Shown in pieces: positions 1 to 64,000 of a stretch of 64,000 nucleotides of DNA (position 1 is the first letter of the stretch; the number at the start of each line of letters is the position of its first letter). The stretch lies in contig JAUMZP010000001.1 of the NCBI GenBank assembly GCA_030528025.1, positions 62,001 through 126,000 of the forward strand, read 5' to 3'. The notes beneath the pieces were generated by a model that had not been told where the DNA came from, searched no databases, and saw only the letters and a program-made list of their open reading frames with translations. Origin of the DNA: Candidatus Saccharimonadota bacterium (lineage in GTDB: Bacteria > Patescibacteriota > Saccharimonadia > Saccharimonadales > Saccharimonadaceae). Position numbers and translations under genes: made by a program.

Positions 1-274
1 TGCAACGTATACTATACTAGAAGATCTTGTCTTGGTATTTGATTTTATTCTTGACGGAGCGGTACTTGCTTTTGATCAGACTGAGACATTCCAATACCGG
101 CGCTTTGCCCAGTCGCTCTCAAGCAAAGAAAAGTCAAAGGATGGCGTGCGCTTTGCAGAAGAAAATGCAGTATATAATAGCTATGCTCAGCGCTTCGCAT
201 CGGTTGGCTGGCATAAAGCTGCTCGGGCAGCGCGGCTCCATATTACATCGCGCATTCATCAGTTGTTGTCGTAG
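1..274 (+). CDS. C-terminal end of a protein cut by the window edge, possibly a glycosyltransferase
   Basis: The frame is open from base 2 to the TAG at 272-274, giving at least 90 residues without an obligatory start inside the window. The tail is basic and aromatic-rich (YRRFAQS, then KSKDGVRFAEENAVYN, then GWHKAARAARLH), a style I associate with C-termini of bacterial family-2 glycosyltransferases, but no catalytic motif is visible. The glycosyltransferase-rich neighbourhood supports that guess. An in-frame TTG at 32 could start a short ORF, but the frame continues upstream and a partial gene is more likely. Function is uncertain. Confidence 0.55.
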   Translation, partial: ATYTILEDLVLVFDFILDGAVLAFDQTETFQYRRFAQSLSSKEKSKDGVRFAEENAVYNSYAQRFASVGWHKAARAARLHITSRIHQLLS

Positions 275-601
275 TAATGCAATTTTACTATCCTCTCACC
301 TCAATAAAAATAGAGGTTATTTCGTGAGTAAATTAGTGTCTCTTTGCTCTTGTATTACTGCATAATAAAACTTGAGAATGACATTCATTAGTAGCAATTC
401 GCTTATTATTTTCTCTATTAGCTCATTCCAGTTTCATTATAGATGAGATGATAGACGCGAAAATTATTTTTCACTTTTATAAAATATTTTTATATTGAGA
501 AATTTTAGAATAAAGCGCTATCTTAAGCAATGTATGACAGTAAGAGTGCAAAAATTGACACTATTCTACATCAAGAAATATTACCCTTTGCCACGCACGA
601 C
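275..601. other. AT-rich intergenic stretch
   Basis: No convincing reading frame, RNA gene or repeat was seen between the truncated first gene and the terminator of the next minus-strand gene. The short open frames here have no ribosome site and low-complexity composition. Confidence 0.5.
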
Positions 602-640
602 AAAACCGGCTCGATTTATTTCCTTGAGCCGGTTTATTTT
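602..640 (-). terminator. Rho-independent terminator of the GT8-like gene
   Basis: Perfect 10-bp inverted repeat AAACCGGCTC (603-612) / GAGCCGGTTT (626-635). It is followed by TTTTG when read on the minus strand and by TTATTTTA on the plus strand, so it may work in both directions. Confidence 0.75.
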
Positions 641-650
641 ATCATATACG

Positions 651-1679
651 CTATCTTACGTTTGCTTCAGTAGTCTCGGTTTTCTCTTTATCAACCTCGG
701 CAAACTTACGCTCCACCGCCATGATGTATAGCTGCATAAAGATTGGGCGAGGTAAGATATCATACAGGTACCATACCAGTGTTTTCTTAGCATGCGGAAG
801 CTCGGTATTCTTCCACGGAGTGAGTGCAAAGTACTTTTGCCACAGCAGTCGGTTGGGGTGCTTGTTGCCAACTTCCCATGGTTTACCCTGAATGCCATAG
901 AGCGAGTGAATAATCTTGGGACTGTAGTAGTTGGTCATAATCTCGTCGTAACTATAGAAATACGGCTGCTTAAGATTATTAATGCGCAGCAGATCTTGCG
1001 GCCGATAAGCATAAAACGCGCTAGAGAAATTATAGGCGATATCGAGCGTCTTAATCTGTCCTCGGAACATAACATTGCAGAGATCTTGATCAGCAATGAC
1101 ATAGTCGCTTTTCTTCGACAGGTGCTCTATCACTTGACTTGATATATCATCTTTGAGCCATTTTTTGTGATTGATAAGCATGATGCCACAGTTGTAGTAA
1201 CCATCGGTGGGCTGAAGGCCAATCGTTGCTTTGTGCTGATTAGTGAGAGTATCATAGGCCAGTGCCATAATATTTTTTTCAAAATCAAGCTCTAGCAAAC
1301 CATCAAGCGAGCTGGTAATGATCGTGTGCGGATTGAGATAGAGTACACGATCGGTCTTGATATCAAGATCGGCTAGCGCCAGCATCTTGAGCCACGTCAC
1401 ATACACGCCATGCCACGGCTTAACGCCTAGCTTCTGTAACTTCTTGTGGTACGCGTTGGGATTGATGAATGTCAAATAGGCATTGGGGTATTTTTCAACC
1501 AACTTTTTGAGGCGATCTTTGCTTTGCTTGCTTAGCTTATACCCACAATAAAAAATATGAATCTCATCGAGTGTCTTGTTGTTCTCAAGCAGTGATGCGA
1601 TCGAAATCGCACTGACCACTGCATAGTTATCGTCACTTTGATACAAGACATTTAAGATTTTCTTTTTGACTCTGGGCAT
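651..1679 (-). CDS. Glycosyltransferase family 8-like protein with an atypical DxD site
   Basis: 342 residues with the layout of LgtC/GT8 enzymes, which transfer a sugar from a nucleotide sugar with a GT-A fold. Visible family marks are the N-terminal strand with DDNYAVVSAISIASLL (about residues 16-31), NCGIMLINHKKW (163-174) and the C-terminal H258...GIQGKPW (262-268). The metal-binding DxD expected after LYL is replaced by N-P-H (113-118, LYLNPH), checked on the nucleotide sequence at about 1320-1350. It could therefore be a non-catalytic relative, or an enzyme using another metal site. It is followed by a terminator and lies 16 bases after rmlD on the same strand, so the two are probably co-transcribed. 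The family call is good; activity is doubtful. Confidence 0.8.
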   Translation of the reverse strand: MPRVKKKILNVLYQSDDNYAVVSAISIASLLENNKTLDEIHIFYCGYKLSKQSKDRLKKLVEKYPNAYLTFINPNAYHKKLQKLGVKPWHGVYVTWLKMLALADLDIKTDRVLYLNPHTIITSSLDGLLELDFEKNIMALAYDTLTNQHKATIGLQPTDGYYNCGIMLINHKKWLKDDISSQVIEHLSKKSDYVIADQDLCNVMFRGQIKTLDIAYNFSSAFYAYRPQDLLRINNLKQPYFYSYDEIMTNYYSPKIIHSLYGIQGKPWEVGNKHPNRLLWQKYFALTPWKNTELPHAKKTLVWYLYDILPRPIFMQLYIMAVERKFAEVDKEKTETTEANVR

Positions 1680-1695
1680 GGCCTGCCTCTCTCCT

Positions 1696-2553
1696 TTATT
1701 CCACCGCTGCTATGTTTTTTACGTAGTTTTCCAGTAATGGCTGATAGCTCTCACTGATGAATCCGGTGTTGTGCAGCTTCGACAAATTCATATCGCTATA
1801 CATTGGTCGAGGTGCAAACGGAATCTTATCTTTACTATACTCTTGTGTTGACACTTTTACAACCCTATCGCGATCGTGCCCTGCATATTCGAAGATATCT
1901 TCGGCAAGCTCTGCCCACGACTTGATCGGCCCGGAGTTAGAGACATGATACAAACCATACTCAGCTTTGGTGTCTATCAAATGCTTGGTGGCACGCGCAA
2001 TCTCCGACGCAAAGGTTGGCCGACCATATTGATCATCCACAACCTTGGGATTAATGCGCATGTCAGCCAGGCGCTTCATCGTCCGCGGGAAGTTGTGCCC
2101 ATCGCCAATTACCCACGAAACACGCAGCACATAATGACGTGGCGCAAGGCTCACCAATAGATCCCCTGCTGCCTTGACATCACCATAGACCGACAGTGGT
2201 GAGAGTGACTCATCCTCACCATGGTTTTTGTTCGTCCCATCAAAGACATAGTCGGATGAGTAGTGCACCAGCGTAATATCATGCTCCAGCGCTACCTTGA
2301 CAAGGTTGCGCGGGCCAACGGCATTAACCTGCCACGCTTTGGTACGACCTTCACGCGTTTCGGATCCATCGGCATTAACGAACGCCGCCGCGTTGATAAT
2401 GACATCCACACCCGACCAATCATACCCAAACACCTGCTCTTCATCAGCAATGTCGAGCTGCTGATGACCTAGCGCTGTCGCCTTTGGATATACCTCCTGG
2501 AGTGCCCGCCCCACTTGGCCATTACAACCCAATATAACAATCCCCTTGCTCAT
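1696..2553 (-). CDS. rmlD: dTDP-4-dehydrorhamnose reductase (RmlD)
   Basis: 285-residue short-chain reductase of the RmlD family, which makes dTDP-L-rhamnose from dTDP-4-keto-L-rhamnose with NAD(P)H in the cytoplasm. The Rossmann glycine motif is GCNGQVG (9-15). SSDYVFDG (99-106) and the catalytic Y123-x3-K127 (YGDVK) are present. A ribosome site AAAGGAGG lies just before the ATG, and a TATAAT element lies at 2575-2580. RmlA, RmlB and RmlC are not in the window. The product probably feeds the surface-polysaccharide transferases around it. Confidence 0.93.
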   Translation of the reverse strand: MSKGIVILGCNGQVGRALQEVYPKATALGHQQLDIADEEQVFGYDWSGVDVIINAAAFVNADGSETREGRTKAWQVNAVGPRNLVKVALEHDITLVHYSSDYVFDGTNKNHGEDESLSPLSVYGDVKAAGDLLVSLAPRHYVLRVSWVIGDGHNFPRTMKRLADMRINPKVVDDQYGRPTFASEIARATKHLIDTKAEYGLYHVSNSGPIKSWAELAEDIFEYAGHDRDRVVKVSTQEYSKDKIPFAPRPMYSDMNLSKLHNTGFISESYQPLLENYVKNIAAVE

Positions 2554-2933
2554 ATACCCTCCTTTGTTTCCGCTATTATAGCACAGTTAGCGTAAGCTTT
2601 TTGAAATATATGAAATCGTATGGTCGATGTGAGACAAAAAATATACTAGAAAGCCATTCTACTACTGTTAAAAACTCATATAAATTTCTCAACCACCCGA
2701 GGATATCACTGTAATCAATTTCACCGAGTAGTGAGCCAGAAAAATTTGAATCTCATAGCCTCTCTTTCTTAGCACTAGATAGAACCCCACTTTCTCATCG
2801 CCCCACCAGATAGAGTGTACAATCAATTGTAATGATCGGTTTCATCCCAGTATAAGAGGCTGATATCCGTAGACTCAACCCTTTTGTTAATTCGTCGGAG
2901 GGAGTGCGGAGAGGCAGGAATCATCCACTCACA
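2554..2933. other. Intergenic region upstream of rmlD
   Basis: 380 bases without a supported gene. The rmlD promoter -10 (TATAAT, minus strand, 2575-2580) lies at its left end. The rest is AT-rich with no clear repeat or RNA. Confidence 0.5.
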
Positions 2934-4160
2934 CTACGCAGCCATAGAGCGCAGCTGCCGGCGATAAACCACCACGAGCAGTGCCGCTTGAATGATGCCT
3001 GCCACCATAAAACACAGCACACTGCCCAGCATCGCATAGTGCTGCACCACACTATATGACATGACTGTGAGTACGATATTACTTAGCAAAAGTATATAGA
3101 ACTGCCCCTTAAATTCGCGTAGCACGGTAAGGATGTTGATATAAATCGATACCAGCGCATTAGCCACTGCTCCCACTACCATAATGAGTAGCTCGGTGCG
3201 GTAATCAGTAATACGCGCATTAAAAATGAGAGTAAGAAGCGGTGCCCCAACCAGCCACGTAGCAATCAGTGTCAGCGCACTAATACCCAAAACGATAAGG
3301 ATAATCTTGCTCACCAAGGCGTGGAATTTAAGACGCTTTTGCTGATGATAGAGCTCTGACAGCTGCACAATATTGGGCTGAATAATGAAGGTAATAAATA
3401 GCGAGAGCAAGGTAATGGGCATAGCCATAATACCAAAATAAGCGATCTCGTGCGTGTGGAATATATCGAGGAAATAGCGCGGGATATTAAGCGAAAACAT
3501 CGTCAAAAATGTGGTAAGGAACACTGGTGTGCAGCGCCGCATGATCATACCAACATGGCGTAGCTTAGGCACGAGATGATCGATATGAAGCTGAATAGAT
3601 TCATATCGCTGTACCTGTTGCCAATCATACAACACAAGCATGAGGGCATTGACTATCACAATTGCTATTACCCCCCACAGCACACTGTGCACAAGCATAT
3701 CGACGAGCAAAAACACTCCAAAACCACCCACTGCCTTAATAGTAAGCGAATAGCCAACGACGTAGAGCCTGTGGTGGATTTGCATCACGCCATAGAGTGC
3801 ATCAGCCACTGCCTCCAGCGCCTTGAAGAGTACGAGCGCAATGATGATACTCGACTTAACGACATCATAGTGATTTGCCGCACAAAACAGCACCGCACCC
3901 ACTATCATCACGATCGACGTCACGAGCTTAACGGCAAGGTAGCTGCTACTGCTAAACTCTTTGCGCACATCCGACACCTGATAAGTACGCCCACCCCACA
4001 AACCAATCGCCCAGAACACTACCGAGAGCGACAGCGCAAAGGAAAAAATTCCCGAGTCAGCAATGCCATTAAGCCGCGTAATAAGCAGCAGGAGCGCTGG
4101 CGAGATGGCACTTTGCAAAAAGGAGCCGATGGAGTTCCAGATATAATTTTTAGATTGCAT
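2934..4160 (-). CDS. Polysaccharide flippase of the MOP superfamily (Wzx-like)
   Basis: 408 residues, almost entirely hydrophobic segments in the 12-to-14-helix pattern of lipid-linked oligosaccharide flippases. The N-terminus (NYIWNSIGSFLQSAISPALLLLITR) is typical of the family. The likely role is flipping undecaprenyl-linked glycans across the membrane for the surrounding glycosyltransferases. No ribosome site is seen before ATG 4160, but TATACT on the minus strand (4171-4176) sits 10 bases upstream, consistent with a leaderless or nearly leaderless mRNA. Substrate cannot be read from sequence. Confidence 0.87.
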   Translation of the reverse strand: MQSKNYIWNSIGSFLQSAISPALLLLITRLNGIADSGIFSFALSLSVVFWAIGLWGGRTYQVSDVRKEFSSSSYLAVKLVTSIVMIVGAVLFCAANHYDVVKSSIIIALVLFKALEAVADALYGVMQIHHRLYVVGYSLTIKAVGGFGVFLLVDMLVHSVLWGVIAIVIVNALMLVLYDWQQVQRYESIQLHIDHLVPKLRHVGMIMRRCTPVFLTTFLTMFSLNIPRYFLDIFHTHEIAYFGIMAMPITLLSLFITFIIQPNIVQLSELYHQQKRLKFHALVSKIILIVLGISALTLIATWLVGAPLLTLIFNARITDYRTELLIMVVGAVANALVSIYINILTVLREFKGQFYILLLSNIVLTVMSYSVVQHYAMLGSVLCFMVAGIIQAALLVVVYRRQLRSMAA

Positions 4161-4170
4161 AATCTTATTT

Positions 4171-4176
4171 AGTATA
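4171..4176 (-). promoter_or_regulatory. -10 element of the flippase gene (short or no leader)
   Basis: TATACT, 10 bases from the ATG at 4160. No ribosome site lies between them. Confidence 0.5.
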
Positions 4177-4236
4177 CCACTGGTTGATTATTTCTCACGA
4201 TTTAGACCATAATTTGCTCTGTTGTGATTTGTGCTC

Positions 4237-4242
4237 TATAAT
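4237..4242 (+). promoter_or_regulatory. -10 element of the DUF2142 gene (short or no leader)
   Basis: Perfect TATAAT, 10 bases before ATG 4253. The back-to-back arrangement with the flippase promoter makes this a compact divergent promoter region. Confidence 0.55.
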
Positions 4243-4252
4243 CAGGCGTGTT

Positions 4253-5689
4253 ATGAAGAAATATTGGGCATCATTCGAATCATTTATTGCACGGCCAGAG
4301 CGAGTCTTTCTTTCGCTGTGTTTATTGTTTGGCTTATTGTCGGCGTTTTTTGTGCCGCAGCTATCGGTGAGTGATGAGAATATGCACTATTTGCGGGCGT
4401 ATGCGCTGGCTGACGGGCGTCTCGAGTCCAAGCGCTGCACCTACCCAGCGGATGTTAATGGCCGAGCATCATCGGTGTATCATGGCAATATCAGTGCTGA
4501 TTATTCGCGCCCTATTGATCGATCGAATCTCAAGACAAGCAAGTGCAACAGTGCCGTGGGTTACGCACCCATTATGCATGCGCCGCAAACGCTTGGTGTT
4601 TTTATTGCTAATCTCTTCAATGGGTCGACGGGCTTGACGATTCTCTTTGGGCGGATTGCAAACTTACTGTTCTATGCGCTGAGTGTATTTTTCATTATCA
4701 AGTGGGTGCGAATTGGTAAGTGGGTTTTTGCAGTAGTGGGGTTGTTACCACTAATGGTTCATCTCGCCGCCTCACTCTCGAGCGACGTCATGACGAATGT
4801 GGCGATATTCCTCATTACTGCCATGACACTCAATCTCTACACCCAAGAAGCACCGATCCGCCGCAAGCAAGTTGCTGGCCTCTTAGCTATAGCAGCGCTG
4901 CTGGCACTGACCAAGGCGGTAAATGGTTTACTGCTCTTCCCGCTGCTGTTTTTACCAAAGCGACTCTTCATCCCAAACACCAAGCTATCCAAGCTACCAT
5001 CACTTTTCAAGAAGCTCCCCTTCAACCTGCACAAGTGGGTGCTGATCGCGGGCGCTGGCATCGTGTCACTAGCGGCACTGCTCATCTGGCAAAAGATCTA
5101 TGATGGTGCGCTCCTTTCATCTGGCGCAGCCGATAATCCACTGCATCACAACCCTCTTGGGTTTATCCGTATCCTCTTTAATACCTACATCAATCCAAAC
5201 ATTGGCTACACCGATATCGTAGTACGTGGTAGTGTGGGCGACTTCTCAAGCTTCAAATATCACCTGCCGCTCTTTGTTTTGATTCCACTCTTTCTGCTGG
5301 TCTTTCTTGCACTCATCAAGCGTGATAAGGCTGAGGAACAAGCACTAGCACCAGCTGCTGGTCGATTAGCCGCGGCCAACCTCACTACTGTTGCCGTCTT
5401 TATTGCAGCGGTTTCATATGCGATGTACACCGCCTGGGCGCTACTACCAATTCGCTTTGGTGCTGGTGCATACTACGCCGATGGAGTGCAGGGGCGTTAC
5501 TTTACGGCGCTACTCGTGCTCCTCATCCCCTGTGGGGTGTGGCTACGCAAGTATATTTGGTTCCATGCTACCTCGGCTAAGGTGTTTCACGCCCTTATAT
5601 TCTTTGGCTGCGGGGCAATTTTGCTGTACTATACCTTTGGCACCTATTGGGCTTACCACGCGCCGATACCAGTACCACCGGTGGCATAA
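4253..5689 (+). CDS. DUF2142-like polytopic membrane protein
   Basis: 478 residues from the ATG at 4253 (MKKYWASFESFIARPERVF). An ATG-type start at 4184 is possible but lies before the TATAAT at 4237, so it is not used here. After the first helix comes SDENMHYLRAYALADG, matching the S-D-E-x-x-H-x-x-R-A pattern of the DUF2142 family. About ten further hydrophobic helices follow. DUF2142 proteins usually sit in surface-glycan loci and resemble the GT-C fold of membrane glycosyltransferases, but no activity is assigned. The role in polysaccharide assembly is inferred from context. Confidence 0.82.
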   Translation: MKKYWASFESFIARPERVFLSLCLLFGLLSAFFVPQLSVSDENMHYLRAYALADGRLESKRCTYPADVNGRASSVYHGNISADYSRPIDRSNLKTSKCNSAVGYAPIMHAPQTLGVFIANLFNGSTGLTILFGRIANLLFYALSVFFIIKWVRIGKWVFAVVGLLPLMVHLAASLSSDVMTNVAIFLITAMTLNLYTQEAPIRRKQVAGLLAIAALLALTKAVNGLLLFPLLFLPKRLFIPNTKLSKLPSLFKKLPFNLHKWVLIAGAGIVSLAALLIWQKIYDGALLSSGAADNPLHHNPLGFIRILFNTYINPNIGYTDIVVRGSVGDFSSFKYHLPLFVLIPLFLLVFLALIKRDKAEEQALAPAAGRLAAANLTTVAVFIAAVSYAMYTAWALLPIRFGAGAYYADGVQGRYFTALLVLLIPCGVWLRKYIWFHATSAKVFHALIFFGCGAILLYYTFGTYWAYHAPIPVPPVA

Positions 5690-5920
5690 GAGAAGATTTC
5701 GGTGCTAGCACTGGGATATTGACATTTGTAGGGAATATTACTCTTTGTGGTGTCTTGAATGAGAGAGTGATATAAACAGAGCGATACGAGAATTGGTAAG
5801 GTTCTGATATACCATTGAGAAGATAGGATTATATAAGGATTTTTTGATATTCCATCTTCCACCTTCCCCTTTCATTTCGCTTATGCTATAGTGACATAGA
5901 ACACTAATAGCACAAGCATT

Positions 5921-6496
5921 ATGAAATTATTACATACTCTATCCAAAAAACGTCTCACGCTCATCATTAGTAGTGGCATTGCGCTCGTCGCCACTGGTGG
6001 TTATGGTGCCTATATCGCAACGCGCCCCGTCTCGCTGCCACCCCTGTCAGATGAGCCAACGCCAACCCAAAGACAAACACAGCACAAGACCGATGCCGCC
6101 ACGAAAGAATCATTTCTAGACAACAACACAAACCATGACACGAATACTACCAAAGACACCTCGCAGCAGCGCACCACCCAGGCTCAGCCCGCGCCAGTCC
6201 CAACGTCAGCGAAGCATATTGAGCTCTCTGCTGAGCAGTCAGGTGAAACGGTCGTTGTGACTACTAAGCTGAAAGAACAAGGCTTTTCCTCTGGTCAGTG
6301 CGTGCTGACGATCACTAGTAGCGAGCAGCGCTCTGAGCAGCACGCTGCCATCATCTACCAACCAGAATATTCCACCTGTGCTGGCTTCTCTGTGCCCGCC
6401 CGATCATTACCCAAAGGTACGTGGCATATCTCTCTCGCTGTCACGCCGCTTGATGGCAAGGCACTCACGAAGACACTTGATAAGGAGATTCGCTAG
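5921..6496 (+). CDS. Membrane-anchored protein with Thr-rich linker and Ig-like end
   Basis: 191 residues. One N-terminal hydrophobic segment (about 13-33) is followed by a low-complexity T/Q/N/D-rich linker (about 40-100) and a compact beta-rich C-terminal domain with two cysteines (GQCVLTITS and STCAGFSV), which could form a disulfide outside the membrane. The stop at 6494-6496 directly abuts the ATG at 6497 of the ChW-repeat gene, so the two are one transcription unit. The protein is probably displayed outside the cell, perhaps assisting its neighbour. I recognise no family. Confidence 0.75.
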   Translation: MKLLHTLSKKRLTLIISSGIALVATGGYGAYIATRPVSLPPLSDEPTPTQRQTQHKTDAATKESFLDNNTNHDTNTTKDTSQQRTTQAQPAPVPTSAKHIELSAEQSGETVVVTTKLKEQGFSSGQCVLTITSSEQRSEQHAAIIYQPEYSTCAGFSVPARSLPKGTWHISLAVTPLDGKALTKTLDKEIR

Positions 6497-8803
6497 ATGA
6501 TGACTCAATCATGCTCCGCCGCCCACCCCTTCTCGACATATTGGCGATATATCCTTGCTAGTGTTTTGTGTGTGAGTTTATTTGCTGCAACTGTCCTCTC
6601 CTATCCAGCCCAAGCAGTAACGGCAGCCGATTGGCGAGCAGGCAATATCGTTGATGATTTACTCTTTACCAATAGCGACGATATGTCGGTGGCAGATATT
6701 CAGGCGTTTCTCAATAGCCTCAACCCACAATGCGACACCTATGGCCGGCAGCCTGCTGCCGAACACGGCCGGCGCGATATCAGCCGAGCACAGTATGCCG
6801 CCGCTCGAGGTTGGCATGGGCCACCATATGTCTGCCTCAAGGACTATTATGAAGTACCTAAATACACACCGGGCAATTACATCCCTGCCAATAACTTCGG
6901 TGGAGTGATTCCCGCTGGAGCAGTCAGCGCCGCGCAGATTATCTACGATGCCGCTAAGCAGAATAATCTTAATCCCAAAGTCCTGCTGGTAAAGATCGCC
7001 ACCGAATCGGCTGGGCCGCTCACCTCTGACACTTGGCCCCTCCAAAACCAATACACCTATGCCATGGGCTCGCACTGCCCCGATAGTGGCCCGGGTGGTA
7101 GTGCCAATTGCGATCGCAACTATGCTGGCTTCTCGATGCAAGTTGCCTCAGGAGCACAGCTCATCCGCTGGTATCTGGATAGTATGCAGCAACCGTGGTG
7201 GTCGTATAAAAAGCCGTTTGCGACCAATCATATCCTATGGAATGTGGTGCAGCGAGGCTGCGGCGCTGGCGATGTATATATCGAGAGCAAGGCCACAGCG
7301 GCACTCTATACCTACACACCCTACCAACCCAATCAAGCAGCCCTGGCTAATATGTATGGCTTAGGCGATCATTGCAGCGCCTATGGCAACCGCAACTTCT
7401 GGCGAGTGTGGAACGACTGGTTTGGCTCGACCCAGTATAGCCGGCCACTCATTAGCTTCCGATCGCACAGCAGCTACATCGGCTGGACAGGGGTAATTCA
7501 TAACCGCGGCATTACAGGCGTCACTGGCCAAAGCAAGGCAATGCAAGCTCTCACGATCGATGGTGAGGTAACTTATGCCTCATACAGCAACGAGCGTGGT
7601 TGGCAGCCCACTGTGCAGGGTAGTATGCAATCGGGTACAACAGGGCTTGGCCGGCCAATCACTGCCGTCAAGATCCAGCCAACTGGTACTCTCGCCCAGG
7701 CGTACGACATCTACTATCGCACCCATGTGAGTTACATTGGCTGGATGGGCTGGGCCAAGAATGGTGAAGTAGCTGGTGCAACTGGCGGAGCTAACAATGC
7801 TATCGAAGCGATCGAAATAAAGCTTGTGCGTAAAAGAACGCCTGCGCCTGAGTCATCTGGAGCAGCATATAAAAATATCGCAACACATGGCGACTCATCA
7901 CCCCTTAGACTCTCACTCAGCTCACATGTCGGTATGGTTGGCTGGCAGCCAGAAGTACGCGATGAGATGATGAGCGGTACCACTGGCCAAAGCCGCCGCA
8001 TCGAAGCAATCAAAGCATCGCTCCACAACACAACGGGCCTGCCAGGCAACATCCAATATTCATCACACGTTAGCTACGTCGGCTGGCAAGATTGGAAACA
8101 AGCAGGCGACGTATCCGGCACCACAGGGCAGTTCCGCTCCATTGAGGCAGTCCGCTTCTTACTTACTGGCAAACTTGCCACTGCATACGATATCTGGTAC
8201 CGAGGTTACTCGCAATACGTCGGCTGGATGGGCTGGGCTAAGAATGGCCAACCAGCTGGTTCGACCGGTGCCTACCGACAGCTCGAAGCACTAGAGGTGC
8301 GCCTTGTGCCGAAACATACACTCAGCTTGCCTAGCGGTGCCTTTTATAACCCAACCAATACTGCCGTGCCCGATCTCTACCAACTGAGCTACGCTGCCCA
8401 CGTAGGATACATCGGCTGGATGCCCGATGTATCGCACCCCATTATGGCTGGCACTACTGGCAAATCACGCTACCTCGAGGCAATCCGCCTCGGCAAAGCC
8501 GTATCGCTGCGCGATGGTTCACCTATTGCCATCCAGTGCGAAGCAAAAACTGCTGGCCAGTGGTTCCCACCAATCACTCTCTCACCATCGCAGCCCTGTG
8601 GAACGACTGGCCAGAGTAAAGCGCTCGAAGCCTTCAAGCTTAGCCTCAGTCCCGCCGACGCCGCTCGCTACGATATTTATTACAACACTCACCTCTCCTG
8701 GGTAGGTTGGCAAGGCTGGAAAAAGAATAGCGAAATAGCTGGCGACCGGTCCGGCTCACATGTCGAAGCAGTGATGATTAAGCTCGTCGAGAAGAGTGAG
8801 TGA
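6497..8803 (+). CDS. Secreted ChW-repeat surface protein with lysozyme-like N-terminal region
   Basis: 768 residues with a signal peptide (about 16-41, ending PAQA-VTA). Residues about 45-310 look like a globular enzyme-type domain rich in W, Y and C, including AAQIIYDAAKQNNLNPKVLL followed by a KIATESAG-type Glu, reminiscent of lysozyme-fold muramidases. From about residue 315 to the end there are nine ChW-type repeats (clostridial hydrophobic with conserved W, PF07538 style). Each has a YxSHVxYxGWxxW core, a G-TTG turn and an hx-EAI-hxL end. ChW repeats are known in clostridial surface proteins and are thought to mediate binding. Here they suggest attachment to a wall or host surface. Some repeats (about the 2nd and 8th) lack part of the W core. 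Confidence 0.85.
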   Translation: MMTQSCSAAHPFSTYWRYILASVLCVSLFAATVLSYPAQAVTAADWRAGNIVDDLLFTNSDDMSVADIQAFLNSLNPQCDTYGRQPAAEHGRRDISRAQYAAARGWHGPPYVCLKDYYEVPKYTPGNYIPANNFGGVIPAGAVSAAQIIYDAAKQNNLNPKVLLVKIATESAGPLTSDTWPLQNQYTYAMGSHCPDSGPGGSANCDRNYAGFSMQVASGAQLIRWYLDSMQQPWWSYKKPFATNHILWNVVQRGCGAGDVYIESKATAALYTYTPYQPNQAALANMYGLGDHCSAYGNRNFWRVWNDWFGSTQYSRPLISFRSHSSYIGWTGVIHNRGITGVTGQSKAMQALTIDGEVTYASYSNERGWQPTVQGSMQSGTTGLGRPITAVKIQPTGTLAQAYDIYYRTHVSYIGWMGWAKNGEVAGATGGANNAIEAIEIKLVRKRTPAPESSGAAYKNIATHGDSSPLRLSLSSHVGMVGWQPEVRDEMMSGTTGQSRRIEAIKASLHNTTGLPGNIQYSSHVSYVGWQDWKQAGDVSGTTGQFRSIEAVRFLLTGKLATAYDIWYRGYSQYVGWMGWAKNGQPAGSTGAYRQLEALEVRLVPKHTLSLPSGAFYNPTNTAVPDLYQLSYAAHVGYIGWMPDVSHPIMAGTTGKSRYLEAIRLGKAVSLRDGSPIAIQCEAKTAGQWFPPITLSPSQPCGTTGQSKALEAFKLSLSPADAARYDIYYNTHLSWVGWQGWKKNSEIAGDRSGSHVEAVMIKLVEKSE

Positions 8804-8821
8804 TTGTAAGACCCACTCTAG

Positions 8822-9136
8822 CTAGCTCGTCGTAATGTCATACTCTCTACACGTCATCTCGTGATCACGCAAAAATTTTCTTGCAGATTTTGGATACACG
8901 TTTGCCACAGGATCGCCCGGGTCAATTGGCCCTACTGTATAAAAAGGGTCGCCCGGCCTCCAGTGCCGCTCTTTCCACCAGGATTTTATTCTCTTAGCGA
9001 TTGCTGCGATAGAGATTTCTTGGGGCGAATTCGCCACTGAAGCTGCTGTCATCTCACTACTCGTTGATGGTGTGTGTTCCGCTTGGCTCTGGTTTTCTTG
9101 ATAGGGTTCATATGTTTGGTTGGGCTTCTCTCTCAT
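8822..9136 (-). CDS. Small hypothetical protein
   Basis: 104 residues. The N-terminal half is Q/E/S/T-rich and probably disordered. The C-terminal half has a basic Trp-rich stretch (IKSWWKERHWRPGDPFYTVG). There is no signal peptide or membrane segment. A ribosome site AGGAAG lies about 5 bases before the ATG, which supports a real gene. It is convergent with the ChW gene and ends 19 bases from it. I recognise no family. Confidence 0.6.
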   Translation of the reverse strand: MREKPNQTYEPYQENQSQAEHTPSTSSEMTAASVANSPQEISIAAIAKRIKSWWKERHWRPGDPFYTVGPIDPGDPVANVYPKSARKFLRDHEMTCREYDITTS

Positions 9137-9187
9137 AGTACTTCCTATTTTTATACCACAATATCACTATAATAAAACAATTATGGG

Positions 9188-11404
9188 CTATTCGTAAATT
9201 GCCGCCACTTTCTCCTCAATATTCTTCCACTGATAGTCGTTGGCAGTTTGGCGGCCACCAGCGATGAGCTTGTCACGCAGCGCTTTGTCCGCTACCAGAC
9301 GCTCTACAGCCGCTACACCAGCCGCTATATCACCCTGCTGGTAGAGGAGGCAGTTCTCACCATCCTTGAGGTATTCGACATTACCGCCATTGGGTACCAC
9401 TACTGCAAGACCACCAGTTGCCATCATCTCGAGTGGTGGGTAGGAGAAGCTCTCGAGGATGCTTGTTTTGATGAGAATATCACAGCTGGCGTATACTTCG
9501 CCAACCTTCTCGGGCGCAATGCGATTGTAGAATGTATCGACGCGGTACCAGTCCTTCGGCTCTTTACGGTACGACAAGTATGAAATTTCATACTTCGCAG
9601 GGTCGAGTTGGTTGATGATGCGGAAGGCTTCGTCGGTGTTCTTATACTCGCTCTTACTATCACCCTCAACGAGGATTTTTATCTTACGACCACTGTCAAA
9701 ATCGCGCTCGCGGTATGGATAATACTCGATATCGATGCCGTTCGAGACATACTTCGCATCCTTGCCAAACATATCTTTGAGCCACTTCTGGCACCAGAGC
9801 GACATTGTTACATAGCGCACACCCGACTGGTCGCAGTACGATGCGTTAGCCGCGAAGCGTGGCCCACCTGTGCCGGGGATATAAAAATCAGTCTCGAAGT
9901 TCTGGACGAAGTAGAGCCGATTGCGTACATTGGGGTGCTTTTTAATAATCTCTACCGTTGACCACAGCGTCGCCACTTGCGTGTCGAAGAAGGCCTCTAT
10001 CTTCGTCTTGTGCGCCGTAATAACATTAAAACCTGGCAATTCAGAACGGTATTGGTAAGTCTTTTTGGCCTGCTTAAGGGCATGTTTGCTTACTGAATCG
10101 ATCAGCGTTACATCCCAGCCCGCCTTGCGGAGAATGTCAGCGTGTTTGACGGCAACGATCACTCCACCCGAGATATCCGTCGAAGGCAAAACAAAGCCAA
10201 TATTGCGCGCTAAGCGCTTCCGTATAAACGATGCAAGCGTGTAACCAGTGTAGACCGTCGAATAATCATTGGCGGCAATCTTGTGTGCATTTTCACCCAG
10301 CTGAGTGCGCAGTGTTTTGTCGGTAATGAGGCGATCGAGCGCTGCATACCAATCATTATCCGCGCCAACTAAGAGGCCCGTCTCGCCGTCCTTCACTTGC
10401 TCGGCAAAGGCCCCCACCTGACTCGCCACCGTCGGTACCTTGACGAGGCCAGCCTCAAGCCATTTGTTTTCAGACTTCGCACGGTTAAAGATTGTATCGA
10501 CCAGTGGTGCAAGAATAATATCGCAGTCCACCATCACCTTAGGTAGCTCCCGCCAATCGACAAAGCCTGACGTCATCACCCGCTCTTTATATGGTTCAAG
10601 CGCGGCCGGTACATCGAGAATACCAGCAATCTTGAGGTGGAGCTGCGGATACGCATCGAACAGCCGAATCAAGTCTGGGATCACCAGCTCAAAGTCCTCA
10701 TTGTGCGTAATACTCCCACTAAAGTACCCAATGATCAGCTTATTCTCATCCTTCTTGATAACACCATCCTTAAGGTCTTCCAGTGCCATATTAGACGTCT
10801 TGATCATCTCATCAGAGGCAGCATTGCGGTTAATCAGTACATCACCGGTGGTGTACTTTTGTAGCTCATCGCACAGTTGCGTTGTAGTCGTCACAACGTG
10901 ATCACAAAGCTTAAGTGTCTCGCGCATGCGGTTCACCCCATCGTCATAGAGCTGCTTGTCGGCCTGGTTCATCTGCTGGACGTATTTGATACCGTCGGTG
11001 TATGTTTGATCAATGACAAGATCATCGATATCGAAGAAGCAGGTCTTGTTGAAGAATTTTGCTTGCTTGATAAATTCCCGCACCGTCTCTGTCACTGGGC
11101 AACGAAAGAAGACGAAGCCACGATAATACTTGAGATCATCCAGCGAGAGTCGATCATAAAACACACTCTCCACCGTTAGCCCCTGCGACATCAACTGCTC
11201 CATTTGGTGTGCCACGCGGTAGCGCTCAGGGTGCGGTAAAGTGCAGCCGTTGATAAAGAGGATATCTTTGTAATACTTCTGTTTACGCTCGGGGAATTTA
11301 CGATAGTAGGCATACTTCGTGGCGCGCTTACCAAAGCCAATCATTCCATCGTCTTTGATAATCTTCATGCTTTTCTTGGCGGCTTTGTGTACTTTACTGA
11401 TCAT
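9188..11404 (-). CDS. Tandem-domain glycosyltransferase (two GT-B/GT4-type domains)
   Basis: 738 residues, about twice the size of a single GT4 enzyme. The first domain (about 45-390) ends with the donor-site region VPTVASQVGAFAEQVKDGETGLLV. The second (about 395-738) starts with a fresh Rossmann-like strand NIGFVLPSTDISGGVIVAV and contains ESFSYPPLEMMATGGLAVVV, the E-x7-E type donor motif of retaining GT4 enzymes. It probably adds two sugars in succession, or has one active and one binding domain. Its ATG overlaps the stop of the upstream GT2 gene by ATGA at 11401-11404, so the two are translationally coupled. Confidence 0.86.
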   Translation of the reverse strand: MISKVHKAAKKSMKIIKDDGMIGFGKRATKYAYYRKFPERKQKYYKDILFINGCTLPHPERYRVAHQMEQLMSQGLTVESVFYDRLSLDDLKYYRGFVFFRCPVTETVREFIKQAKFFNKTCFFDIDDLVIDQTYTDGIKYVQQMNQADKQLYDDGVNRMRETLKLCDHVVTTTTQLCDELQKYTTGDVLINRNAASDEMIKTSNMALEDLKDGVIKKDENKLIIGYFSGSITHNEDFELVIPDLIRLFDAYPQLHLKIAGILDVPAALEPYKERVMTSGFVDWRELPKVMVDCDIILAPLVDTIFNRAKSENKWLEAGLVKVPTVASQVGAFAEQVKDGETGLLVGADNDWYAALDRLITDKTLRTQLGENAHKIAANDYSTVYTGYTLASFIRKRLARNIGFVLPSTDISGGVIVAVKHADILRKAGWDVTLIDSVSKHALKQAKKTYQYRSELPGFNVITAHKTKIEAFFDTQVATLWSTVEIIKKHPNVRNRLYFVQNFETDFYIPGTGGPRFAANASYCDQSGVRYVTMSLWCQKWLKDMFGKDAKYVSNGIDIEYYPYRERDFDSGRKIKILVEGDSKSEYKNTDEAFRIINQLDPAKYEISYLSYRKEPKDWYRVDTFYNRIAPEKVGEVYASCDILIKTSILESFSYPPLEMMATGGLAVVVPNGGNVEYLKDGENCLLYQQGDIAAGVAAVERLVADKALRDKLIAGGRQTANDYQWKNIEEKVAAIYE

Positions 11405-12816
11405 ACGTCCTCCTCTGGCGTTACGTGCGGGTTATATAGTGTGTTGTATCCTTTACCACAGAGTGCAGCAGTTATCTGAGCACTGGTAAGCGGTGTATTT
11501 GGCGCAAGGGTGGCAAGTTTGGTACGCGCCACCACCACTGTTGGTGCGTCGATAATACCAAGATTATAGCGGGCTGTCAAGTAGATATGTTTGGTAAATG
11601 AGCGCCGACTGAGCTGCCGAAGCAGATCCACCACCGATGGTTGCAAAATCGACGACAAATTTGCAATCACCTGCTGCTCATTAGTAATACGCGGTATCAC
11701 TGCACCGATCATTGGGCGAGCGGCATCGGCAGCGAGGTGCTGCAGCGTAGCAGCGGGCAGTGCATTATGCTGCGTCAGGCATATCATCTCGGCAGTGGTT
11801 ATCTCAAGCAGCTGACCAACAGTGGTCGACTCATCAAACGATGCGGTGTCAGTGCTGTATGTTTTGCCTAAAATATAGCTCATCTGCCACTGAGCGCCAT
11901 ACTGCGGGTCGCGCTCTACCTGGGTCTGTACCTGGCGAGCAGCGCTGTCTGCCTCGAGAGCGCGGCGCTGCGCATCGATGACGTAAGGCTTAGCATCAAG
12001 GTCTTTCGCTGTAGAGGCTTGGTGAACACGCCAATAGTAGAGGATCTGCGGCACATGAGCAATCTGCTCGGGCTGCAAAGCTCGTGTCAGGCGCAAGAAC
12101 AACTCCCAATCCTGCGTGCCATTATACGACCCATTTTCACCGCCGACCTCTGTGAGTAACTTGCGCGACATGACAGCAAAGTGTGTAATGTAATTCACCG
12201 CGCGCAAAAAATCTGCGTTCCAGTCGGGCTTAAAGAACGGCTGATACGGCTGGCCATGTTCATCCATCTTCGTCTCATCGGTATAGACAAACTGCGCACC
12301 AGTGCGGTCGATCGCGGCCGCAACCCACAGAAGTGCATCAGGATGGAGAGTATCATCATGGTCAAGCAGCGCAATGTATTCGCCCGTAGCCTGTGCAATG
12401 CCATAGTTGGTCGCACCAGCAATGTGACGATTCTTGTCCAAAAAGAATGGCTTGAGCTGCGGTATGTCCTCGGCTAAGTCACGGATCGCCTGACGAGTAG
12501 TCTCATTAGTCGAGGCATCGTCAACGAGGATGAGTTCCCAATGTGGGTACGACTGCACCACCACCGACTGTACCATCTCTCGCAGGAATGGAATCGGCGT
12601 ATTATACGTCGGTACAATGATGGAGATAAGCGGTTGCTCAGTAAGTGAGGCAAGTGCTGGCGGCTGCTCAGTATGCTGACGCTGCCATGTATCGTAGATG
12701 CGACGCTGGCGAGCATCAAGATAGACTCGATACGGCGCTAAGAGGTAACGTACCGCGCGGTAGAGATGGCGATTGGCTTTGATAAGGTGCGTCAGATGAT
12801 GTAATATATACGACAT
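11401..12816 (-). CDS. Glycosyltransferase family 2 protein
   Basis: 471 residues. The GT-A domain starts at about residue 61 with PLISIIVPTYNTP. VDDAST follows at about 97-102, and ALLDHDDTLHPDALLW carries the DxD-type metal site (about 149-153). The basic N-terminal 55 residues and a C-terminal extension of about 200 residues, rich in A, T and Q, have no clear domain. The gene lies in the order ABC permease, ATPase, GT2, double GT4 on the minus strand, with GGGAG before the ATG. It probably builds the glycan exported by the ABC transporter. Confidence 0.88.
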   Translation of the reverse strand: MSYILHHLTHLIKANRHLYRAVRYLLAPYRVYLDARQRRIYDTWQRQHTEQPPALASLTEQPLISIIVPTYNTPIPFLREMVQSVVVQSYPHWELILVDDASTNETTRQAIRDLAEDIPQLKPFFLDKNRHIAGATNYGIAQATGEYIALLDHDDTLHPDALLWVAAAIDRTGAQFVYTDETKMDEHGQPYQPFFKPDWNADFLRAVNYITHFAVMSRKLLTEVGGENGSYNGTQDWELFLRLTRALQPEQIAHVPQILYYWRVHQASTAKDLDAKPYVIDAQRRALEADSAARQVQTQVERDPQYGAQWQMSYILGKTYSTDTASFDESTTVGQLLEITTAEMICLTQHNALPAATLQHLAADAARPMIGAVIPRITNEQQVIANLSSILQPSVVDLLRQLSRRSFTKHIYLTARYNLGIIDAPTVVVARTKLATLAPNTPLTSAQITAALCGKGYNTLYNPHVTPEEDV

Positions 12817-12822
12817 TTCTCC

Positions 12823-13983
12823 CTATTTCCAGGTATGCTTGAGCTTGGTAACACCACCCCACCGGCCATGATCATAATCACGTTGCACTGAGAAGTGCGG
12901 CCCCTCCTCAGTAAAGGCGATCGTCTTCGTGTCGTCCGCCCCCATCAAGCCAGCCTTGATGAAATAACTCCCCTCGTTGAGGTTGAGCTGCACAGTGTAA
13001 GTCGCGCGATTCTTGTCAGCAATCTTCACCTTTTCTTGGTAGGTGTTCGGGCCATAAACATACTCACCATTCTCGCGGAAGATTGCGACACCAACGTGCT
13101 TGACCCCTGTTTGCTGCCACTCTAACTCCACCGTCATAGTTTCGTTATACTCATACACTGTCTGTTCGTTACCATCACTGCCGCGCAGCGTGATATCGAA
13201 GTCATCTGATATTTGCTCGTCTAGCCCTTCTGACTCGTTGTAGCTCTTTATATTGCTCCGGCTATAGGCGGCGGCGATGCGGTATGGCTTGCCAATCATC
13301 TTCACCTTCCCATCCTCGATAAACACTGCCTTGTTGCAAAAGCGCTCCACCGCCGACATGTCGTGCGTGACGAGGATAACAGTGCGCTTTTCGCGCTTAA
13401 GCTTATCGAAGTAAGCATAGCATTTCTTTTGAAAGGCTTCATCCCCTACCGCCAAGACTTCGTCTAGCAGTAAGATATCGGCATGGGCACGGATGGCGAT
13501 AGAGAAAGCCAGGCGTACCTGCATCCCACTGGAATAATTCTTGAGCCGCTCCTCCATAAAGTCACCCAGCTCGGCAAAGTCGACAATTTTATCATACATT
13601 GCCTCCATCTCGTCATGACTAAAGCCCAGCAATGCACCGTTGAGAAAGACATTCTCGCGGCCAGTTAGCTCTGGGTTAAAGCCAACACCCAGCTCGATAA
13701 ACGGCACCAGCGAGCCACCCACTTCGACACTTCCGCTATTGGGGGTGTAGATACCAGCGATTGTCTTGAGTAGCGTACTCTTACCTGAGCCATTGCGCCC
13801 GACAATACCAAAGAAATCTCCCTCGTTAATGGTAAAATCGATATCTTTAAGCGGAGTAAAGACCCTATACCCTTTGCGCCCCTTGAGGAGATTAATGAGC
13901 TTTTGCTTGATGCCCGAACTTGCCTCTAGCGGGATCTTGAAGGACTTCGTGAGGTTATTGATAACAACGATTGGTTGCGCCAT
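12823..13983 (-). CDS. Polysaccharide ABC exporter ATPase with C-terminal glycan-binding domain (Wzt/TagH-like)
   Basis: 386 residues. Walker A is GRNGSGKST (62-70), the signature is YSSGMQ (150-155), and Walker B with its Glu is LLLDEV (171-176). The motifs are of the RfbB/TagH subfamily used to export O-antigen or teichoic acid. Residues about 250-386 form a beta-rich extension like the Wzt C-terminal domain, which binds the end of the polymer in O-antigen systems. Start and partner are clear: the permease stop (TAG, 13984-13986) directly abuts ATG 13983. Confidence 0.9.
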   Translation of the reverse strand: MAQPIVVINNLTKSFKIPLEASSGIKQKLINLLKGRKGYRVFTPLKDIDFTINEGDFFGIVGRNGSGKSTLLKTIAGIYTPNSGSVEVGGSLVPFIELGVGFNPELTGRENVFLNGALLGFSHDEMEAMYDKIVDFAELGDFMEERLKNYSSGMQVRLAFSIAIRAHADILLLDEVLAVGDEAFQKKCYAYFDKLKREKRTVILVTHDMSAVERFCNKAVFIEDGKVKMIGKPYRIAAAYSRSNIKSYNESEGLDEQISDDFDITLRGSDGNEQTVYEYNETMTVELEWQQTGVKHVGVAIFRENGEYVYGPNTYQEKVKIADKNRATYTVQLNLNEGSYFIKAGLMGADDTKTIAFTEEGPHFSVQRDYDHGRWGGVTKLKHTWK

Positions 13984-14793
13984 CTAGATACTCTCCGCAA
14001 AATACTGTTGGTTGCGCCGGAAATAAAACACCGCCAACAAAATGATAATGATAATCGAAATAAATGGAATGAGCACCCACGGGAAGGAAACAAGATCGTA
14101 GAGCTGGATAGTCTGGGGTGTTACGAGCACTTGGCGGACGTCTTGGATGATCTGGGCTGCTGGGTTGAGCATGAGATATGGCGCAGCAGCTGGCATGCGC
14201 TCCATTACCATCTGCAAAGGATAAATAACCGGCGTGGCATAGAAGGCAGCCTGCATAAAGATCTCCCATAGGTAGCCAATATCGCGGTATTTCACATTGA
14301 TCGTCGCAAGGAAAAATGCCACCGCTAGGGAGAGTACATAAAGCTCGAGGATGAGTGGAATAACCAACAATCCCTCAAGCGACCACTGTACGCCATTAAC
14401 CAAACAAAAACCTAAAATCACCACCATGTTGATGGCAAGGTTAATAAAGGCCGAGATCGTACCTGAGATAACGATAATGTACTTGGGAAAGTTGATCTTG
14501 CGAATAAGGTCGCCGCGCGAGACGATCGACTGCAGCCCCTGCACTGTCGCCTCACTAAAGAAGTTCCATAGCACAATTCCCACTAAAAGATACGCTGGAT
14601 AGTGCTCGACTTGTTTACTAAGGCCGAGGAATTTATCGAACACGATATACAAAATAATAAACAAAAATATCGGCTTGAGGATTGACCACAAATAACCCAG
14701 CACCGATCCCTGGTAGCGTAGCTTGAAGTCCGTTACGACCAACTCGCGCAGCAAGATGCGGTTTTTTCGTTGCAAAAGATTTGTTACTTTCAT
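13984..14793 (-). CDS. Polysaccharide ABC exporter permease (Wzm/TagG-like, ABC-2 type)
   Basis: 269 residues from ATG 14793 (MKVTNLLQRKNRILLRELV). Starts at 14808 or 14844 are possible, but the AT-rich TATTATATAAT element lies across them, so the innermost ATG is preferred. The protein has six hydrophobic segments and the ABC-2 motif FKLRYQGSVLGYLWS near the amphipathic N-terminal helix. It partners the ATPase encoded immediately downstream. It is divergent from a GT2 gene and shares a short two-way promoter with it. Confidence 0.88.
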   Translation of the reverse strand: MKVTNLLQRKNRILLRELVVTDFKLRYQGSVLGYLWSILKPIFLFIILYIVFDKFLGLSKQVEHYPAYLLVGIVLWNFFSEATVQGLQSIVSRGDLIRKINFPKYIIVISGTISAFINLAINMVVILGFCLVNGVQWSLEGLLVIPLILELYVLSLAVAFFLATINVKYRDIGYLWEIFMQAAFYATPVIYPLQMVMERMPAAAPYLMLNPAAQIIQDVRQVLVTPQTIQLYDLVSFPWVLIPFISIIIIILLAVFYFRRNQQYFAESI

Positions 14794-14810
14794 AGTTTCT
14801 CTGGCCATTA

Positions 14811-14816
14811 TATAAT
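14811..14816 (+). promoter_or_regulatory. -10 element of the GT2 gene, within a divergent promoter
   Basis: TATAAT inside the near-palindromic ATTATATAAT. It lies 6 bases before GTG 14823 on the plus strand. The same bases give TATTAT/TATAAT on the minus strand for the permease. Confidence 0.5.
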
Positions 14817-14822
14817 ATGACC

Positions 14823-15842
14823 GTGGTAAAAAACAATCTTGCAATCATAGTTCTTAACTGGAACGGCGCCGATGATGCTCTAGAATGCATCGATTCGTTG
14901 GCGCAGCAGACGCTAGTGCCAACCATTATTGTCGTCGATAACGACTCGCATGATGACTCGGTGGCACGCTTCCGCTCATATCAAGCTAAGCACCCTGCGC
15001 TCAGTCTCGTCATTATTGAGAACCAGCGCAACCTCGGCTTCGCTGGTGGTATTAATACAGGCCTGCGCTATGCACAGAAGCAGCAATTTCGCTTTGTTGG
15101 CGTGCTTAACCCCGACGCAGTTGCTAACACACACTGGTGCCAAGCCCTAGTGGACGAGCTGCGAGCTCATCCGCACTGTGGCATTGCCACTGGGCTACTC
15201 GCTCGTCGCGATGGGACAACCATCGATAGCTCGGGCGATTTCTACACCACCTGGGGTTTGCCTGGCCCGCGCCACCGTGATGAGCCAATTAGCCATGCAC
15301 CAACAGAGGCCGGAGCAGTGTTTGGTGCAACGGGTGGTGGAGCAGTGTATCGCACGGCACTGTTCGACACTGTTGACCTTTTTGACGAAGCATTCTTCAT
15401 GTACTACGAAGATGTCGACCTCAGTTTTCGCACGCAGCTGGCAGGCTGGACGGTGCGCTTCACGCCGCACGCCGTCGCATACCACAAGGTTGGTGCCAGC
15501 AGTAGCAAAGTTCCAGGGCTCGCGGTATACAACACCTTTAAGAACTTACCGCTTATTTTTATCAAGAATGTACCAGGACGGCTGTTTTGGTCGATTGGAG
15601 CGCGCTTTTGCCTCACCTATTGGCTGGTATTCTTTAGTGCACTGCGCCATGGCAATGGTTGGCCAGCACTACGTGGTATGCTCGCTTCTGTTATTCGCCA
15701 GCCAGCGGCCTATCGGCAGCGCTTTACTATCCAGCGGCAGCGCAACGTATCGGTCGATTATATCCGTAGTATTATTCACAACGGACCACTACCCAACCAA
15801 ACAGGTCTACTCAAATTCCGGAAGTTTTTTACTGGTAAATAG
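14823..15842 (+). CDS. Glycosyltransferase family 2 protein (rhamnosyltransferase-like)
   Basis: 339 residues from GTG 14823; an in-frame ATG at 14817 directly abuts the TATAAT at 14811-14816 and is less likely. It opens with NLAIIVLNWNGADDALECIDSL. VVDNDS (about 37-42) and NPDAVAN carrying the DxD-like metal site (about 97-103) follow, then FMYYEDVDLSFRTQLAG (about 191-207), the ED motif typical of WbbL/GlfT-like GT2 enzymes. The C-terminus has one or two hydrophobic stretches. It likely adds a rhamnose or galactofuranose-type sugar, by family resemblance only. Confidence 0.87.
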   Translation: MVKNNLAIIVLNWNGADDALECIDSLAQQTLVPTIIVVDNDSHDDSVARFRSYQAKHPALSLVIIENQRNLGFAGGINTGLRYAQKQQFRFVGVLNPDAVANTHWCQALVDELRAHPHCGIATGLLARRDGTTIDSSGDFYTTWGLPGPRHRDEPISHAPTEAGAVFGATGGGAVYRTALFDTVDLFDEAFFMYYEDVDLSFRTQLAGWTVRFTPHAVAYHKVGASSSKVPGLAVYNTFKNLPLIFIKNVPGRLFWSIGARFCLTYWLVFFSALRHGNGWPALRGMLASVIRQPAAYRQRFTIQRQRNVSVDYIRSIIHNGPLPNQTGLLKFRKFFTGK

Positions 15843-15998
15843 CTCGGCTTGAGATGACAGGTCAGCACTAAAGAAGCGAATTTTAAAGACCGGCTTTCAT
15901 ATGAAAGTAACATACCATACTCTACTAGTGCACAATTAACCTGCGTCTTATCACCCCTGTTGCGCATGTAATTATTTTGCATATTCGCCATCTATGCG

Positions 15999-16004
15999 TA
16001 CAAT
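15999..16004 (+). promoter_or_regulatory. -10 element of sucC (leaderless type)
   Basis: TACAAT, 7 bases before ATG 16012, with no ribosome site in between. Confidence 0.45.
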
Positions 16005-16011
16005 AATACCT

Positions 16012-17061
16012 ATGCGTCTTCTTGAATACCAAGCCAAGCAATGCTTGGCCGAGGCTGGTGTGGCAGTACCGCAGAGTGATGTTGTACAATCTGCAACAGT
16101 AGTGCCCACCGCCCCTATCGTCCTCAAATCACAAGTTCCGATCGGTGGCCGCGGCAAGGCAGGTGGTGTGGTGATTGTCCGCGAGCAATCCGCTGTTACA
16201 CCAACCATTCAGCATCTCTTTGCTCTCGATATCGGTGGCTACACCCCCACAAAGCTTCTTGCCGAGGAAGTTCTCTCCATCGCCCGCGAATGTTACATTT
16301 CGTTTACTATTAACCGTGAGCAATCATCCATCGAGCTACTCGCCCACACGAGTGGTGGCATTGATGTGGAAGAACACAATCGTGCAGCGTTCTTTCGCCA
16401 GGCCATTGCACTGCAAACAGTTCATACTGTAGCCGAAGCACTAGTGGAGTATTTGTCTCTGCCAGAGCAGGCCTTTGCGCTTGAGGATATGGTGGCAAAT
16501 TGTTTGCGTTGCTTTATTGACAACGATTGTCTATTACTCGAGATTAACCCACTCGTTGTGACGACAGATGGCCAGCTCATCGCTGGTGATGCAAAAATGA
16601 CGATCGACGACGCGGCGCTGTTTCGCCACCCGCAGTGGCACGAAGCAGCCTTGGAGGATCATAATTTCGTCACGCTCGACCATAATGGGACGGTTGCGAC
16701 GATTGCCAACGGTGCAGGCCTGGCAATGGCAACCATCGATGCGGTGACTGCCCGCGGTGTGCAGCCAGCTAATTTTCTTGATATTGGTGGCACGGCAACT
16801 CCAGAGAAAATCCTGGCTAGCTTTAAGCAGATTACCCGCTTCCCTGCCGTGGCACTCATCATTATTAATATCTTTGGTGGTATTGTGCGCTGCGACGACG
16901 TAGCGGCGGCCATTATTAGTGCCAAGCAGCAGCTACCTGACCTCCCACCACTCGCTGTCCGCCTGACGGGTAACCATGAGGCCGAAGCTAAGGCGCTCCT
17001 TGCCCGCGAACATATTCCACTCTACGATAATCTCTCTCACATTCTGGAGGAGGCTGTATGA
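16012..17061 (+). CDS. sucC: Succinyl-CoA synthetase beta subunit, ATP-grasp (SucC-like)
   Basis: 349 residues, shorter than the usual 385-400. The start MRLLEYQAKQCLAEAGVAVP matches the family's EYQAK opening, so ATG 16012 is used and the in-frame ATG at 15994 is not. LKSQVPIGGRGKAGG (about 44-58) is the nucleotide-binding hairpin, INPLVV (about 179-184) lies near the metal site, and LDIGGTATPEKI with FGGIVRCDDVA form the CoA-ligase part. The enzyme normally converts succinyl-CoA + ADP + Pi to succinate + CoA + ATP. The beta and alpha genes overlap by ATGA at 17058. With no TCA enzymes in view, the true acyl-CoA substrate is open. Confidence 0.9.
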   Translation: MRLLEYQAKQCLAEAGVAVPQSDVVQSATVVPTAPIVLKSQVPIGGRGKAGGVVIVREQSAVTPTIQHLFALDIGGYTPTKLLAEEVLSIARECYISFTINREQSSIELLAHTSGGIDVEEHNRAAFFRQAIALQTVHTVAEALVEYLSLPEQAFALEDMVANCLRCFIDNDCLLLEINPLVVTTDGQLIAGDAKMTIDDAALFRHPQWHEAALEDHNFVTLDHNGTVATIANGAGLAMATIDAVTARGVQPANFLDIGGTATPEKILASFKQITRFPAVALIIINIFGGIVRCDDVAAAIISAKQQLPDLPPLAVRLTGNHEAEAKALLAREHIPLYDNLSHILEEAV

Positions 17062-17930
17062 TGATCCCTGATATCTTTCGTGGTAAGCATGTTATTGTCC
17101 AGGGTATAACTGGCAAACATGGCTCATTTCATACCGAGCGTATGTTGGCAAGTAGTACACATATCGTTGGTGGCACATCACCCAACCAATCGGTTACAGA
17201 GGTACACGGCGTATCTGTCTTCCGAACGATTCGCGAAATTCAGGCGCAGCAGCCTGTCGATATTTCCGTCATTTTTGTGCCAGCAGCCTATGCCAAAGCA
17301 GCGATTATGGAAGCAATTGATGCAGAGGTGCCACTCATTATTTGTATCACCGAGGGCGTGCCTGTCCACGATATGTTGCATATAAAACAACGCCTGGCAA
17401 CCAGTTCTTCGATTTTGATCGGCCCCAACTGCCCTGGCGTTCTCATCCCCGGCGTGCACAACCTCGGCATCATCCCTGCCACGCTCGCCACGCCAGGCCA
17501 CACTGCCATCGTTAGCCGCAGTGGCACGCTCACCTACGAAGCAATGAGTCTTCTCGCTCAGGCGGGTATTGGCCAGCGCTATGTGATTGGGATTGGCGGC
17601 GATATGATTGGCGGCAGCAGCTTTATTGATTGCTTGCAGTTGTTTGAACAGGATGTGGCGGTAGAGCAGATTGTGCTGATCGGTGAAATTGGTGGCACGA
17701 GCGAGATTGCCGCGGCGGATTATATTAAGCGTCATATAAGCAAACCGGTCTATGCTTACATTGCGGGCCACAGTGCACCATCTGGAGTACAGATGGGCCA
17801 TGCTGGGGCGATCCTTGGCACAAATGAGCTGGAGTCGGCCCAGGCCAAGACAGCACGGCTCGAGGCCAGTGGCGCAGTGGTGGCATCGTCCATCCAGTCG
17901 CTCATCGCGCTCATACCAACCAATAAGTGA
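17058..17930 (+). CDS. sucD: Succinyl-CoA synthetase alpha subunit (SucD-like)
   Basis: 290 residues, normal length. It has the CoA-binding Rossmann domain (VIVQGITGKHGSFHTERML, about 12-30), PNCPGVL (about 121-127) and the phosphohistidine loop AGHSAPSGVQMGHAGAI (about 236-252), where H249 is the residue phosphorylated in the family. The start overlaps the sucC stop as ATGATGA, so a second ATG at 17061 is equally possible. It forms the complex with SucC for substrate-level phosphorylation. Confidence 0.92.
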   Translation: MMIPDIFRGKHVIVQGITGKHGSFHTERMLASSTHIVGGTSPNQSVTEVHGVSVFRTIREIQAQQPVDISVIFVPAAYAKAAIMEAIDAEVPLIICITEGVPVHDMLHIKQRLATSSSILIGPNCPGVLIPGVHNLGIIPATLATPGHTAIVSRSGTLTYEAMSLLAQAGIGQRYVIGIGGDMIGGSSFIDCLQLFEQDVAVEQIVLIGEIGGTSEIAAADYIKRHISKPVYAYIAGHSAPSGVQMGHAGAILGTNELESAQAKTARLEASGAVVASSIQSLIALIPTNK

Positions 17931-17936
17931 TACAAT
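17931..17936 (+). promoter_or_regulatory. -10 element before the GtrB-like gene
   Basis: TACAAT, 9 bases before ATG 17946. It begins directly after the sucD stop. Confidence 0.4.
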
Positions 17937-17945
17937 AAGGCTACG

Positions 17946-18893
17946 ATGAAAACAATCACCATTCTTATTCCTGCCTACAACGAAGCAGCTGTTTTACCAC
18001 AGCTGTTTGCCCGGCTCGAGACGCTGCAGCACAGTGTCGATCGCCGCCGCTACCAGTTCGAATTCTTATTTATTAATGATGGCAGCCAGGATCACACACT
18101 CGAACTCATCCAGATCGAGCAGCAGCACAACCCTGCTATTGCCTACCTCAATCTCTCGCGCAACTTTGGTAAAGAAGCTGCTATGCTCGCTGGTTTCGAC
18201 CACGCCGCGGGTGATGCTGTCGTGGTAATTGATGCCGACTTGCAAGACCCACCAGAGCTGATCCCGCAGATGATTGGGCTGTGGGAACAGGGGTATGATG
18301 ATGTGTATGCGCGGCGCCGAAGCCGCTCAGGCGAGACTTGGCTCAAGAAAAAAACTGCCGCTTGGTACTACCGCCTCCTCCAGAGTACGACGCATATTCC
18401 TGTCCAGATCGACACGGGTGACTTCCGCTTACTGAGCAAGCGCTGCGTCACTGCTATTACCCAGCTGCGCGAATCTCAGCGCAATACCAAAGCGATCTTT
18501 AGTTGGGTGGGTTACAAAAAGAAGGAGATTCTCTATGACCGCGACCCACGGGCTGCTGGCACCATCAAGCAAAACCCCCGCACGCTCATTAACCTGGCCA
18601 TTGACGGCATCACGAGCTTTACGACCGCGCCACTGCGTATCTCGGCCGTGCTGGGCTTCCTTATCGCCTTCTTGGCCTCAATCTATATCCTCTATCTACT
18701 CATCCGACCACTGTTTGGTGTGCCAACTGGTGCAGGCTATTCATCGCTCATGGCAGTGATTCTCTTCCTTGGTGGAGTGCAGCTGCTGAGTTTGGGAGTT
18801 ATTGGCGAGTACATCGCCCGGATTTTTAGCGAAACGAAGCAGCGCCCACCCTATCTCGTTGAGGAGCATCGTGAGGCTCGTCATCGCAAATAA
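17946..18893 (+). CDS. Polyprenyl-phosphate glycosyltransferase, GT2 with two membrane helices (GtrB/DPM-like)
   Basis: 315 residues. It opens ITILIPAYNEAAVLPQLF, with INDGSQDHT (about 41-49), the acceptor motif NLSRNFGKEAAMLAGFDHAAGD (about 60-81) and DADLQDPPELIPQM with the DxD (about 87-100). Two C-terminal transmembrane helices (about 225-285) end in GEYIARIFSETKQRPPYLVEE. These are hallmarks of bactoprenyl-phosphate glucosyl- or mannosyltransferases, which charge the lipid carrier on the cytoplasmic face. The next gene is GtrA-like, the usual partner thought to flip the product. Confidence 0.92.
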   Translation: MKTITILIPAYNEAAVLPQLFARLETLQHSVDRRRYQFEFLFINDGSQDHTLELIQIEQQHNPAIAYLNLSRNFGKEAAMLAGFDHAAGDAVVVIDADLQDPPELIPQMIGLWEQGYDDVYARRRSRSGETWLKKKTAAWYYRLLQSTTHIPVQIDTGDFRLLSKRCVTAITQLRESQRNTKAIFSWVGYKKKEILYDRDPRAAGTIKQNPRTLINLAIDGITSFTTAPLRISAVLGFLIAFLASIYILYLLIRPLFGVPTGAGYSSLMAVILFLGGVQLLSLGVIGEYIARIFSETKQRPPYLVEEHREARHRK

Positions 18894-19293
18894 CAGAGGT
18901 AAGCTGCTGCGGTTTGCGCTTGTTGGCGGGATTAATACAGCGATCGATATTGGCTTGCTATTTGGACTCACCACACTTGGCCTACCAAAGCTCGCGGCCA
19001 ATACAGTATCAACAGGCGCGGCCTTTATTTTTAGCTTTTTTGCTAATAAGTCGTACACATTTCGCGCTCAGGGTGATGTGCGCCGGCAACTGATCTTGTT
19101 TGTTGTTATCACTCTGGCGGGCTTGTGGGGGCTGCAAAATGTGGTTATTTTCTGCGCTTCGCCTATCCTGGCCTCTATTATTCATGCCGAGTCACTTGTG
19201 TTGTTGCTCGCAAAAATCATTGCCACTGGTGCATCGCTGGTGTGGAATTATTGTTTGTATGATCGTATTGTTTTTCGAACAACGGAGAGATGA
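18871..19293 (+). CDS. GtrA-like membrane protein
   Basis: 140 residues from GTG 18871, which has AGGAG 4 bases upstream; a TTG at 18802 is possible but lies deep in the previous gene. It has four hydrophobic helices and the GtrA/DPMS_TM pattern LLRFALVGGINTAIDIGLLFGL at the first helix, and SFFANKSYTFR after the second. GtrA proteins are proposed to move polyprenyl-phosphate sugars across the membrane. The overlap with the upstream GtrB-like gene supports a functional pair. Confidence 0.85.
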   Translation: MRLVIANNRGKLLRFALVGGINTAIDIGLLFGLTTLGLPKLAANTVSTGAAFIFSFFANKSYTFRAQGDVRRQLILFVVITLAGLWGLQNVVIFCASPILASIIHAESLVLLLAKIIATGASLVWNYCLYDRIVFRTTER

Positions 19294-19492
19294 GACTTTT
19301 ACTTAAAATAAGCTCTAACGATGCATTATGGCTACACTATGCTGTATTCGATCCTCAAAAATACCGTATATTGAATCAATTCAGCCTCATCGCACCAAGA
19401 ATATCCCAATTAGATAAATTATAAGTAGTTGCTTGTTTGATGACCCGCTTATTCAGAGGTCACAAGCTCAATTCAATATCCACTTATAATCA

Positions 19493-20014
19493 CTATTGGC
19501 GCTGATAATCATCCACCACCCGCACAATATCATCCTCTGTTGATGGGTGCGCTGGGTCGGTGTGTTGCCAGAGCTCAGCAATGATCGTTGGGTGCTGAGC
19601 ATCACCGCAAGCACGGTGGCGCTCCCCTGCCGCCAGCCTTACGATATCACCCGCCTGAGCTGGTGTTGGCTGAGGTGGTAGATCGTCGCTCATACTGCAA
19701 TAATACGCGCCAGTGGTGAGAAAACACCACAACTCCGCCCGCCGATGATGATATTGCCAGCTGAGGCGTGCGCCTGGCTGGACAAAAAGAATCTTAAGAC
19801 TGAGCGATACATGAGCATTGTCCTTAATTATTACATCCGATGCCGCAAAGAAATCCGCCGCAAACTGCCCTGCCTGCGCCGGGTCAATACAGATAAACCC
19901 GCCCCAGGGCCGCTGGCTGTCTATCCCAGTGATGTGGTAGCCCGCCTGGTGAAGAATATATTCTATCTGTACCAGATTCGTCTGGGCTGCTATGTGTTGT
20001 GGTAGTTTCATCAT
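19493..20014 (-). CDS. Cupin protein like the C-terminal domain of type II mannose-6-phosphate isomerase
   Basis: 173 residues. It has the family layout RPWGGFICI (about 35-43), SLKILFVQPGARLSWQYHHRRAELW with the H-H-x-x-x-E cupin metal ligands (about 72-96) and GDIVRLAAGERHRACG (about 122-137). This cupin is usually fused to mannose-1-phosphate guanylyltransferase or occurs alone. The guanylyltransferase part is absent. It may interconvert mannose-6-P and fructose-6-P for nucleotide-sugar supply, which fits the locus. It is the only minus-strand gene between two plus-strand units. Confidence 0.8.
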   Translation of the reverse strand: MMKLPQHIAAQTNLVQIEYILHQAGYHITGIDSQRPWGGFICIDPAQAGQFAADFFAASDVIIKDNAHVSLSLKILFVQPGARLSWQYHHRRAELWCFLTTGAYYCSMSDDLPPQPTPAQAGDIVRLAAGERHRACGDAQHPTIIAELWQHTDPAHPSTEDDIVRVVDDYQRQ

Positions 20015-20119
20015 ATTACTCGTAATATGGGTATTATAGCACTTTTATATAAGAATTTAGATTATCATTACCCGCCTTGACATACCTTTGTCCATCTGGC
20101 GCTTTCGGTGCAGGGGCTG

Positions 20120-20125
20120 TATACT
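20120..20125 (+). promoter_or_regulatory. -10 element of the GT4 gene (leaderless type)
   Basis: TATACT, 7 bases before ATG 20133. Confidence 0.5.
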
Positions 20126-20132
20126 AGAAAGT

Positions 20133-21242
20133 ATGAGTTTTCATATTGCAATCGACGCCCGCGTGATCAATTCTGGCACGGGCACATATGTCGTGAAGCT
20201 GCTTGAGCAGCTGGAGCGGCTTGATACGACCAACCGCTATAGCATCCTCGTTCCTACTAAGGACCGCGACTACTGGCAACCACACAACCCTAACTTCACC
20301 ATCCGCACGGTCGACTTTGCTAATTATTCGCTGGCAGAGCAGCTAGGCTTTCGCCGCTATCTGGATGAGCTGAAGCCCGACTTAGTGCACTTTTGCATGC
20401 CGCAGCAACCGGTCTTTTACAGAGGTAATCACGTCACAACAGTGCACGATATGACCCTTCTCAAGACGTATAATTCCGATAAAAATTGGCTGGTGTTTCA
20501 TCTCAAACAATTGGTAGGGCGCTGGGTGTTTCGGCGGATTGCCCGCACCAGTGAGCATATCATCACTATTTCTCAGACAACCAAGCAGGAATACCAGGAC
20601 TTTACTAAGATCCCCGATGGCAAAATCTCGGTCATCTACGAGGCAGGCGAGGTGCATCCTGGGCAGCTCACGCCGTATATCGACCTTCCCTTCAAGCGGT
20701 TTATTATCTACGTTGGGCAGCAGCCTGATTATAAAAATCTGCGCCGCCTCGCGGCCGCACACCAGCAGCTGCTGAGTCACTGGCCAGACCTTGGCCTGGT
20801 CTTTGTGGGGCGAATAAATGAAGACACCAAGCGCAACCAAGCCTACTACCAGCAGCAAGGCTATCGCAATATTCACTTCACTGGGTTTATCCCCGACGGG
20901 CAGCGCGATTGGCTGCTTAACAAAGCTGAGGCATACGTCTTTCCATCACTAATGGAGGGGTTTGGCCTACCGCCACTCGAGACGATGGCGTATGGCACGA
21001 CCCCTGTTATATCGAGCAATACCTCGTGTATGCCCGAGATTTTGGGCGATGCTGCCGAGTACTTCGATCCACTCGATGTTGATGCCATTGCTAGTGCAAT
21101 TGACCGCGTCCTCAGCCAGCCAGCTCGCCGTCGCGAGCTCATCGTCAAAGGCAAAGCCCAAGCTGCCCGCTACTCGTGGGAGCGCTGCGGCAAGGAAACG
21201 TTAGCGGTGTATGAGCGAGCACTGCGGCAATCAGAATCGTAA
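20133..21242 (+). CDS. Glycosyltransferase family 4 protein
   Basis: 369 residues from ATG 20133 (MSFHIAIDARVINSGTGTYV); the open frame extends to 20088, but the typical N-terminal strand and the -10 at 20120 favour this start. The acceptor domain carries the TGxGTYV loop. The donor domain has YVGQQPDYKNLRRLA (about 195-209), GFIPDGQRDWLLNKAEAYVFPSLMEGFGLPPLETMAYGTTPV with E-x7-E (about 248-289). It resembles mannosyl- or glucosyltransferases of the WbaZ/MtfA type. The exact sugar is unknown. Confidence 0.9.
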   Translation: MSFHIAIDARVINSGTGTYVVKLLEQLERLDTTNRYSILVPTKDRDYWQPHNPNFTIRTVDFANYSLAEQLGFRRYLDELKPDLVHFCMPQQPVFYRGNHVTTVHDMTLLKTYNSDKNWLVFHLKQLVGRWVFRRIARTSEHIITISQTTKQEYQDFTKIPDGKISVIYEAGEVHPGQLTPYIDLPFKRFIIYVGQQPDYKNLRRLAAAHQQLLSHWPDLGLVFVGRINEDTKRNQAYYQQQGYRNIHFTGFIPDGQRDWLLNKAEAYVFPSLMEGFGLPPLETMAYGTTPVISSNTSCMPEILGDAAEYFDPLDVDAIASAIDRVLSQPARRRELIVKGKAQAARYSWERCGKETLAVYERALRQSES

Positions 21243-21408
21243 AGTCTCATTCACCTTAGTATGAGTCTATTCTCTCTTGCCTTATATGTGTAATGTCATT
21301 TTATGATAATACTCTATCTCTGCTCCGTGTCGCGTTCTATTAAAAACAGTGGAGTGGGCACAAGAATTAGCACGCGGCTACGAAGTAGCTATTTGATATT
21401 ATTATTGC

Positions 21409-21438
21409 AAAAATAACCGGCCATCACTGACCGGTTAT
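21409..21438 (-). terminator. Terminator of the yidC-khpB unit
   Basis: 8-bp stem ATAACCGG (21413-21420) / CCGGTTAT (21431-21438). Read on the minus strand it is followed by a TTTTT run. Confidence 0.75.
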
Positions 21439-21460
21439 AAAATATATCATAGCGTAGCTT

Positions 21461-21925
21461 TTACTCAGCCTCTTCCAGCTGAATGATCACATGGCGCTCG
21501 CGGCCTTCGCCTTCGGAGATGGTCGTGATACCAGCTGCGTCGGCAGCAACTTGGTGAACGATGCGTCGATCGGCTGGGTTGAGGTGGGCGGTGTAGGGCT
21601 CACCAGTTGCACGCACGCGCTCGATCCAGCCCCTGGCTTTGTCGGCAATCTTTTCCTCGTGCTGCTTTTTATAATCGGCAATATCAACACTCACGCGCAC
21701 TACTGCGGCATTTTGCGCCCGCAGCGCCGACGAGACGATATATTGCAATGCCCGTAGTGTCTCTGCCCCGCGGCCAATCAAGATACTATTGATGTCCGAC
21801 GACTCTACCCGAAGTGTCATCACCTCGCCATCGTCATCACCCGATACCGCAATATTTTCGCCAAAAAATGAGATGATGTTCTGGAGATATTCTCGGGCAA
21901 ATGTTACTGATTGGTATCGATCCAT
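21461..21925 (-). CDS. khpB: RNA-binding protein KhpB/Jag (KH + R3H domains)
   Basis: 154 residues. The KH domain contains the GxxG-type loop ILIGRGAETLRALQYIVSSAL (about 48-68). The C-terminal R3H domain has the R-x3-H pattern NPADRRIVHQVAAD (about 116-129). The N-terminal Jag_N domain found in many homologues is absent. KhpB binds mRNA and small RNAs and affects cell division in Firmicutes. It lies 17 bases after yidC with GGAGGAG before the ATG, the classical yidC-jag arrangement next to the origin. Confidence 0.9.
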   Translation of the reverse strand: MDRYQSVTFAREYLQNIISFFGENIAVSGDDDGEVMTLRVESSDINSILIGRGAETLRALQYIVSSALRAQNAAVVRVSVDIADYKKQHEEKIADKARGWIERVRATGEPYTAHLNPADRRIVHQVAADAAGITTISEGEGRERHVIIQLEEAE

Positions 21926-21942
21926 CGGGTTCTCCTCCTCTG

Positions 21943-22863
21943 TTATTCTTTGGCTTTGATGCGTGTGATGTTGGCTTCTGTAGCCGCTTTGGCGCGCTTT
22001 TTCGTCGACTTTTTCTTGGCAGGCGTTGTAATATCTACTTCATCAGCAATTGCTTCAAGCTCTTGCTTGTCTTTGCCGAGGAGATATGACTGCTGCACCA
22101 CCGCTACTAGGTTAGATGCCGTGTAGTAGAGCGCCAATGCCCCTGGCAAGCCCATCATGATTATAAACATCATCACTGGCATAAACTTCGCCATATTGCG
22201 CATCATTGCGGCGTTCATCTCGGCGGGGTCAGCCTCTTTGCCAGCGGCCGTCTCCTTCATGATGTCGCGGAAACGCTTAGTGCTCTTGCCAGTTGGCATA
22301 GTTTGCTTAGTCATCACATACTGAGTGAGAGCTGAGATGATTGCGAGAGCGAGAAGCGGCCAGACAATACCATCCTTGCCAAGCGCTACCTTAGTGAGGT
22401 CGATAAAGCCGAGCATGGTGTGGTTGAACTGCTCGGGGTGATTGATAATGGTCTTGATGGCATCGATATTCTTGAGCGGCTCGTAGATGTAGCGCGCCAC
22501 TTGGTCGCGGTGAAGCGAGATAATCATGATCACCTGGTAGAGGCCGATAAAGATCGGAATCTGAATAAAGAGTAGTAGAATCGAGCGAAATGGCTTGATA
22601 CCGTACTTCTTATACAGTTCCATCTGCTGCATCGCTTCTACTTGACGGTTGCCATTAGCCGCTTTCTTGATCTTAGCCAGCTCAGGCTGCATCTTGCGCA
22701 TCTGTTTGCTCTGGTGGAGCTGCCGCTTAAGTAGTGGATAGAGCAAGAAGCGGATGATAACTGTGAAGAGAATCACCGCTACGCCAAAGTCACCACCAGG
22801 GATGATACTATAGATGAGCAAAAGTGCATTAAAAATGGGCTGTAAAATTATTGTCTCAAACAT
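21943..22863 (-). CDS. yidC: Membrane protein insertase YidC/Oxa1
   Basis: 306 residues from ATG 22863 (MFETIILQPIFNALLLIY), chosen because CGGAGTC lies 5 bases upstream; a longer frame starts at 22905. It is the short Oxa1-like form without a large periplasmic domain. It has a first helix, VILFTVIIRFLLYPLLKRQ with the hydrophilic-groove Arg, QMRKMQPELAKIKK (cytoplasmic hairpin), then helices containing SILLLFIQIPIFIGLY, and a C-terminal K-rich tail. It inserts membrane proteins with or without SecYEG. TACAAT at 22886-22891 (minus) is a plausible promoter. Confidence 0.93.
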   Translation of the reverse strand: MFETIILQPIFNALLLIYSIIPGGDFGVAVILFTVIIRFLLYPLLKRQLHQSKQMRKMQPELAKIKKAANGNRQVEAMQQMELYKKYGIKPFRSILLLFIQIPIFIGLYQVIMIISLHRDQVARYIYEPLKNIDAIKTIINHPEQFNHTMLGFIDLTKVALGKDGIVWPLLALAIISALTQYVMTKQTMPTGKSTKRFRDIMKETAAGKEADPAEMNAAMMRNMAKFMPVMMFIIMMGLPGALALYYTASNLVAVVQQSYLLGKDKQELEAIADEVDITTPAKKKSTKKRAKAATEANITRIKAKE

Positions 22864-23173
22864 ATTGACTCCGATTACTGCATTTATTGTATCATAGGTG
22901 GCCACGGAAGATGAATTGTGGCGAAGTATTTTTTAAAAGTCAACCAGTGATACGTCCGAAATACTCCTAATAATGTAGTGTACAAGAGCTTTCTCAATCT
23001 TAGAAAATAACACTCACCAAGCTTGCAATTCATCTTAATAATGAATCAAAAATAATCTCGTGTAGAATATTTTGAGTTTTGTATACCACAGTATATTTAA
23101 AAATTCTCGACATTACTTTGAGTCAAATTGATATGCAAAAGATAACACAAAAAGACTCAGTCGTCACAAATTA
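22864..23173. other. Intergenic gap between rnpA and yidC
   Basis: 310 bases without a supported gene. In many bacteria rnpA, yidD and yidC are packed together, but no yidD-like frame is found here. The yidC promoter and ribosome site occupy the left end. Confidence 0.5.
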
Positions 23174-23560
23174 TTATTCTTGCTTATCCGCATCATCACC
23201 CGGCGTTATCCTACCAGGGCAAATGCCAGCTCGCACAAGCAGATTTGTCACTACCAACGCAAGCTCATCGTGCGGCGTGGTAAGTACTTCGCTTGAGGTA
23301 ATGATCAGCGCAACATCGTACACTCCTGTAAAGTGCGGTATGTGCTGGCGCAGAATCTCGTAGATACGGCGGCGAATGCGGTTGCGCCCTACTGCAGATT
23401 TGTGCACCTTTTTGCTCACCACGACGGCAATTCGCGGCATACGCCGGCGGCGATTGGCAACGTACTTGACGGTCAGCAAGCGTGATCGCTCGGCACTCGC
23501 ATGGCGATACAAATAGCGTAGCCCGCCATAGCCATGAAACCGATATCGTTGCTGTAACAT
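23174..23560 (-). CDS. rnpA: Ribonuclease P protein component
   Basis: 128 residues, slightly long for the family. RIAVVVSKKVHKSAVGRNRIRRRIYEILR (about 43-71) contains the RNR motif that contacts the P RNA, and the C-terminal YDVALIITSSEV strand is typical. It binds the catalytic RNA and 5' leaders of pre-tRNAs. TATAAT (minus, 23567-23572) sits 6 bases before the ATG, and no ribosome site is visible, which suggests a leaderless mRNA. The P RNA gene itself was not found in this window. Confidence 0.93.
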   Translation of the reverse strand: MLQQRYRFHGYGGLRYLYRHASAERSRLLTVKYVANRRRRMPRIAVVVSKKVHKSAVGRNRIRRRIYEILRQHIPHFTGVYDVALIITSSEVLTTPHDELALVVTNLLVRAGICPGRITPGDDADKQE

Positions 23561-23566
23561 AGCTGT

Positions 23567-23572
23567 ATTATA
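23567..23572 (-). promoter_or_regulatory. -10 element of rnpA (leaderless type)
   Basis: TATAAT, 6 bases before the start codon at 23560. Confidence 0.6.
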
Positions 23573-23596
23573 GCAAATCTACTCACAGGCCGAGAT

Positions 23597-23626
23597 AAAA
23601 TAACCCACCAAGCAGTGGGTTATTTT
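23597..23626 (-). terminator. Terminator after rpmH
   Basis: Perfect 12-bp stem AAAATAACCCAC (23597-23608) / GTGGGTTATTTT (23615-23626) with a 6-base loop. It separates rpmH from rnpA, which has its own promoter. Confidence 0.75.
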
Positions 23627-23647
23627 CGTCATTTTGCTATCATCTCA

Positions 23648-23788
23648 CTACGAGAGTGCGAGGCGAGCGCGGCCCTTGGCGCGGCGGCGCTTGAGCACAT
23701 TGCGGCCTGCCTTGGTAGCAATCCGTGCCCGAAACCCGTGCGTCCGAGCGCGATGACGAGTGTGTGGTTGGTAAGTTCGTTTTGGCAT
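23648..23788 (-). CDS. rpmH: Ribosomal protein bL34
   Basis: 46 residues, very basic. It starts [20 protein letters not shown] and continues [22 protein letters not shown], the hallmark of bL34 of the large ribosomal subunit. ATG at 23788 and stop at 23648-23650 were read directly from the minus strand. The divergent placement next to dnaA is the standard bacterial origin arrangement. TATAAT (minus, 23798-23803) lies 9 bases before the ATG. Confidence 0.97.
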
Positions 23789-23797
23789 ATCATTGCT

Positions 23798-23803
23798 ATT
23801 ATA
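23798..23803 (-). promoter_or_regulatory. -10 element of rpmH (short or no leader)
   Basis: TATAAT, 9 bases before ATG 23788. Confidence 0.55.
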
Positions 23804-23884
23804 CGCGATTGCCCGAGATCTTTCAACTTTTCACCCATTTAGTGGATTTTTACCTCCAAGTAGCCTCTGTCATAAGCATAGCCA

Positions 23885-24035
23885 AATTGTTTATCCACAT
23901 TTGTTCGCGAGTTATCCACACTTTAACAGAGGTACTGTATTTTTGTGGAAAAACTTCACCCCTGTTGCTCTTCTTGTACTCGACCCGTTGTTGTATTTCT
24001 CACGGTTGTGGAAAAGTCGGTTTTTTCTTATACTA
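23885..24035 (+). other. oriC: oriC part 1: DnaA-box cluster and dnaA promoter
   Basis: Two perfect DnaA boxes TTATCCACA at 23891-23899 and 23912-23920. Two reverse boxes TGTGGAAAA (one mismatch each) lie at 23944-23952 and 24007-24015. TATACT at 24029-24034 is a likely dnaA -10, so initiator binding could also autoregulate dnaA. Confidence 0.85.
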
Positions 24036-24076
24036 AAAGGAGTCATTGTATAACAAACAAGGAGCAGCAAAAGCCA

Positions 24077-25459
24077 GTGTACCACAGCCTGTGGAAGAGT
24101 GTTTTGGGTGAGATTGAAGTGTCGATACCAAGCGGTATTTTTTCGACGTGGTTTGCTAATACCGAGATGCTCAGCAACAAAGACGGGGTGATTACCATTG
24201 GCGTAGCGAATATTTTTGCGATTCGCCAGTTTGAGGTGCGCTACGATAGCATTGTCAAAGAAGCGCTGCAGCACAGTGGTATTGAAGTGTCGCGTATCGC
24301 TTATGTGGTAAACAAACACGGCAAAAAACGCACCGTCATTAGCCGCGAAACCACTGGCCAGCCAGCCGATCGCGTCGAGGAGCGAGCAGCAGCACTCATT
24401 AGTAAGCCAACTACTCCTTCACACTCTAGTTCTCCGACACCAGCAACCAGCCTCAACGCGCGCTATACCTTCCAGAATTTCATCGTCGGCTCGAGTAATG
24501 ACCTCGCCTACACCGCCTGCCAAGCAGTCGCACATAGCCCTGGTACGAAGTATAATCCCCTCTTCATCTACGGTGGCGTTGGCCTCGGTAAAACGCACCT
24601 CATCCAAGCGGTGGGCAACGAGATCCTCGCGCGAGACCCAAGCAAAAAGGTCGCCTACCTAAGCTCTGAGACGTTTGTCAAAGAATTTATCGAGTCGATC
24701 CGCTTCAAAAAGGCTGGTTTTTCTGACCGGTACCGCAATGTTGATGTACTGATCGTCGACGATATGCAATTCATTGCCGGGCGTGAGAAGACTCAAGAGG
24801 AGTTCTTTCACACCTTCAATGCCCTCCATCAGGCTAATAAGCAGATTATCATCGGTAGCGACAAACCACCGCACAGCATCCCTACCCTGACGGAGCGCTT
24901 GCGCAGTCGCTTTGAATGGGGGATGGCAATCGATATCCAGATGCCAGACTTTGAGACGCGCTGCGCGATCGTCGAGACCAAAGCGAGCTTCGCTGGCGTG
25001 ACACTTGAGCGTGACACTGTGGAATACCTGGCTAAGAACGTCAAGACAAATATCCGCGAGCTCGAGGGCGCACTTAATCAGCTTCTTGCTTATGCTGAGA
25101 TGCGTGGCGTAGCTCCTGACATAATGACAGCGGAGGGTTTGCTTGGTAACGTCCGGCGCAGTCGCCCCCAGCACCTTACTGCCAAGCAGATTATCGACAA
25201 GACTGCCCGCCACTTTCAGATCGATAGCAAAGAAATCTGTAGTGCTAAGCGGGCTAAGCATATCGTCGTGCCACGACAAATTGCCATGTACTTGCTGCGC
25301 AGCGAGCTCCACATGAGCTTTCCACAAATTGCCAATGAGCTGGGCCGCAAAGACCATACGACCGCCATCCATTCGGTCGAAAAAATCGAAAAATCCATTA
25401 AGCTCGACTACCTCATCCGTGAGCAGGTCGCTGATATCCGGGACAAGCTCTATGCCTAA
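24077..25459 (+). CDS. dnaA: Chromosomal replication initiator DnaA
   Basis: 460 residues from GTG 24077. The frame opens as far back as 23945, but that start lies inside a DnaA box and would add unrelated residues. No in-frame ATG exists near the true N-terminus, and an ATA at 24050 with AAGGAG 8 bases upstream is an odd alternative. Domain I begins SLWKSVLGEIE. The AAA+ domain has Walker A GGVGLGKTH and Walker B VLIVDDMQFI, and the arginine-finger region LTERLRSRFEWG. The C-terminal box-binding helix-turn-helix includes the signature GRKDHTTAIHSVEKI. It melts oriC and loads the helicase. Confidence 0.95.
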   Translation: MYHSLWKSVLGEIEVSIPSGIFSTWFANTEMLSNKDGVITIGVANIFAIRQFEVRYDSIVKEALQHSGIEVSRIAYVVNKHGKKRTVISRETTGQPADRVEERAAALISKPTTPSHSSSPTPATSLNARYTFQNFIVGSSNDLAYTACQAVAHSPGTKYNPLFIYGGVGLGKTHLIQAVGNEILARDPSKKVAYLSSETFVKEFIESIRFKKAGFSDRYRNVDVLIVDDMQFIAGREKTQEEFFHTFNALHQANKQIIIGSDKPPHSIPTLTERLRSRFEWGMAIDIQMPDFETRCAIVETKASFAGVTLERDTVEYLAKNVKTNIRELEGALNQLLAYAEMRGVAPDIMTAEGLLGNVRRSRPQHLTAKQIIDKTARHFQIDSKEICSAKRAKHIVVPRQIAMYLLRSELHMSFPQIANELGRKDHTTAIHSVEKIEKSIKLDYLIREQVADIRDKLYA

Positions 25460-25741
25460 GCCATGTGTTTTTTTCGCAGCATCTGTGGAAAAGCCGTGCA
25501 CAGCTGGTCGTATAACCCGCGGACAGCTCGTGGGTAGTCATCCACAGCATCAAAAGCACACCATACGAAAGCCTTACTGGCTGGTGGATAACCCCTACTT
25601 CTCCCCGATTTATCCACGCCAGCGATCGCAGCGTTTTACACAAGTAGTGGGCAGATCATACCTCTGTTATTCATCATGGTTTCCACAGTATCCACAGCAC
25701 CTATTACTATATCAACCAGATAAAAAGAAAGGATTGTCGAT
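25460..25741 (+). other. oriC: oriC part 2: dnaA-dnaN intergenic DnaA-box cluster
   Basis: Six box-like 9-mers, perfect or with one or two mismatches to TTATCCACA or its complement: 25484-25492, 25538-25546, 25583-25591, 25610-25618, 25679-25687 and 25688-25696. The last two are adjacent. No gene is present. The spacing and density mark this as the main candidate for origin unwinding, together with the cluster before dnaA. Confidence 0.85.
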
Positions 25742-26842
25742 ATGAAACTGTCTGTCACACAAGAAAATCTTACACGAGCACTCGGGGTTGTCGGGCGAGT
25801 TGCGAGCAACCGAGCTGGCCTGCCGATCTTAAATAATATATTATTCCGCACCGAAGGTAATCGCCTTCTTCTCGCTGCGACGAACCTAGAGATTGCCGCC
25901 ACTTACTATATTGGTGCAAAGGTAGAGACACCGGGGGTAATTACCCTGCCGGCTAAACTTGTGAGCGAATTTGTAGCGAATTTGCCGAAGGGGCCGATCG
26001 AGCTTGAGACCAATGGTACGCGTATGACACTAACGTCTGGTGGGTACACCTCGACGATTAATGGCGTAGTAGCAGATGACTTTCCGGAGCTACCGACGAT
26101 TGATGAAGAACAATCAGTACGCTATAGCATTACTGCTACGGACTTCAAGCAGGCAGCAGCGCAAACCTTGGTTACGTGTAGTAATGATACGACTCGGCCT
26201 GTCCTGACTGGTGTGTATTGGCATACAGTGGATGGTGTGCTGTATATGGCGGCGACGGATGGCTATCGCCTGGCTGAGCGGCGTTTGATGGTGAGCCAGA
26301 GTCAGATTGAGGCCATTGTGCCAGCGAGTAGCTTACAGGAGGCGTTGCGTTCGCTCAGTGACGGCACGGAAGAAGTGGAGGTGCTCTTTGATGAGACGCA
26401 GGTGCGCTTTCGGTTAGAAGAAGTGGAGATTACCAGCCGCCTAATCGATGGTACCTACCCAAATTATCGGCAACTCATCCCTGCTCAGTCCGAGACAAAT
26501 GTGACGCTGGCAGCGGGCAATTTCTCGCGCGTAGTAAAGGTGGCAGGGCTCTTTGCGCGTGAGTCTGGCGGCAGTGTCACACTCACCGCCGACCATAATG
26601 CGCAGAAATTGCGGATCCACTCTGTTGCATCTGAGCTGGGCGAAAATACCTCCGAAGCGGAAGCTGAGGTGTCGAGTGATGGGCAGATCACGCTCAATTC
26701 GCGGTACATTAGTGATGCACTAGGTGTTCTCGATGGCGAGACGATCACCTTCCGCTTTAGTGGCAAGCTCTCGCCTTGCGTCTTGACAATCGCTCAGCCC
26801 GAGCCAAACTATATTCATATTATTATGCCACTGAAGAGCTAG
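25742..26842 (+). CDS. dnaN: DNA polymerase III beta subunit (sliding clamp)
   Basis: 366 residues, the usual length for the three-domain clamp. It opens MKLSVTQENLTRALGVVGRVA, with LPILNNILF in domain I, RPVLTGVYWHTVDGVLYMAATDGYRLAERR in domain II and an ending PNYIHIIMPLKS. The C-terminal IMPLKS variant of the usual IMPMR is noticeable. A ribosome site AAAGGA lies 8 bases before the ATG. It forms the ring that tethers the replicase to DNA. recF starts two bases after its stop. Confidence 0.96.
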   Translation: MKLSVTQENLTRALGVVGRVASNRAGLPILNNILFRTEGNRLLLAATNLEIAATYYIGAKVETPGVITLPAKLVSEFVANLPKGPIELETNGTRMTLTSGGYTSTINGVVADDFPELPTIDEEQSVRYSITATDFKQAAAQTLVTCSNDTTRPVLTGVYWHTVDGVLYMAATDGYRLAERRLMVSQSQIEAIVPASSLQEALRSLSDGTEEVEVLFDETQVRFRLEEVEITSRLIDGTYPNYRQLIPAQSETNVTLAAGNFSRVVKVAGLFARESGGSVTLTADHNAQKLRIHSVASELGENTSEAEAEVSSDGQITLNSRYISDALGVLDGETITFRFSGKLSPCVLTIAQPEPNYIHIIMPLKS

Positions 26843-26844
26843 CG

Positions 26845-27843
26845 ATGAAGATAACGCGGCTAGCAGTGCAGCATGTGCGGATTCATACGCTCAAGACACT
26901 TAACCTTGAACCGGGAACGACGCTGATTTCTGGCCCAAATGGCTCTGGCAAAACATCGCTCATTGAGGCAATTCATATTGCGCTGCGTGGTACTTCCTTT
27001 CGCGGTAGTGATGAAGCAGTCTGCCAGCATGAACAAAAAAGTTATACAATTGATCTCGCGACGGATGAGCAGCATTACCGCGTCCAGTACGATCGTCGAT
27101 ATGAGACGAAGCGCAAGCGTTTTATTGTCGACGGTACAACCTATGGTCGCCTTCCTTATGGTAAAAAATATCCAATTGTTCTCTTCGAGCCAGATACATT
27201 GCGGATTATCACTGGCTCGCCGCAGCGCCGGCGTGATTTTCTCGATACACTCATCCAGCAATATGATGCACACTATAGCCATGAGCTGAGCCGCTACCAC
27301 CGAGCACTGCAACAGCGAAATAAACTACTGAAAGACCCTGCTCTTAGCGATGCGGCACTTTTCTCGTGGAATCTTATTTTGAGTCAGTATGGTGCGTCGA
27401 TCATTACTAAGCGTCAGCGTGTGCTGCGTTATCTTAATGCAAAAAGTAGTGCTACATACCAAAGTATTGCGGGCGTGGCGGATAGCATCGCGCTACTCTA
27501 CTCAGAGGAGCGCAGCGTGACCGCGCAGCAGCTTCTCGCTGAGTATGAGCAAAAAACAGCATATGATACAGCGGTCGGCGCGACGAGCGTTGGTCCGCAC
27601 CGGCATGATATAACCGTGCTGTTTCGAGGTAATCCGGCTGCCAAGACTGCATCGCGGGGTGAAATTCGCACCATTGTGCTTGCTCTTAAATTTCTTGAGG
27701 CGGTCTACATCCAGCAGCAAACAGGCCAAGCACCACTTATCCTGCTCGACGATGTCTTTGGTGAGCTCGACCAGCAACGCCAGCAGCGTCTCCTTAGCGA
27801 GTTCGTCGATAACCAGATTGTGATGACGAGTGCAGTGGGATAG
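26845..27843 (+). CDS. recF: DNA replication and repair protein RecF
   Basis: 332 residues from ATG 26845 (MKITRLAVQHVRIHTLKTL), a little shorter than the usual 360-370. Walker A GPNGSGKTSLIEAI (about 30-43), the signature region ASRGEIRTIVLALKFLEAVYI and Walker B PLILLDDVFGELDQQRQQRL are all present. RecF binds gapped DNA and helps RecR/RecO load RecA. It is separated from dnaN by only two bases. Its stop lies ten bases from the stop of a convergent gene, with no terminator between. Confidence 0.94.
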   Translation: MKITRLAVQHVRIHTLKTLNLEPGTTLISGPNGSGKTSLIEAIHIALRGTSFRGSDEAVCQHEQKSYTIDLATDEQHYRVQYDRRYETKRKRFIVDGTTYGRLPYGKKYPIVLFEPDTLRIITGSPQRRRDFLDTLIQQYDAHYSHELSRYHRALQQRNKLLKDPALSDAALFSWNLILSQYGASIITKRQRVLRYLNAKSSATYQSIAGVADSIALLYSEERSVTAQQLLAEYEQKTAYDTAVGATSVGPHRHDITVLFRGNPAAKTASRGEIRTIVLALKFLEAVYIQQQTGQAPLILLDDVFGELDQQRQQRLLSEFVDNQIVMTSAVG

Positions 27844-27853
27844 GTTTTTCACC

Positions 27854-28582
27854 TTATATATCAGTGTACATATAACACCACGATGGGTTGTTGCCGCCAC
27901 ACGGGACAACACGCTTCTTTTCTAGTTCCTCGGCAGTGGGATATATTTTGCCATTGATTTTTATGTCGTATTTATCAATATCTTTATCGTGTTTTTTAAG
28001 ATAGCTCAGTGCTTGGTCGACCTGTGATTGACTTAACTTGTCTGTTGTAACAATACATACACCAAGCCGATTTGATCGGTCGGTCGTGCGGTATGGGTTG
28101 CAGGTAACAATATAAAACCAACGAGAATAGTAAGGTAGTTTATTAATAAGAGGGCTCTCTTGAGATATCTTTGCTCCTCCTTGCGTTGCTTCGTGGCCGC
28201 CGATTGCTTCGCGGATGTCGTTGTATTTTTCCCTCTTCGCTTCCCTCTTTGCTTCCTCAGTTAGCGGCTTCATGGCAAAGAATAGCTTCTTTTCTTCGCC
28301 TTGTTTGAGGCCTAGCTTGACCTGGTGGTCGGCAAAGCCTTTAGCTCGGAATGTGTATGTGTACGACCCACTCTTCACGGCGTGCTTTGCCCGCGTTGTT
28401 ATCTTTTGGTCTTTGATTGTGCCATACGAGACAGTGAGGTTATCGGGGATGGCATAGACGAGGATAGTGCTGTCGTATTTGAGATTATCAACAAAGCGAT
28501 ATACCGTAAAGGCAATCATGCCAACGGCAAGCAGGGAAAATAGTGCGATAATTTGGTTACGTTTTTGATTGAGCATTTCCAT
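27854..28582 (-). CDS. Single-pass membrane protein of the secretion locus, PEGA-like domain
   Basis: 242 residues. One N-terminal transmembrane helix (about 10-30) leaves the bulk outside. Residues about 40-105 look like a PEGA-type beta domain (DNLTVSYGTIKD, GSYTYTFRAKGFADHQVKL). The C-terminal part has paired cysteines (VTCNPY, GVCIVTT, and VPCGG with SWCYMYT), suggesting disulfides. It overlaps the upstream hydrolase gene by 26 bases and has AGGA before the ATG, so it is the last gene of the secretion operon. I do not recognise a named family. Confidence 0.72.
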   Translation of the reverse strand: MEMLNQKRNQIIALFSLLAVGMIAFTVYRFVDNLKYDSTILVYAIPDNLTVSYGTIKDQKITTRAKHAVKSGSYTYTFRAKGFADHQVKLGLKQGEEKKLFFAMKPLTEEAKREAKREKYNDIREAIGGHEATQGGAKISQESPLINKLPYYSRWFYIVTCNPYRTTDRSNRLGVCIVTTDKLSQSQVDQALSYLKKHDKDIDKYDIKINGKIYPTAEELEKKRVVPCGGNNPSWCYMYTDI

Positions 28583-29936
28583 TGACTGTCCTCGCTAATA
28601 CAACACCCGAGTTTCCAAGCATCCACTCGATTGTTCCTTGTTTGATATAAGATGGGACGTGTTGGTATTGGGAAGCTTGTGCACCAACAAACCCGTTACC
28701 AAGATCACCTAAGTAAAATAGTGTATGGCCATTAAAGACCAAAATATCACCAGGCTGTAGGTCACTCATACTCGGAGATTCTTTGGTGTAGTATTTCTCG
28801 GGATGGCTAAGGACGTAAGGTCGCTGATTAACCGTCCCAGATGGTGGGTAATTTGGATCTGCCCCACTCATGCGCATCACCGTTGAAATGTATTTGCCGC
28901 AGTCTGTGTAGTCACCACCCGCTTCTGGATTATACTGCTGGCGAGCATTTCGGTACTCTTCTTTTTCACCACCATTACCGACTCGACGTCCATCCTCCCA
29001 GGCAAGACTCTTGGCTGTTTCGACGATTGATCCACCAGCAGCACTCTTGCTACCGTTTGCGGTGCAGCCTGTGGCTGACGCATTTTGGGTGTTGGCGCCA
29101 TTATTATTACCACCTTCGACTTGGATTTGGGATGAAGGTGGAGATAGGTTCTCTTCCTTGACAATTCGCTCGATCTTGTCAATGTATTCGGTGACAGTCG
29201 AGACATACTGGCTATCGGTGGCATAGCCAGCATTTTTGATCTCTTGGAGATATTTCCGTGGGTCGCCGGGGTATTTGAGGGCTTCGCTATAGCGTGAGTT
29301 GCTAGTAATGAACTCGCCATAGCCAAGCCAGCCAGCTTCGACGGTGGGGTATTTGCGAAAGCCATCAACGATTGTTGTCCGACCAGAGGAGTACTCTTCC
29401 TCAGTCTCCATATCGATCACCTCGCCCGACCAGTTCCCGCCAGCCTTGATACCGTGGAAGTTATTTGCTTTGACGGTAAGTCCAGATTTGCCATAGCCAG
29501 ACTCAATAACTCCCTGGGCGAGGACTGTTTCGTATGGTGTGCCGTATTTTTTGTTCGTTTCGACAGCCATCTTGACATATTTGCGGACGAAGTCTTTGAG
29601 GTCTTCTGCTCCAGTAGCGCTACTGCCATCGCTACTGCTGGTGCTGCTGGTAGAGCAGGTTGCTGCGTCGGGGTCGAAATGCTCGATATTGTTGCCAGAA
29701 AAAAACCTTGCATCTAGAGCCGAAGCAGGAGTTGATATGAGAGAGAACACTATTGCAAAAACAAGAGAACTTATTCGATAAATAGTGGTGCAGCGAGAAA
29801 AGAGTGTTGTCGATGGCGAAAAAAGAGACAGAAAGCTAAGTAATCGTTGGCTGATGTGTATTTGGCAGCGAGTGATAAAAATACAAAGAGAATAGAAACA
29901 CTGGGCAAAAACTACATAAGCCAACCGCATGATCAT
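28557..29936 (-). CDS. Secreted two-domain wall hydrolase: glucosaminidase + NlpC/P60-like
   Basis: 459 residues from ATG 29936, which overlaps the previous stop as ATGA; an in-frame ATG at 29930 is also possible. An N-terminal hydrophobic region with a signal-like segment ends STPASA. Residues about 110-260 are a FlgJ/LytG-type glucosaminidase (PF01832) with the catalytic Glu in AQGVIESGYGKS (E145). After an N/S/G-rich linker, residues about 305-440 look like a papain-fold NlpC/P60 or CHAP domain, with TDCGKYI (C346) and GHTLFYLG (H404). It can be expected to cut both glycan and peptide. It probably takes the role of the VirB1 lytic enzyme in the secretion machine. Confidence 0.85.
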   Translation of the reverse strand: MIMRLAYVVFAQCFYSLCIFITRCQIHISQRLLSFLSLFSPSTTLFSRCTTIYRISSLVFAIVFSLISTPASALDARFFSGNNIEHFDPDAATCSTSSTSSSDGSSATGAEDLKDFVRKYVKMAVETNKKYGTPYETVLAQGVIESGYGKSGLTVKANNFHGIKAGGNWSGEVIDMETEEEYSSGRTTIVDGFRKYPTVEAGWLGYGEFITSNSRYSEALKYPGDPRKYLQEIKNAGYATDSQYVSTVTEYIDKIERIVKEENLSPPSSQIQVEGGNNNGANTQNASATGCTANGSKSAAGGSIVETAKSLAWEDGRRVGNGGEKEEYRNARQQYNPEAGGDYTDCGKYISTVMRMSGADPNYPPSGTVNQRPYVLSHPEKYYTKESPSMSDLQPGDILVFNGHTLFYLGDLGNGFVGAQASQYQHVPSYIKQGTIEWMLGNSGVVLARTVNGNAQSKT

Positions 29937-32866
29937 GATGACCCCCCAACACGTCGAGCATACTCCCAGTGCCACGCCTCTGGTTTGCTACCATTTGGTT
30001 CTGCCCATTCGGGATGGACATAGCCATACTTATGAGCGTTAGCTTTGAGCCAATTGTAGGTAGAAGAACCAAAGTCTCCCACGCTAATATCTGCAGCAAG
30101 CCCCCAGCCGTGGTTGGAGCTACACGGCGGCGCTGGCTTGGCTAAACCACCTTGGTAGAGTGGATCACCTGGTGTTGCATATGCGATTTGCCGTTGGCAG
30201 TCTCGGTATGCCTCGTTAATACCAAAATCGGAACCAGTTTCTGCTTTGTATGCTTTGTTCATTTCTTCCATAGCAGCGGCGGCTTGCTTGTGCATCCTCT
30301 CGCCGGACGAAAATGACAGAGCTACCAAGTCACCTTCTGCTAGCTCGCCGTTTTTAAGGCCATTCCATGTTGATATAGAATCGCCACCTTCTGCAGCAGG
30401 CTGAGCTTGGTTGAATTCTGGCTCACCGACTGCCGGGCCGCTGGGGGTGCTACTGCTAGATTGGCTTGCACCACCTCCGCCAGAGATTGGTTCATTGTCC
30501 ATAGTGTCGACGACGCGTTGATCGATTGTGAAGAGTGCCGCATTGACTTTTTCTTCAGAGTCAAACTTGCAATAATCAGTATCGACACCGTTCTCGCCAT
30601 CAGTACCCTTACCGCACTTCTCTTGCCATTCTTTGAGCGTGCCACCCGTTGCCTCACCTGTTTCTTCATTGTATTGCCCAGTAAGAGATTGGGCGACGTC
30701 GTCAGGATCTTTATCAAGATTGAGTGCACCATATGATATATTACAGAATGGCCCAGCAGCGACGTCTTTGGGGATGTTTGGGTCATCGCACGCTTGCCAA
30801 ATCTTTTTCATACGATCTGTTTCGGTGTTGGCGCTCACTTTGTTGCCAAAGAGGGCCGGTACGATATTCTTAGGGAGAGACACAAGATTATAAACAAAGC
30901 TACTAAGATTAGAAAAGCTGCCCATATAGGGAATGAATGAACTGTAGAGACTTCCCATAAAGGTATACGGCGACGTTGCGTCAAATGGGCTCCGCTCAAC
31001 GCGTTGCTCGGCGGCATAGGCAAGGTTGAGACGAGCTGTTTCTCGTTCGTAGGCAATTGTTTGGTCAACATTGAGCATACCATTACCGCCCGCCGCTGCT
31101 GCTTCGGAGAACATATTTACTGCACCGCTCGTTAGGGCGTCTCCAGCATCCTCGCCAACAGTAGCGCTGCTCACTAGGGTGCCTGCCATAGAATTTATGA
31201 GCTTACTGAGAATTGGCGCAAACACAGCAGAAATAACAGGAGCAGCTAAGTTTGAGACCAACTCACCGACGACACTTGTCCATCCGCCGACGACACTCAT
31301 GAGAAGCTGTCCACCGGTGCTATTAATGAGCTTACAGGATGTCTTCAGCGCGCTAATGTTAGCACCAAGGGCATTAGCAACGCCACTCATCTTCCGGGCC
31401 CAGCCACCACCAGGGACATATTCCGTCCAGTTGGAGGTGTCAGTTGGGGCTATTTCTTTCATGAGTCCATATTTAAGACCCATTCCGTCGGTTGCGGCTT
31501 TTTTGGTTACGTTGCCAGATTTGTTGACGAGTACGGTAGTCAGAATCGTCCCAAGCACAGCAACAGCCATATAATCTGTCGAGCCAGCCTTAATATTATC
31601 GGCCATCGTAAAGAACATCATAGCATAGCTAATGACTTGCGTCATTTGAATGAGGCGAATTGTCTTGCTGATAGATTGGGCACCATCTTGCACCATACAG
31701 AGGCCACCAGCAATCATGGCGATGATATTACCAGTTTTGCCGACACCGTTTTTGATAATATTGGCTGCTGCTTCCTTACTAACAGACTTTGTTGCCCCTT
31801 CGGCTCCTTCGTTCACCGCTTCTTTAGCGGCTTTGCCAACATCGGTGTCTTCAGTAATCTTTTCTTTGCCTTCATCGTCATTTTCCTTGGCCTCGTATTT
31901 GCCTTTCATTTCTTGGCCTTTGGTATTTTTGTCGATGTTTTCGCGGACTTCTTTCTCGCTTTTGGCACCAGCGAGCTTGTTTTTCTTGGTAAGAGAGAAT
32001 TTTTTTATAACGCCATTGTTAAATACTTTATCGAAGAAAGCCACCCAACGTGGTGCATATGCGCGGTGCATAATTGCTCTGAACTCGGGCTTTTCATAAT
32101 ATAACTTTTTGAAATCTTTGGCGCTAATTGTCTCCTGAGTGCCGTTAGGATAGGTGACACGTAGATTTTCAATTTTTTCACCAATTGTGGATTTTTTTAG
32201 ATCAAACTCGTCGGAAGCTTTAACGACATTACCTTCTTTATCGAGGGCTTCAACGTTATTTTTTTCGAACTGTTTCAGCAGCCGATTCGAGACGCGATTA
32301 TAGCGGCATCGTACATTCACAACCGAACAAATGCCATCAGTTGCGGTGTTTTGAATGCGCTTAAACAGCACCTTATTAGCACGCCGCTCGAAGCTGGTAT
32401 TTTGTGAGTTCCAGTGGTTGGTGAGATTTTCTTTGATATGAAGCAAAAGTAGGCTCGGCCCACCAAAAAATGAGAGCATTGAGCCACCACCAAGCAAAAT
32501 AGCGCCAAGGATGCCCATTGGCCCGCCCTTCTTAGAGAAGATAGCACTCCGCGCCTTAGCAAAGCGAGATTTGGGCTCAGAGGGTTTACTGTCTGGTGGA
32601 ACTACCTTATTGAACCAGTTGTTATCGCTCCAGTTGCTTCCTGGCGCGCCCTCCTGGCCTCGGACGGAGTTGGCGTAGTCGCTGCTGCCAGCGTTGCTGC
32701 GTGACGATGAGCCACTCCCGCTATTCTCGCGAGATTGGAGGTCTTGGGCGGTGTTGGATTGGCTATAATCACCTCGGCCAGCGAAGGTATCGTTGCTCCA
32801 GTGCGTATTCCCCGGATTATGCCGGTCGAGGTCGGGTTTTTGCTGGGAGGGGACGGGGGTAGGCAT
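29933..32866 (-). CDS. Polytopic secretion-locus protein fused to an M15 (VanY) D,D-carboxypeptidase
   Basis: 977 residues. The first 90 are Q/N/S/G-rich. A membrane segment lies at about 112-135, a charged K/E-rich stretch at about 300-350, then several hydrophobic segments at about 370-600. The last 130 residues carry a VanY/M15 peptidase: S917-N-H919-x6-D926 (SNHGWGLAAD) and E963-x2-H966 (EAWHWEY), the zinc ligands and catalytic Glu. M15 enzymes trim D-Ala or cut peptide cross-links. The membrane part is reminiscent of TrbL/VirB6-like channel proteins. The order VirB4, this gene, hydrolase suggests a channel protein that carries its own wall-opening enzyme. Confidence 0.8.
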   Translation of the reverse strand: MPTPVPSQQKPDLDRHNPGNTHWSNDTFAGRGDYSQSNTAQDLQSRENSGSGSSSRSNAGSSDYANSVRGQEGAPGSNWSDNNWFNKVVPPDSKPSEPKSRFAKARSAIFSKKGGPMGILGAILLGGGSMLSFFGGPSLLLLHIKENLTNHWNSQNTSFERRANKVLFKRIQNTATDGICSVVNVRCRYNRVSNRLLKQFEKNNVEALDKEGNVVKASDEFDLKKSTIGEKIENLRVTYPNGTQETISAKDFKKLYYEKPEFRAIMHRAYAPRWVAFFDKVFNNGVIKKFSLTKKNKLAGAKSEKEVRENIDKNTKGQEMKGKYEAKENDDEGKEKITEDTDVGKAAKEAVNEGAEGATKSVSKEAAANIIKNGVGKTGNIIAMIAGGLCMVQDGAQSISKTIRLIQMTQVISYAMMFFTMADNIKAGSTDYMAVAVLGTILTTVLVNKSGNVTKKAATDGMGLKYGLMKEIAPTDTSNWTEYVPGGGWARKMSGVANALGANISALKTSCKLINSTGGQLLMSVVGGWTSVVGELVSNLAAPVISAVFAPILSKLINSMAGTLVSSATVGEDAGDALTSGAVNMFSEAAAAGGNGMLNVDQTIAYERETARLNLAYAAEQRVERSPFDATSPYTFMGSLYSSFIPYMGSFSNLSSFVYNLVSLPKNIVPALFGNKVSANTETDRMKKIWQACDDPNIPKDVAAGPFCNISYGALNLDKDPDDVAQSLTGQYNEETGEATGGTLKEWQEKCGKGTDGENGVDTDYCKFDSEEKVNAALFTIDQRVVDTMDNEPISGGGGASQSSSSTPSGPAVGEPEFNQAQPAAEGGDSISTWNGLKNGELAEGDLVALSFSSGERMHKQAAAAMEEMNKAYKAETGSDFGINEAYRDCQRQIAYATPGDPLYQGGLAKPAPPCSSNHGWGLAADISVGDFGSSTYNWLKANAHKYGYVHPEWAEPNGSKPEAWHWEYARRVGGSS

Positions 32867-32872
32867 AATGAA

Positions 32873-34708
32873 CTACGACCTCACTGGCTGCTGGTATAAG
32901 CTGTTATTGGCCACCGGGTTAGTGGTGATGAATTGCGTCTCGGTCTCGCTGGCGAAGATGCGGATATGGACATGGTTTTGCCCAGCAAAGAAGAGTCCAT
33001 CGCCCACAGGGAAGTTAGACAGGCGCTTACGCTCCTCCTCGGTGAGCTTGAAGACCTCTGCCAGCACATCTACTGCACTGGTCGATTGCTTGAGCAAAAG
33101 CTGGAGTGAGCTGTTTGCTACAATAGCTCGGCCCTTCTCGCTCCCCATAAAGTCCTCTACGTCCTGCGTGATGGTTGTCAGACCAAGAGAGTACTTACGA
33201 GCTCGCTTGGCTAGGCTATGGAGAAACTCTGCTGAGTCTTCGTACTTCATCAGCTGCCAGGCCTCATCGACGATCAGCATCCGTCTGCGCTGTACGGTGC
33301 GAGCGATATTCCAGATGTGGCTCAGCACAATATACATTGCTACTGGCCGCAGGTCGTCCTCGAGGTCGCGGATGTTAAACACCACCATGCTGTTATTAAT
33401 ATCAACATTACTTTGCTGGCTAAAGATACCAGCAAAGGTGCCTGTGGTGTATTTGCGCAGGCGCTGGGCTAGTGACGGCCCTGCTCCACCCATATGGAGA
33501 AGGGTGTCATAGAGGTCGATGATCGTCGGTGGCTGAGAATTATGTGTTAGTGGGTCGCTGGTAATACCAGCTCGAGCGTAGGTATCAATGAGTGCTTGGT
33601 CGAGATCGGCCTCTTCAGCTGGGCTGAGCAAGGCAATCTGTTGCCCACCTACCAACGTGCCACCCAACATGAGCTTGAAGAGCCGCTGCAGGGTGATGAG
33701 ATTAGCGCGCAGGGCGTCGGTTGCTTCGTCGCTGTCGATTACTCGGGGGAGGTCGAAGGGGTTAATTCGCGTATCGCTACTGAGGCTGAGGCGAATATAA
33801 CTGCCGCCGACTGCATCGGCTAGTTTCTGATACTCATTCTCAGGGTCGATAACAAGGATGTCGGTGCCAAGCATCATACTGCGCAGCGCCTCGAGCTTAA
33901 CGGTGAAGGATTTACCAGCACCGGACTTTGCAAAGACGACCATATTTGCATTCTCAAGGCTAAAGCGGTCGAAAATGACCAGCCCTTGGTTGTGCTGGTT
34001 GACACCATAGAGAATACCCTCGCCGTCACTAAGGTCGGCACTGGTAAAGGGAAAGCTCGTGCTCACCGCGCCAGTGTTCATGTTGCGGCGGACTTGCAGC
34101 TGGTCGGTCATTTGGGGGATGGTACTATTGAGGCCTTGCTCTTGCTGGTTGCTGGCGGTCTTACTGTAGACCATATTCTGGCCAAAGACCGTCTCGATGA
34201 CGTGCTGGATGAAGCTCAATTCCTCGAGGCTATCGGCATAAAGCGTGACGTAGAGTCCAAAGCGGAAGAAGCGTTCGGCCCCAAGCTGTAGCTGGTCGCG
34301 CAGCTCCTCGGCATCAGCCAGAGCAGCTTCGCGGGCTGGGTCACGCACCTTACCCTTTTCGGAGTTAAGCGCCATATCGGCCTCAAGCTGCGTCACCTTC
34401 TTGCGGAGGTTGTTGAGGACGATTTCTGTCTCGACAGGGTAAATAAACATGCTAATATCGAGCACTTGGTCGATGTTGATTAATCCTGACAGCCAGCCTG
34501 TGTAGAGCTCACGTGGGTAGCCATAGATGTAGAGTGTGCGGCCATACTTGGTACCGATGCGGAAGTATGTGCTGTGAATCTCGAGACTGCTGGGAGCGAT
34601 TAAGTCGCGCAGCGTCGTCATCCCCTTGATAAAGGCTTCTTCTACCTCTGCTTGCTCGCGCTCGCGCTGCTGGGCAGCAATGTCGATTGGATCGGGTCGT
34701 CGTGCCAT
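32873..34708 (-). CDS. virB4: VirB4/TraC-type conjugative ATPase
   Basis: 611 residues. Walker A is FAKSGAGKSFTVK (about 259-271), with LVIDPENEYQKLADAVGG following. Walker B is RRMLIVDEAWQLMK (near 475-490), with a C-terminal ITQDVEDFMGS motif. These match the VirB4 family that energises type IV secretion and pilus assembly on the inner face of the membrane. The N-terminal half before Walker A is shorter than in classical VirB4, and the preceding TraC-like gene probably supplies related sequence. It overlaps that gene by one base (TAATG at 34708). Confidence 0.93.
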   Translation of the reverse strand: MARRPDPIDIAAQQREREQAEVEEAFIKGMTTLRDLIAPSSLEIHSTYFRIGTKYGRTLYIYGYPRELYTGWLSGLINIDQVLDISMFIYPVETEIVLNNLRKKVTQLEADMALNSEKGKVRDPAREAALADAEELRDQLQLGAERFFRFGLYVTLYADSLEELSFIQHVIETVFGQNMVYSKTASNQQEQGLNSTIPQMTDQLQVRRNMNTGAVSTSFPFTSADLSDGEGILYGVNQHNQGLVIFDRFSLENANMVVFAKSGAGKSFTVKLEALRSMMLGTDILVIDPENEYQKLADAVGGSYIRLSLSSDTRINPFDLPRVIDSDEATDALRANLITLQRLFKLMLGGTLVGGQQIALLSPAEEADLDQALIDTYARAGITSDPLTHNSQPPTIIDLYDTLLHMGGAGPSLAQRLRKYTTGTFAGIFSQQSNVDINNSMVVFNIRDLEDDLRPVAMYIVLSHIWNIARTVQRRRMLIVDEAWQLMKYEDSAEFLHSLAKRARKYSLGLTTITQDVEDFMGSEKGRAIVANSSLQLLLKQSTSAVDVLAEVFKLTEEERKRLSNFPVGDGLFFAGQNHVHIRIFASETETQFITTNPVANNSLYQQPVRS

Positions 34709-35667
34709 TAAAAATCTCCTTTGTGATATGCTGTCGAGGTTGGGACGGCTCCCTCGCCTTTGCGGACGAAGGTGGAAGTCACGTTATTAAAGTCGCCCAG
34801 CGGCTCGCGCACTGCCGTGTCGGGGTTATACATGTTGTAATAGAGAGTGCCGAGCTCCTTAGTCTTGAGCTGGACTGCCCGCACACCAATCTGCATCAAG
34901 CCGTTGAGGATGGTGTCAGCCCGGTTGCGGATCTCCTCGCGAGCTCGCTCGTAGGTTTCTTTGCTGATCTTCGTCACAGTGTTGGTGTTCTTGGGGGCGA
35001 AGAGCTTGGTGAAGAACCCTTTACCCTGGTCGATAATCGTCCCCTCCCCTGCTGGGTAATACGGGATGACGACGTAGAAGCTCTTGTCCATGATATTGGC
35101 GTTTTGCGAGAGGTCGTCGATGAAGTTGATATAGTCCTCCATTAGCACGCTCAATAGCATGTTGTCCTGGGTGCGCTGGATGGCAACGAGCTTATCCAAA
35201 TACGGGCCAATATCCACTCGCTGCGAGCGAATACAGATCTGCACCGGGAAGTACAGTGCATTGAGAAAGTTCTGGTAGCTATACTCTACCCCCTCGCGCT
35301 CACGAGCGCTCATCAGGTCGAAGTTAATCGACTCACAGGCGATGACGGCGCGAAAGCTACCATCACCCATGATAATCATATCATCACGCAGTTCCGAGAG
35401 GAGGAGGCTATTCTGAGTTGTAGCGGGCTTGGGTGGAGCCTTTTTCTTGGTGTCTTGGGTGGGCTGGTCATTCATGCCGCCCTGCACAGCTGGTGGCTGA
35501 GCCGGTGCTTGCACTGCGGGGTAATTACTCTGCGGTGGAGCGGGATACTGCGGATAATTAGCTGGTACCTGGCCCGCTGGCGCAGCGCCCTGGCCTTGAC
35601 TATAGCCAAACTGGCTGGGTGGCCCAGCTGGTGGTTGTTGATTGTTGGGTGAATTTGGTGACACCAC
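34708..35667 (-). CDS. TraC-like secretion protein with Pro/Gln-rich N-terminus
   Basis: 319 residues. The first 85 are P/Q/N/A-rich and probably disordered. From about residue 86 the sequence LLLSELRDDMIIMGDGSFRAVIACESINFDLMS, followed by YSYQNFLNALYFPVQICIRSQRVD, matches the small TraC-like domain that precedes VirB4 in Gram-positive and Patescibacteria loci. No Walker motif is present. It probably works with VirB4 as its N-terminal partner. The gene sits between PrgI and VirB4 with 15- and 1-base junctions. Confidence 0.83.
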   Translation of the reverse strand: MVSPNSPNNQQPPAGPPSQFGYSQGQGAAPAGQVPANYPQYPAPPQSNYPAVQAPAQPPAVQGGMNDQPTQDTKKKAPPKPATTQNSLLLSELRDDMIIMGDGSFRAVIACESINFDLMSAREREGVEYSYQNFLNALYFPVQICIRSQRVDIGPYLDKLVAIQRTQDNMLLSVLMEDYINFIDDLSQNANIMDKSFYVVIPYYPAGEGTIIDQGKGFFTKLFAPKNTNTVTKISKETYERAREEIRNRADTILNGLMQIGVRAVQLKTKELGTLYYNMYNPDTAVREPLGDFNNVTSTFVRKGEGAVPTSTAYHKGDF

Positions 35668-35682
35668 TCTCCTTCTTATTTC

Positions 35683-37533
35683 TTAGCGCAAAGGGATGAC
35701 AATCTCATCATCGTCATCATCCTGACTGGCCTGCTCTTGATGTTGAATCCGGTTGGCTTCATTGGCAATGGCAGCAACGGACAAATCAGAGTTGCTGGCT
35801 AGTCTAATTATATCAGGCGAGACGGTGTTTGTGCTAGTGTTTGGCGGTATATTGTTGCGTTGCTGGGTAAGCTGCTCCTCACGCAGGCGTTCCTCGCGGG
35901 TGGGGGTCGTTTTGGCGTAATAACTGGGGTCGAGCGGCTGGATAACCGACTGGTGAATACTGGGGTATGGGTTGTAGCGCACGGCCATATCGATAACATT
36001 TTTATCATCAGCCAGTGCCGAGCGATCCCGGTAGGATACTGCGGCTGGGGTGGGTGCAGGAGTCGGCGTAGGCTGAGCTGGCGCGACAGGTGGTTGCTGA
36101 GGAGGATATGGTGTAGGTGCGTGTGGGTAATTGGGAGTTTGCGCTGCTTGAGTGGGTTGCTCTGCAGGTGCTGGAGTGAATGATGGCTGAGTGTTGGCAG
36201 GAGGTGGTGCTTCAGCTGATGGGTAGCTAGGTGTAGTTGTAGTGCGTGCAGCGGACTTTTGGGGTGGCACAAGCGGCACGGCATCAGTAGTAGGAGCAGC
36301 GTGTTGGCGAAGGTTGGCATAGATTGCTTCAAAGGATGGTGCTTCTTCTGGCTTGGGCTCTGGCGCAGCTTCTGCTGTAGGTTCAGGTGGTGTATAGGGC
36401 TTGCTCAGGGCATCGGGCAAGACCGAATCGTGTGGAATAACGGCGGGCAGTGCCATTGGCAGAGACTGGAGTGAGTCACGCTCTCGCGGCATAGGCTGTG
36501 GCTCGGCAGCAGGTGTTTCGTCATGCGGCATGTTACCCACTGGTGAAATCTCGTATACCTCGGTAGATTGCTGAGGTGGGTATGGGTTTGGTTGGTTTTG
36601 GTAAGCGCTAGTGTCGGGTGAAGGAGCTTGCTGATGTGACGATGAAGTACGATTCTCCGGGAAGCTCGTGGACGAATACGACACTGCCGGGGGCTGAGGC
36701 TCTGGTGCTGAGTATGGTGGCTCAGGCATACGAGGCTGAGGTGGCGATACTGGCGCAAAGCCAGCATCACCAACTGGTGGCTGATATGGTGGTGTAGCCT
36801 GTGGTGGGGTGTTTGGAGTTGCTTGTGGCGCTGTGTGGTATAGCTGCTGCTGAGCTTGAGCTTGTGGCCATGCCGGCTGATACGGCACGGGAGCTTGCTG
36901 GAGCAGTTGCCCGTCAGCTACAGCGGGCAGTGCGGCTGGTGGAGCTTGCATGCGCTCGATGGCTGCTCGGCGCCGGGCTTGATTGGATTGCTCGATGCGC
37001 TGCGTCATCGCTCGCGCCTCGCTGCTGTTGTCATCAAACATATCCGAGGTCTGCTGCGCCTCGAAATAGACGTCACTAATCATCGAACCCTGTGCATCGG
37101 GCACGTGGGTGTGACGAATGGACCAGCCATGAGTATCGGCCAGTTGCGACAGATACGCTAGGCGACGCTCGGCTTCATCTTGGCTGAGATTTTTCGTCCG
37201 CTCAATCTCTACCTTCTCGGGTACCGTAATCTCGATCAACGAGTTGATACCATCAGGCTGCCACATGCGCCGGCGTGGCTTGGTGTAGAACGACACCACC
37301 GCCGCGAGGTAAACCTCCATTGGCTGATCCTTACGCAGTGGCAAGGCTAATGCACCAAACAGCAGAATAATCGGCACTGGAATGACCGCCAGTGGCAAAA
37401 ACACCTGTGATAATCCCCACGCCAACGCAATCCCTGTCACCGCAACCAGCAGATAAATAAACTGGCGAAAGCTAAACGGCCCAAGAATCTTATCCTCTGC
37501 CTCTACGTCCTGTGCAACCTTATATCTCGACAT
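35683..37533 (-). CDS. PrgI-family protein with a very long Pro/Gln-rich tail
   Basis: 616 residues. The first 125 are a PrgI domain: KVAQDVEAEDKILGPFSFRQFIYLL with two transmembrane helices (about 24-66) and YTKPRRRMW. PrgI is a small membrane component of Gram-positive conjugation systems and usually ends soon after this. Here about 400 further residues are P/Q/A/Y-rich with repeated PPQ, PAP and TPPE patterns. The last 90 are again more regular, with an acidic DDDDDE near the C-terminus. The tail looks disordered and could span the wall or bind the neighbouring Pro-rich TraC-like protein. TATAAT (37547-37552, minus) lies 13 bases before the ATG. Confidence 0.82.
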   Translation of the reverse strand: MSRYKVAQDVEAEDKILGPFSFRQFIYLLVAVTGIALAWGLSQVFLPLAVIPVPIILLFGALALPLRKDQPMEVYLAAVVSFYTKPRRRMWQPDGINSLIEITVPEKVEIERTKNLSQDEAERRLAYLSQLADTHGWSIRHTHVPDAQGSMISDVYFEAQQTSDMFDDNSSEARAMTQRIEQSNQARRRAAIERMQAPPAALPAVADGQLLQQAPVPYQPAWPQAQAQQQLYHTAPQATPNTPPQATPPYQPPVGDAGFAPVSPPQPRMPEPPYSAPEPQPPAVSYSSTSFPENRTSSSHQQAPSPDTSAYQNQPNPYPPQQSTEVYEISPVGNMPHDETPAAEPQPMPRERDSLQSLPMALPAVIPHDSVLPDALSKPYTPPEPTAEAAPEPKPEEAPSFEAIYANLRQHAAPTTDAVPLVPPQKSAARTTTTPSYPSAEAPPPANTQPSFTPAPAEQPTQAAQTPNYPHAPTPYPPQQPPVAPAQPTPTPAPTPAAVSYRDRSALADDKNVIDMAVRYNPYPSIHQSVIQPLDPSYYAKTTPTREERLREEQLTQQRNNIPPNTSTNTVSPDIIRLASNSDLSVAAIANEANRIQHQEQASQDDDDDEIVIPLR

Positions 37534-37577
37534 AGTTTATGTATCTATTATAGCATGAGGGAATAGATAAGACTTTA

Positions 37578-40337
37578 CTAGTCTCGTTTTGCATTATCGC
37601 TCATAACGCGAAAGTGCTTAGTCGGGTCTTGGCTCCACTCTCTAGCTCTAGATGCACGTCGATAGATCGCCTCATTACTCTGCATTTTTGCGTTGTAGAG
37701 TTGAGATTGTAGTGCTGCGTCAATTGCTAGGCCAGTAGCTTGCCTTGCCTCCATAAGCTGATCTTCGCTGATGCCACTAATACTGTCACTATTAAGAACT
37801 TCCATCATGTCCTTGAAGGCTGGCTCGTCCATATCGGCCATCTTGGGTGCGTTGTATTTCCCACCTAGAGCGCCTTCCACAACAGCTTGTTCATAATTAA
37901 ATTTGCCCGCGCGTAACTGGTCTGCGGCTTTCCCGGTCCACCATGGGTTCTTGGCAGCGGCAGGAGATCGCGAGAGCGCGTCAGCGACAACTGCACGATC
38001 GCCAGAACCTAGATTATCATTAACGTGTTTTGATAGTGCACGTAGCTGATTTGAGTTAGCATTTTTGGCAGCATCTGTAACAATGTATCGCCTGTCGAAA
38101 GCAGAAAAACTCTTGGCATCTATGACATCTCCTTTCTCTATACTGCCGTCTTTATTCTTTTTGTAACCTTGAATTTTTCCACCCATTGCAAGAGTAAAGA
38201 TGTCATTACGTGAAAGAGCCTGTTCCTTTCCGTCCTTATCTAGATATCGGTAATTTTCGAAGAATGACTCTGAGAGTTTCATCTCCTCCTCGGCTTGTTG
38301 GTCGACAAGGCGCGATGCATAGTTTTGGGCGCGACGCACTGATCTACCAGCTGATCCCGGAAGTTTACGAGCATGCTTATTAATTCCTCGCATAGCTCCG
38401 CTTTGTAACCTCCTAACAGGATTCCAACCCTTATATGTACCAGCTTGAGTTTGCGCGTGTGCTAATTCTTTAGCGCGTTCTCGTTCTGCCATAAATCGCC
38501 CGTAGACAGATTTATCTAGCCCAGACTGTAACTTCTTCTCAGTAGCTTTGCCAGCCAAGTTGCCCCACTTATCAGCAATATTTGCTAGCCCCATCATTGA
38601 AGTCATGAGGCTTGTTAAGCGAGAAACTAAGAGGAGTGGTGTAAAAGTAAGGGCAGCAGCAATGATCTGTAATAGGACTTCTGAGTCACCCTTCATGCCA
38701 TTAATGACTGTTGCCCCCAGATTGCATGCACCATAGAGTAAACCAATTGCTGGATAGAGAAAGAGGAGTGTCTTGAAGAAGCCCCACCACTTCTTAAACA
38801 ACCCTTCGGTACTTGGTAATAGTAGTGCTACAAAAGCAAGCGGCGATAGAATAATAGTAAAGATAACCAACGCTTGCCGTGCGCCAAGAAGGAATACTGT
38901 AACAGTTGCAGTAACAACGACAAAAACAAGGCCAGAAATAAGAGAACCTAACACAAAGAAAGCTGTAGCAGTACCTAGAATAGTAGCAGCAGCACCCGTC
39001 CACCAGTTTCCTTTCGTTGCCCAGCCACCTTCTGGGCCGCTCCCGCCACCACCAAGTGAAGTAATGAAATTGAATGACGATGACCCAATAATATTAGAGA
39101 TATCAACAAGAATACTACATATATAGAAAGATATATTGACGAGGATAATAGTCATAAGAAGCTTAGGTAGAAGCTTCTTAATGCCGTAGTTGCTAATACC
39201 AAGACCACTAACCTGTGAGTAGATGATTATTAAGAAAACAATAATAAAGACAATATTGGCAATGTCTCGAATGCGCGACCAATAGTAGAATGCAGAATCG
39301 GGGCCACGATCTGTGAGTATGATGGAATTGACTTCAAGCAACTTTACCAAAATATCTGCAGAATCGTCTGAGATATCGGCAAGGAGATTAACAACGGGGC
39401 AGATGAACCAGCCAACACCATCTATAGCGCAGCGTGATTTGGATTCTTCTTCCTTATCTTCACTACCACCAGCTGTTTGAGCAGGCTGTTCGCCTGTTCC
39501 AGCATCGGCGTTGCCACCTGTGTTGGCTTTATTTTTCTCAGCTTCTTTAACTGCAGCCTGTGCTTGTTCTGTAACTTTTTTTGATTTATCTATACAAGTT
39601 TGTTTATCTTCTTCATCTTTAGTACCGCCACGATCTCTCTGTACCTTCTTGTTGGGGCCTTTATATTTCGCTATAACTTGCTGTACTGTATCGTTATTGC
39701 CATCTTTTCCAATTTTGCTATAAGATATGTAGCCATCTGCGGCTTTATCGGCAAGCGTAGTTTGCGAGCTATTAAACTCTGTTCGATTTTTCTCGTCCGT
39801 AACAGAGCATGTACTAACAAAGTCGCTGTAGTAATATGAATATAATTCACCTGGTGATAAATAACTAGAAGGATCATCGCCTTGTATACCGAGCTTTTTG
39901 CGAATTGCTCTATTTGCTCCTGCTTGCCTACCGTTGGTCGGCTCCCATTGGTTTTTGCCATCATTTTTTTTGTATTCAGCTGCGGTCAGAAAATCCTCAG
40001 CACTTGAAAAACCCCACTTGGGTATGCCTTCGTTATAAATATCTGTACAAGACATCTTCTTGTTTTGGACTGTGCGCTCACGGCTAAATCCGGAGCCCCC
40101 AAGAGAGTTACCTGAAACATCCTTATAACTAATTTTGTCAATTCCATCAAAACATCCTGGATCGGTACTATTACTATCTCCATCCTGACCTATATATAAA
40201 ATCCACGCTCGGACCTTATCATCATGTGTATCAGCATGCGCCTTTTGGTCTATAAACACGCTAGAACTAAGTACAAGAATAATAGCTAATGGAAAGAGTG
40301 AAAAGCGTTTCAGCTTAGATATAAGAGAGTTAGTCAT
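37578..40337 (-). CDS. Multi-spanning secretion channel protein (TrbL/VirB6-like)
   Basis: 919 residues. A signal peptide ends at about residue 35 (KAHADTHDD). A Cys-containing extracellular domain (about 36-300) follows. About six to eight helices lie at about 350-600 (RDIANIVFIIVFLIIIYSQVSG, KKLLPKLLMTIILVNISFYI, ARQALVIFTIILSPLAFVALLLP). A highly charged cytoplasmic C-terminus (about 610-919) follows. The helix pattern and position upstream of PrgI/VirB4 match the VirB6/TrbL-like proteins of Patescibacteria secretion loci. TATTAT (40347-40352, minus) lies 9 bases before the ATG. The extracellular domain is unfamiliar. Confidence 0.8.
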   Translation of the reverse strand: MTNSLISKLKRFSLFPLAIILVLSSSVFIDQKAHADTHDDKVRAWILYIGQDGDSNSTDPGCFDGIDKISYKDVSGNSLGGSGFSRERTVQNKKMSCTDIYNEGIPKWGFSSAEDFLTAAEYKKNDGKNQWEPTNGRQAGANRAIRKKLGIQGDDPSSYLSPGELYSYYYSDFVSTCSVTDEKNRTEFNSSQTTLADKAADGYISYSKIGKDGNNDTVQQVIAKYKGPNKKVQRDRGGTKDEEDKQTCIDKSKKVTEQAQAAVKEAEKNKANTGGNADAGTGEQPAQTAGGSEDKEEESKSRCAIDGVGWFICPVVNLLADISDDSADILVKLLEVNSIILTDRGPDSAFYYWSRIRDIANIVFIIVFLIIIYSQVSGLGISNYGIKKLLPKLLMTIILVNISFYICSILVDISNIIGSSSFNFITSLGGGGSGPEGGWATKGNWWTGAAATILGTATAFFVLGSLISGLVFVVVTATVTVFLLGARQALVIFTIILSPLAFVALLLPSTEGLFKKWWGFFKTLLFLYPAIGLLYGACNLGATVINGMKGDSEVLLQIIAAALTFTPLLLVSRLTSLMTSMMGLANIADKWGNLAGKATEKKLQSGLDKSVYGRFMAERERAKELAHAQTQAGTYKGWNPVRRLQSGAMRGINKHARKLPGSAGRSVRRAQNYASRLVDQQAEEEMKLSESFFENYRYLDKDGKEQALSRNDIFTLAMGGKIQGYKKNKDGSIEKGDVIDAKSFSAFDRRYIVTDAAKNANSNQLRALSKHVNDNLGSGDRAVVADALSRSPAAAKNPWWTGKAADQLRAGKFNYEQAVVEGALGGKYNAPKMADMDEPAFKDMMEVLNSDSISGISEDQLMEARQATGLAIDAALQSQLYNAKMQSNEAIYRRASRAREWSQDPTKHFRVMSDNAKRD

Positions 40338-40360
40338 ACACTACATATAATACACAAAAA

Positions 40361-40415
40361 GGAATAAGAAAACCAGCTAAATAACATCAAGTAGTGGATG
40401 ATATTTAGCTGGTTT
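40361..40415 (-). terminator. Terminator between the Tat-like gene and the secretion operon
   Basis: Perfect 14-bp stem AAACCAGCTAAATA (40370-40383) / TATTTAGCTGGTTT (40402-40415). A small CATC/GATG pair lies inside the loop. The stem is followed by TTTTCTT on the minus strand. Confidence 0.8.
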
Positions 40416-40430
40416 GGCTTATGTGAGGCT

Positions 40431-41567
40431 TTATTGTTGTTCGATATCGTTGAGGGGTGCAGTAATGTTTGGCTTGATAGCACGAGCTTCGTAGCCGCTT
40501 TCATCTGTTAGGTAAAAATAAGACATCCGAGGGAATGGGTGTACTGTGAAGCGGCCTGTTTTTCGATCCTCTTTGGTTATTTGCCTTTGGCGCTCAATAA
40601 CAGCATAGTATGATTTTTTATCCTTCTCCTTATCCTTCTCTTCATCTCCTACCTCTTGTACCTCGCAGTATGATGCCGAATATACCTGAATTTGATTAGT
40701 TTCTTTGCCATCATTAATCGGGAATGGGTCTTCGTATGGTGCCATTTGGGCGTATTTTGTAACACGGAGGACGATGCGATCTTCTTCTTTTGGTTTTTTG
40801 CCTTTTATGTGATCTTCATAAGCGGCTTCAACAAGACGTCCATAATAGCCATGCGGCGTTACCTGCGGTTGGTTGCCATCTTTTGCGTCAGAACCACGAA
40901 CAATATTAGAGTGTGGAACATCTATATAATCTGCCAAACACCGCAGGACTGGCCATGCGTCGACTTCTCTACCGTCTGCATCTGTAAACAAAGCATTCGA
41001 TTGAGCATCATTACAGAGATCACGGAAAAGTCGATCGACATTATCAAACCACGCAATTGCCAACTCTTTTGATTGGTCTGCACGTGATTCGGTAAGAATT
41101 TTCATAACATCGGAGTCAAGGTTGTTACCAAAGAAGGTTTTGCATGTGAGCCCTTTGTCATAATCATTTAAGGTGTTCCACTTGTTAGAATCGAATTCGC
41201 TGAGATTTGCGAAGTTATACGACCGGAGGGGTTTGGCCCGCTCACTACTTGGTGTGCCGGGCTCTACTGGCTCTTGGGTAGGTGACGGAGTTTCTGTTGC
41301 AGTGGCAGATGAAGTTGCTTCTGGGCTTGAGCTTGGAGATTCTGATGGAGAAGGTGAGAGTGTCTCTGAGGTTATATTATTCTCAGCGGAACCACGACCA
41401 ACAAAATATGCTATACCTGCTGCGGCAGCAGCACCAACACCAAGAATGCCAAAAAGAGTTCGTCGGTCAACGACTTTTTCTCGTTTGCTATCTTCATGAG
41501 GGACTGTATTGCCTAACGCTTCAGGCTCGCTAGCGTCTGCCGGATAACCATTGTATTTGTCTGTCAT
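40431..41567 (-). CDS. Exported hypothetical protein with RR-type N-terminal signal
   Basis: 378 residues from ATG 41567, chosen because GGAGGA lies 9 bases upstream; a TTG at 41576 touches the ribosome site. RRTLFGILGVGAAAAAGIAYF (about 35-55) is a twin-arginine-like signal or a membrane anchor. An S/P/T/E-rich linker (about 65-115) follows, then a globular domain of about 260 residues with W, Y and several Cys. A charged K/D/E run lies at about 313-325. It has its own terminator, so it is a separate unit beside the secretion genes. No family is recognised. Confidence 0.7.
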   Translation of the reverse strand: MTDKYNGYPADASEPEALGNTVPHEDSKREKVVDRRTLFGILGVGAAAAAGIAYFVGRGSAENNITSETLSPSPSESPSSSPEATSSATATETPSPTQEPVEPGTPSSERAKPLRSYNFANLSEFDSNKWNTLNDYDKGLTCKTFFGNNLDSDVMKILTESRADQSKELAIAWFDNVDRLFRDLCNDAQSNALFTDADGREVDAWPVLRCLADYIDVPHSNIVRGSDAKDGNQPQVTPHGYYGRLVEAAYEDHIKGKKPKEEDRIVLRVTKYAQMAPYEDPFPINDGKETNQIQVYSASYCEVQEVGDEEKDKEKDKKSYYAVIERQRQITKEDRKTGRFTVHPFPRMSYFYLTDESGYEARAIKPNITAPLNDIEQQ

Positions 41568-42004
41568 AAGCTTCAATCCTCCCCAATACAGGATTAGTGG
41601 TTATGTGTGCTATTATTATGCGCACTTGCGTTTCATGCTACCATTGTTTGCGTGGCAGGTCAAATAATTTTTGGCCTCTGTTAAGGAAAATGAACGGCGA
41701 ATACGCACAGAGGTTGGCATAGAAATATGTTCGAACGATATTTTTTGGTAAAAAATGAGAGATATTTTATATATATTGCATAATGGATGAAATATGATGG
41801 CTCGGATGTGATAAGTTAGCCCTCATCTATGCAGATATGATGATGCTCCCGTCCCTATTATTAAAAAATATAGCCACACAGATTCACAATATACCCAATA
41901 AATACTCTGATAAGCTACATAATTTACATTAATAAACTACCACATATCCGAATCACCTATACATATTGCCACCCCACCCTATATCCGCTATAATACAGAG
42001 GTAC
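41568..42004. other. AT-rich intergenic region before tRNA-Ser(GGA)
   Basis: No supported gene. The sequence CTATAATACAG just before 42000 gives a TATAAT promoter for the tRNA. Confidence 0.5.
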
Positions 42005-42094
42005 GGAGAGGTGCAAGAGTGGTTGAATTGGCACGCCTGGAACGCGTGTGTGGCGGCAACGTCACCCAGGGTTCGAATCCCTGTCTCTCCGCCA
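42005..42094 (+). tRNA. tRNA-Ser (anticodon GGA)
   Basis: Class II tRNA of 90 bases including encoded CCA. The acceptor GGAGAGG pairs with TCTCTCC, the anticodon loop is CTGGAAC between CACGC and GCGTG, and a long variable arm and GGTTCGAATCC T-loop are present. It reads UCC and UCU. Confidence 0.95.
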
Positions 42095-42232
42095 TATCAG
42101 CGCCAGGTGGCACGCTGCCATAGAAGTGCGCTGCTGATTCGTCTTTTGGCATGATGCGTGGCTATACTGCATATTTTTGTGCAGATTGGGCTTGCAGAAA
42201 TGTTTTTTGACAGTTTATACTAAAGGATAATT

Positions 42233-43447
42233 ATGGTACGATCTTCTACACCAGTTATAGAACTCCGAGGCCTTACCAAGCAGTATGGTCTGGGCGACGC
42301 TGCCCAAAACGCCTTGGACAACGTCGACCTGCGAGTCGAAAAAGGCGAATTCATCGTCATCATGGGCCCCAGTGGCTGCGGTAAGACGACATTGCTCAAT
42401 ATTATGGGTTTGCTCGACCGCGCCGACAGCGGCGAGTATTTTCTTGATGGGACATCGGTCGCGACACTGAGCAAGCGTCAACACGCCCGGATTCGTTCGC
42501 GGCAGATTGGCATTGTCTTCCAGAGTTTTAACCTGATTAATCGCCTAACGGTGCTTGAGAATGTTGCCCTTCCCCTGAGCTATCGTGGAGGGATGCGCCG
42601 CGTCAAACGCCTGGAGCAGGCCAGTGCGGTGTTGAAGAATTTTCATCTCCAAGAGCGCGAATATTACATGCCATGGCAGCTCAGTGGTGGGCAGGTGCAG
42701 CGCGTGGCGATTGCTCGCGCCCTGGTAAATCACCCATCGATTATCCTCGCTGATGAGCCAACGGGTAACCTCGATAGCCGCTCGAGCCATATTATTATGG
42801 AAGAACTGGCTCAACTACACCGTCGGGGTAATACCATCATTATGGTGACGCACAACCCAAACCTCACGAGTTACGCCAGCCGCGTGATTAAGATGCTTGA
42901 TGGGCAGATTGCCAGTGATGAGCAGATGCGCACCACTGCCGCTACGCCAACACCAGTGGCCCGCAAGCCACGAGTTCGCCGGGCAGCACCTGTTGGCAAG
43001 GCTGCGCCGACGATTGCGCAGGGCACGGCGTCGGCCGCTCAGTCAGCTACGCCAGTCAAGGCAATTGCTCGCGGTCGGCCAGCGAAGGCCCCCGCACTAG
43101 CAACAGTGGCACCAACAGTAGTCGACTACGAAGATCCGCATACCCAAGATGGTCCGACTATTGAGCCTATGCCAGTTGCTCCACCAGAAGTGCCGCCAGC
43201 CTTGCCCGCTGCACAACAAACGACTTCGGCTACCCCAGTTCAGTCTCAGTATGCAGCAATGCAACCTCAACTAGCTGCGCCGCAACCAACGAGCCAACCT
43301 GCAGCACCAGGAGCTCATATTGCAGCCCAGCCATCATCCACACCGTCTGCTGTATCGGCTGCTCAGCCAGCTGTGGCCACACCAGCCCAGCAGCCCACTC
43401 CACCATCGTCTGCTCACCAATCTAGTACAAAGGAGCCCCAGGCATGA
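42233..43447 (+). CDS. MacB/LolD-type ABC transporter ATPase with long disordered tail
   Basis: 404 residues; typical members have about 230. ATPase motifs are GPSGCGKTTLLNIMG (about 44-58), LSGGQVQRVAIARAL (about 149-163) and IILADEPTGNLDS (about 171-183). From about residue 230 on the sequence is A/P/T/Q-rich, with a short basic patch (VARKPRVRRAAP) at its start. This tail is not part of known MacB ATPases. AAGGA lies 5 bases before the ATG. It overlaps the permease gene by ATGA at 43444-43447. It probably powers export or lipoprotein/peptide handling at the membrane. Confidence 0.9.
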   Translation: MVRSSTPVIELRGLTKQYGLGDAAQNALDNVDLRVEKGEFIVIMGPSGCGKTTLLNIMGLLDRADSGEYFLDGTSVATLSKRQHARIRSRQIGIVFQSFNLINRLTVLENVALPLSYRGGMRRVKRLEQASAVLKNFHLQEREYYMPWQLSGGQVQRVAIARALVNHPSIILADEPTGNLDSRSSHIIMEELAQLHRRGNTIIMVTHNPNLTSYASRVIKMLDGQIASDEQMRTTAATPTPVARKPRVRRAAPVGKAAPTIAQGTASAAQSATPVKAIARGRPAKAPALATVAPTVVDYEDPHTQDGPTIEPMPVAPPEVPPALPAAQQTTSATPVQSQYAAMQPQLAAPQPTSQPAAPGAHIAAQPSSTPSAVSAAQPAVATPAQQPTPPSSAHQSSTKEPQA

Positions 43448-44667
43448 TAATCATTGATCATTTCGAAAATGCAAGCAGTAGCTTCCGGCGCAATCGCGGC
43501 CGTAATTTACTGGCGACGCTGGGTGTGGCGATTGGTGTGGGTAGCATCGTGGCGATCTTGGCGCTGAGTGGCGGCCTGCATAATATTATTTCTCAACAGG
43601 TGTCTGAGCTCAATAATAACCTCATAGTGGTGCGCCCTGGCGTGCAAGACAAGAGCTTCTCGTCGCTGGCGAGCTCGGTTGCACAGTATAATTACAATAC
43701 CAGTACCATCACCGAGTCCGACGTCGAGGCAGTGCGCAAGATGCCACATATCCGCGCCGTAGCACCAATGATGACTTCTGAGAACAAGCTCAAGGGAGAT
43801 GGTCGAGAAGCTAATGCGACTGTTGTGGCGACCTCGCCAGAGCTTGCTATTACGAGCCAGCTCGCACTGCGCGATGGTGATTTCCTTGAGGGTGGCACAC
43901 ACGACGCTAAGCCGGCGGTGCTTGGCCCAAAGCTGTCGGTGCAGCTGTTTGGCACAGAGCAGTCGATTGGCCAGACGTTTAAAATCCGCGGCAAGGAATT
44001 TATTGTTGTGGGAGTGATGCGCGGTGTAGAAAAGCCACTAAATTATAACAATGTCGATTTCGACAACTCAGCTATCATCACTACTGAGGCAGGTAAGAAA
44101 ATCCACAATGGCCATACACAGATTCAGCAGATTAACATCCAGGCTGATGCATCGCAGCAGGTTGGGCAGATTGCTCAGCAAGTTAAGGACAAGATTACGC
44201 AAAATCACCAAGGGGAAGAAGACTTTACTGTGGCAACGGGCGATGCGATTAGCCAACCAACCAACCGGCTCTTCACAGCACTAACCCAGGTGTTGACACT
44301 GATTGCAGCCATCTCGCTGGTGGTTGGTGGTATTGGTATCATGAATATCATGCTAGTGAGCGTGGTAGAGCGCACGCGCGAAGTGGGTATCCGCAAAGCG
44401 GTTGGTGCGACTGATGGTAATATCATCACGCAGTTTGTTATTGAGGCGCTGGCGATAAGCTTGCTTGGTGGTATCCTGGGCTACATCCTGGGCTACATAG
44501 TGGCGCTGAGCTTTAGCGTCTGGCTGTCCTTCCCGCCAGCACTGGAGTGGCAGACGGCGGTGATGGCAATTGGCCTCGCACTGGCGGTTGGCCTCACCTT
44601 TGGTCTCTACCCAGCTATTCGTGCCGCGCGCAAGAACACAATCGAGTCGCTGCGGCAGTACCACTAA
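43444..44667 (+). CDS. MacB-type ABC transporter permease
   Basis: 407 residues with the MacB fold: an N-terminal helix (LLATLGVAIGVGSIVAILALSGG), a large extracellular MacB_PCD domain (about 45-265) and three C-terminal helices, with the FtsX/MacB motif VGGIGIMNIMLVSVVERTREVGIRKAVGAT (about 293-322). Such permeases act mechanically from the cytoplasmic membrane rather than through a classic pore. Translation is coupled to the ATPase gene. It is followed by a strong terminator. Confidence 0.92.
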   Translation: MIIIDHFENASSSFRRNRGRNLLATLGVAIGVGSIVAILALSGGLHNIISQQVSELNNNLIVVRPGVQDKSFSSLASSVAQYNYNTSTITESDVEAVRKMPHIRAVAPMMTSENKLKGDGREANATVVATSPELAITSQLALRDGDFLEGGTHDAKPAVLGPKLSVQLFGTEQSIGQTFKIRGKEFIVVGVMRGVEKPLNYNNVDFDNSAIITTEAGKKIHNGHTQIQQINIQADASQQVGQIAQQVKDKITQNHQGEEDFTVATGDAISQPTNRLFTALTQVLTLIAAISLVVGGIGIMNIMLVSVVERTREVGIRKAVGATDGNIITQFVIEALAISLLGGILGYILGYIVALSFSVWLSFPPALEWQTAVMAIGLALAVGLTFGLYPAIRAARKNTIESLRQYH

Positions 44668-44691
44668 ACAAGATAGTTTACTTTGATATAG

Positions 44692-44719
44692 AACCCGCCC
44701 AGAATGTGGCGGGTTTTTT
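44692..44719 (+). terminator. Terminator of the MacB-like pair
   Basis: 8-bp stem AACCCGCC (44692-44699) / GGCGGGTT (44708-44715), followed by a TTTTTT run. Confidence 0.88.
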
Positions 44720-44798
44720 GTGTGGGCTATAGTACTTCTGCCCTGCTCTACTCAAATTATAGAAATTATAGAGTTTTGCGAATATGAAGCTTGGAATT

Positions 44799-45806
44799 TC
44801 AAGATATACCGCCCTTCCCCTGCTTCACGCCATTCAACACACCAAGGTAGCAGCTGGCAAATTCCGCTAGAATCATGCCGTGTAATATTTGCTCGATCTC
44901 TGTCTCGCCAGCAAGCAAAATAGACTTTGCATGGGGTCTGCGGCCACTGAGGCGGCGATCGAGCGCTGCCATGCGCTGCTGGGTAGCGGCGTCATTCTCA
45001 CTCGCGAGGTCGAAAAGCGTAAATGGCTTATCTACCGGATGGCTCAGCCAGCCATGAGCACCAGCGTGCTCTGCCTCGATGAGGGTGGTAGAAAAGGCTA
45101 CATTGTGCGCCTGCTCCTGCCAACACCACTGCCACCACTGAGCCACTGGCGCGAGCACCCCACTACCACAAAACACCGCCGTCTTGCCCGCTGCTTGGCG
45201 TGCGAGCTGCTTGGCGAGGTTATAGGTGGTCGACACAGTAGCGCCCCACTGCTGCAGTGCGTCGCTCACATGGGCTGCGCTATGTATAGCATCCACCACA
45301 TCACTATCCAGCAGGTGGTAAGCCGCCAGCAGCCCACCAAGCGTTGTGATCATGCGCTGCCGATCTACCTGCCCTTTTCTACGAGCAATTGGCACAGTAG
45401 TAGCTGCAGGGTACTCAGCCGCGGCAGCGTCATGAGTGAGCAGAACGGCCGAAGCGGAATGCTGCTGTGCATAGCGCAGTATATTTTTCACTTGGTAAGG
45501 TGAGATGCCAGCCTCGATAATAATCACCAAGCTGTGTGCATCCACAAATGGTGGCACTGCTGCTGCCTCGCAGCACAGTACAGGCACAGTCATATAAGGC
45601 TGCACGAGCTGCTGAGCAACGAGAGAAAGCACTGCACCACCATCCGTCGCTATAATAACAATATTATGAATATCATGCTGGGGTGATATGTGTGAGAGCT
45701 GATTTGTTACCTCTGTTGGCAGCGCCGTATGTTTCCATAATGTTGCAATGTGATGCAGGGCAGCTTCGGCACCGCGTTGACGCAATATGGTCTGGTCATC
45801 AAGCAT
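44799..45806 (-). CDS. SIS-domain sugar isomerase, PGI/PMI-like
   Basis: 335 residues from ATG 45806, which has AAGGAG 6 bases upstream. An N-terminal SIS domain (IVIIATDGGAVLSLVAQQLV, about 45-64, then SLVIIIEAGISPYQVKNIL) and a second SIS-like half with GKTAVFCGSGVLAPVAQWWQ fit the bifunctional phosphoglucose/phosphomannose isomerase family (bact-PGI_C). It ends AEFASCYLGVLNGVKQGKGGI. It may convert glucose-6-P or mannose-6-P with fructose-6-P for glycolysis and nucleotide-sugar supply. Key residues are not fully checked. Confidence 0.78.
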   Translation of the reverse strand: MLDDQTILRQRGAEAALHHIATLWKHTALPTEVTNQLSHISPQHDIHNIVIIATDGGAVLSLVAQQLVQPYMTVPVLCCEAAAVPPFVDAHSLVIIIEAGISPYQVKNILRYAQQHSASAVLLTHDAAAAEYPAATTVPIARRKGQVDRQRMITTLGGLLAAYHLLDSDVVDAIHSAAHVSDALQQWGATVSTTYNLAKQLARQAAGKTAVFCGSGVLAPVAQWWQWCWQEQAHNVAFSTTLIEAEHAGAHGWLSHPVDKPFTLFDLASENDAATQQRMAALDRRLSGRRPHAKSILLAGETEIEQILHGMILAEFASCYLGVLNGVKQGKGGIS

Positions 45807-45896
45807 AATCGTCTCCTTCTGCTTGCAAGAGTATACCCTCCCATGATACATTAATTAGCAGAGAATCATAAGCATATTTGGAGACAGGTGGGAACC

Positions 45897-46361
45897 ATGA
45901 ATATCAGCACTACATCACAATCAATTACCGACGATCAAGAGCTTGCCAAGGTGCTTGCTGGGATCGGCCCGCAGGTAGGCACAGCAGCGTCGCAGCGGTC
46001 GCAGGCGATGATGTCGGGGCAAGGTGCTGGCCGTTCATCACTCTCGGGTATGTCGGGCAATATGGGATCGTCGGTGCCAGTTATGTCCTCGCAGCAGCAA
46101 CCATCGCAGCCTGCACCTAGTGGTGAAGCGCTCAATGGCGTTAAACAATCGGCGATCAAAGAGCTGCGCCCACTGGTGGATAAGCTCAACGTTAGCCCGG
46201 ATGAGAAGTTCGATACCTATTTGCTTTTGATCCGCTCGACGGATGACAAGAGTTTGATTGACCCAGCGTACCAAATTGCCAAATCCATCCGCGACGAAAC
46301 CCGCCGCGCCCAAGCGCTGCTCGATATCATCAAAGAGATTGATTATTTGTCGCAGCGGTAA
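45897..46361 (+). CDS. Small conserved-looking hypothetical protein
   Basis: 154 residues from ATG 45897, with GGTGG/GGAG upstream; a GTG at 45888 is also in frame. The N-terminus is followed by an S/Q/G/M-rich linker (about 30-75). The last 75 residues are helical and charged (AIKELRPLVDKLNVSPDEKFDTYLLLIR, then RDETRRAQALLDIIKEIDYL). There is no signal or membrane segment. It is followed by a strong terminator and preceded by a divergent isomerase gene. No family is recognised. Confidence 0.7.
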   Translation: MNISTTSQSITDDQELAKVLAGIGPQVGTAASQRSQAMMSGQGAGRSSLSGMSGNMGSSVPVMSSQQQPSQPAPSGEALNGVKQSAIKELRPLVDKLNVSPDEKFDTYLLLIRSTDDKSLIDPAYQIAKSIRDETRRAQALLDIIKEIDYLSQR

Positions 46362-46384
46362 CGATTAATCTTATAGTAAGGGGC

Positions 46385-46411
46385 AAAAATCCATCAACGT
46401 GATGGATTTTT
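46385..46411 (+). terminator. Bidirectional-looking terminator
   Basis: Perfect 12-bp stem AAAAATCCATCA (46385-46396) / TGATGGATTTTT (46400-46411) with a 3-base loop. Confidence 0.85.
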
Positions 46412-46470
46412 ACGTGTATTTTGTTCTCATAATTATCGACATATTATGTAATATATGATAATATAACTGC

Positions 46471-47253
46471 ATGCATCACGAACTTGGATTAACAAACAAC
46501 TCATCAGATATCGAAACTGCCCCGTATCATGGGGAGAATGAATTAAAAGAAGGCGTTTTAGAGGCGCTTGAGAAATCATGTCAGACGATTCGCGAGTTCC
46601 AGCAAGAGCAATATGCTGAGCTTATAAAGCTTATCAACAGTGAAGCTCTAAAGTTAGCACGAATGCAATTTCCTGAGAACATGAGAGAGCTCAGCGCTAC
46701 AATGCGTAACAAGAAGGCGCCTGAGCAAGCACGAGAGAATGCACGAGCGCAGGTGCGAGAAATTGTTGATTTCATGAAGCGAGTCATTATGAATGAAATT
46801 AACGTGAGGAATGTTGATGATCCCCCTATCGAAAATGCTCGAAATATTGTCAATGGCGTGATAGAAGACTATGGCGTCAACAGGAATAATCCTCAGGCTG
46901 TACTTGAGGCACTTGGTGTATTGAGAATTGATGAAGAGGGAAAGAAATCATATCGTTATCCAGGTGAGCCGTTAATGCCCCAACAGACTACCGCTGCTTA
47001 TAGTGCGTACAAGAAGGCAGTTGATGAGCACGAAGCAGCAGGAGAATCGTTTAGGCAAGACAAAGGTGATGATAATAGGAGAAATAACCTCATTAAGGCA
47101 GATATGGCTCGTCGGTATGCGCACATTGCGGTTGCTCGAGACTTTAAAAGAATATTTGGCTTAAACCATCCTGATGGGACATCTTATACAGAGAAAGATT
47201 ATCGGGAGCTAGTAGCAGAAATGCTTGTAACAGATCGCCAAAACGAACAATAA
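46471..47253 (+). CDS. Hypothetical soluble helical protein
   Basis: 260 residues, acidic/basic mixed and mostly helical. It is E/Q/R/N-rich, with EALEKSCQTIREFQQEQYAELIKLI and REIVDFMKRVIMNEINVRNVDD in the first half, and no signal peptide or membrane helix. It is flanked by terminators on both sides, so it is a single-gene unit. TATGAT lies 10 bases before the ATG, with no clear ribosome site. Codon use seems more A/G-rich than in neighbours. I recognise no family. Confidence 0.68.
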   Translation: MHHELGLTNNSSDIETAPYHGENELKEGVLEALEKSCQTIREFQQEQYAELIKLINSEALKLARMQFPENMRELSATMRNKKAPEQARENARAQVREIVDFMKRVIMNEINVRNVDDPPIENARNIVNGVIEDYGVNRNNPQAVLEALGVLRIDEEGKKSYRYPGEPLMPQQTTAAYSAYKKAVDEHEAAGESFRQDKGDDNRRNNLIKADMARRYAHIAVARDFKRIFGLNHPDGTSYTEKDYRELVAEMLVTDRQNEQ

Positions 47254-47294
47254 AGCCGTACTTTCTATACTAACCCTAGTTATAGTAGATATAG

Positions 47295-47322
47295 AAACTC
47301 GTCACTCTTGTGACGAGTTTTT
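47295..47322 (+). terminator. Terminator of the helical hypothetical gene
   Basis: 10-bp stem AAACTCGTCA (47295-47304) / TGACGAGTTT (47311-47320), followed by TTTTT. Confidence 0.85.
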
Positions 47323-47398
47323 GCTAAGTATATATAATAAATTTACATTTAAACAACAATTATTAGTTACCCAAGCATAATGATAAGAAAACCAAGAA

Positions 47399-48805
47399 TT
47401 AGGAAGTTTTCTGAGTAGATGAAGAGTGTTTTGCTGGGCGGGATATAGACTTTTTTCTACGTTTATTATTCTCTTTTGTGCACTTGCTCTTGCCTCGTGC
47501 TGGCTTCTTCTTCGATGCTTGCCGCTCGTGGATAGCGTTTCGTACCTCTGTTATTTCGTCCCAAGGGTGGGTTCCGTCGGCCCGTTCGATGGTTTTTTCG
47601 TGGCCTTTGCCCAGGAAGACGACGGTGTCTCGGGTGGTGCGAGCACGGCGAATAGCAAAGCGGATGGCCTCAGCGCGGTCGTGGATGAGAAAGAGGTCGG
47701 TGTCTTGGGTTTTGCCAGCAGCTTCTGCGCCTTTGGCGATTTGGGTGAGGATGTGTTGCCCATCGACGTCACGGTCGTCTTCTTCGGTGAGAATAAGCTC
47801 GTCGGCGATGCGTCCTGCGATCTTGCCTTGGATGGCTCGCTTGGACTCATCGCGCCGGCCAGCTGAGCCAAACAGGACGACCAGCTTGCCTTTCGTGCTC
47901 GCTCGCACACTACCGAGGAGCCGCTCAAAGGCGTCGGGTGTGTGAGCAAAATCGACAATAACGGAGAATGGCTGCCCAGCATCCACGACTGTCATGCGGC
48001 CATCCACCCCAGTGAGTGCAGCTAGGCCGTGTTCGATCTGCGCCCGGCTTAAGCCCACCTCGTGCCCCACTGCTACTGCGGCTAGGCTGTTGGCAATGTT
48101 GAACTCACCCGGCATATTGATGGTGATGTGGTGCATCTCCCCCATTAGCCACACATCGTAGCGGCTACCCGAGGCGGTTTGGGTGATGTTAGTCGCCCGG
48201 ATGTTGCCGTTAGCGATGCCGTAGCATAGGCTGCGGGGCACGGCTTGCTCGAAGACTGCTGCTGATGGGTCATCCGCATTGATAATGCCAACCCGCCGCG
48301 CCAGCTTGAAGAGACGCATTTTGGCGGCGCGGTAGCGCTCAAATGTCTTATGATAATCTAAGTGTTCGTGTGTGACGTTGGTCATAACGGCGATGTCTAT
48401 TGGAATGCCAAAGATGCGATGCTGCGCCAATGCATGGCTCGTTACCTCTAGCACCACCCACTGCACATTATGCCGCCGAAATTCCGCCAAACGCTGCTGC
48501 AACAGGGGTGCAGATACGGTGGTCATGTGCTCGGTTTGTGATGTGATGTCGTCGTTCACTCCATATGCCACTGTCGTCATTAGGCCGACATTATAGCCTG
48601 CTTCGACCAGCATGCGGTGGATCATAAAGCATGTGGTAGTCTTGCCGTTCGTTCCCGTTACGCCAATGACGTGCATGCCCTGGGCTGGAAAACCTTGGTT
48701 AGTCGCTGCTGCAGTGGCTTCAAGCAGCCGATAACCTGGTTCCAGCGCAGCCAGCACGCTAGGTGGGAGAGTATTCTTGAGTGTTTGTTTTAGAGAAAAT
48801 GCCAT
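47399..48805 (-). CDS. MurE-like UDP-MurNAc-peptide ligase lacking most of the N-terminal domain
   Basis: 468 residues from ATG 48805; the frame extends to 48871 but lies before the TATAAT at 48813-48818. The Mur ligase P-loop GVTGTNGKTTT starts at about residue 48, whereas in classical MurE it lies near residue 110, so the domain that binds the UDP part is largely missing. LEVTSHAL, MTNVTHEHLDYH and GEFNIANSLAA follow the family. The DNPR motif typical of meso-DAP-adding MurE is not seen; EEDDRDVDG stands in that region. A K/R/S-rich tail of about 40 residues ends the protein. The amino acid added cannot be read from sequence. It may be MurE itself or a MurT-like relative. Confidence 0.83.
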   Translation of the reverse strand: MAFSLKQTLKNTLPPSVLAALEPGYRLLEATAAATNQGFPAQGMHVIGVTGTNGKTTTCFMIHRMLVEAGYNVGLMTTVAYGVNDDITSQTEHMTTVSAPLLQQRLAEFRRHNVQWVVLEVTSHALAQHRIFGIPIDIAVMTNVTHEHLDYHKTFERYRAAKMRLFKLARRVGIINADDPSAAVFEQAVPRSLCYGIANGNIRATNITQTASGSRYDVWLMGEMHHITINMPGEFNIANSLAAVAVGHEVGLSRAQIEHGLAALTGVDGRMTVVDAGQPFSVIVDFAHTPDAFERLLGSVRASTKGKLVVLFGSAGRRDESKRAIQGKIAGRIADELILTEEDDRDVDGQHILTQIAKGAEAAGKTQDTDLFLIHDRAEAIRFAIRRARTTRDTVVFLGKGHEKTIERADGTHPWDEITEVRNAIHERQASKKKPARGKSKCTKENNKRRKKSISRPAKHSSSTQKTS

Positions 48806-48812
48806 GGTATAT

Positions 48813-48818
48813 ATTATA
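48813..48818 (-). promoter_or_regulatory. -10 element of the MurE-like gene (leaderless type)
   Basis: TATAAT, 7 bases before the ATG at 48805. Confidence 0.6.
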
Positions 48819-49140
48819 CCACTTTTGGTAATATTTAAAACCATGAGGGGCATGATTTTTGAACAAAGCAAACTTGGGAGAAAGAGTGCAGAATTTCTCT
48901 TATTTCAGCCGTAGTGTTTCGTCATTTTATCTGATGAAGTGGCGAAATTTGTCGTTGTACTGGTAGAATTCTCTCGTATTAGCACGAGTGATTACATATT
49001 CTCGTAGAATGTTAACTTGAGTATCGCATGAGACGGAAAAGGAGAAATTGAGAGTGAGCCTACCATTGAGGCTCAAACTCATGCAATTTGATTTTTTATC
49101 ATCATACTACTCTCTCATCTTTCCTGCTCTGCTATTCTGC

Positions 49141-49146
49141 TATAAT
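49141..49146 (+). promoter_or_regulatory. -10 element of tsaD (leaderless type)
   Basis: TATAAT, 6 bases before ATG 49153. No ribosome site is present between them. Confidence 0.62.
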
Positions 49147-49152
49147 AACCTC

Positions 49153-50256
49153 ATGAAGATTCTTGGGATTGAGAGCAGCTGCGATGAGACAGCGGCTGCG
49201 GTGGTGGCTGATGGGCGGCGTCTGCTGAGTAGTGTCGTGCACTCGCAGATAGATATCCATGCCCAGTATGGAGGCGTGGTGCCAGAAGTAGCAGCGCGGA
49301 GCCATATTGAGATGATTACCCCGGTGATTGACCGCGCATTGGCCGAGGCAGCGTGCAGCTGGGATGAGATTGATGGCATTGCTGTGACGTATGCACCTGG
49401 GCTGGTAGGGTCACTATTGGTCGGGACGCTGGCAGCGCGGACGCTCGCAATTGTGCACAAGAAGCCGCTCTACGCGATTCATCATGTGGAAGCGCATGTC
49501 TATGCTAACTTTGTGGTGGAGGACGGCCGGCCAAAGCCCGAGCCAGCCCTAGCGCTCCCTGCTGTGCAGCCGAGCTTCCCTATGCTGGCGCTCATTGTCT
49601 CTGGTGGGCATAGTCAATTGGTGCTGTTTCGGGCGCATGGTAACTATACACTACTTGGTCAAACACAGGATGATGCTGTGGGCGAAGCCTTCGACAAGGT
49701 AGCGAAGATCATTGGTTTGCCCTACCCTGGCGGCCCGGCCATTGCTGCTGCCGCTACGCACGGTGACCCGCAGCATTACGCGTTACCTAAGGCGCGGATG
49801 CATGGCCAGTACGATTTCTCTTTTTCGGGCCTTAAAACAGCCGTGCTGCGCCGAATGCAAGCCGAGGTAGGCAAAGATACCTCTTTTCCTTCGCACGAGC
49901 TTCCAGCGCTTGTTACGCCGCAGCAGCGCTATGATATGGCGGCGAGCTTCCAGCGTGTGGCGATAGAGACGTTAGTCGATAAGACGGTGCTGGCTTATGA
50001 ATACTATGCGCCACGCTCCGTCGTGATTGCTGGTGGTGTGGCGGCCAACCAAGAACTTCGCCGCCAGCTGCGCATTGCCCTGCCCTGCTCTATTAGCTAC
50101 GCACCAATGGCCTTTTGCACAGACAATGCAGTGATGATCGCCGCCCTCGGCTACTACTACGCCCAGGCTGGCCACACAGTCGACCCATACCTGCTCGAAG
50201 TGCAGCCGAGTTTGTCGATGCGCGAAGCGGTGTGGGGTGGCCACGAAGCACAGTAG
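49153..50256 (+). CDS. tsaD: tRNA N6-adenosine threonylcarbamoyltransferase TsaD
   Basis: 367 residues from ATG 49153 (MKILGIESSCDETAAAVV), the canonical opening; the frame is open to 49048 but the extra residues are not family-like. The metal ligands H111 and H115 are in HHVEAH. IVSGGHSQLVL, YPGGPAIAAAA, YDFSFSGLKTAV and GGVAANQELRRQL are all present. TsaD completes the t6A modification of A37 in ANN-decoding tRNAs with TsaB and TsaE, which are not in this window. It is monocistronic. Confidence 0.96.
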   Translation: MKILGIESSCDETAAAVVADGRRLLSSVVHSQIDIHAQYGGVVPEVAARSHIEMITPVIDRALAEAACSWDEIDGIAVTYAPGLVGSLLVGTLAARTLAIVHKKPLYAIHHVEAHVYANFVVEDGRPKPEPALALPAVQPSFPMLALIVSGGHSQLVLFRAHGNYTLLGQTQDDAVGEAFDKVAKIIGLPYPGGPAIAAAATHGDPQHYALPKARMHGQYDFSFSGLKTAVLRRMQAEVGKDTSFPSHELPALVTPQQRYDMAASFQRVAIETLVDKTVLAYEYYAPRSVVIAGGVAANQELRRQLRIALPCSISYAPMAFCTDNAVMIAALGYYYAQAGHTVDPYLLEVQPSLSMREAVWGGHEAQ

Positions 50257-50366
50257 ATATGTTTTGATGATATTCGAGATGATGATACCAGCGTGTAATT
50301 ACGCGTAGCAGAGTGTCATTTGCATGTTGGCACAGAGTAGTTGTTGACGTTTGGATAAGTTGGTCT

Positions 50367-51623
50367 CTACCGACCAACCATACTACGCACCGCACGCATA
50401 CAGCGAACCACCTGATATATGAATGGCCGAGCGATATATTCATAGCAGCCAGCGCGTTCCTCCAGCTGGCCGCCAAAGCCTTTCTTGAAGTGATATACCC
50501 CCTCTTGCTCGGGGAAGCCATTGAAGTTTCCGCTTGTGCCGTAGAAGTTATAGCGCTGAGCGCCAAGGCTGATGGCACGGCGCATTGCTGCGTATTGCAG
50601 GGCGTATGAGCCAGAGAACTTGGCATGTTGATCGTCCGACCCACTGAGAAAATACACCACCTCGTTATCGCTCGTGTGCATGAATATGGCGGCGGCCAGC
50701 GGTAGGACATCGCCGCTAGCTACCTGGCATAGCGCTTGATAATCTGCTAGACGTTTGGATACCGCGGTGAGCTGATTGTCGAGCTCCTTCACCTGCCCTT
50801 GCCTGTCTGGCTCGGTCGCTAGCGCATCGCGCTCGGCTTGCAGCGTATCGTGCTGGCCGCTGAGGCGGGCTTGGTAGCCAGCAAGGTCGAGCTCGGCAAT
50901 CAGGAACCACGCCTGCTTGCGGTGAAAGGCGCGGAACAATTGCTGATAAAATTCCTCGCTGCGTCCTGAGAAGCCACGCCGCGTACCAGTATCAATCAAT
51001 AACTTCGCAAACGGGGCGAGGTCATCCACTGCAGTAATCTCGCGTACCGCCACCCCATACTTGGTGGCTGCCTTGATGCAGTTGCGTGTCTTGGCATCGA
51101 AGCTTTTGAGTAGTGCTGCGTCGTCGTGATAGGGCGAGAGATCTTTGGTAAAGAACCAGCGCACGTAGCGCGCGTTGTGATCGGTCTGCTGCGGGGGAAT
51201 AGCGCGAAAGCTTGCCTTTTCTAATTGTTGCAATGCCTTGGCCGTGCCTGCTACTTCGAGAAGCTGAGTAGGGTCACTTCCCTGCCGTAGGATGAGTGGC
51301 GGCTGAAGTCGAAGTAAAATACCTTTATGTGCTTTGACATATTTCTTAAGTTCTGTCAATAATATACTGAGCACTGCTGAGTTGTGATAATCCACGAGCG
51401 GCCCTTGCAAACATTCAAACTCGCTATAGCCCAAGGTGCGCCACTCGTACAATACAGCAGTAGCCACCAAGCGCTCACCCTCAGCAAACAGCCCCAGATA
51501 ATGTGGCTGCCAGCCCAGCTGTGCCACTCGCTTGGCATTAGCGGCTGATTGGACGAAGCTCCCTAGCGGATGCTGCGCCACAAATTGTTCGAGTGTGGAT
51601 GGTTTAATAGGTTTGAGCTGCAT
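50367..51623 (-). CDS. FemAB-family aminoacyltransferase with coiled-coil insert
   Basis: 418 residues. It has the FemABX layout of two GNAT-like halves. It opens with LGSFVQSAANAKRVAQLGWQPHYLG, and later has ISLGAQRYNFYGTSGNFNGFPEQEGVYHFKKGFGG, the C-terminal family signature. A coiled coil at about 245-300 (E/Q/L/R-rich, QAERDALATEPDRQG) matches the helical arm of FemA. FemAB enzymes add amino acids from aminoacyl-tRNA to the peptide of lipid II, forming interpeptide bridges. A second homologue is divergently encoded at 51823. Confidence 0.9.
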   Translation of the reverse strand: MQLKPIKPSTLEQFVAQHPLGSFVQSAANAKRVAQLGWQPHYLGLFAEGERLVATAVLYEWRTLGYSEFECLQGPLVDYHNSAVLSILLTELKKYVKAHKGILLRLQPPLILRQGSDPTQLLEVAGTAKALQQLEKASFRAIPPQQTDHNARYVRWFFTKDLSPYHDDAALLKSFDAKTRNCIKAATKYGVAVREITAVDDLAPFAKLLIDTGTRRGFSGRSEEFYQQLFRAFHRKQAWFLIAELDLAGYQARLSGQHDTLQAERDALATEPDRQGQVKELDNQLTAVSKRLADYQALCQVASGDVLPLAAAIFMHTSDNEVVYFLSGSDDQHAKFSGSYALQYAAMRRAISLGAQRYNFYGTSGNFNGFPEQEGVYHFKKGFGGQLEERAGCYEYIARPFIYQVVRCMRAVRSMVGR

Positions 51624-51810
51624 AATAATAGCGCTAGTATAGCATTTTTGAGTGGTGAGAGGAAGAGAGTGATAGTGATGAGTAACACACGATTGGCTAT
51701 AATGAAGGAGTTTAGAGAGATATTACCTTGCATTAGACTCATCATTTTGTCCAAGTATACATGAAATTGTTTTTGCAATAATCATCAGTGAAAATCCGCC
51801 ACAAAGTTGC

Positions 51811-51816
51811 TATACT
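51811..51816 (+). promoter_or_regulatory. -10 element of the second FemAB gene (leaderless type)
   Basis: TATACT, 6 bases before ATG 51823. Confidence 0.55.
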
Positions 51817-51822
51817 AATGTT

Positions 51823-52776
51823 ATGAAACATTTTTTACAGACTGAGGCATGGGAGGCCTTTCAACAAGCGCAGCAGCGCCATACGGTGCGGCGAGTAGAC
51901 AAAGGGTGGCAGTATTATGGCATCATTGAGCACGGTCGGCTCAACCATCGGTTGTATGTACCCTATGGGCCCGAAGCAGATAATGATGCAGCCCAGGAAG
52001 CTGCACTCAAGGATATTATTGCCACTGGGCGGCAATATGGTGCAGATTTCGTGCGGGTCGACCCCCGAACGACACGACTTGAGCAGTTGCAAAATCTTGG
52101 CTTTCGCAAGGCAAAAAGTCTCCAGCCAGATCGAACGATTATTAATGATGTAACGATGGATCACGATGCGATCCTGGCTAATGCCAAGCAAGCAGTGCGT
52201 TACACGTGGCGCAAAAATCAGAAGGCAGGTGTGCGGTTCCATACCAGTTACGAGCCAGCAGATATCGAGATCTTTCTTGATATGATTCACGATGTTGCCA
52301 AGCGTACTGGCATGCAGCCGCATAGCGATGTCTACTTTCGCCAAATGGCAGAAGTGCTTTTTCCACGTAAGGCAGCTGGCTTGATGTATGCCACGCTAGA
52401 AGATAAGCCAGTTGCTAGCCTGATATTCTTTAGTGACGGCACGACGATGGCCTATGCCCACGCTGCGTCCTACACCGCTCAACGCAACCTCAGCCCAGCT
52501 ACAGCACTAGTGGTGTCTGCCCTCTTCTATGCGCACGATACCGGACACAAATTCTTTGACTTTTACGGCGTTGCACCAGACGATGTGCCGAAGGATCACC
52601 CTTGGGCGGGCTTCACGCACTTTAAGAAGTCGTTTGGGGGTACGCCAGTGGATTATATCGGCACCTGGGAGAAACCTCTCCACCCACTGCGCTACCGGCT
52701 GTATCACCTCTACCAAGCGCTGTATCAACATGTGCGTAGTCTGCGCCAAGCATCGTATCGTCGCTCGCATAAGTAG
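51823..52776 (+). CDS. FemAB-family aminoacyltransferase, short form
   Basis: 317 residues without the coiled-coil arm. It opens MKHFLQTEAWEAFQQAQQRH. The substrate-site region is QAVRYTWRKNQKAGVRF (about 127-143), and the family end is GHKFFDFYGVAPDD...HPWAGFTHFKKSFGG (about 242-273). It is likely a second bridge-forming enzyme or one with another acceptor. Together with the divergent FemAB gene this suggests a branched wall peptide. The amino acid donor is unknown. Confidence 0.88.
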   Translation: MKHFLQTEAWEAFQQAQQRHTVRRVDKGWQYYGIIEHGRLNHRLYVPYGPEADNDAAQEAALKDIIATGRQYGADFVRVDPRTTRLEQLQNLGFRKAKSLQPDRTIINDVTMDHDAILANAKQAVRYTWRKNQKAGVRFHTSYEPADIEIFLDMIHDVAKRTGMQPHSDVYFRQMAEVLFPRKAAGLMYATLEDKPVASLIFFSDGTTMAYAHAASYTAQRNLSPATALVVSALFYAHDTGHKFFDFYGVAPDDVPKDHPWAGFTHFKKSFGGTPVDYIGTWEKPLHPLRYRLYHLYQALYQHVRSLRQASYRRSHK

Positions 52777-52798
52777 TAGCTGGTGGAGTCACTCAGAG

Positions 52799-52825
52799 AA
52801 AGACGCTCTAGTGGGGCGTCTTTTT
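52799..52825 (+). terminator. Terminator of the short FemAB gene
   Basis: 8-bp stem AAAGACGC (52799-52806) / GCGTCTTT (52816-52823), followed by a TTTTT run. Confidence 0.85.
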
Positions 52826-53519
52826 ATATTATCTTTCCCCTCTCCCCCTACTGATGTGACTTTAGATGGAAAACAATATGAGATCCATATGCTGACGTGG
52901 GGCTATAGAGCCTGATAAAGTTTCACACATTATTCACGTGAAATGAGGATATGTATGATGAGTAATTGGGCTATCACTTCCCTGTTGCAATTTAATTTTG
53001 GTTGTAATTATGATAAAAACACACTGTCTTTATTCTTGATTTATTATTCATACATCCCTTTTGCATTGTATGAAGCGCGTTAATGGATGCAGCATGATGG
53101 TATATGGGCAGACATTTGCAGTACAAAGACTTCTGTTGTTTCTCTGGTAAGTCTGCCCATTCCCCTATGCTCTACTGGATGAGATAGTAAAATTGTAATT
53201 GCTTTAGTCACAGGCCGTCACACATCACACCTTCCACGTGGAAACTACACGATAGGAAACTATGAGAACAAGTGACTACTCGATAGTGACTAATTTGCAA
53301 AACGAGACATCTATCATATCACCGCTGTCAGCTACGTCATAGCCTTATCACTAACCCCTGTCACCTCTGCCGTTGAGCTGTCAAACGTGCTATACTAGGT
53401 AGCTGAAGTTGCACCAAAAAATCGGCCTGGCAGATGCTGCACACATATTTTTCACGTGAAGCATCGACCGCGCTGTTTTCGTGTGAAAAGTATCAATAAT
53501 CTGTAAGGAAGCCACCGCC
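52826..53519. other. Long intergenic region with three CACGTG-centred palindromes upstream of valS
   Basis: About 690 bases without a supported gene. TTCACGTGAA occurs at 52933-52942 and 53451-53460, and TTCCACGTGGAA at 53232-53243. The site at 53448-53463 matches 14 of 16 positions of the known parS consensus TGTTTCACGTGAAACA. TATACT at 53391-53396 is a likely valS promoter, giving a leader of about 115 bases. In the leader, TTTTCAC (53449-53455) and GTGAAAA (53483-53489) can also form a hairpin. No T-box motif (AGGGTGG...) was seen. Confidence 0.5.
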
Positions 53520-56069
53520 ATGAAACTTGCCAAGACCTACAACCCTAACGAATACGAGCCAAATATCTACGCCATGTGGGAGAGTGCTGGGGTATTTCGA
53601 CCAAGAGGGGAGGGCACACCGTATAGCATCGTGATGCCGCCACCCAATGCTAATGGCAACCTGCACGTCGGGCATGCGCTAGGCTCAGCCCTGCAAGATA
53701 TCTTAGTGCGTTACCACCGGATGAAAGGTGATGACGCGGTGTTTATCCCCGGGGCAGACCATGCTGGCTTTGAGACGTGGGTGGTGTATGAGCGCGAGCT
53801 AGAGAAGCAGGGCAAGACGCGCTTCGACTATTCGCGCGATGAACTATATACACAGGTGTGGAACTTTGTCGATCAAAAGCGGGGTGATATGGAGCTCCAG
53901 CTGCGCGCTCTTGGTGTTGGGGCCGACTGGGAAGATATAGTCTTTACACTTGACCCTAAGGTGGTGGAGACGGTCTACAGTACCTTCAACAAGCTGTGGC
54001 AGGATGGGCTGATCTACCGCGGTGAGCGGATTGTCAACTACTGTACCAAGCACCAGACCAGCTTTGCTGATATCGAGGTAGTGCACAAGACGGAGAAGTC
54101 TAAGCTGTGGCGTATTGCGTATCCACTACTCGATCATATTGGTGAAATTATCGTTGCTACGACACGGCCCGAGACGCTACTGGGCGATACCGCCATCGCT
54201 GTTAACCCGGCAGATGAGCGCTACAAGAAGTTGATTGGCACCAAGGCGCTGCTCCCACTGGTGGGGCGCGAGATCCCGATTATTGCTGACGAATATGTCG
54301 ATGCGTCATATGGCACTGGTGCGGTTAAGATCACGCCGGCTCACGACCCAAATGATTTCGAGATGGGGCAGCGACATGGGCTGCCGGTGGAGCAGGTGAT
54401 TGGTTTTGACGGGCGAATGACGAATGTTCCCGCACCATTTGATGGTCTCACCACGACGGAGGCACGCCAACGGGTGCTGGAAGCACTGGAGCGCGAAGAG
54501 CTGCGCCGTGGTGAGGAAGAGCTGGAGCACTCGGTCGGGCATTGCTACAAGTGCGATACTGTCATTGAGCCGATGGTGAAAGAGCAGTGGTTTATCTCCA
54601 TGCGGCCATTGGCGGATGCGGCGATTGCTGCTATTGAGCGCGGTGATGTGACCTTCACTCCCGCCAATAAAGGTGAGGTGGTCATCAAATACCTGCGCGA
54701 GATCAAAGACTGGAATGTTAGTCGGCAGATCCCATGGGGGATACCCATTCCGGCCTTCCAGAGTACGACCAACCCAAGCGACTGGATCTTCAACACAAAT
54801 GTCAACGAAGAAGAAATAGTTGTAAATGGCACAACATACCGCAGAGAAGAAGATACACTTGATACCTGGTTTAGCAGTGGGCAGTGGCCATTCATCACTA
54901 CCGACTATTTGCAAGATGGACCGCTGGCGAAATTCTATCCCAACGCAGTAATGGAGACGGCGGGAGATATCCTCTTCTTCTGGGTGGCGCGGATGATGAT
55001 GCTTGGCCTGTACTGCACGGGGCAGGTGCCATTCCGTCATGTGTATCTCCATGGGCTAGTGCTGGATGAGCATGGGCAGAAGATGAGCAAAAGTAAGGGC
55101 AATGTGATCAACCCAATGGAGGCGATCAGCCAGTACGGTTCAGACGCACTGCGCATGGGGATTATCGCTAGCCGCTCAGCCGCTCAGCCGCAAGCCTTTA
55201 ATACCGGCAAGGTGGTGGCAGCGCGCAATTTCTGTAATAAACTGTGGAACATCGCTCGCTTCATTGAGGCGCAAGTGGGGGATACGCAGCCGGTGCACGT
55301 ATCGACGCCGCAATCGATGGTTGATCATTGGATCATCCGCCAGCTGAGCAGGGCAGGGGAAGAGATGGAGCAGCAGCTAGCGCAGTATCGTTTTGCTGAG
55401 GCGGCAGAGACACTCTATCATACGGTGTGGGATGATGTAGCCGATTGGTATATTGAGGCAGCTAAGGTGGAGCAGCACGCTGACATGCTGGTGTGGGTGC
55501 TCGATACCTGCCTGCGCTTGGCTCACCCATTTGCACCGTTTGTAACGGAGACGATTTGGCAAAGCCTGAGCTGGCATACTGGTCTCCTGACGGCAGCGCG
55601 CTATCCGCAGGCTGAGGAATATAACGAGTTGCAAGCGGCTGAGTTTGGCCGGCTCAAGCGGCTCGTGACTGAAGCGCGCTACGTAACGAGTGAGTTGCCA
55701 GGCAACGAGCGCTACACGATGCTCTATATGGATGACGCGCTCGTAGCGGATAATGCCGAGCTGGTGCGGCGCTTGGCTGGTTTGGCGGCAGTGGAACATA
55801 CCGATGTAGCACGAGGGTTACGCCTGGCCGCTAGTGGCCGCGATGCCTGGCTCGACGTAAGCGACGAGACACTCTATGAGCACCAGACGAACCTCGAGAA
55901 ACGTTTAGTTGCAGCGCGCAATGACGTCGCCAAGCTAGAGGCACGCCTAGCAAACGAACGTTACACCAGTCAAGCACCCGCTCATTTGGTGGAAGAGTCA
56001 CGCCAGCAGCTAGCAAACAAGCAGGCGTTGATCGAGCGGCTGGTGAAGGAATTGCAGGTGATCGAATAG
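53520..56069 (+). CDS. valS: Valyl-tRNA synthetase
   Basis: 849 residues, normal length. The class I HIGH motif appears as HVGH in PPPNANGNLHVGHALG (about 41-55). CP1 editing-domain sequences (ATTRPETLLGDTAIAVNP, GTGAVKITPAHDPNDFEMG) follow. KMSKS is exact at about 521-525. The C-terminal 70 residues form the coiled-coil arm that contacts tRNA. A ribosome site AAGGA lies about 10 bases before the ATG. The enzyme charges tRNA-Val and edits threonine. It is followed by a terminator at 56105. Confidence 0.97.
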   Translation: MKLAKTYNPNEYEPNIYAMWESAGVFRPRGEGTPYSIVMPPPNANGNLHVGHALGSALQDILVRYHRMKGDDAVFIPGADHAGFETWVVYERELEKQGKTRFDYSRDELYTQVWNFVDQKRGDMELQLRALGVGADWEDIVFTLDPKVVETVYSTFNKLWQDGLIYRGERIVNYCTKHQTSFADIEVVHKTEKSKLWRIAYPLLDHIGEIIVATTRPETLLGDTAIAVNPADERYKKLIGTKALLPLVGREIPIIADEYVDASYGTGAVKITPAHDPNDFEMGQRHGLPVEQVIGFDGRMTNVPAPFDGLTTTEARQRVLEALEREELRRGEEELEHSVGHCYKCDTVIEPMVKEQWFISMRPLADAAIAAIERGDVTFTPANKGEVVIKYLREIKDWNVSRQIPWGIPIPAFQSTTNPSDWIFNTNVNEEEIVVNGTTYRREEDTLDTWFSSGQWPFITTDYLQDGPLAKFYPNAVMETAGDILFFWVARMMMLGLYCTGQVPFRHVYLHGLVLDEHGQKMSKSKGNVINPMEAISQYGSDALRMGIIASRSAAQPQAFNTGKVVAARNFCNKLWNIARFIEAQVGDTQPVHVSTPQSMVDHWIIRQLSRAGEEMEQQLAQYRFAEAAETLYHTVWDDVADWYIEAAKVEQHADMLVWVLDTCLRLAHPFAPFVTETIWQSLSWHTGLLTAARYPQAEEYNELQAAEFGRLKRLVTEARYVTSELPGNERYTMLYMDDALVADNAELVRRLAGLAAVEHTDVARGLRLAASGRDAWLDVSDETLYEHQTNLEKRLVAARNDVAKLEARLANERYTSQAPAHLVEESRQQLANKQALIERLVKELQVIE

Positions 56070-56104
56070 CAGTACTGCAAATTTAATAACTTGTGCTAAT
56101 AGAG

Positions 56105-56138
56105 AAGGCTACCGTCAATGTGAGATGGTAACCTTTTT
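56105..56138 (+). terminator. Terminator of valS
   Basis: Stem AAGG-C-TACC (56105-56113) / GGTA-A-CCTT (56127-56135) with one internal mismatch, followed by TTTTT. Confidence 0.75.
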
Positions 56139-56555
56139 GATGGGTAGAGATAATGAAGTGTGTTGATTTAACCTCTTGCGCTTTAAATGATAAACAGGGT
56201 ACTTAGTAGAGAAAGGAAGCGCGAGCACAGACAAAGGGATTATTGTGATGACGAGCTAGAATGGCTTGAAGCTAAAAAACATCACCACATCACAAATCTG
56301 TTTCTGTCGTTCTTTTTCTGAGGTCTTGTGGCGAGTAATATTTACGAGAGTGTTCATCGCATGGATTTATATAAGCATACATATGCTGCGACAAATAGCT
56401 TTCATATCTCATCAGGTGAGATGATAGGGAAGAGAGTTAATGAAGAAAAGAAGGGTATTCCTATATCTACACAAAACATACTTGACAGAAAAGAAATATC
56501 CTGCTACCATGAATATGAACAAAAATAGAACTAATAATAGTCACCAATACACACA
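56139..56555. other. Intergenic region without a clear gene
   Basis: A 66-codon GTG-initiated open frame at 56328-56528 lacks a ribosome site and family-like features and is not called. No RNA or repeat was identified. Confidence 0.4.
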
Positions 56556-56930
56556 ATGAAACACAAACACCACACTACTTCATACAAAACCATTCTCGCG
56601 CAGGCGGCCGTAGCGGTCTTTAGCCTAGCGACTGCACTGGGGGTGTTCTTACACGATGGGCAATTTGATAAGATGACCACTGCGCTTCTTACGCTCGAGC
56701 CTGCTGTGCTGCGAAGCCGTGGGCTGCAAGGCTCGGCAGAGCCCGATAAGCTAACAACTGATCCACACGTCCATCCGCATCATGCGTCGCTTGGGTATAA
56801 GGTGGCGCATCACGGGCAGCATGACACGCCGAGTGTGCCACCGCGCGATGATGAATATAGATACCTGGCGCACAAGCAGCGGGGAGCACGTCACGCCTTT
56901 GATAATCAGTTCTTGCCGATTGTTGGTTAG
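56556..56930 (+). CDS. Small His-rich membrane-anchored hypothetical protein
   Basis: 124 residues. One N-terminal hydrophobic helix (about 12-32) is followed by a short extracellular region rich in His (HVHPHHASLGYK, VAHHGQHD) and Arg. The His clusters could bind metal, but this is a guess. The stop at 56928-56930 directly abuts the stop of the convergent rlmH. No ribosome site is obvious before the ATG. No family is recognised. Confidence 0.6.
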   Translation: MKHKHHTTSYKTILAQAAVAVFSLATALGVFLHDGQFDKMTTALLTLEPAVLRSRGLQGSAEPDKLTTDPHVHPHHASLGYKVAHHGQHDTPSVPPRDDEYRYLAHKQRGARHAFDNQFLPIVG

Positions 56931-57386
56931 TTATTGATGGTGGTATGGATGAGCAGCGGTAATCTGCTGCGCCCGGTAGAGCTGCTCGGCCAAGATGAGT
57001 CGCACCAGCTGATGTGGAAACACCAGGCGAGACAGCGACCACACAAGGTTGGCGCGCTCCATCACTGCTTCTGTCACGCCGTACGCTCCACCAATGATAA
57101 GTACGAGTGATTTGCCTTGCGCCATTGGCTGATGAAGGCTGCGCGAGAGGGTAGGTGAGTCGAGTATTGTGCCGCGCTCATCCAGTAGTACAACGTATGC
57201 TTGGGGCGAAAGTGCCCGAAGAATCTGCTGCGACTCCTCACGGCGTGCCGCATCGTTACTGTGCGAGCTAGTGGGGAGAAGCTTCCACTGCAGCTGCCAG
57301 GCGCGAGTCATACGCTGCTCATAGCGTGCTATGCCATCGACTAGCCAGGGCTCGTGCCGCTTGCCAATGGCGATGATGGTGATCAT
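56931..57386 (-). CDS. rlmH: 23S rRNA (pseudouridine1915-N3)-methyltransferase RlmH
   Basis: 151 residues, SPOUT class. The knot motifs are clear: LVLIIGGAYGVTEAV (about 93-107), the C-terminal signature FPHQLVRLILAEQLYRA (about 122-138) and the PYHH ending. It methylates pseudouridine 1915 in helix 69 of 23S rRNA. Its ATG overlaps the stop of the HIT gene by ATGA at 57383-57386, so the two genes are translationally coupled. Confidence 0.95.
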   Translation of the reverse strand: MITIIAIGKRHEPWLVDGIARYEQRMTRAWQLQWKLLPTSSHSNDAARREESQQILRALSPQAYVVLLDERGTILDSPTLSRSLHQPMAQGKSLVLIIGGAYGVTEAVMERANLVWSLSRLVFPHQLVRLILAEQLYRAQQITAAHPYHHQ

Positions 57387-57808
57387 GCGCTGGCGTCTTC
57401 ACTACTGTTAGATACTGCTGTAGCAAGACGCTGGGCGGTGGTAGATAGGTGAGTATCGCTAGTGTCGGTTGGATAGCCATGATGGAGCTGTAGCACCTCG
57501 CGGTCATACAGCGGCACGAGATGAATGTGAGCGTGTGGCACATCGAAGCCTTCTACCACAACGCCAACCCGCTCAGGCTGGAGCGTCACCTCTATTGCGT
57601 GGGCAATCTGCTGTGCCACCGTCCAGAGGTGTTGATATACTTCAGTCGGGAGTGCCCACAGCGAGTCAATCTGCTGTTTCGGCACGACCAGCACATGGCC
57701 ATCACTCAGTGGGTTGATATCGAGGAAGGCTATTGTGTGCTCATCCTCATACACCGTATGGCTTGGTATTTCACCTTTGATAATCCTAGTAAAAATAGAA
57801 TCCTGCAT
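57383..57808 (-). CDS. HIT-family nucleotide-binding hydrolase
   Basis: 141 residues from ATG 57808 (MQDSIFTRIIKGEIPSHTVYED); the frame is open to 57961 but would run into the tRNA gene. The HIT triad reads H92-A-H94-I-H96 (PHAHIHLVPLY). Members hydrolyse adenosine phosphoramidates or dinucleoside polyphosphates. TATACT (minus, 57815-57820) sits 6 bases before the ATG. It is coupled with rlmH. Confidence 0.92.
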   Translation of the reverse strand: MQDSIFTRIIKGEIPSHTVYEDEHTIAFLDINPLSDGHVLVVPKQQIDSLWALPTEVYQHLWTVAQQIAHAIEVTLQPERVGVVVEGFDVPHAHIHLVPLYDREVLQLHHGYPTDTSDTHLSTTAQRLATAVSNSSEDASA

Positions 57809-57814
57809 AGCTTT

Positions 57815-57820
57815 AGTATA
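57815..57820 (-). promoter_or_regulatory. -10 element of the HIT-rlmH unit (leaderless type)
   Basis: TATACT, 6 bases before ATG 57808. Confidence 0.55.
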
Positions 57821-57907
57821 CGCGAAGGTGGGGCAAGAGCTCAAGGATATCCACTGCGCGATATTTCCGTTCGGCATCACATCTGTTATAATGAGAGCAG
57901 ACCACGT

Positions 57908-57995
57908 GGAGAGGTGCAGGAGTGGTTGAACTGGCCGCTCTCGAAAAGCGGTAAGCCGCAAGGCTTCGAGGGTTCGAATCCCTCTCTCTCCGCCA
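57908..57995 (+). tRNA. tRNA-Ser (anticodon CGA)
   Basis: Class II tRNA, 88 bases with encoded CCA. The acceptor GGAGAGG pairs with TCTCTCC, the anticodon loop CTCGAAA lies between CCGCT and AGCGG, and the T-loop is GGTTCGAATCC. It reads UCG. Acceptor and D arm are nearly identical to tRNA-Ser(GGA) at 42005. Confidence 0.95.
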
Positions 57996-58123
57996 TGTTT
58001 CTGATACTGGTAATCTGCAGGCTGATGATGCTTGTAGATTTTTTATTACGAAAAACATGTGATTACTTTTGTACGCCGTGCTTACACTCTTTCTGTTTTT
58101 TTGCAAACTCGAGCAAGAGTAAC

Positions 58124-58151
58124 AAAAAGCGCACACCGCGATGGTGTGCGC
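58124..58151 (-). terminator. Terminator of the pilin gene
   Basis: 9-bp stem GCGCACACC (58129-58137) / GGTGTGCGC (58143-58151), followed by TTTTTG on the minus strand. Confidence 0.82.
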
Positions 58152-58187
58152 ATATGTTTGTGTGAGAAGAGAGCCAAGTATTATTGG

Positions 58188-58616
58188 CTAGGTAGTTGAA
58201 GCACCGGTGTTGCTGCTATTGGTCGTCGTGTTGATGTTACCACCAGGGATGATAGTGTTGATGACGAAGTTTACCGCCGCATAGGCTAGCAGCGCCACCA
58301 CAACACCGACCAGAGCGTACATAATAGTATTCTTCGCGCCTTGCACCTGCGATGAATTACCGCCAGAGATGACATAACGAATACCACCGAAGATGATCAT
58401 AATGACCGCGATAGCACCAACGAGGAACAGCATGATGTTGCTTACCCGTGTGAAGATACCGGCGTCACCAAAGAGATCGGCAGGCTGGTCTTTGCCTCGT
58501 GAGCGGCTGGCACCATCTGATACACCGCCGATTGCAGCGCTGGGTGGTGCAGCAGCAATTATCCCACCCCCGATGAGGGCAAGAGCACTGATAGATAGTA
58601 GACATTTTTTTAGCAT
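58188..58616 (-). CDS. T4SS_pilin-family (VirB2/TrbC-like) pilin subunit
   Basis: 142 residues. A signal peptide (about 1-28, ending APPSAA) is followed by a short loop and two hydrophobic helices (about 58-80 and 93-118) with the family pattern IFGGIRYVISGGNSSQVQGAKNTIMYALVGVVVALLAYAAVNFV. A T/N/S-rich tail ends the protein. Such subunits polymerise into conjugative pili or form a membrane pool. AAGGAG lies about 11 bases before the ATG. It stands alone about 17 kb from the VirB4 locus but is the obvious pilin candidate for that machine. Confidence 0.88.
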   Translation of the reverse strand: MLKKCLLSISALALIGGGIIAAAPPSAAIGGVSDGASRSRGKDQPADLFGDAGIFTRVSNIMLFLVGAIAVIMIIFGGIRYVISGGNSSQVQGAKNTIMYALVGVVVALLAYAAVNFVINTIIPGGNINTTTNSSNTGASTT

Positions 58617-58985
58617 AATAAACTTAGCTCCTTTTACTTTGTAATTATACGATATGGCGTTTTTTTTGTCGAGAGGAAAGCGGTGAAAATTCTCAGCTTG
58701 TGGTACTGCGGTGACTCGCTTCCTTCATCTCGTTTGCCAGTGACGTCTTGAAAACTTGCTAGTATGACGCTGTTTTGAGCCCACGTGGCAAATTGGCGTT
58801 CTAGAGAGACACTCGATTGAATTCTTATTTACATTACTTGATAAAAGGAAGGGGAATGCAAGATAATATATGGCTCACAACACTGCGGCAAAGCAGGGAT
58901 AAAATTGCACGTCACAAATGGCTAGCGCAATTGCCTGACCTATGCTACAATAGCCAGTGCACGTTGGTGCACAGTCCGACACTCT
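58617..58985. other. Intergenic region between the pilin gene and tRNA-Ser(GCT)
   Basis: No supported gene. A TACAAT about 35 bases before the tRNA is a likely promoter. The right part around 58960 is GC-richer. Confidence 0.45.
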
Positions 58986-59078
58986 GGAGGAGTACCCAAG
59001 TGGCTGAAGGGGACGGTTTGCTAAATCGTTAGTGTGGGGAGACCTGCAGCGGGAGTTCGAATCTCCCCTCCTCCGCCA
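58986..59078 (+). tRNA. tRNA-Ser (anticodon GCT)
   Basis: Class II tRNA, 93 bases with encoded CCA. The acceptor GGAGGAG pairs with CTCCTCC, the anticodon loop TTGCTAA lies between ACGGT and ATCGT, and a long variable arm is present. It reads AGC and AGU. Confidence 0.95.
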
Positions 59079-59535
59079 GGATTGTTAGAGCTATTGGCTA
59101 TCAGCTTGGTATGTATGACGAAAACTGTCGAGTAGTAGCATATATAACTCAGTAATGACAAGCTAAATGAGACGAATGCTGAGGTTGCTTAGCGATCTAT
59201 AGTTTTAGCATAAAATCAGCACAAAGGCTAGGTGAACGAATCATTGTAGATATTACAATGATATTTTTATTTGTGCCAAAAACAATGACATAGACGACGA
59301 TAGCAATATATGCGAAGTATAGAATATATTAAGAGCTCTATCTGAGGTATGATCTATATATGTACGTAACAAGCACACGACAGGTGAGAGAGGCGAAGTA
59401 TGGGTATTGAGCGAGGCGTACACCACAGGATTGACCAGTTATGCGGGTTATGGTTAATTGACCAGCGCGGCCATTATGATAGAATAGTTTTTGTAACGTA
59501 AATCTAACGCCAACCGACAAGGGGAGGAAAGAGCA
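59079..59535. other. Intergenic region before the beta-helix gene
   Basis: 457 bases with no supported gene or RNA. A TATGATAGAATAG element near 59476 may be the promoter of the downstream gene. Confidence 0.4.
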
Positions 59536-62403
59536 GTGAAGATTAGACGTCAAAAACGTGGGATCGTCATGCGCATCGCATCGGTTGTGGCTGTGAGTGG
59601 GCTCGCTATAGGCGGGCTTTTTTATGGCCTCAATTCGGTGAACGCAGCCGGTCTGAATAAAAACTATAATTATATCAAGGCAAATTACGCTGTGCCGAAT
59701 GCCAACGTCGCCTGGGTGTCGCCCAACGGGGATGACAACAAAGGTAACGGAAGCGAGTTAGCACCGTACAAGAGCTTTGGTCGTGCCGTGACGAAGATTG
59801 GCGACGGCGGAACGGTGGTGGCAAAGAGTGGTATCTACCGTGAGCCGCACTTCTTTGTGACGAAGAAGAATGTCACTATGCAGGCAGCACCAAACGCTGA
59901 GGTGTGGCTGAAGGGTAGCGACGTTGTGACCAACTGGTCGCGCGAAGGCAATATGTGGAAGGCCACTGGCAACTTCCAGAACTTCTGCCATGTCTGTACG
60001 ACCAACATCAAGCCAGAAGTTGAAGGTATGGCTGCCTACCCAGAGCAGGTCTTTATTAACGACAAGCCACTGACGCAGGTCGGGAGCAAGGCTGAGGTCG
60101 GCCCAGGCAAGTTCTATGTGGAAGACGCCACCCAGACAACGCGTAGTGGTGGGCACTTCAACCCAGGCCGGCAAGACACCGTAAGCTATTACCTAGGTTC
60201 TGACCCAACGGCTGGCACAACGGAGATCTCACAGCGCACCCGTGCCTTTACCACAACAGGTGAGAACTTCAAGCTGCAGGGTATTAATATTGCACAATAC
60301 GCACCAAACCAAACCTGGGGCTTTAAAGACCCACAGCTAGACGACAAGGCTGGGCCAATCGCCATCTCCATCAACGGGAAGAATTCGCTGGTGCAAGATG
60401 TGATCGTGGCGCAGAACTCGAACTCGGGACTATTCCTCGACAAAGCATCGGGCAGTGTAGTGAAGAACAGCCAATTCCTCGATAACGGGGGTAATGGTGC
60501 TGGCGCAAACCGCATTGAGAATGCCGTATTTGAGAACAACACCTTTAGCAACAATAATGCCGCTGGTTTCGAAACCAATGGTAGCTACTGTACCTCGTGG
60601 TGTGGTATGGCCGATGTGAAGGTAACTCACGCCGAGAACTTCACCTTCCGCAACAATGTGGTGGACTACTCGAAGTCTGGCTCGACCAACTCCGACATCG
60701 CTGTGGCCAAGCGTCACCAGCTGCCAGGTTTCTGGTGTGACGAAGGGTGTATCAACACCAACATCGTCAACAACTACTTTACTAACGTCCAGATGGCGAT
60801 CTTCTACGAGGTGTCGCACACTGGTATCATCGCCTCGAACATTATTGAGGGTTCGGGCTCTGGTATCTTAGTGTCGGGTAGTAGTAAGACGAAGATCTAT
60901 AACAACTCTATCTCACGCACCGCCTACCCAATCCGCGTCCGTGAGGACACCCGCAGCAAGGGTTGTAATGCCTACCAAGGTAGCACCTGTACTGCACCAG
61001 AGAGCTGGTCGCAGGCCAAGGGCCTGAGCTGGGACACAACGGGCACAGAGATGTACAACAACATCATCTCATCGCGTGCCGCAACTGCCAAGGATGGTGA
61101 CAGCCCATACTGGGCATATGGTGTCCGCACCAAGGGTGGTGCCAACATTGGCGGGCCAAAGGTTGGCACAAACGAGATGTTTGCTGGCCTAGATTACAAC
61201 GTCTACTACCGCAACGATACCAATGTCGACAAGACCGTCTTTACTTGGGACTTGGCTCAGACGGACGCACCAATCGACGTTCTCTTTAGCAAGACATCAG
61301 ACATTGCTAAGGATGGCCGGGTCAGCAAGGCGATTGATGGCCTAGAGCGCAACTCGCTCGACCAAACTGGCTCACGCAGCGCTAACCCATTCTTCACCAG
61401 CGAAGCTGCGAACAACAACGACTACAACAAGAGTAACTACACCATTAAGGCTGGAAGTCCAGCTGCCAACAGCGGTAAGGAACTGCCTGCTGACGTCGCG
61501 AAGGCAATCGACCCAAGTGGCGCAACTGTGAAAGCTGGCACCAAGGTGAACCGCGGTGCATTGGTCAATGCCAACATGACTGGTGGCGAGCCAAACGTCA
61601 GCAGCAAGAGTAGTAGTACTCCACAACAAAATAACGCCAACGGCGCAACCACCAACGGGCAAGCAAACCCAAAAGCGCCGGGCATGGGCAGCGCCAGTAA
61701 AGCTGACACTGCTCATGCAGCCCAAACCGCTGAGGCCGACACCAAGAGCGACAACAGCGTTGTGTCGGTCCCAGACGCTCGCCTCAAGGAGGCAATCAAC
61801 AAGCGCCTGTCTGAGACCCTTGGCGCACGCCGTAATGCCTCACAGGATGTGACAGCAGGTGAGATGCAAAAGCTGACTGGCTTGTCGCTCATCCTGCCAG
61901 GCGATGCAGCGGACAACCGCAAAGCTGCCGACCTAACTGGCCTCGAGGCAGCAACGAACCTCGACTGGCTGGCAATTGACGGCAATAAAGTGAAGAGCCT
62001 TGCACCGCTCGCCAAGCTAACCAAGCTGACTTCGTTGACCGCTCATTCCAACCAGATCGAGTCGCTTGACCCAATCGCTGGCCTGGCAAACCTCAAGCTT
62101 GTGATGGTCTCGGGCAATCCAATTGCCTCCACTAAGCCACTTGCCAAGCTTGCGCACCTTAAGCGGGTCTCGCTCTCGGGTAAAGATGGCTTTGTGCTAG
62201 ACGTTGCCGACGTTGCAGCTAGCAAGGGTAGCCTGGAGTCGCTCTCACTCTACGACTATAGCCGCAAGACCACACTGGCCAACGGCAGCCAACTGGCGGC
62301 ATTTAGCAGCCTCAAGAAGCTTCGCCTCACTGGTGTCAAGCTAAGTACTGCCAATAGCGCCTCCATTGACACACTCAAACTCGAAAAGCGCCGCATTGAC
62401 TAG
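59536..62403 (+). CDS. Secreted beta-helix protein with C-terminal leucine-rich repeats
   Basis: 955 residues from GTG 59536, preceded by GGAGG at 8 bases; ATG 59569 is possible. A signal peptide ends at about residue 38 (NSVNAAG). Residues about 55-660 look like a right-handed parallel beta-helix: GNGSELAPYKSFGRAVTKI (DUF1565/PL-type start), then many NNxF, NNIIS and SGILVSGSSKTKIYNNSIS turns, with paired Cys (CHVCTT, YCTSWCG, CDEGC). A low-complexity linker (about 675-735) precedes an internalin-style LRR domain (about 745-955) with repeats like LTGLEAATNLDWLAIDGNKVKSL. Likely a polysaccharide-binding or -degrading surface adhesin. Confidence 0.85.
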   Translation: MKIRRQKRGIVMRIASVVAVSGLAIGGLFYGLNSVNAAGLNKNYNYIKANYAVPNANVAWVSPNGDDNKGNGSELAPYKSFGRAVTKIGDGGTVVAKSGIYREPHFFVTKKNVTMQAAPNAEVWLKGSDVVTNWSREGNMWKATGNFQNFCHVCTTNIKPEVEGMAAYPEQVFINDKPLTQVGSKAEVGPGKFYVEDATQTTRSGGHFNPGRQDTVSYYLGSDPTAGTTEISQRTRAFTTTGENFKLQGINIAQYAPNQTWGFKDPQLDDKAGPIAISINGKNSLVQDVIVAQNSNSGLFLDKASGSVVKNSQFLDNGGNGAGANRIENAVFENNTFSNNNAAGFETNGSYCTSWCGMADVKVTHAENFTFRNNVVDYSKSGSTNSDIAVAKRHQLPGFWCDEGCINTNIVNNYFTNVQMAIFYEVSHTGIIASNIIEGSGSGILVSGSSKTKIYNNSISRTAYPIRVREDTRSKGCNAYQGSTCTAPESWSQAKGLSWDTTGTEMYNNIISSRAATAKDGDSPYWAYGVRTKGGANIGGPKVGTNEMFAGLDYNVYYRNDTNVDKTVFTWDLAQTDAPIDVLFSKTSDIAKDGRVSKAIDGLERNSLDQTGSRSANPFFTSEAANNNDYNKSNYTIKAGSPAANSGKELPADVAKAIDPSGATVKAGTKVNRGALVNANMTGGEPNVSSKSSSTPQQNNANGATTNGQANPKAPGMGSASKADTAHAAQTAEADTKSDNSVVSVPDARLKEAINKRLSETLGARRNASQDVTAGEMQKLTGLSLILPGDAADNRKAADLTGLEAATNLDWLAIDGNKVKSLAPLAKLTKLTSLTAHSNQIESLDPIAGLANLKLVMVSGNPIASTKPLAKLAHLKRVSLSGKDGFVLDVADVAASKGSLESLSLYDYSRKTTLANGSQLAAFSSLKKLRLTGVKLSTANSASIDTLKLEKRRID

Positions 62404-62439
62404 GTTCCTCCCCATCAGCCAAGTCTGGTAGCGTACACA

Positions 62440-62469
62440 AAAAGCCGAGCAGAACCGCTCGGCTTTTTT
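62440..62469 (+). terminator. Terminator of the beta-helix/LRR gene
   Basis: Perfect 11-bp stem AAAAGCCGAGC (62440-62450) / GCTCGGCTTTT (62457-62467), followed by TT. Confidence 0.9.
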
Positions 62470-62807
62470 GATGGCAAAACTATGACGAGAACCAGATTAT
62501 CTCACAAATGTATTGCTATAAAGGCATGGTGTTTGGGTGGGGGATCAGCAAACGGCGTGGTATGGAAGGTTTATTTCATAGCGTAGAGTACATTTAGCGT
62601 ATGTATAAAGAAAGTAAGCCTTATAAGTCGTAAAACGCTCGAGAAGGCCAGTAGAAAGCGCAGAGGAGCTTTCTACAAGGGAGATAAATAGAACGAAAAG
62701 GTTCTGCGGTAGTAATCGAAGCTTACAGAGCTGTTTAAGAGAGATAGGCCTATATATGCTATAATAGACAAGGCAAAACAAAGGAATGTAATAAGGAGCA
62801 TCCAAGT
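62470..62807. other. Intergenic region with the SemiSWEET promoter
   Basis: No supported gene. TATAAT at 62760-62765 gives a leader of about 40 bases containing AAGGAG before the next ATG. Confidence 0.5.
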
Positions 62808-63068
62808 ATGAAAGAAAAGCATATGCAAACCCTCGGATGGGTCGCAACAGCAATGTCGGTGATGATGTATGTGTCATACATTCCACAAATCGCGGGTAAC
62901 ATGAATGGGCATAAAGGTGATTTCCTTCAGCCAGCAGTCGCAGCAGTGAACTGTACGTTGTGGGTTATCTATGGCCTATGTAAAGAGAAGCGTGACCTGC
63001 CGCTGGTTGCAGCTAACTTGCCTGGGGTTATCTTTGGCTTGATTGCAGCGACGACGGCACTTATGTAA
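62808..63068 (+). CDS. SemiSWEET-type sugar transporter (PQ-loop)
   Basis: 86 residues, three hydrophobic helices. The PQ motif is YVSYIPQIAGNM (P26-Q27), with DFLQPAVAAVNCTLWVIYGL on the second helix, where N48 and W52 are family-typical. SemiSWEETs dimerise to form a passive sugar pore. AAGGAG lies 9 bases before the ATG, and the gene has its own promoter and terminator. A passive carrier would suit an organism taking sugars from its host. Confidence 0.93.
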   Translation: MKEKHMQTLGWVATAMSVMMYVSYIPQIAGNMNGHKGDFLQPAVAAVNCTLWVIYGLCKEKRDLPLVAANLPGVIFGLIAATTALM

Positions 63069-63104
63069 TAGCTACTTAAGCTTTCTAGTGCAATACAATA
63101 CACC

Positions 63105-63143
63105 AAATGAGCGTCTCTCCATGGTGTGTAGAGACGCTCATTT
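63105..63143 (+). terminator. Long perfect hairpin between convergent genes
   Basis: 14-bp stem AAATGAGCGTCTCT (63105-63118) / AGAGACGCTCATTT (63130-63143). The terminal T-run is short, but the position between convergent genes fits a two-way terminator. Confidence 0.7.
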
Positions 63144-63172
63144 GCAACTAGAGTGAGATGGGTGGGGTAATA

Positions 63173-63607
63173 CTAACTGGTTGTGCTGTGTTCGCTAGAA
63201 TCAGGCTGCACGGAATCGGCTTTTTCTGCGAATACTCTGTCAATACGGTCATAATATCTGGGTTCCTTCGTCTCTGCGATAAGCATAAGCTGGTCCTTGA
63301 GTAGCTCTGGCGTTGTTGGATATACCAATGGAATGTTGACAAATAGGTAGGAGCTGCTATTCGGCAAGCCATATGCAACATGGTCAGTGACTGGGCTGAT
63401 TACATTAACGCGTTGTTGTGCCCAACCATCCGCTTATATTTCTCTAATTTTCGTGCCGATCGGCGTTCGCGAGCCTCTGTAATTAGTTCTGTTACTCGTG
63501 AAGCTAGTGTCCCAATAGCACGTGCACCTTTAGGTGTTGGGGGGGGTGATTTCGCCAGTAGGCTCGAGCTGGCTTGATTGTGGAGAAAATTGTTCATGCA
63601 TGTTCAT
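63173..63607 (-). pseudogene. Small gene broken by two frame changes
   Basis: Three protein-like pieces follow each other in two frames. Piece 1 starts at ATG 63607 (MNMHEQFSPQSSQLEPTGEI) and runs into an 8-base C run (minus strand, 63539-63546). Removing one C joins it to piece 2 (PKGARAIGTLASRVTELI, ending RKLEKYKR). Around 63410-63436 a further one-base change joins it to piece 3 (ADGWAQQRVNVISP, then DHVAYGLPNSSSYL, ending STTS). The two changes compensate. TATAAT (minus, 63621-63626) lies upstream. It could be a real pseudogene, slippage at the C run, or sequence errors. An alternative intact start for piece 2 is ATG 63597. Function unknown. Confidence 0.5.
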
Positions 63608-63760
63608 GCATAGTGCGTTCATTATACTATATGTTGGCGATATGTGCCCATTAATACACAACGTCGCACGACGCTGCAGTGCGACCTTGTTGCAAGCCAA
63701 CCCGCAAGAAAACTGGGACAACCAACTGGACTGCCCCATCAACAACACCGTCTGCAACGA

Positions 63761-63792
63761 CGAAGCGCTCACCAGTGGTGGTGAGCGCTTCG
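63761..63792. other. Perfect 13-bp inverted repeat
   Basis: CGAAGCGCTCACC (63761-63773) / GGTGAGCGCTTCG (63780-63792) with a 6-base loop. There is no T-run on either strand. It lies downstream of tRNA-Arg on the minus strand, so it may be a processing or termination structure. Confidence 0.5.
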
Positions 63793-63852
63793 CATCTTCA
63801 TCAACCAACCCAGACCGTGTTACTCATGACCTAGGTTTGGGTAAGGCTATCG

Positions 63853-63929
63853 TGGTACACCCGGCGCGATTCGAACGCACGACCTTTGGCTCCGCAAGCC
63901 AACGCTCTATCCAGCTGAGCTACGAGTGC
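63853..63929 (-). tRNA. tRNA-Arg (anticodon GCG)
   Basis: 77 bases with encoded CCA. The acceptor is GCACTCG/CGGGTGT with two wobble pairs, the D arm is GCTC/GAGC, and the anticodon loop TTGCGGA lies between TTGGC and GCCAA. The T arm is GTGCG-TTCGAAT-CGCGC. The anticodon reads CGC and, by wobble, CGU. Most bacteria use ACG (edited to ICG) instead. Confidence 0.92.
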
Positions 63930-64000
63930 ATACCTGGGAAACAAATGTTGCCCAGACCAAACTATAAGGTGCACTGGATAATACCAGATCGCTTATTATT

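Follow-up and report, generated by a model that had tools for sequence, protein, structure and literature searches.

The secretion locus described here carries two wall-opening enzymes, one of them fused to a long membrane-anchored protein. It lies in a 64,000-nucleotide stretch of DNA (the window), bases 62001-126000 of contig C9 in a 1.03 Mb, 98.6%-complete Saccharimonadia genome, where it adjoins dnaA-dnaN-recF. The closest named contig for its VirB4 belongs to an uncultured Candidatus Saccharibacteria MAG (96% identity).

A dnaA-linked secretion locus with two wall-enzyme genes

The following features were annotated in window coordinates.

37578..40337, minus strand: VirB6/TrbL-like membrane protein, 919 aa; sub-cut-off PF04610 TrbL matches of orthologues
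35683..37533, minus strand: PrgI (VirB3-like) with a long Pro-rich tail; PF12666, E 5.5e-12
34708..35667, minus strand: TrsD, VirB4 N-terminal-like, 319 aa; NCBIfam TrsD, E 5.9e-5, and VirB4 N-terminus
32873..34708, minus strand: VirB4 ATPase; NCBIfam NF045971 (CD1110-family VirB4), E 8e-114, above cut-off
29933..32866, minus strand: 977-aa body plus VanY/M15 protein; PF02557 at residues 856-970
30482..32569, minus strand: body part, residues 100-795; mostly helical, TM 117-135, conserved Cys
29957..30301, minus strand: VanY/M15 zinc peptidase domain; Pfam VanY, E 1.6e-12; H919, D926, E963, H966
28557..29936, minus strand: secreted glucosaminidase plus papain-like (NlpC/CHAP-type) hydrolase, VirB1-like; PF01832, E 5e-28
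27854..28582, minus strand: 242-aa one-TM protein with a transthyretin/PEGA-like sandwich, third cassette gene; AF2, Foldseek
23945..27843, plus strand: dnaA, dnaN and recF, convergent flank of the cassette; Pfam DnaA; flank kept in nearly all loci
58188..58616, minus strand: T4SS (VirB2-like) pilin; PF18895, E 9e-9

Gene calls with Pfam and NCBIfam confirmed every gene of the preliminary description in its place, order and minus-strand orientation. The 1-4-base overlaps that it reported hold for TrsD/VirB4 (1 base) and M15/glucosaminidase (4 bases, ATGA); the other neighbouring genes are either separated by a gap or overlap by more bases. The locus is a dnaA-linked chromosomal T4SS of Saccharimonadia without a relaxase, comprising VirB6, PrgI/VirB3, TrsD and VirB4, with two wall-enzyme genes downstream of virB4. 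Its clade VirB4 match with PrgI and TrsD neighbours, its VirB2-like pilins and the lack of a relaxase and VirB11 agree with the Patescibacteria-clade MPF-FATA T4SS.

Two gene labels required adjustment. The 319-aa protein first called TraC-like is better named TrsD, a VirB4 N-terminal-like protein, on the basis of weak NCBIfam matches and of a neighbour as in PMC12102498; it is 52-71% identical in relatives. The TrbL/VirB6 label finds no Pfam match in the window protein, which has eight hydrophobic segments by hydropathy, and is favoured by six of nine orthologues that match PF04610 TrbL just under the cut-off (E 1.6e-5 to 7e-3). Upstream of virB6 lies a 381-aa one-TM protein with a Ser/Thr-rich stretch (40431-41576) and no Pfam match.

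Relaxase, VirD4 and VirB11 had all been reported as out of view. Across the genome, three Pfam relaxase families gave no relaxase, and VirB11 is absent, the four T2SSE matches having PilB/PilT-like lengths. A VirD4-like coupling ATPase of 957 aa with TrwB/TraG-D domains was found on a separate contig (C3:167629; L004, G000:C3:166129-169587), far from the T4SS operon. At the locus itself, a relaxase (three families) together with a coupling protein, which would mark a conjugative element, was not found.

Seven T4SS pilin genes were counted in the genome: a single one inside the window and an array of six just beyond it, at G000:C9:129685-132045, ~25-35 kb from virB4. Two other proteins of the window are a 768-aa protein with eight ChW repeats (6497-8803), likely secreted or surface-bound, and an adhesin-like beta-helix protein of 955 aa whose end consists of leucine-rich repeats (59536-62403).

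A conserved three-gene slot downstream of virB4

VirB4 was detected at E<=1e-100 in 353 of the 393 Saccharimonadia genomes sampled. We fetched 120 regions around the slot, nearly all located via VirB4 or the body protein and most from metagenome assemblies; 118 of them contain VirB4. Nearly all loci of the window's family show the order VirB6-PrgI-TrsD-VirB4-body-hydrolase-~210 aa-recF-dnaN-dnaA. The same three-gene slot is found at class level: past virB4, the 118 loci usually continue with a protein of 750-1600 aa, then a hydrolase of 400-750 aa, a one-TM protein of ~210 aa and a reversed recF. Thus the genes stay together across class relatives, as the preliminary description had proposed to check. 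A pair of wall-enzyme genes occurs in nearly all relatives and is normal for this T4SS, contrary to the earlier statement that such systems normally have one lytic enzyme.

In some members of one large genus (L129-L132, L134, L136, L145) virB4 is followed by a gene other than the body gene and recF is distant; the cassette is seemingly elsewhere or lost.

The body protein defines a class-specific family

An iterative profile of the N-terminal body found a family gene downstream of virB4 in 103/118 loci, with E values down to 1e-236 and, in other families of the class, of 1e-24 to 1e-97. It had zero matches outside Saccharimonadia among the phylum genomes sampled. The body has no Pfam family, none of 47 members matches TrbL, and searches gave no PDB fold match and no structural match in a viral library at E<=0.001. 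The N-terminal body makes up a class-specific family with no relatives in Pfam or PDB.

The 977-residue protein had been described as polytopic and channel-like. Hydropathy gives one clear TM segment (117-135) and two marginal ones, which leaves little of the first term, and the second is unsupported by any structural match in PDB or the viral library. The structure prediction proposed earlier was carried out with AF2: the core of the body has pLDDT mostly >90, and a linker at residues 797-858 is disordered. Positive charge precedes TM1, and the body alignment contains invariant or near-invariant Cys columns. From the charge ahead of the single clear TM, the conserved cysteines and the disordered linker, the C-terminus is predicted to face outside.

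Two identities for the body were considered and rejected. It is not VirB6, since it has no TrbL match (47 members), fold match or polytopic core. A phage tail protein is likewise rejected, because viral matches are lacking at E<=0.001 and only the M15 part aligns, weakly, with phage endolysins. By position in the locus the body resembles Tn916 Orf15.

The second and third cassette genes

The second gene product combines a glycosidase with a papain-like domain and carries a conserved Glu and Cys-His pair, as VirB1-like bifunctional hydrolases do, with a glucosaminidase instead of a lysozyme. Its catalytic Glu, E145 (counted from the ATG at 29936), is >=90% conserved across 92 relatives. The NlpC-like assignment of the other half holds as well: C346 and H404 are >=90% conserved in the same relatives, though this half has no Pfam match in the window. 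Among the 92, CHAP is matched by 12, C39 by 9 and NlpC/P60 by 4. The glycosidase is a phage tail lysozyme in 67/92, and the glucosaminidase of the window represents a minority form (9/92).

The AF2 model of the 242-aa protein (pLDDT 91) contains a TTR/PEGA-like sandwich and a second domain. Foldseek gives TTR-like matches, and orthologues were aligned in relatives. We rejected this protein as the missing VirB8 on account of its TTR/PEGA-like model and the absence of a VirB8-like match among those listed. Its position resembles that of Tn916 Orf13/TcpC.

The C-terminal enzyme is exchanged independently of the body

H919, D926, E963 and H966 were found where the preliminary description had placed them, in an SxHxxGxAxD-type motif and an ExWH motif, and the catalytic residues are kept in homologues. 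What the description did not recognise is that M15 is one among several interchangeable C-termini. Pfam matches on 106 C-termini were M23 (32), VanY (19), Exo_endo_phos (7), M15_4 (2), NlpC/P60 (2), and M14, Amidase_2, CHAP and BSP (1 each). When local profiles, motifs and hand labels were used, the 108 tails comprised 31 M23 (8 with an exo/endonuclease-phosphatase), 20 VanY, 19 unlabelled M15-like and 7 of other types; in 31, no enzyme was recognised. Tails of this last kind, about a quarter of all, include several animal-associated lineages, so that a body does not strictly require a tip.

Some enzyme-less bodies (L073, L081, L083, L120, L127, L128, L133, L246) carry another conserved tail (e.g. 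RNYIV, RSFAA), and at least one of them is from rumen. Bodies of 1200-1600 aa with an endonuclease/exonuclease/phosphatase domain, mostly plus an M23 peptidase, occur in L060, L061, L064, L067, L107, L192 and L208.

Mapped on a VirB4+DnaN tree of 96 tips, enzyme class has undergone at least 41 changes (50-61 with shuffled labels), and at least 26 among the 70 enzyme-bearing tips (31-41 when shuffled). The M15 domains of the window and of TM7 HOT-352 (L225) share 66% identity over 145 aa, and the two bodies are 24% identical. The converse was found in L111/L206, L086/L143 and L071/L103, where bodies are 46-59% identical and enzyme types differ. This double dissociation shows that body and C-terminal enzyme shuffle independently. 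Two consecutive body genes with different tips were seen in L063, L066 and L119.

Cassette genes are replaced between close genomes

The clearest replacement is between G004 (L047) and G059 (L058). These genomes have DnaN 99%, RecF 97% and VirB4 97% identical, and body and hydrolase 31% and 23%; their DNA similarity ends ~100 bases into the body gene and returns just past recF. The body alone differs between L047 and L050, and the hydrolase is replaced between L053 and L141, whose bodies are 65% identical. In the window's genus, L098 and L101 share 98% DnaN identity and essentially no body similarity. Between the window and its nearest relative, G130, VirB4 is 96%, hydrolase 61% and body 24% identical. 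Many close pairs have a body identity of 9-40% beside a VirB4 identity of 90-98%, the values for very divergent protein pairs being those of single BLAST segments.

These comparisons show that replacement between close relatives, within conserved flanks, has affected the body gene, the hydrolase gene or the cassette as a whole; the C-terminal domain has also been replaced on its own. Chimeric assembly is rejected as a source of the swaps: such breaks are found repeatedly, in many genomes, and they lie within single contigs and fall at similar gene borders.

VirB6 was as hypervariable as the body between close genomes (window, L047/L058/L050), mostly outside its membrane core and including its N-terminal part. 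In L047/L058 it is 27% identical (DnaN 99%); PrgI and TrsD are each 90% identical in the same pair.

Discussion

The earlier interpretation stands as to a VirB4/PrgI system with separate glycan- and peptide-cutting enzymes in a conserved order; the channel-like protein, the lone-enzyme norm and the missing VirD4 do not. The data suggest that a conserved motor (PrgI, TrsD, VirB4) carries a wall-opening tip that is exchanged rapidly and is probably fitted to the walls of hosts. The slowly changing motor is followed by a cassette of three genes. The first encodes a membrane-anchored body whose C-terminal enzyme is exchangeable, the second a secreted protein that joins a glycosidase to a papain-like hydrolase, and the third a TTR/PEGA-like protein with one TM. 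Given its predicted topology, the body would hold the enzyme outside the cell via the flexible linker. Together, the enzymes could cut glycan, peptide and D-Ala ends and so make a path that lets a channel or pilus pass the wall of the cell itself and, most likely, that of its host too. Replacement of the peptide-cutting tip, with a glycosidase of mostly the same type, may track the variable peptide chemistry of host walls. We tentatively extend this to a possible role in host range: recombination, perhaps via natural competence, might exchange wall-cutting tips to match host peptidoglycan, making the slot a host-range determinant of Saccharibacteria.

An unlikely account is ordinary VirB1-like remodelling, in which the enzymes serve T4SS assembly by opening only the wall of the epibiont itself, and tips turn over near-neutrally among equivalent hydrolases. 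Such hydrolases occur in Gram-positive conjugation systems, VirB1 is given this role in PMC12102498, and several tips (M15, M23) cut the same bond class. Yet neutral turnover poorly explains bodies so divergent beside a nearly identical VirB4, a VirB6 that diverges in parallel, or the exo/endonuclease-phosphatase tips, which are not wall enzymes. The variation of VirB6 and body, both predicted to be surface-exposed, beside an invariant motor would also follow if diversification were driven by phages or predators that attack exposed parts of the T4SS, and not by host fit. This appears improbable, as attack alone leaves enzyme-class replacement and independent domain exchange unexplained.

Polymorphic toxins are marked by C-termini that shuffle behind a conserved N-terminus, and both a nuclease/phosphatase-like tip and a VirD4-like ATPase exist; the body might then be cargo or a surface toxin carrier whose C-terminal domain acts against host or competitors. 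We give this little credence: the tips are mostly wall peptidases, and the body is usually single-copy at a fixed place in the T4SS operon. The genes next to it belong to conserved families (small ORFs were covered superficially), with no immunity gene seen to alternate with tip type and a constant TTR/PEGA-like family as the third gene. Comparably doubtful is the channel for DNA uptake or conjugation suggested in the preliminary description. Homology to conjugative T4SSs and the same ATPase favour it, and DNA uptake was proposed in PMC11665869, but relaxase (three families) and VirB11 were not found in the genome, and in S. epibionticum the coupling protein is non-essential and the T4SS essential (PMC12102498).

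The tip slot bears on two open questions, the determinants of Saccharibacteria host range and the role of the T4SS. A conserved motor with a rapidly replaced outer enzyme offers a biochemically readable handle, as tip types can be set against the wall chemistry of hosts, and tip enzymes can be made and tried on purified walls. The hypervariable slot also points to host-facing parts.

Comparison with known systems

The T4SS itself is known in this class: near dnaA, with PrgI/TrsD/VirB4/VirB6 and pilins and without relaxase (PMC10633639, PMC12102498). Together with "peptidase and lysozyme homologues" after virB4 it is essential in S. epibionticum (PMC12102498, PMC10633639), and its function has been called "completely unknown" (PMC11665869). 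The system of Southlakia epibionticum ML1 (SEML1_0006-0019) and the Patescibacteria-clade MPF-FATA T4SS resemble the window in VirB6, PrgI, TrsD and VirB4, in peptidase and lysozyme homologues past virB4, in pilins, in lacking a relaxase and in their place near dnaA. They differ in that the window has a glucosaminidase replacing the lysozyme and pilins that lie apart.

Exchangeable C-termini, a class-wide body family and cassette swapping were not found in the main texts of PMC10633639 and PMC12102498, nor was domain exchange of the body protein in a targeted search of open-access literature. The class-specific body family, its exchangeable C-terminal enzyme and cassette swapping are thus apparently new.

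The second gene resembles pIP501 TraG, TrsG and CD419, VirB1-like two-domain hydrolases (glycosidase plus papain-like) of Gram-positive conjugation, to which Tn916 Orf14 and pCF10 PrgK also belong. Unlike these systems, the window has the glucosaminidase variant, and its body protein carries another hydrolase. A conserved carrier with an exchangeable C-terminal enzyme recalls polymorphic toxins and phage tail-tip lysins, and the tail-lysozyme family PF18013 occurs in the partner gene; phage phi29 gp13, a tail-tip lysin, combines a lysozyme with M23. Here, in contrast, the carrier belongs to a chromosomal T4SS operon with no immunity gene seen, and the body finds no structural match among viral proteins. 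VirB6 proteins extended by large hydrophilic domains (PMC12857230) are likewise long T4SS membrane components with an extra C-terminal domain, whereas the body has no VirB6/TrbL similarity, a separate VirB6 is present and the tip is an enzyme.
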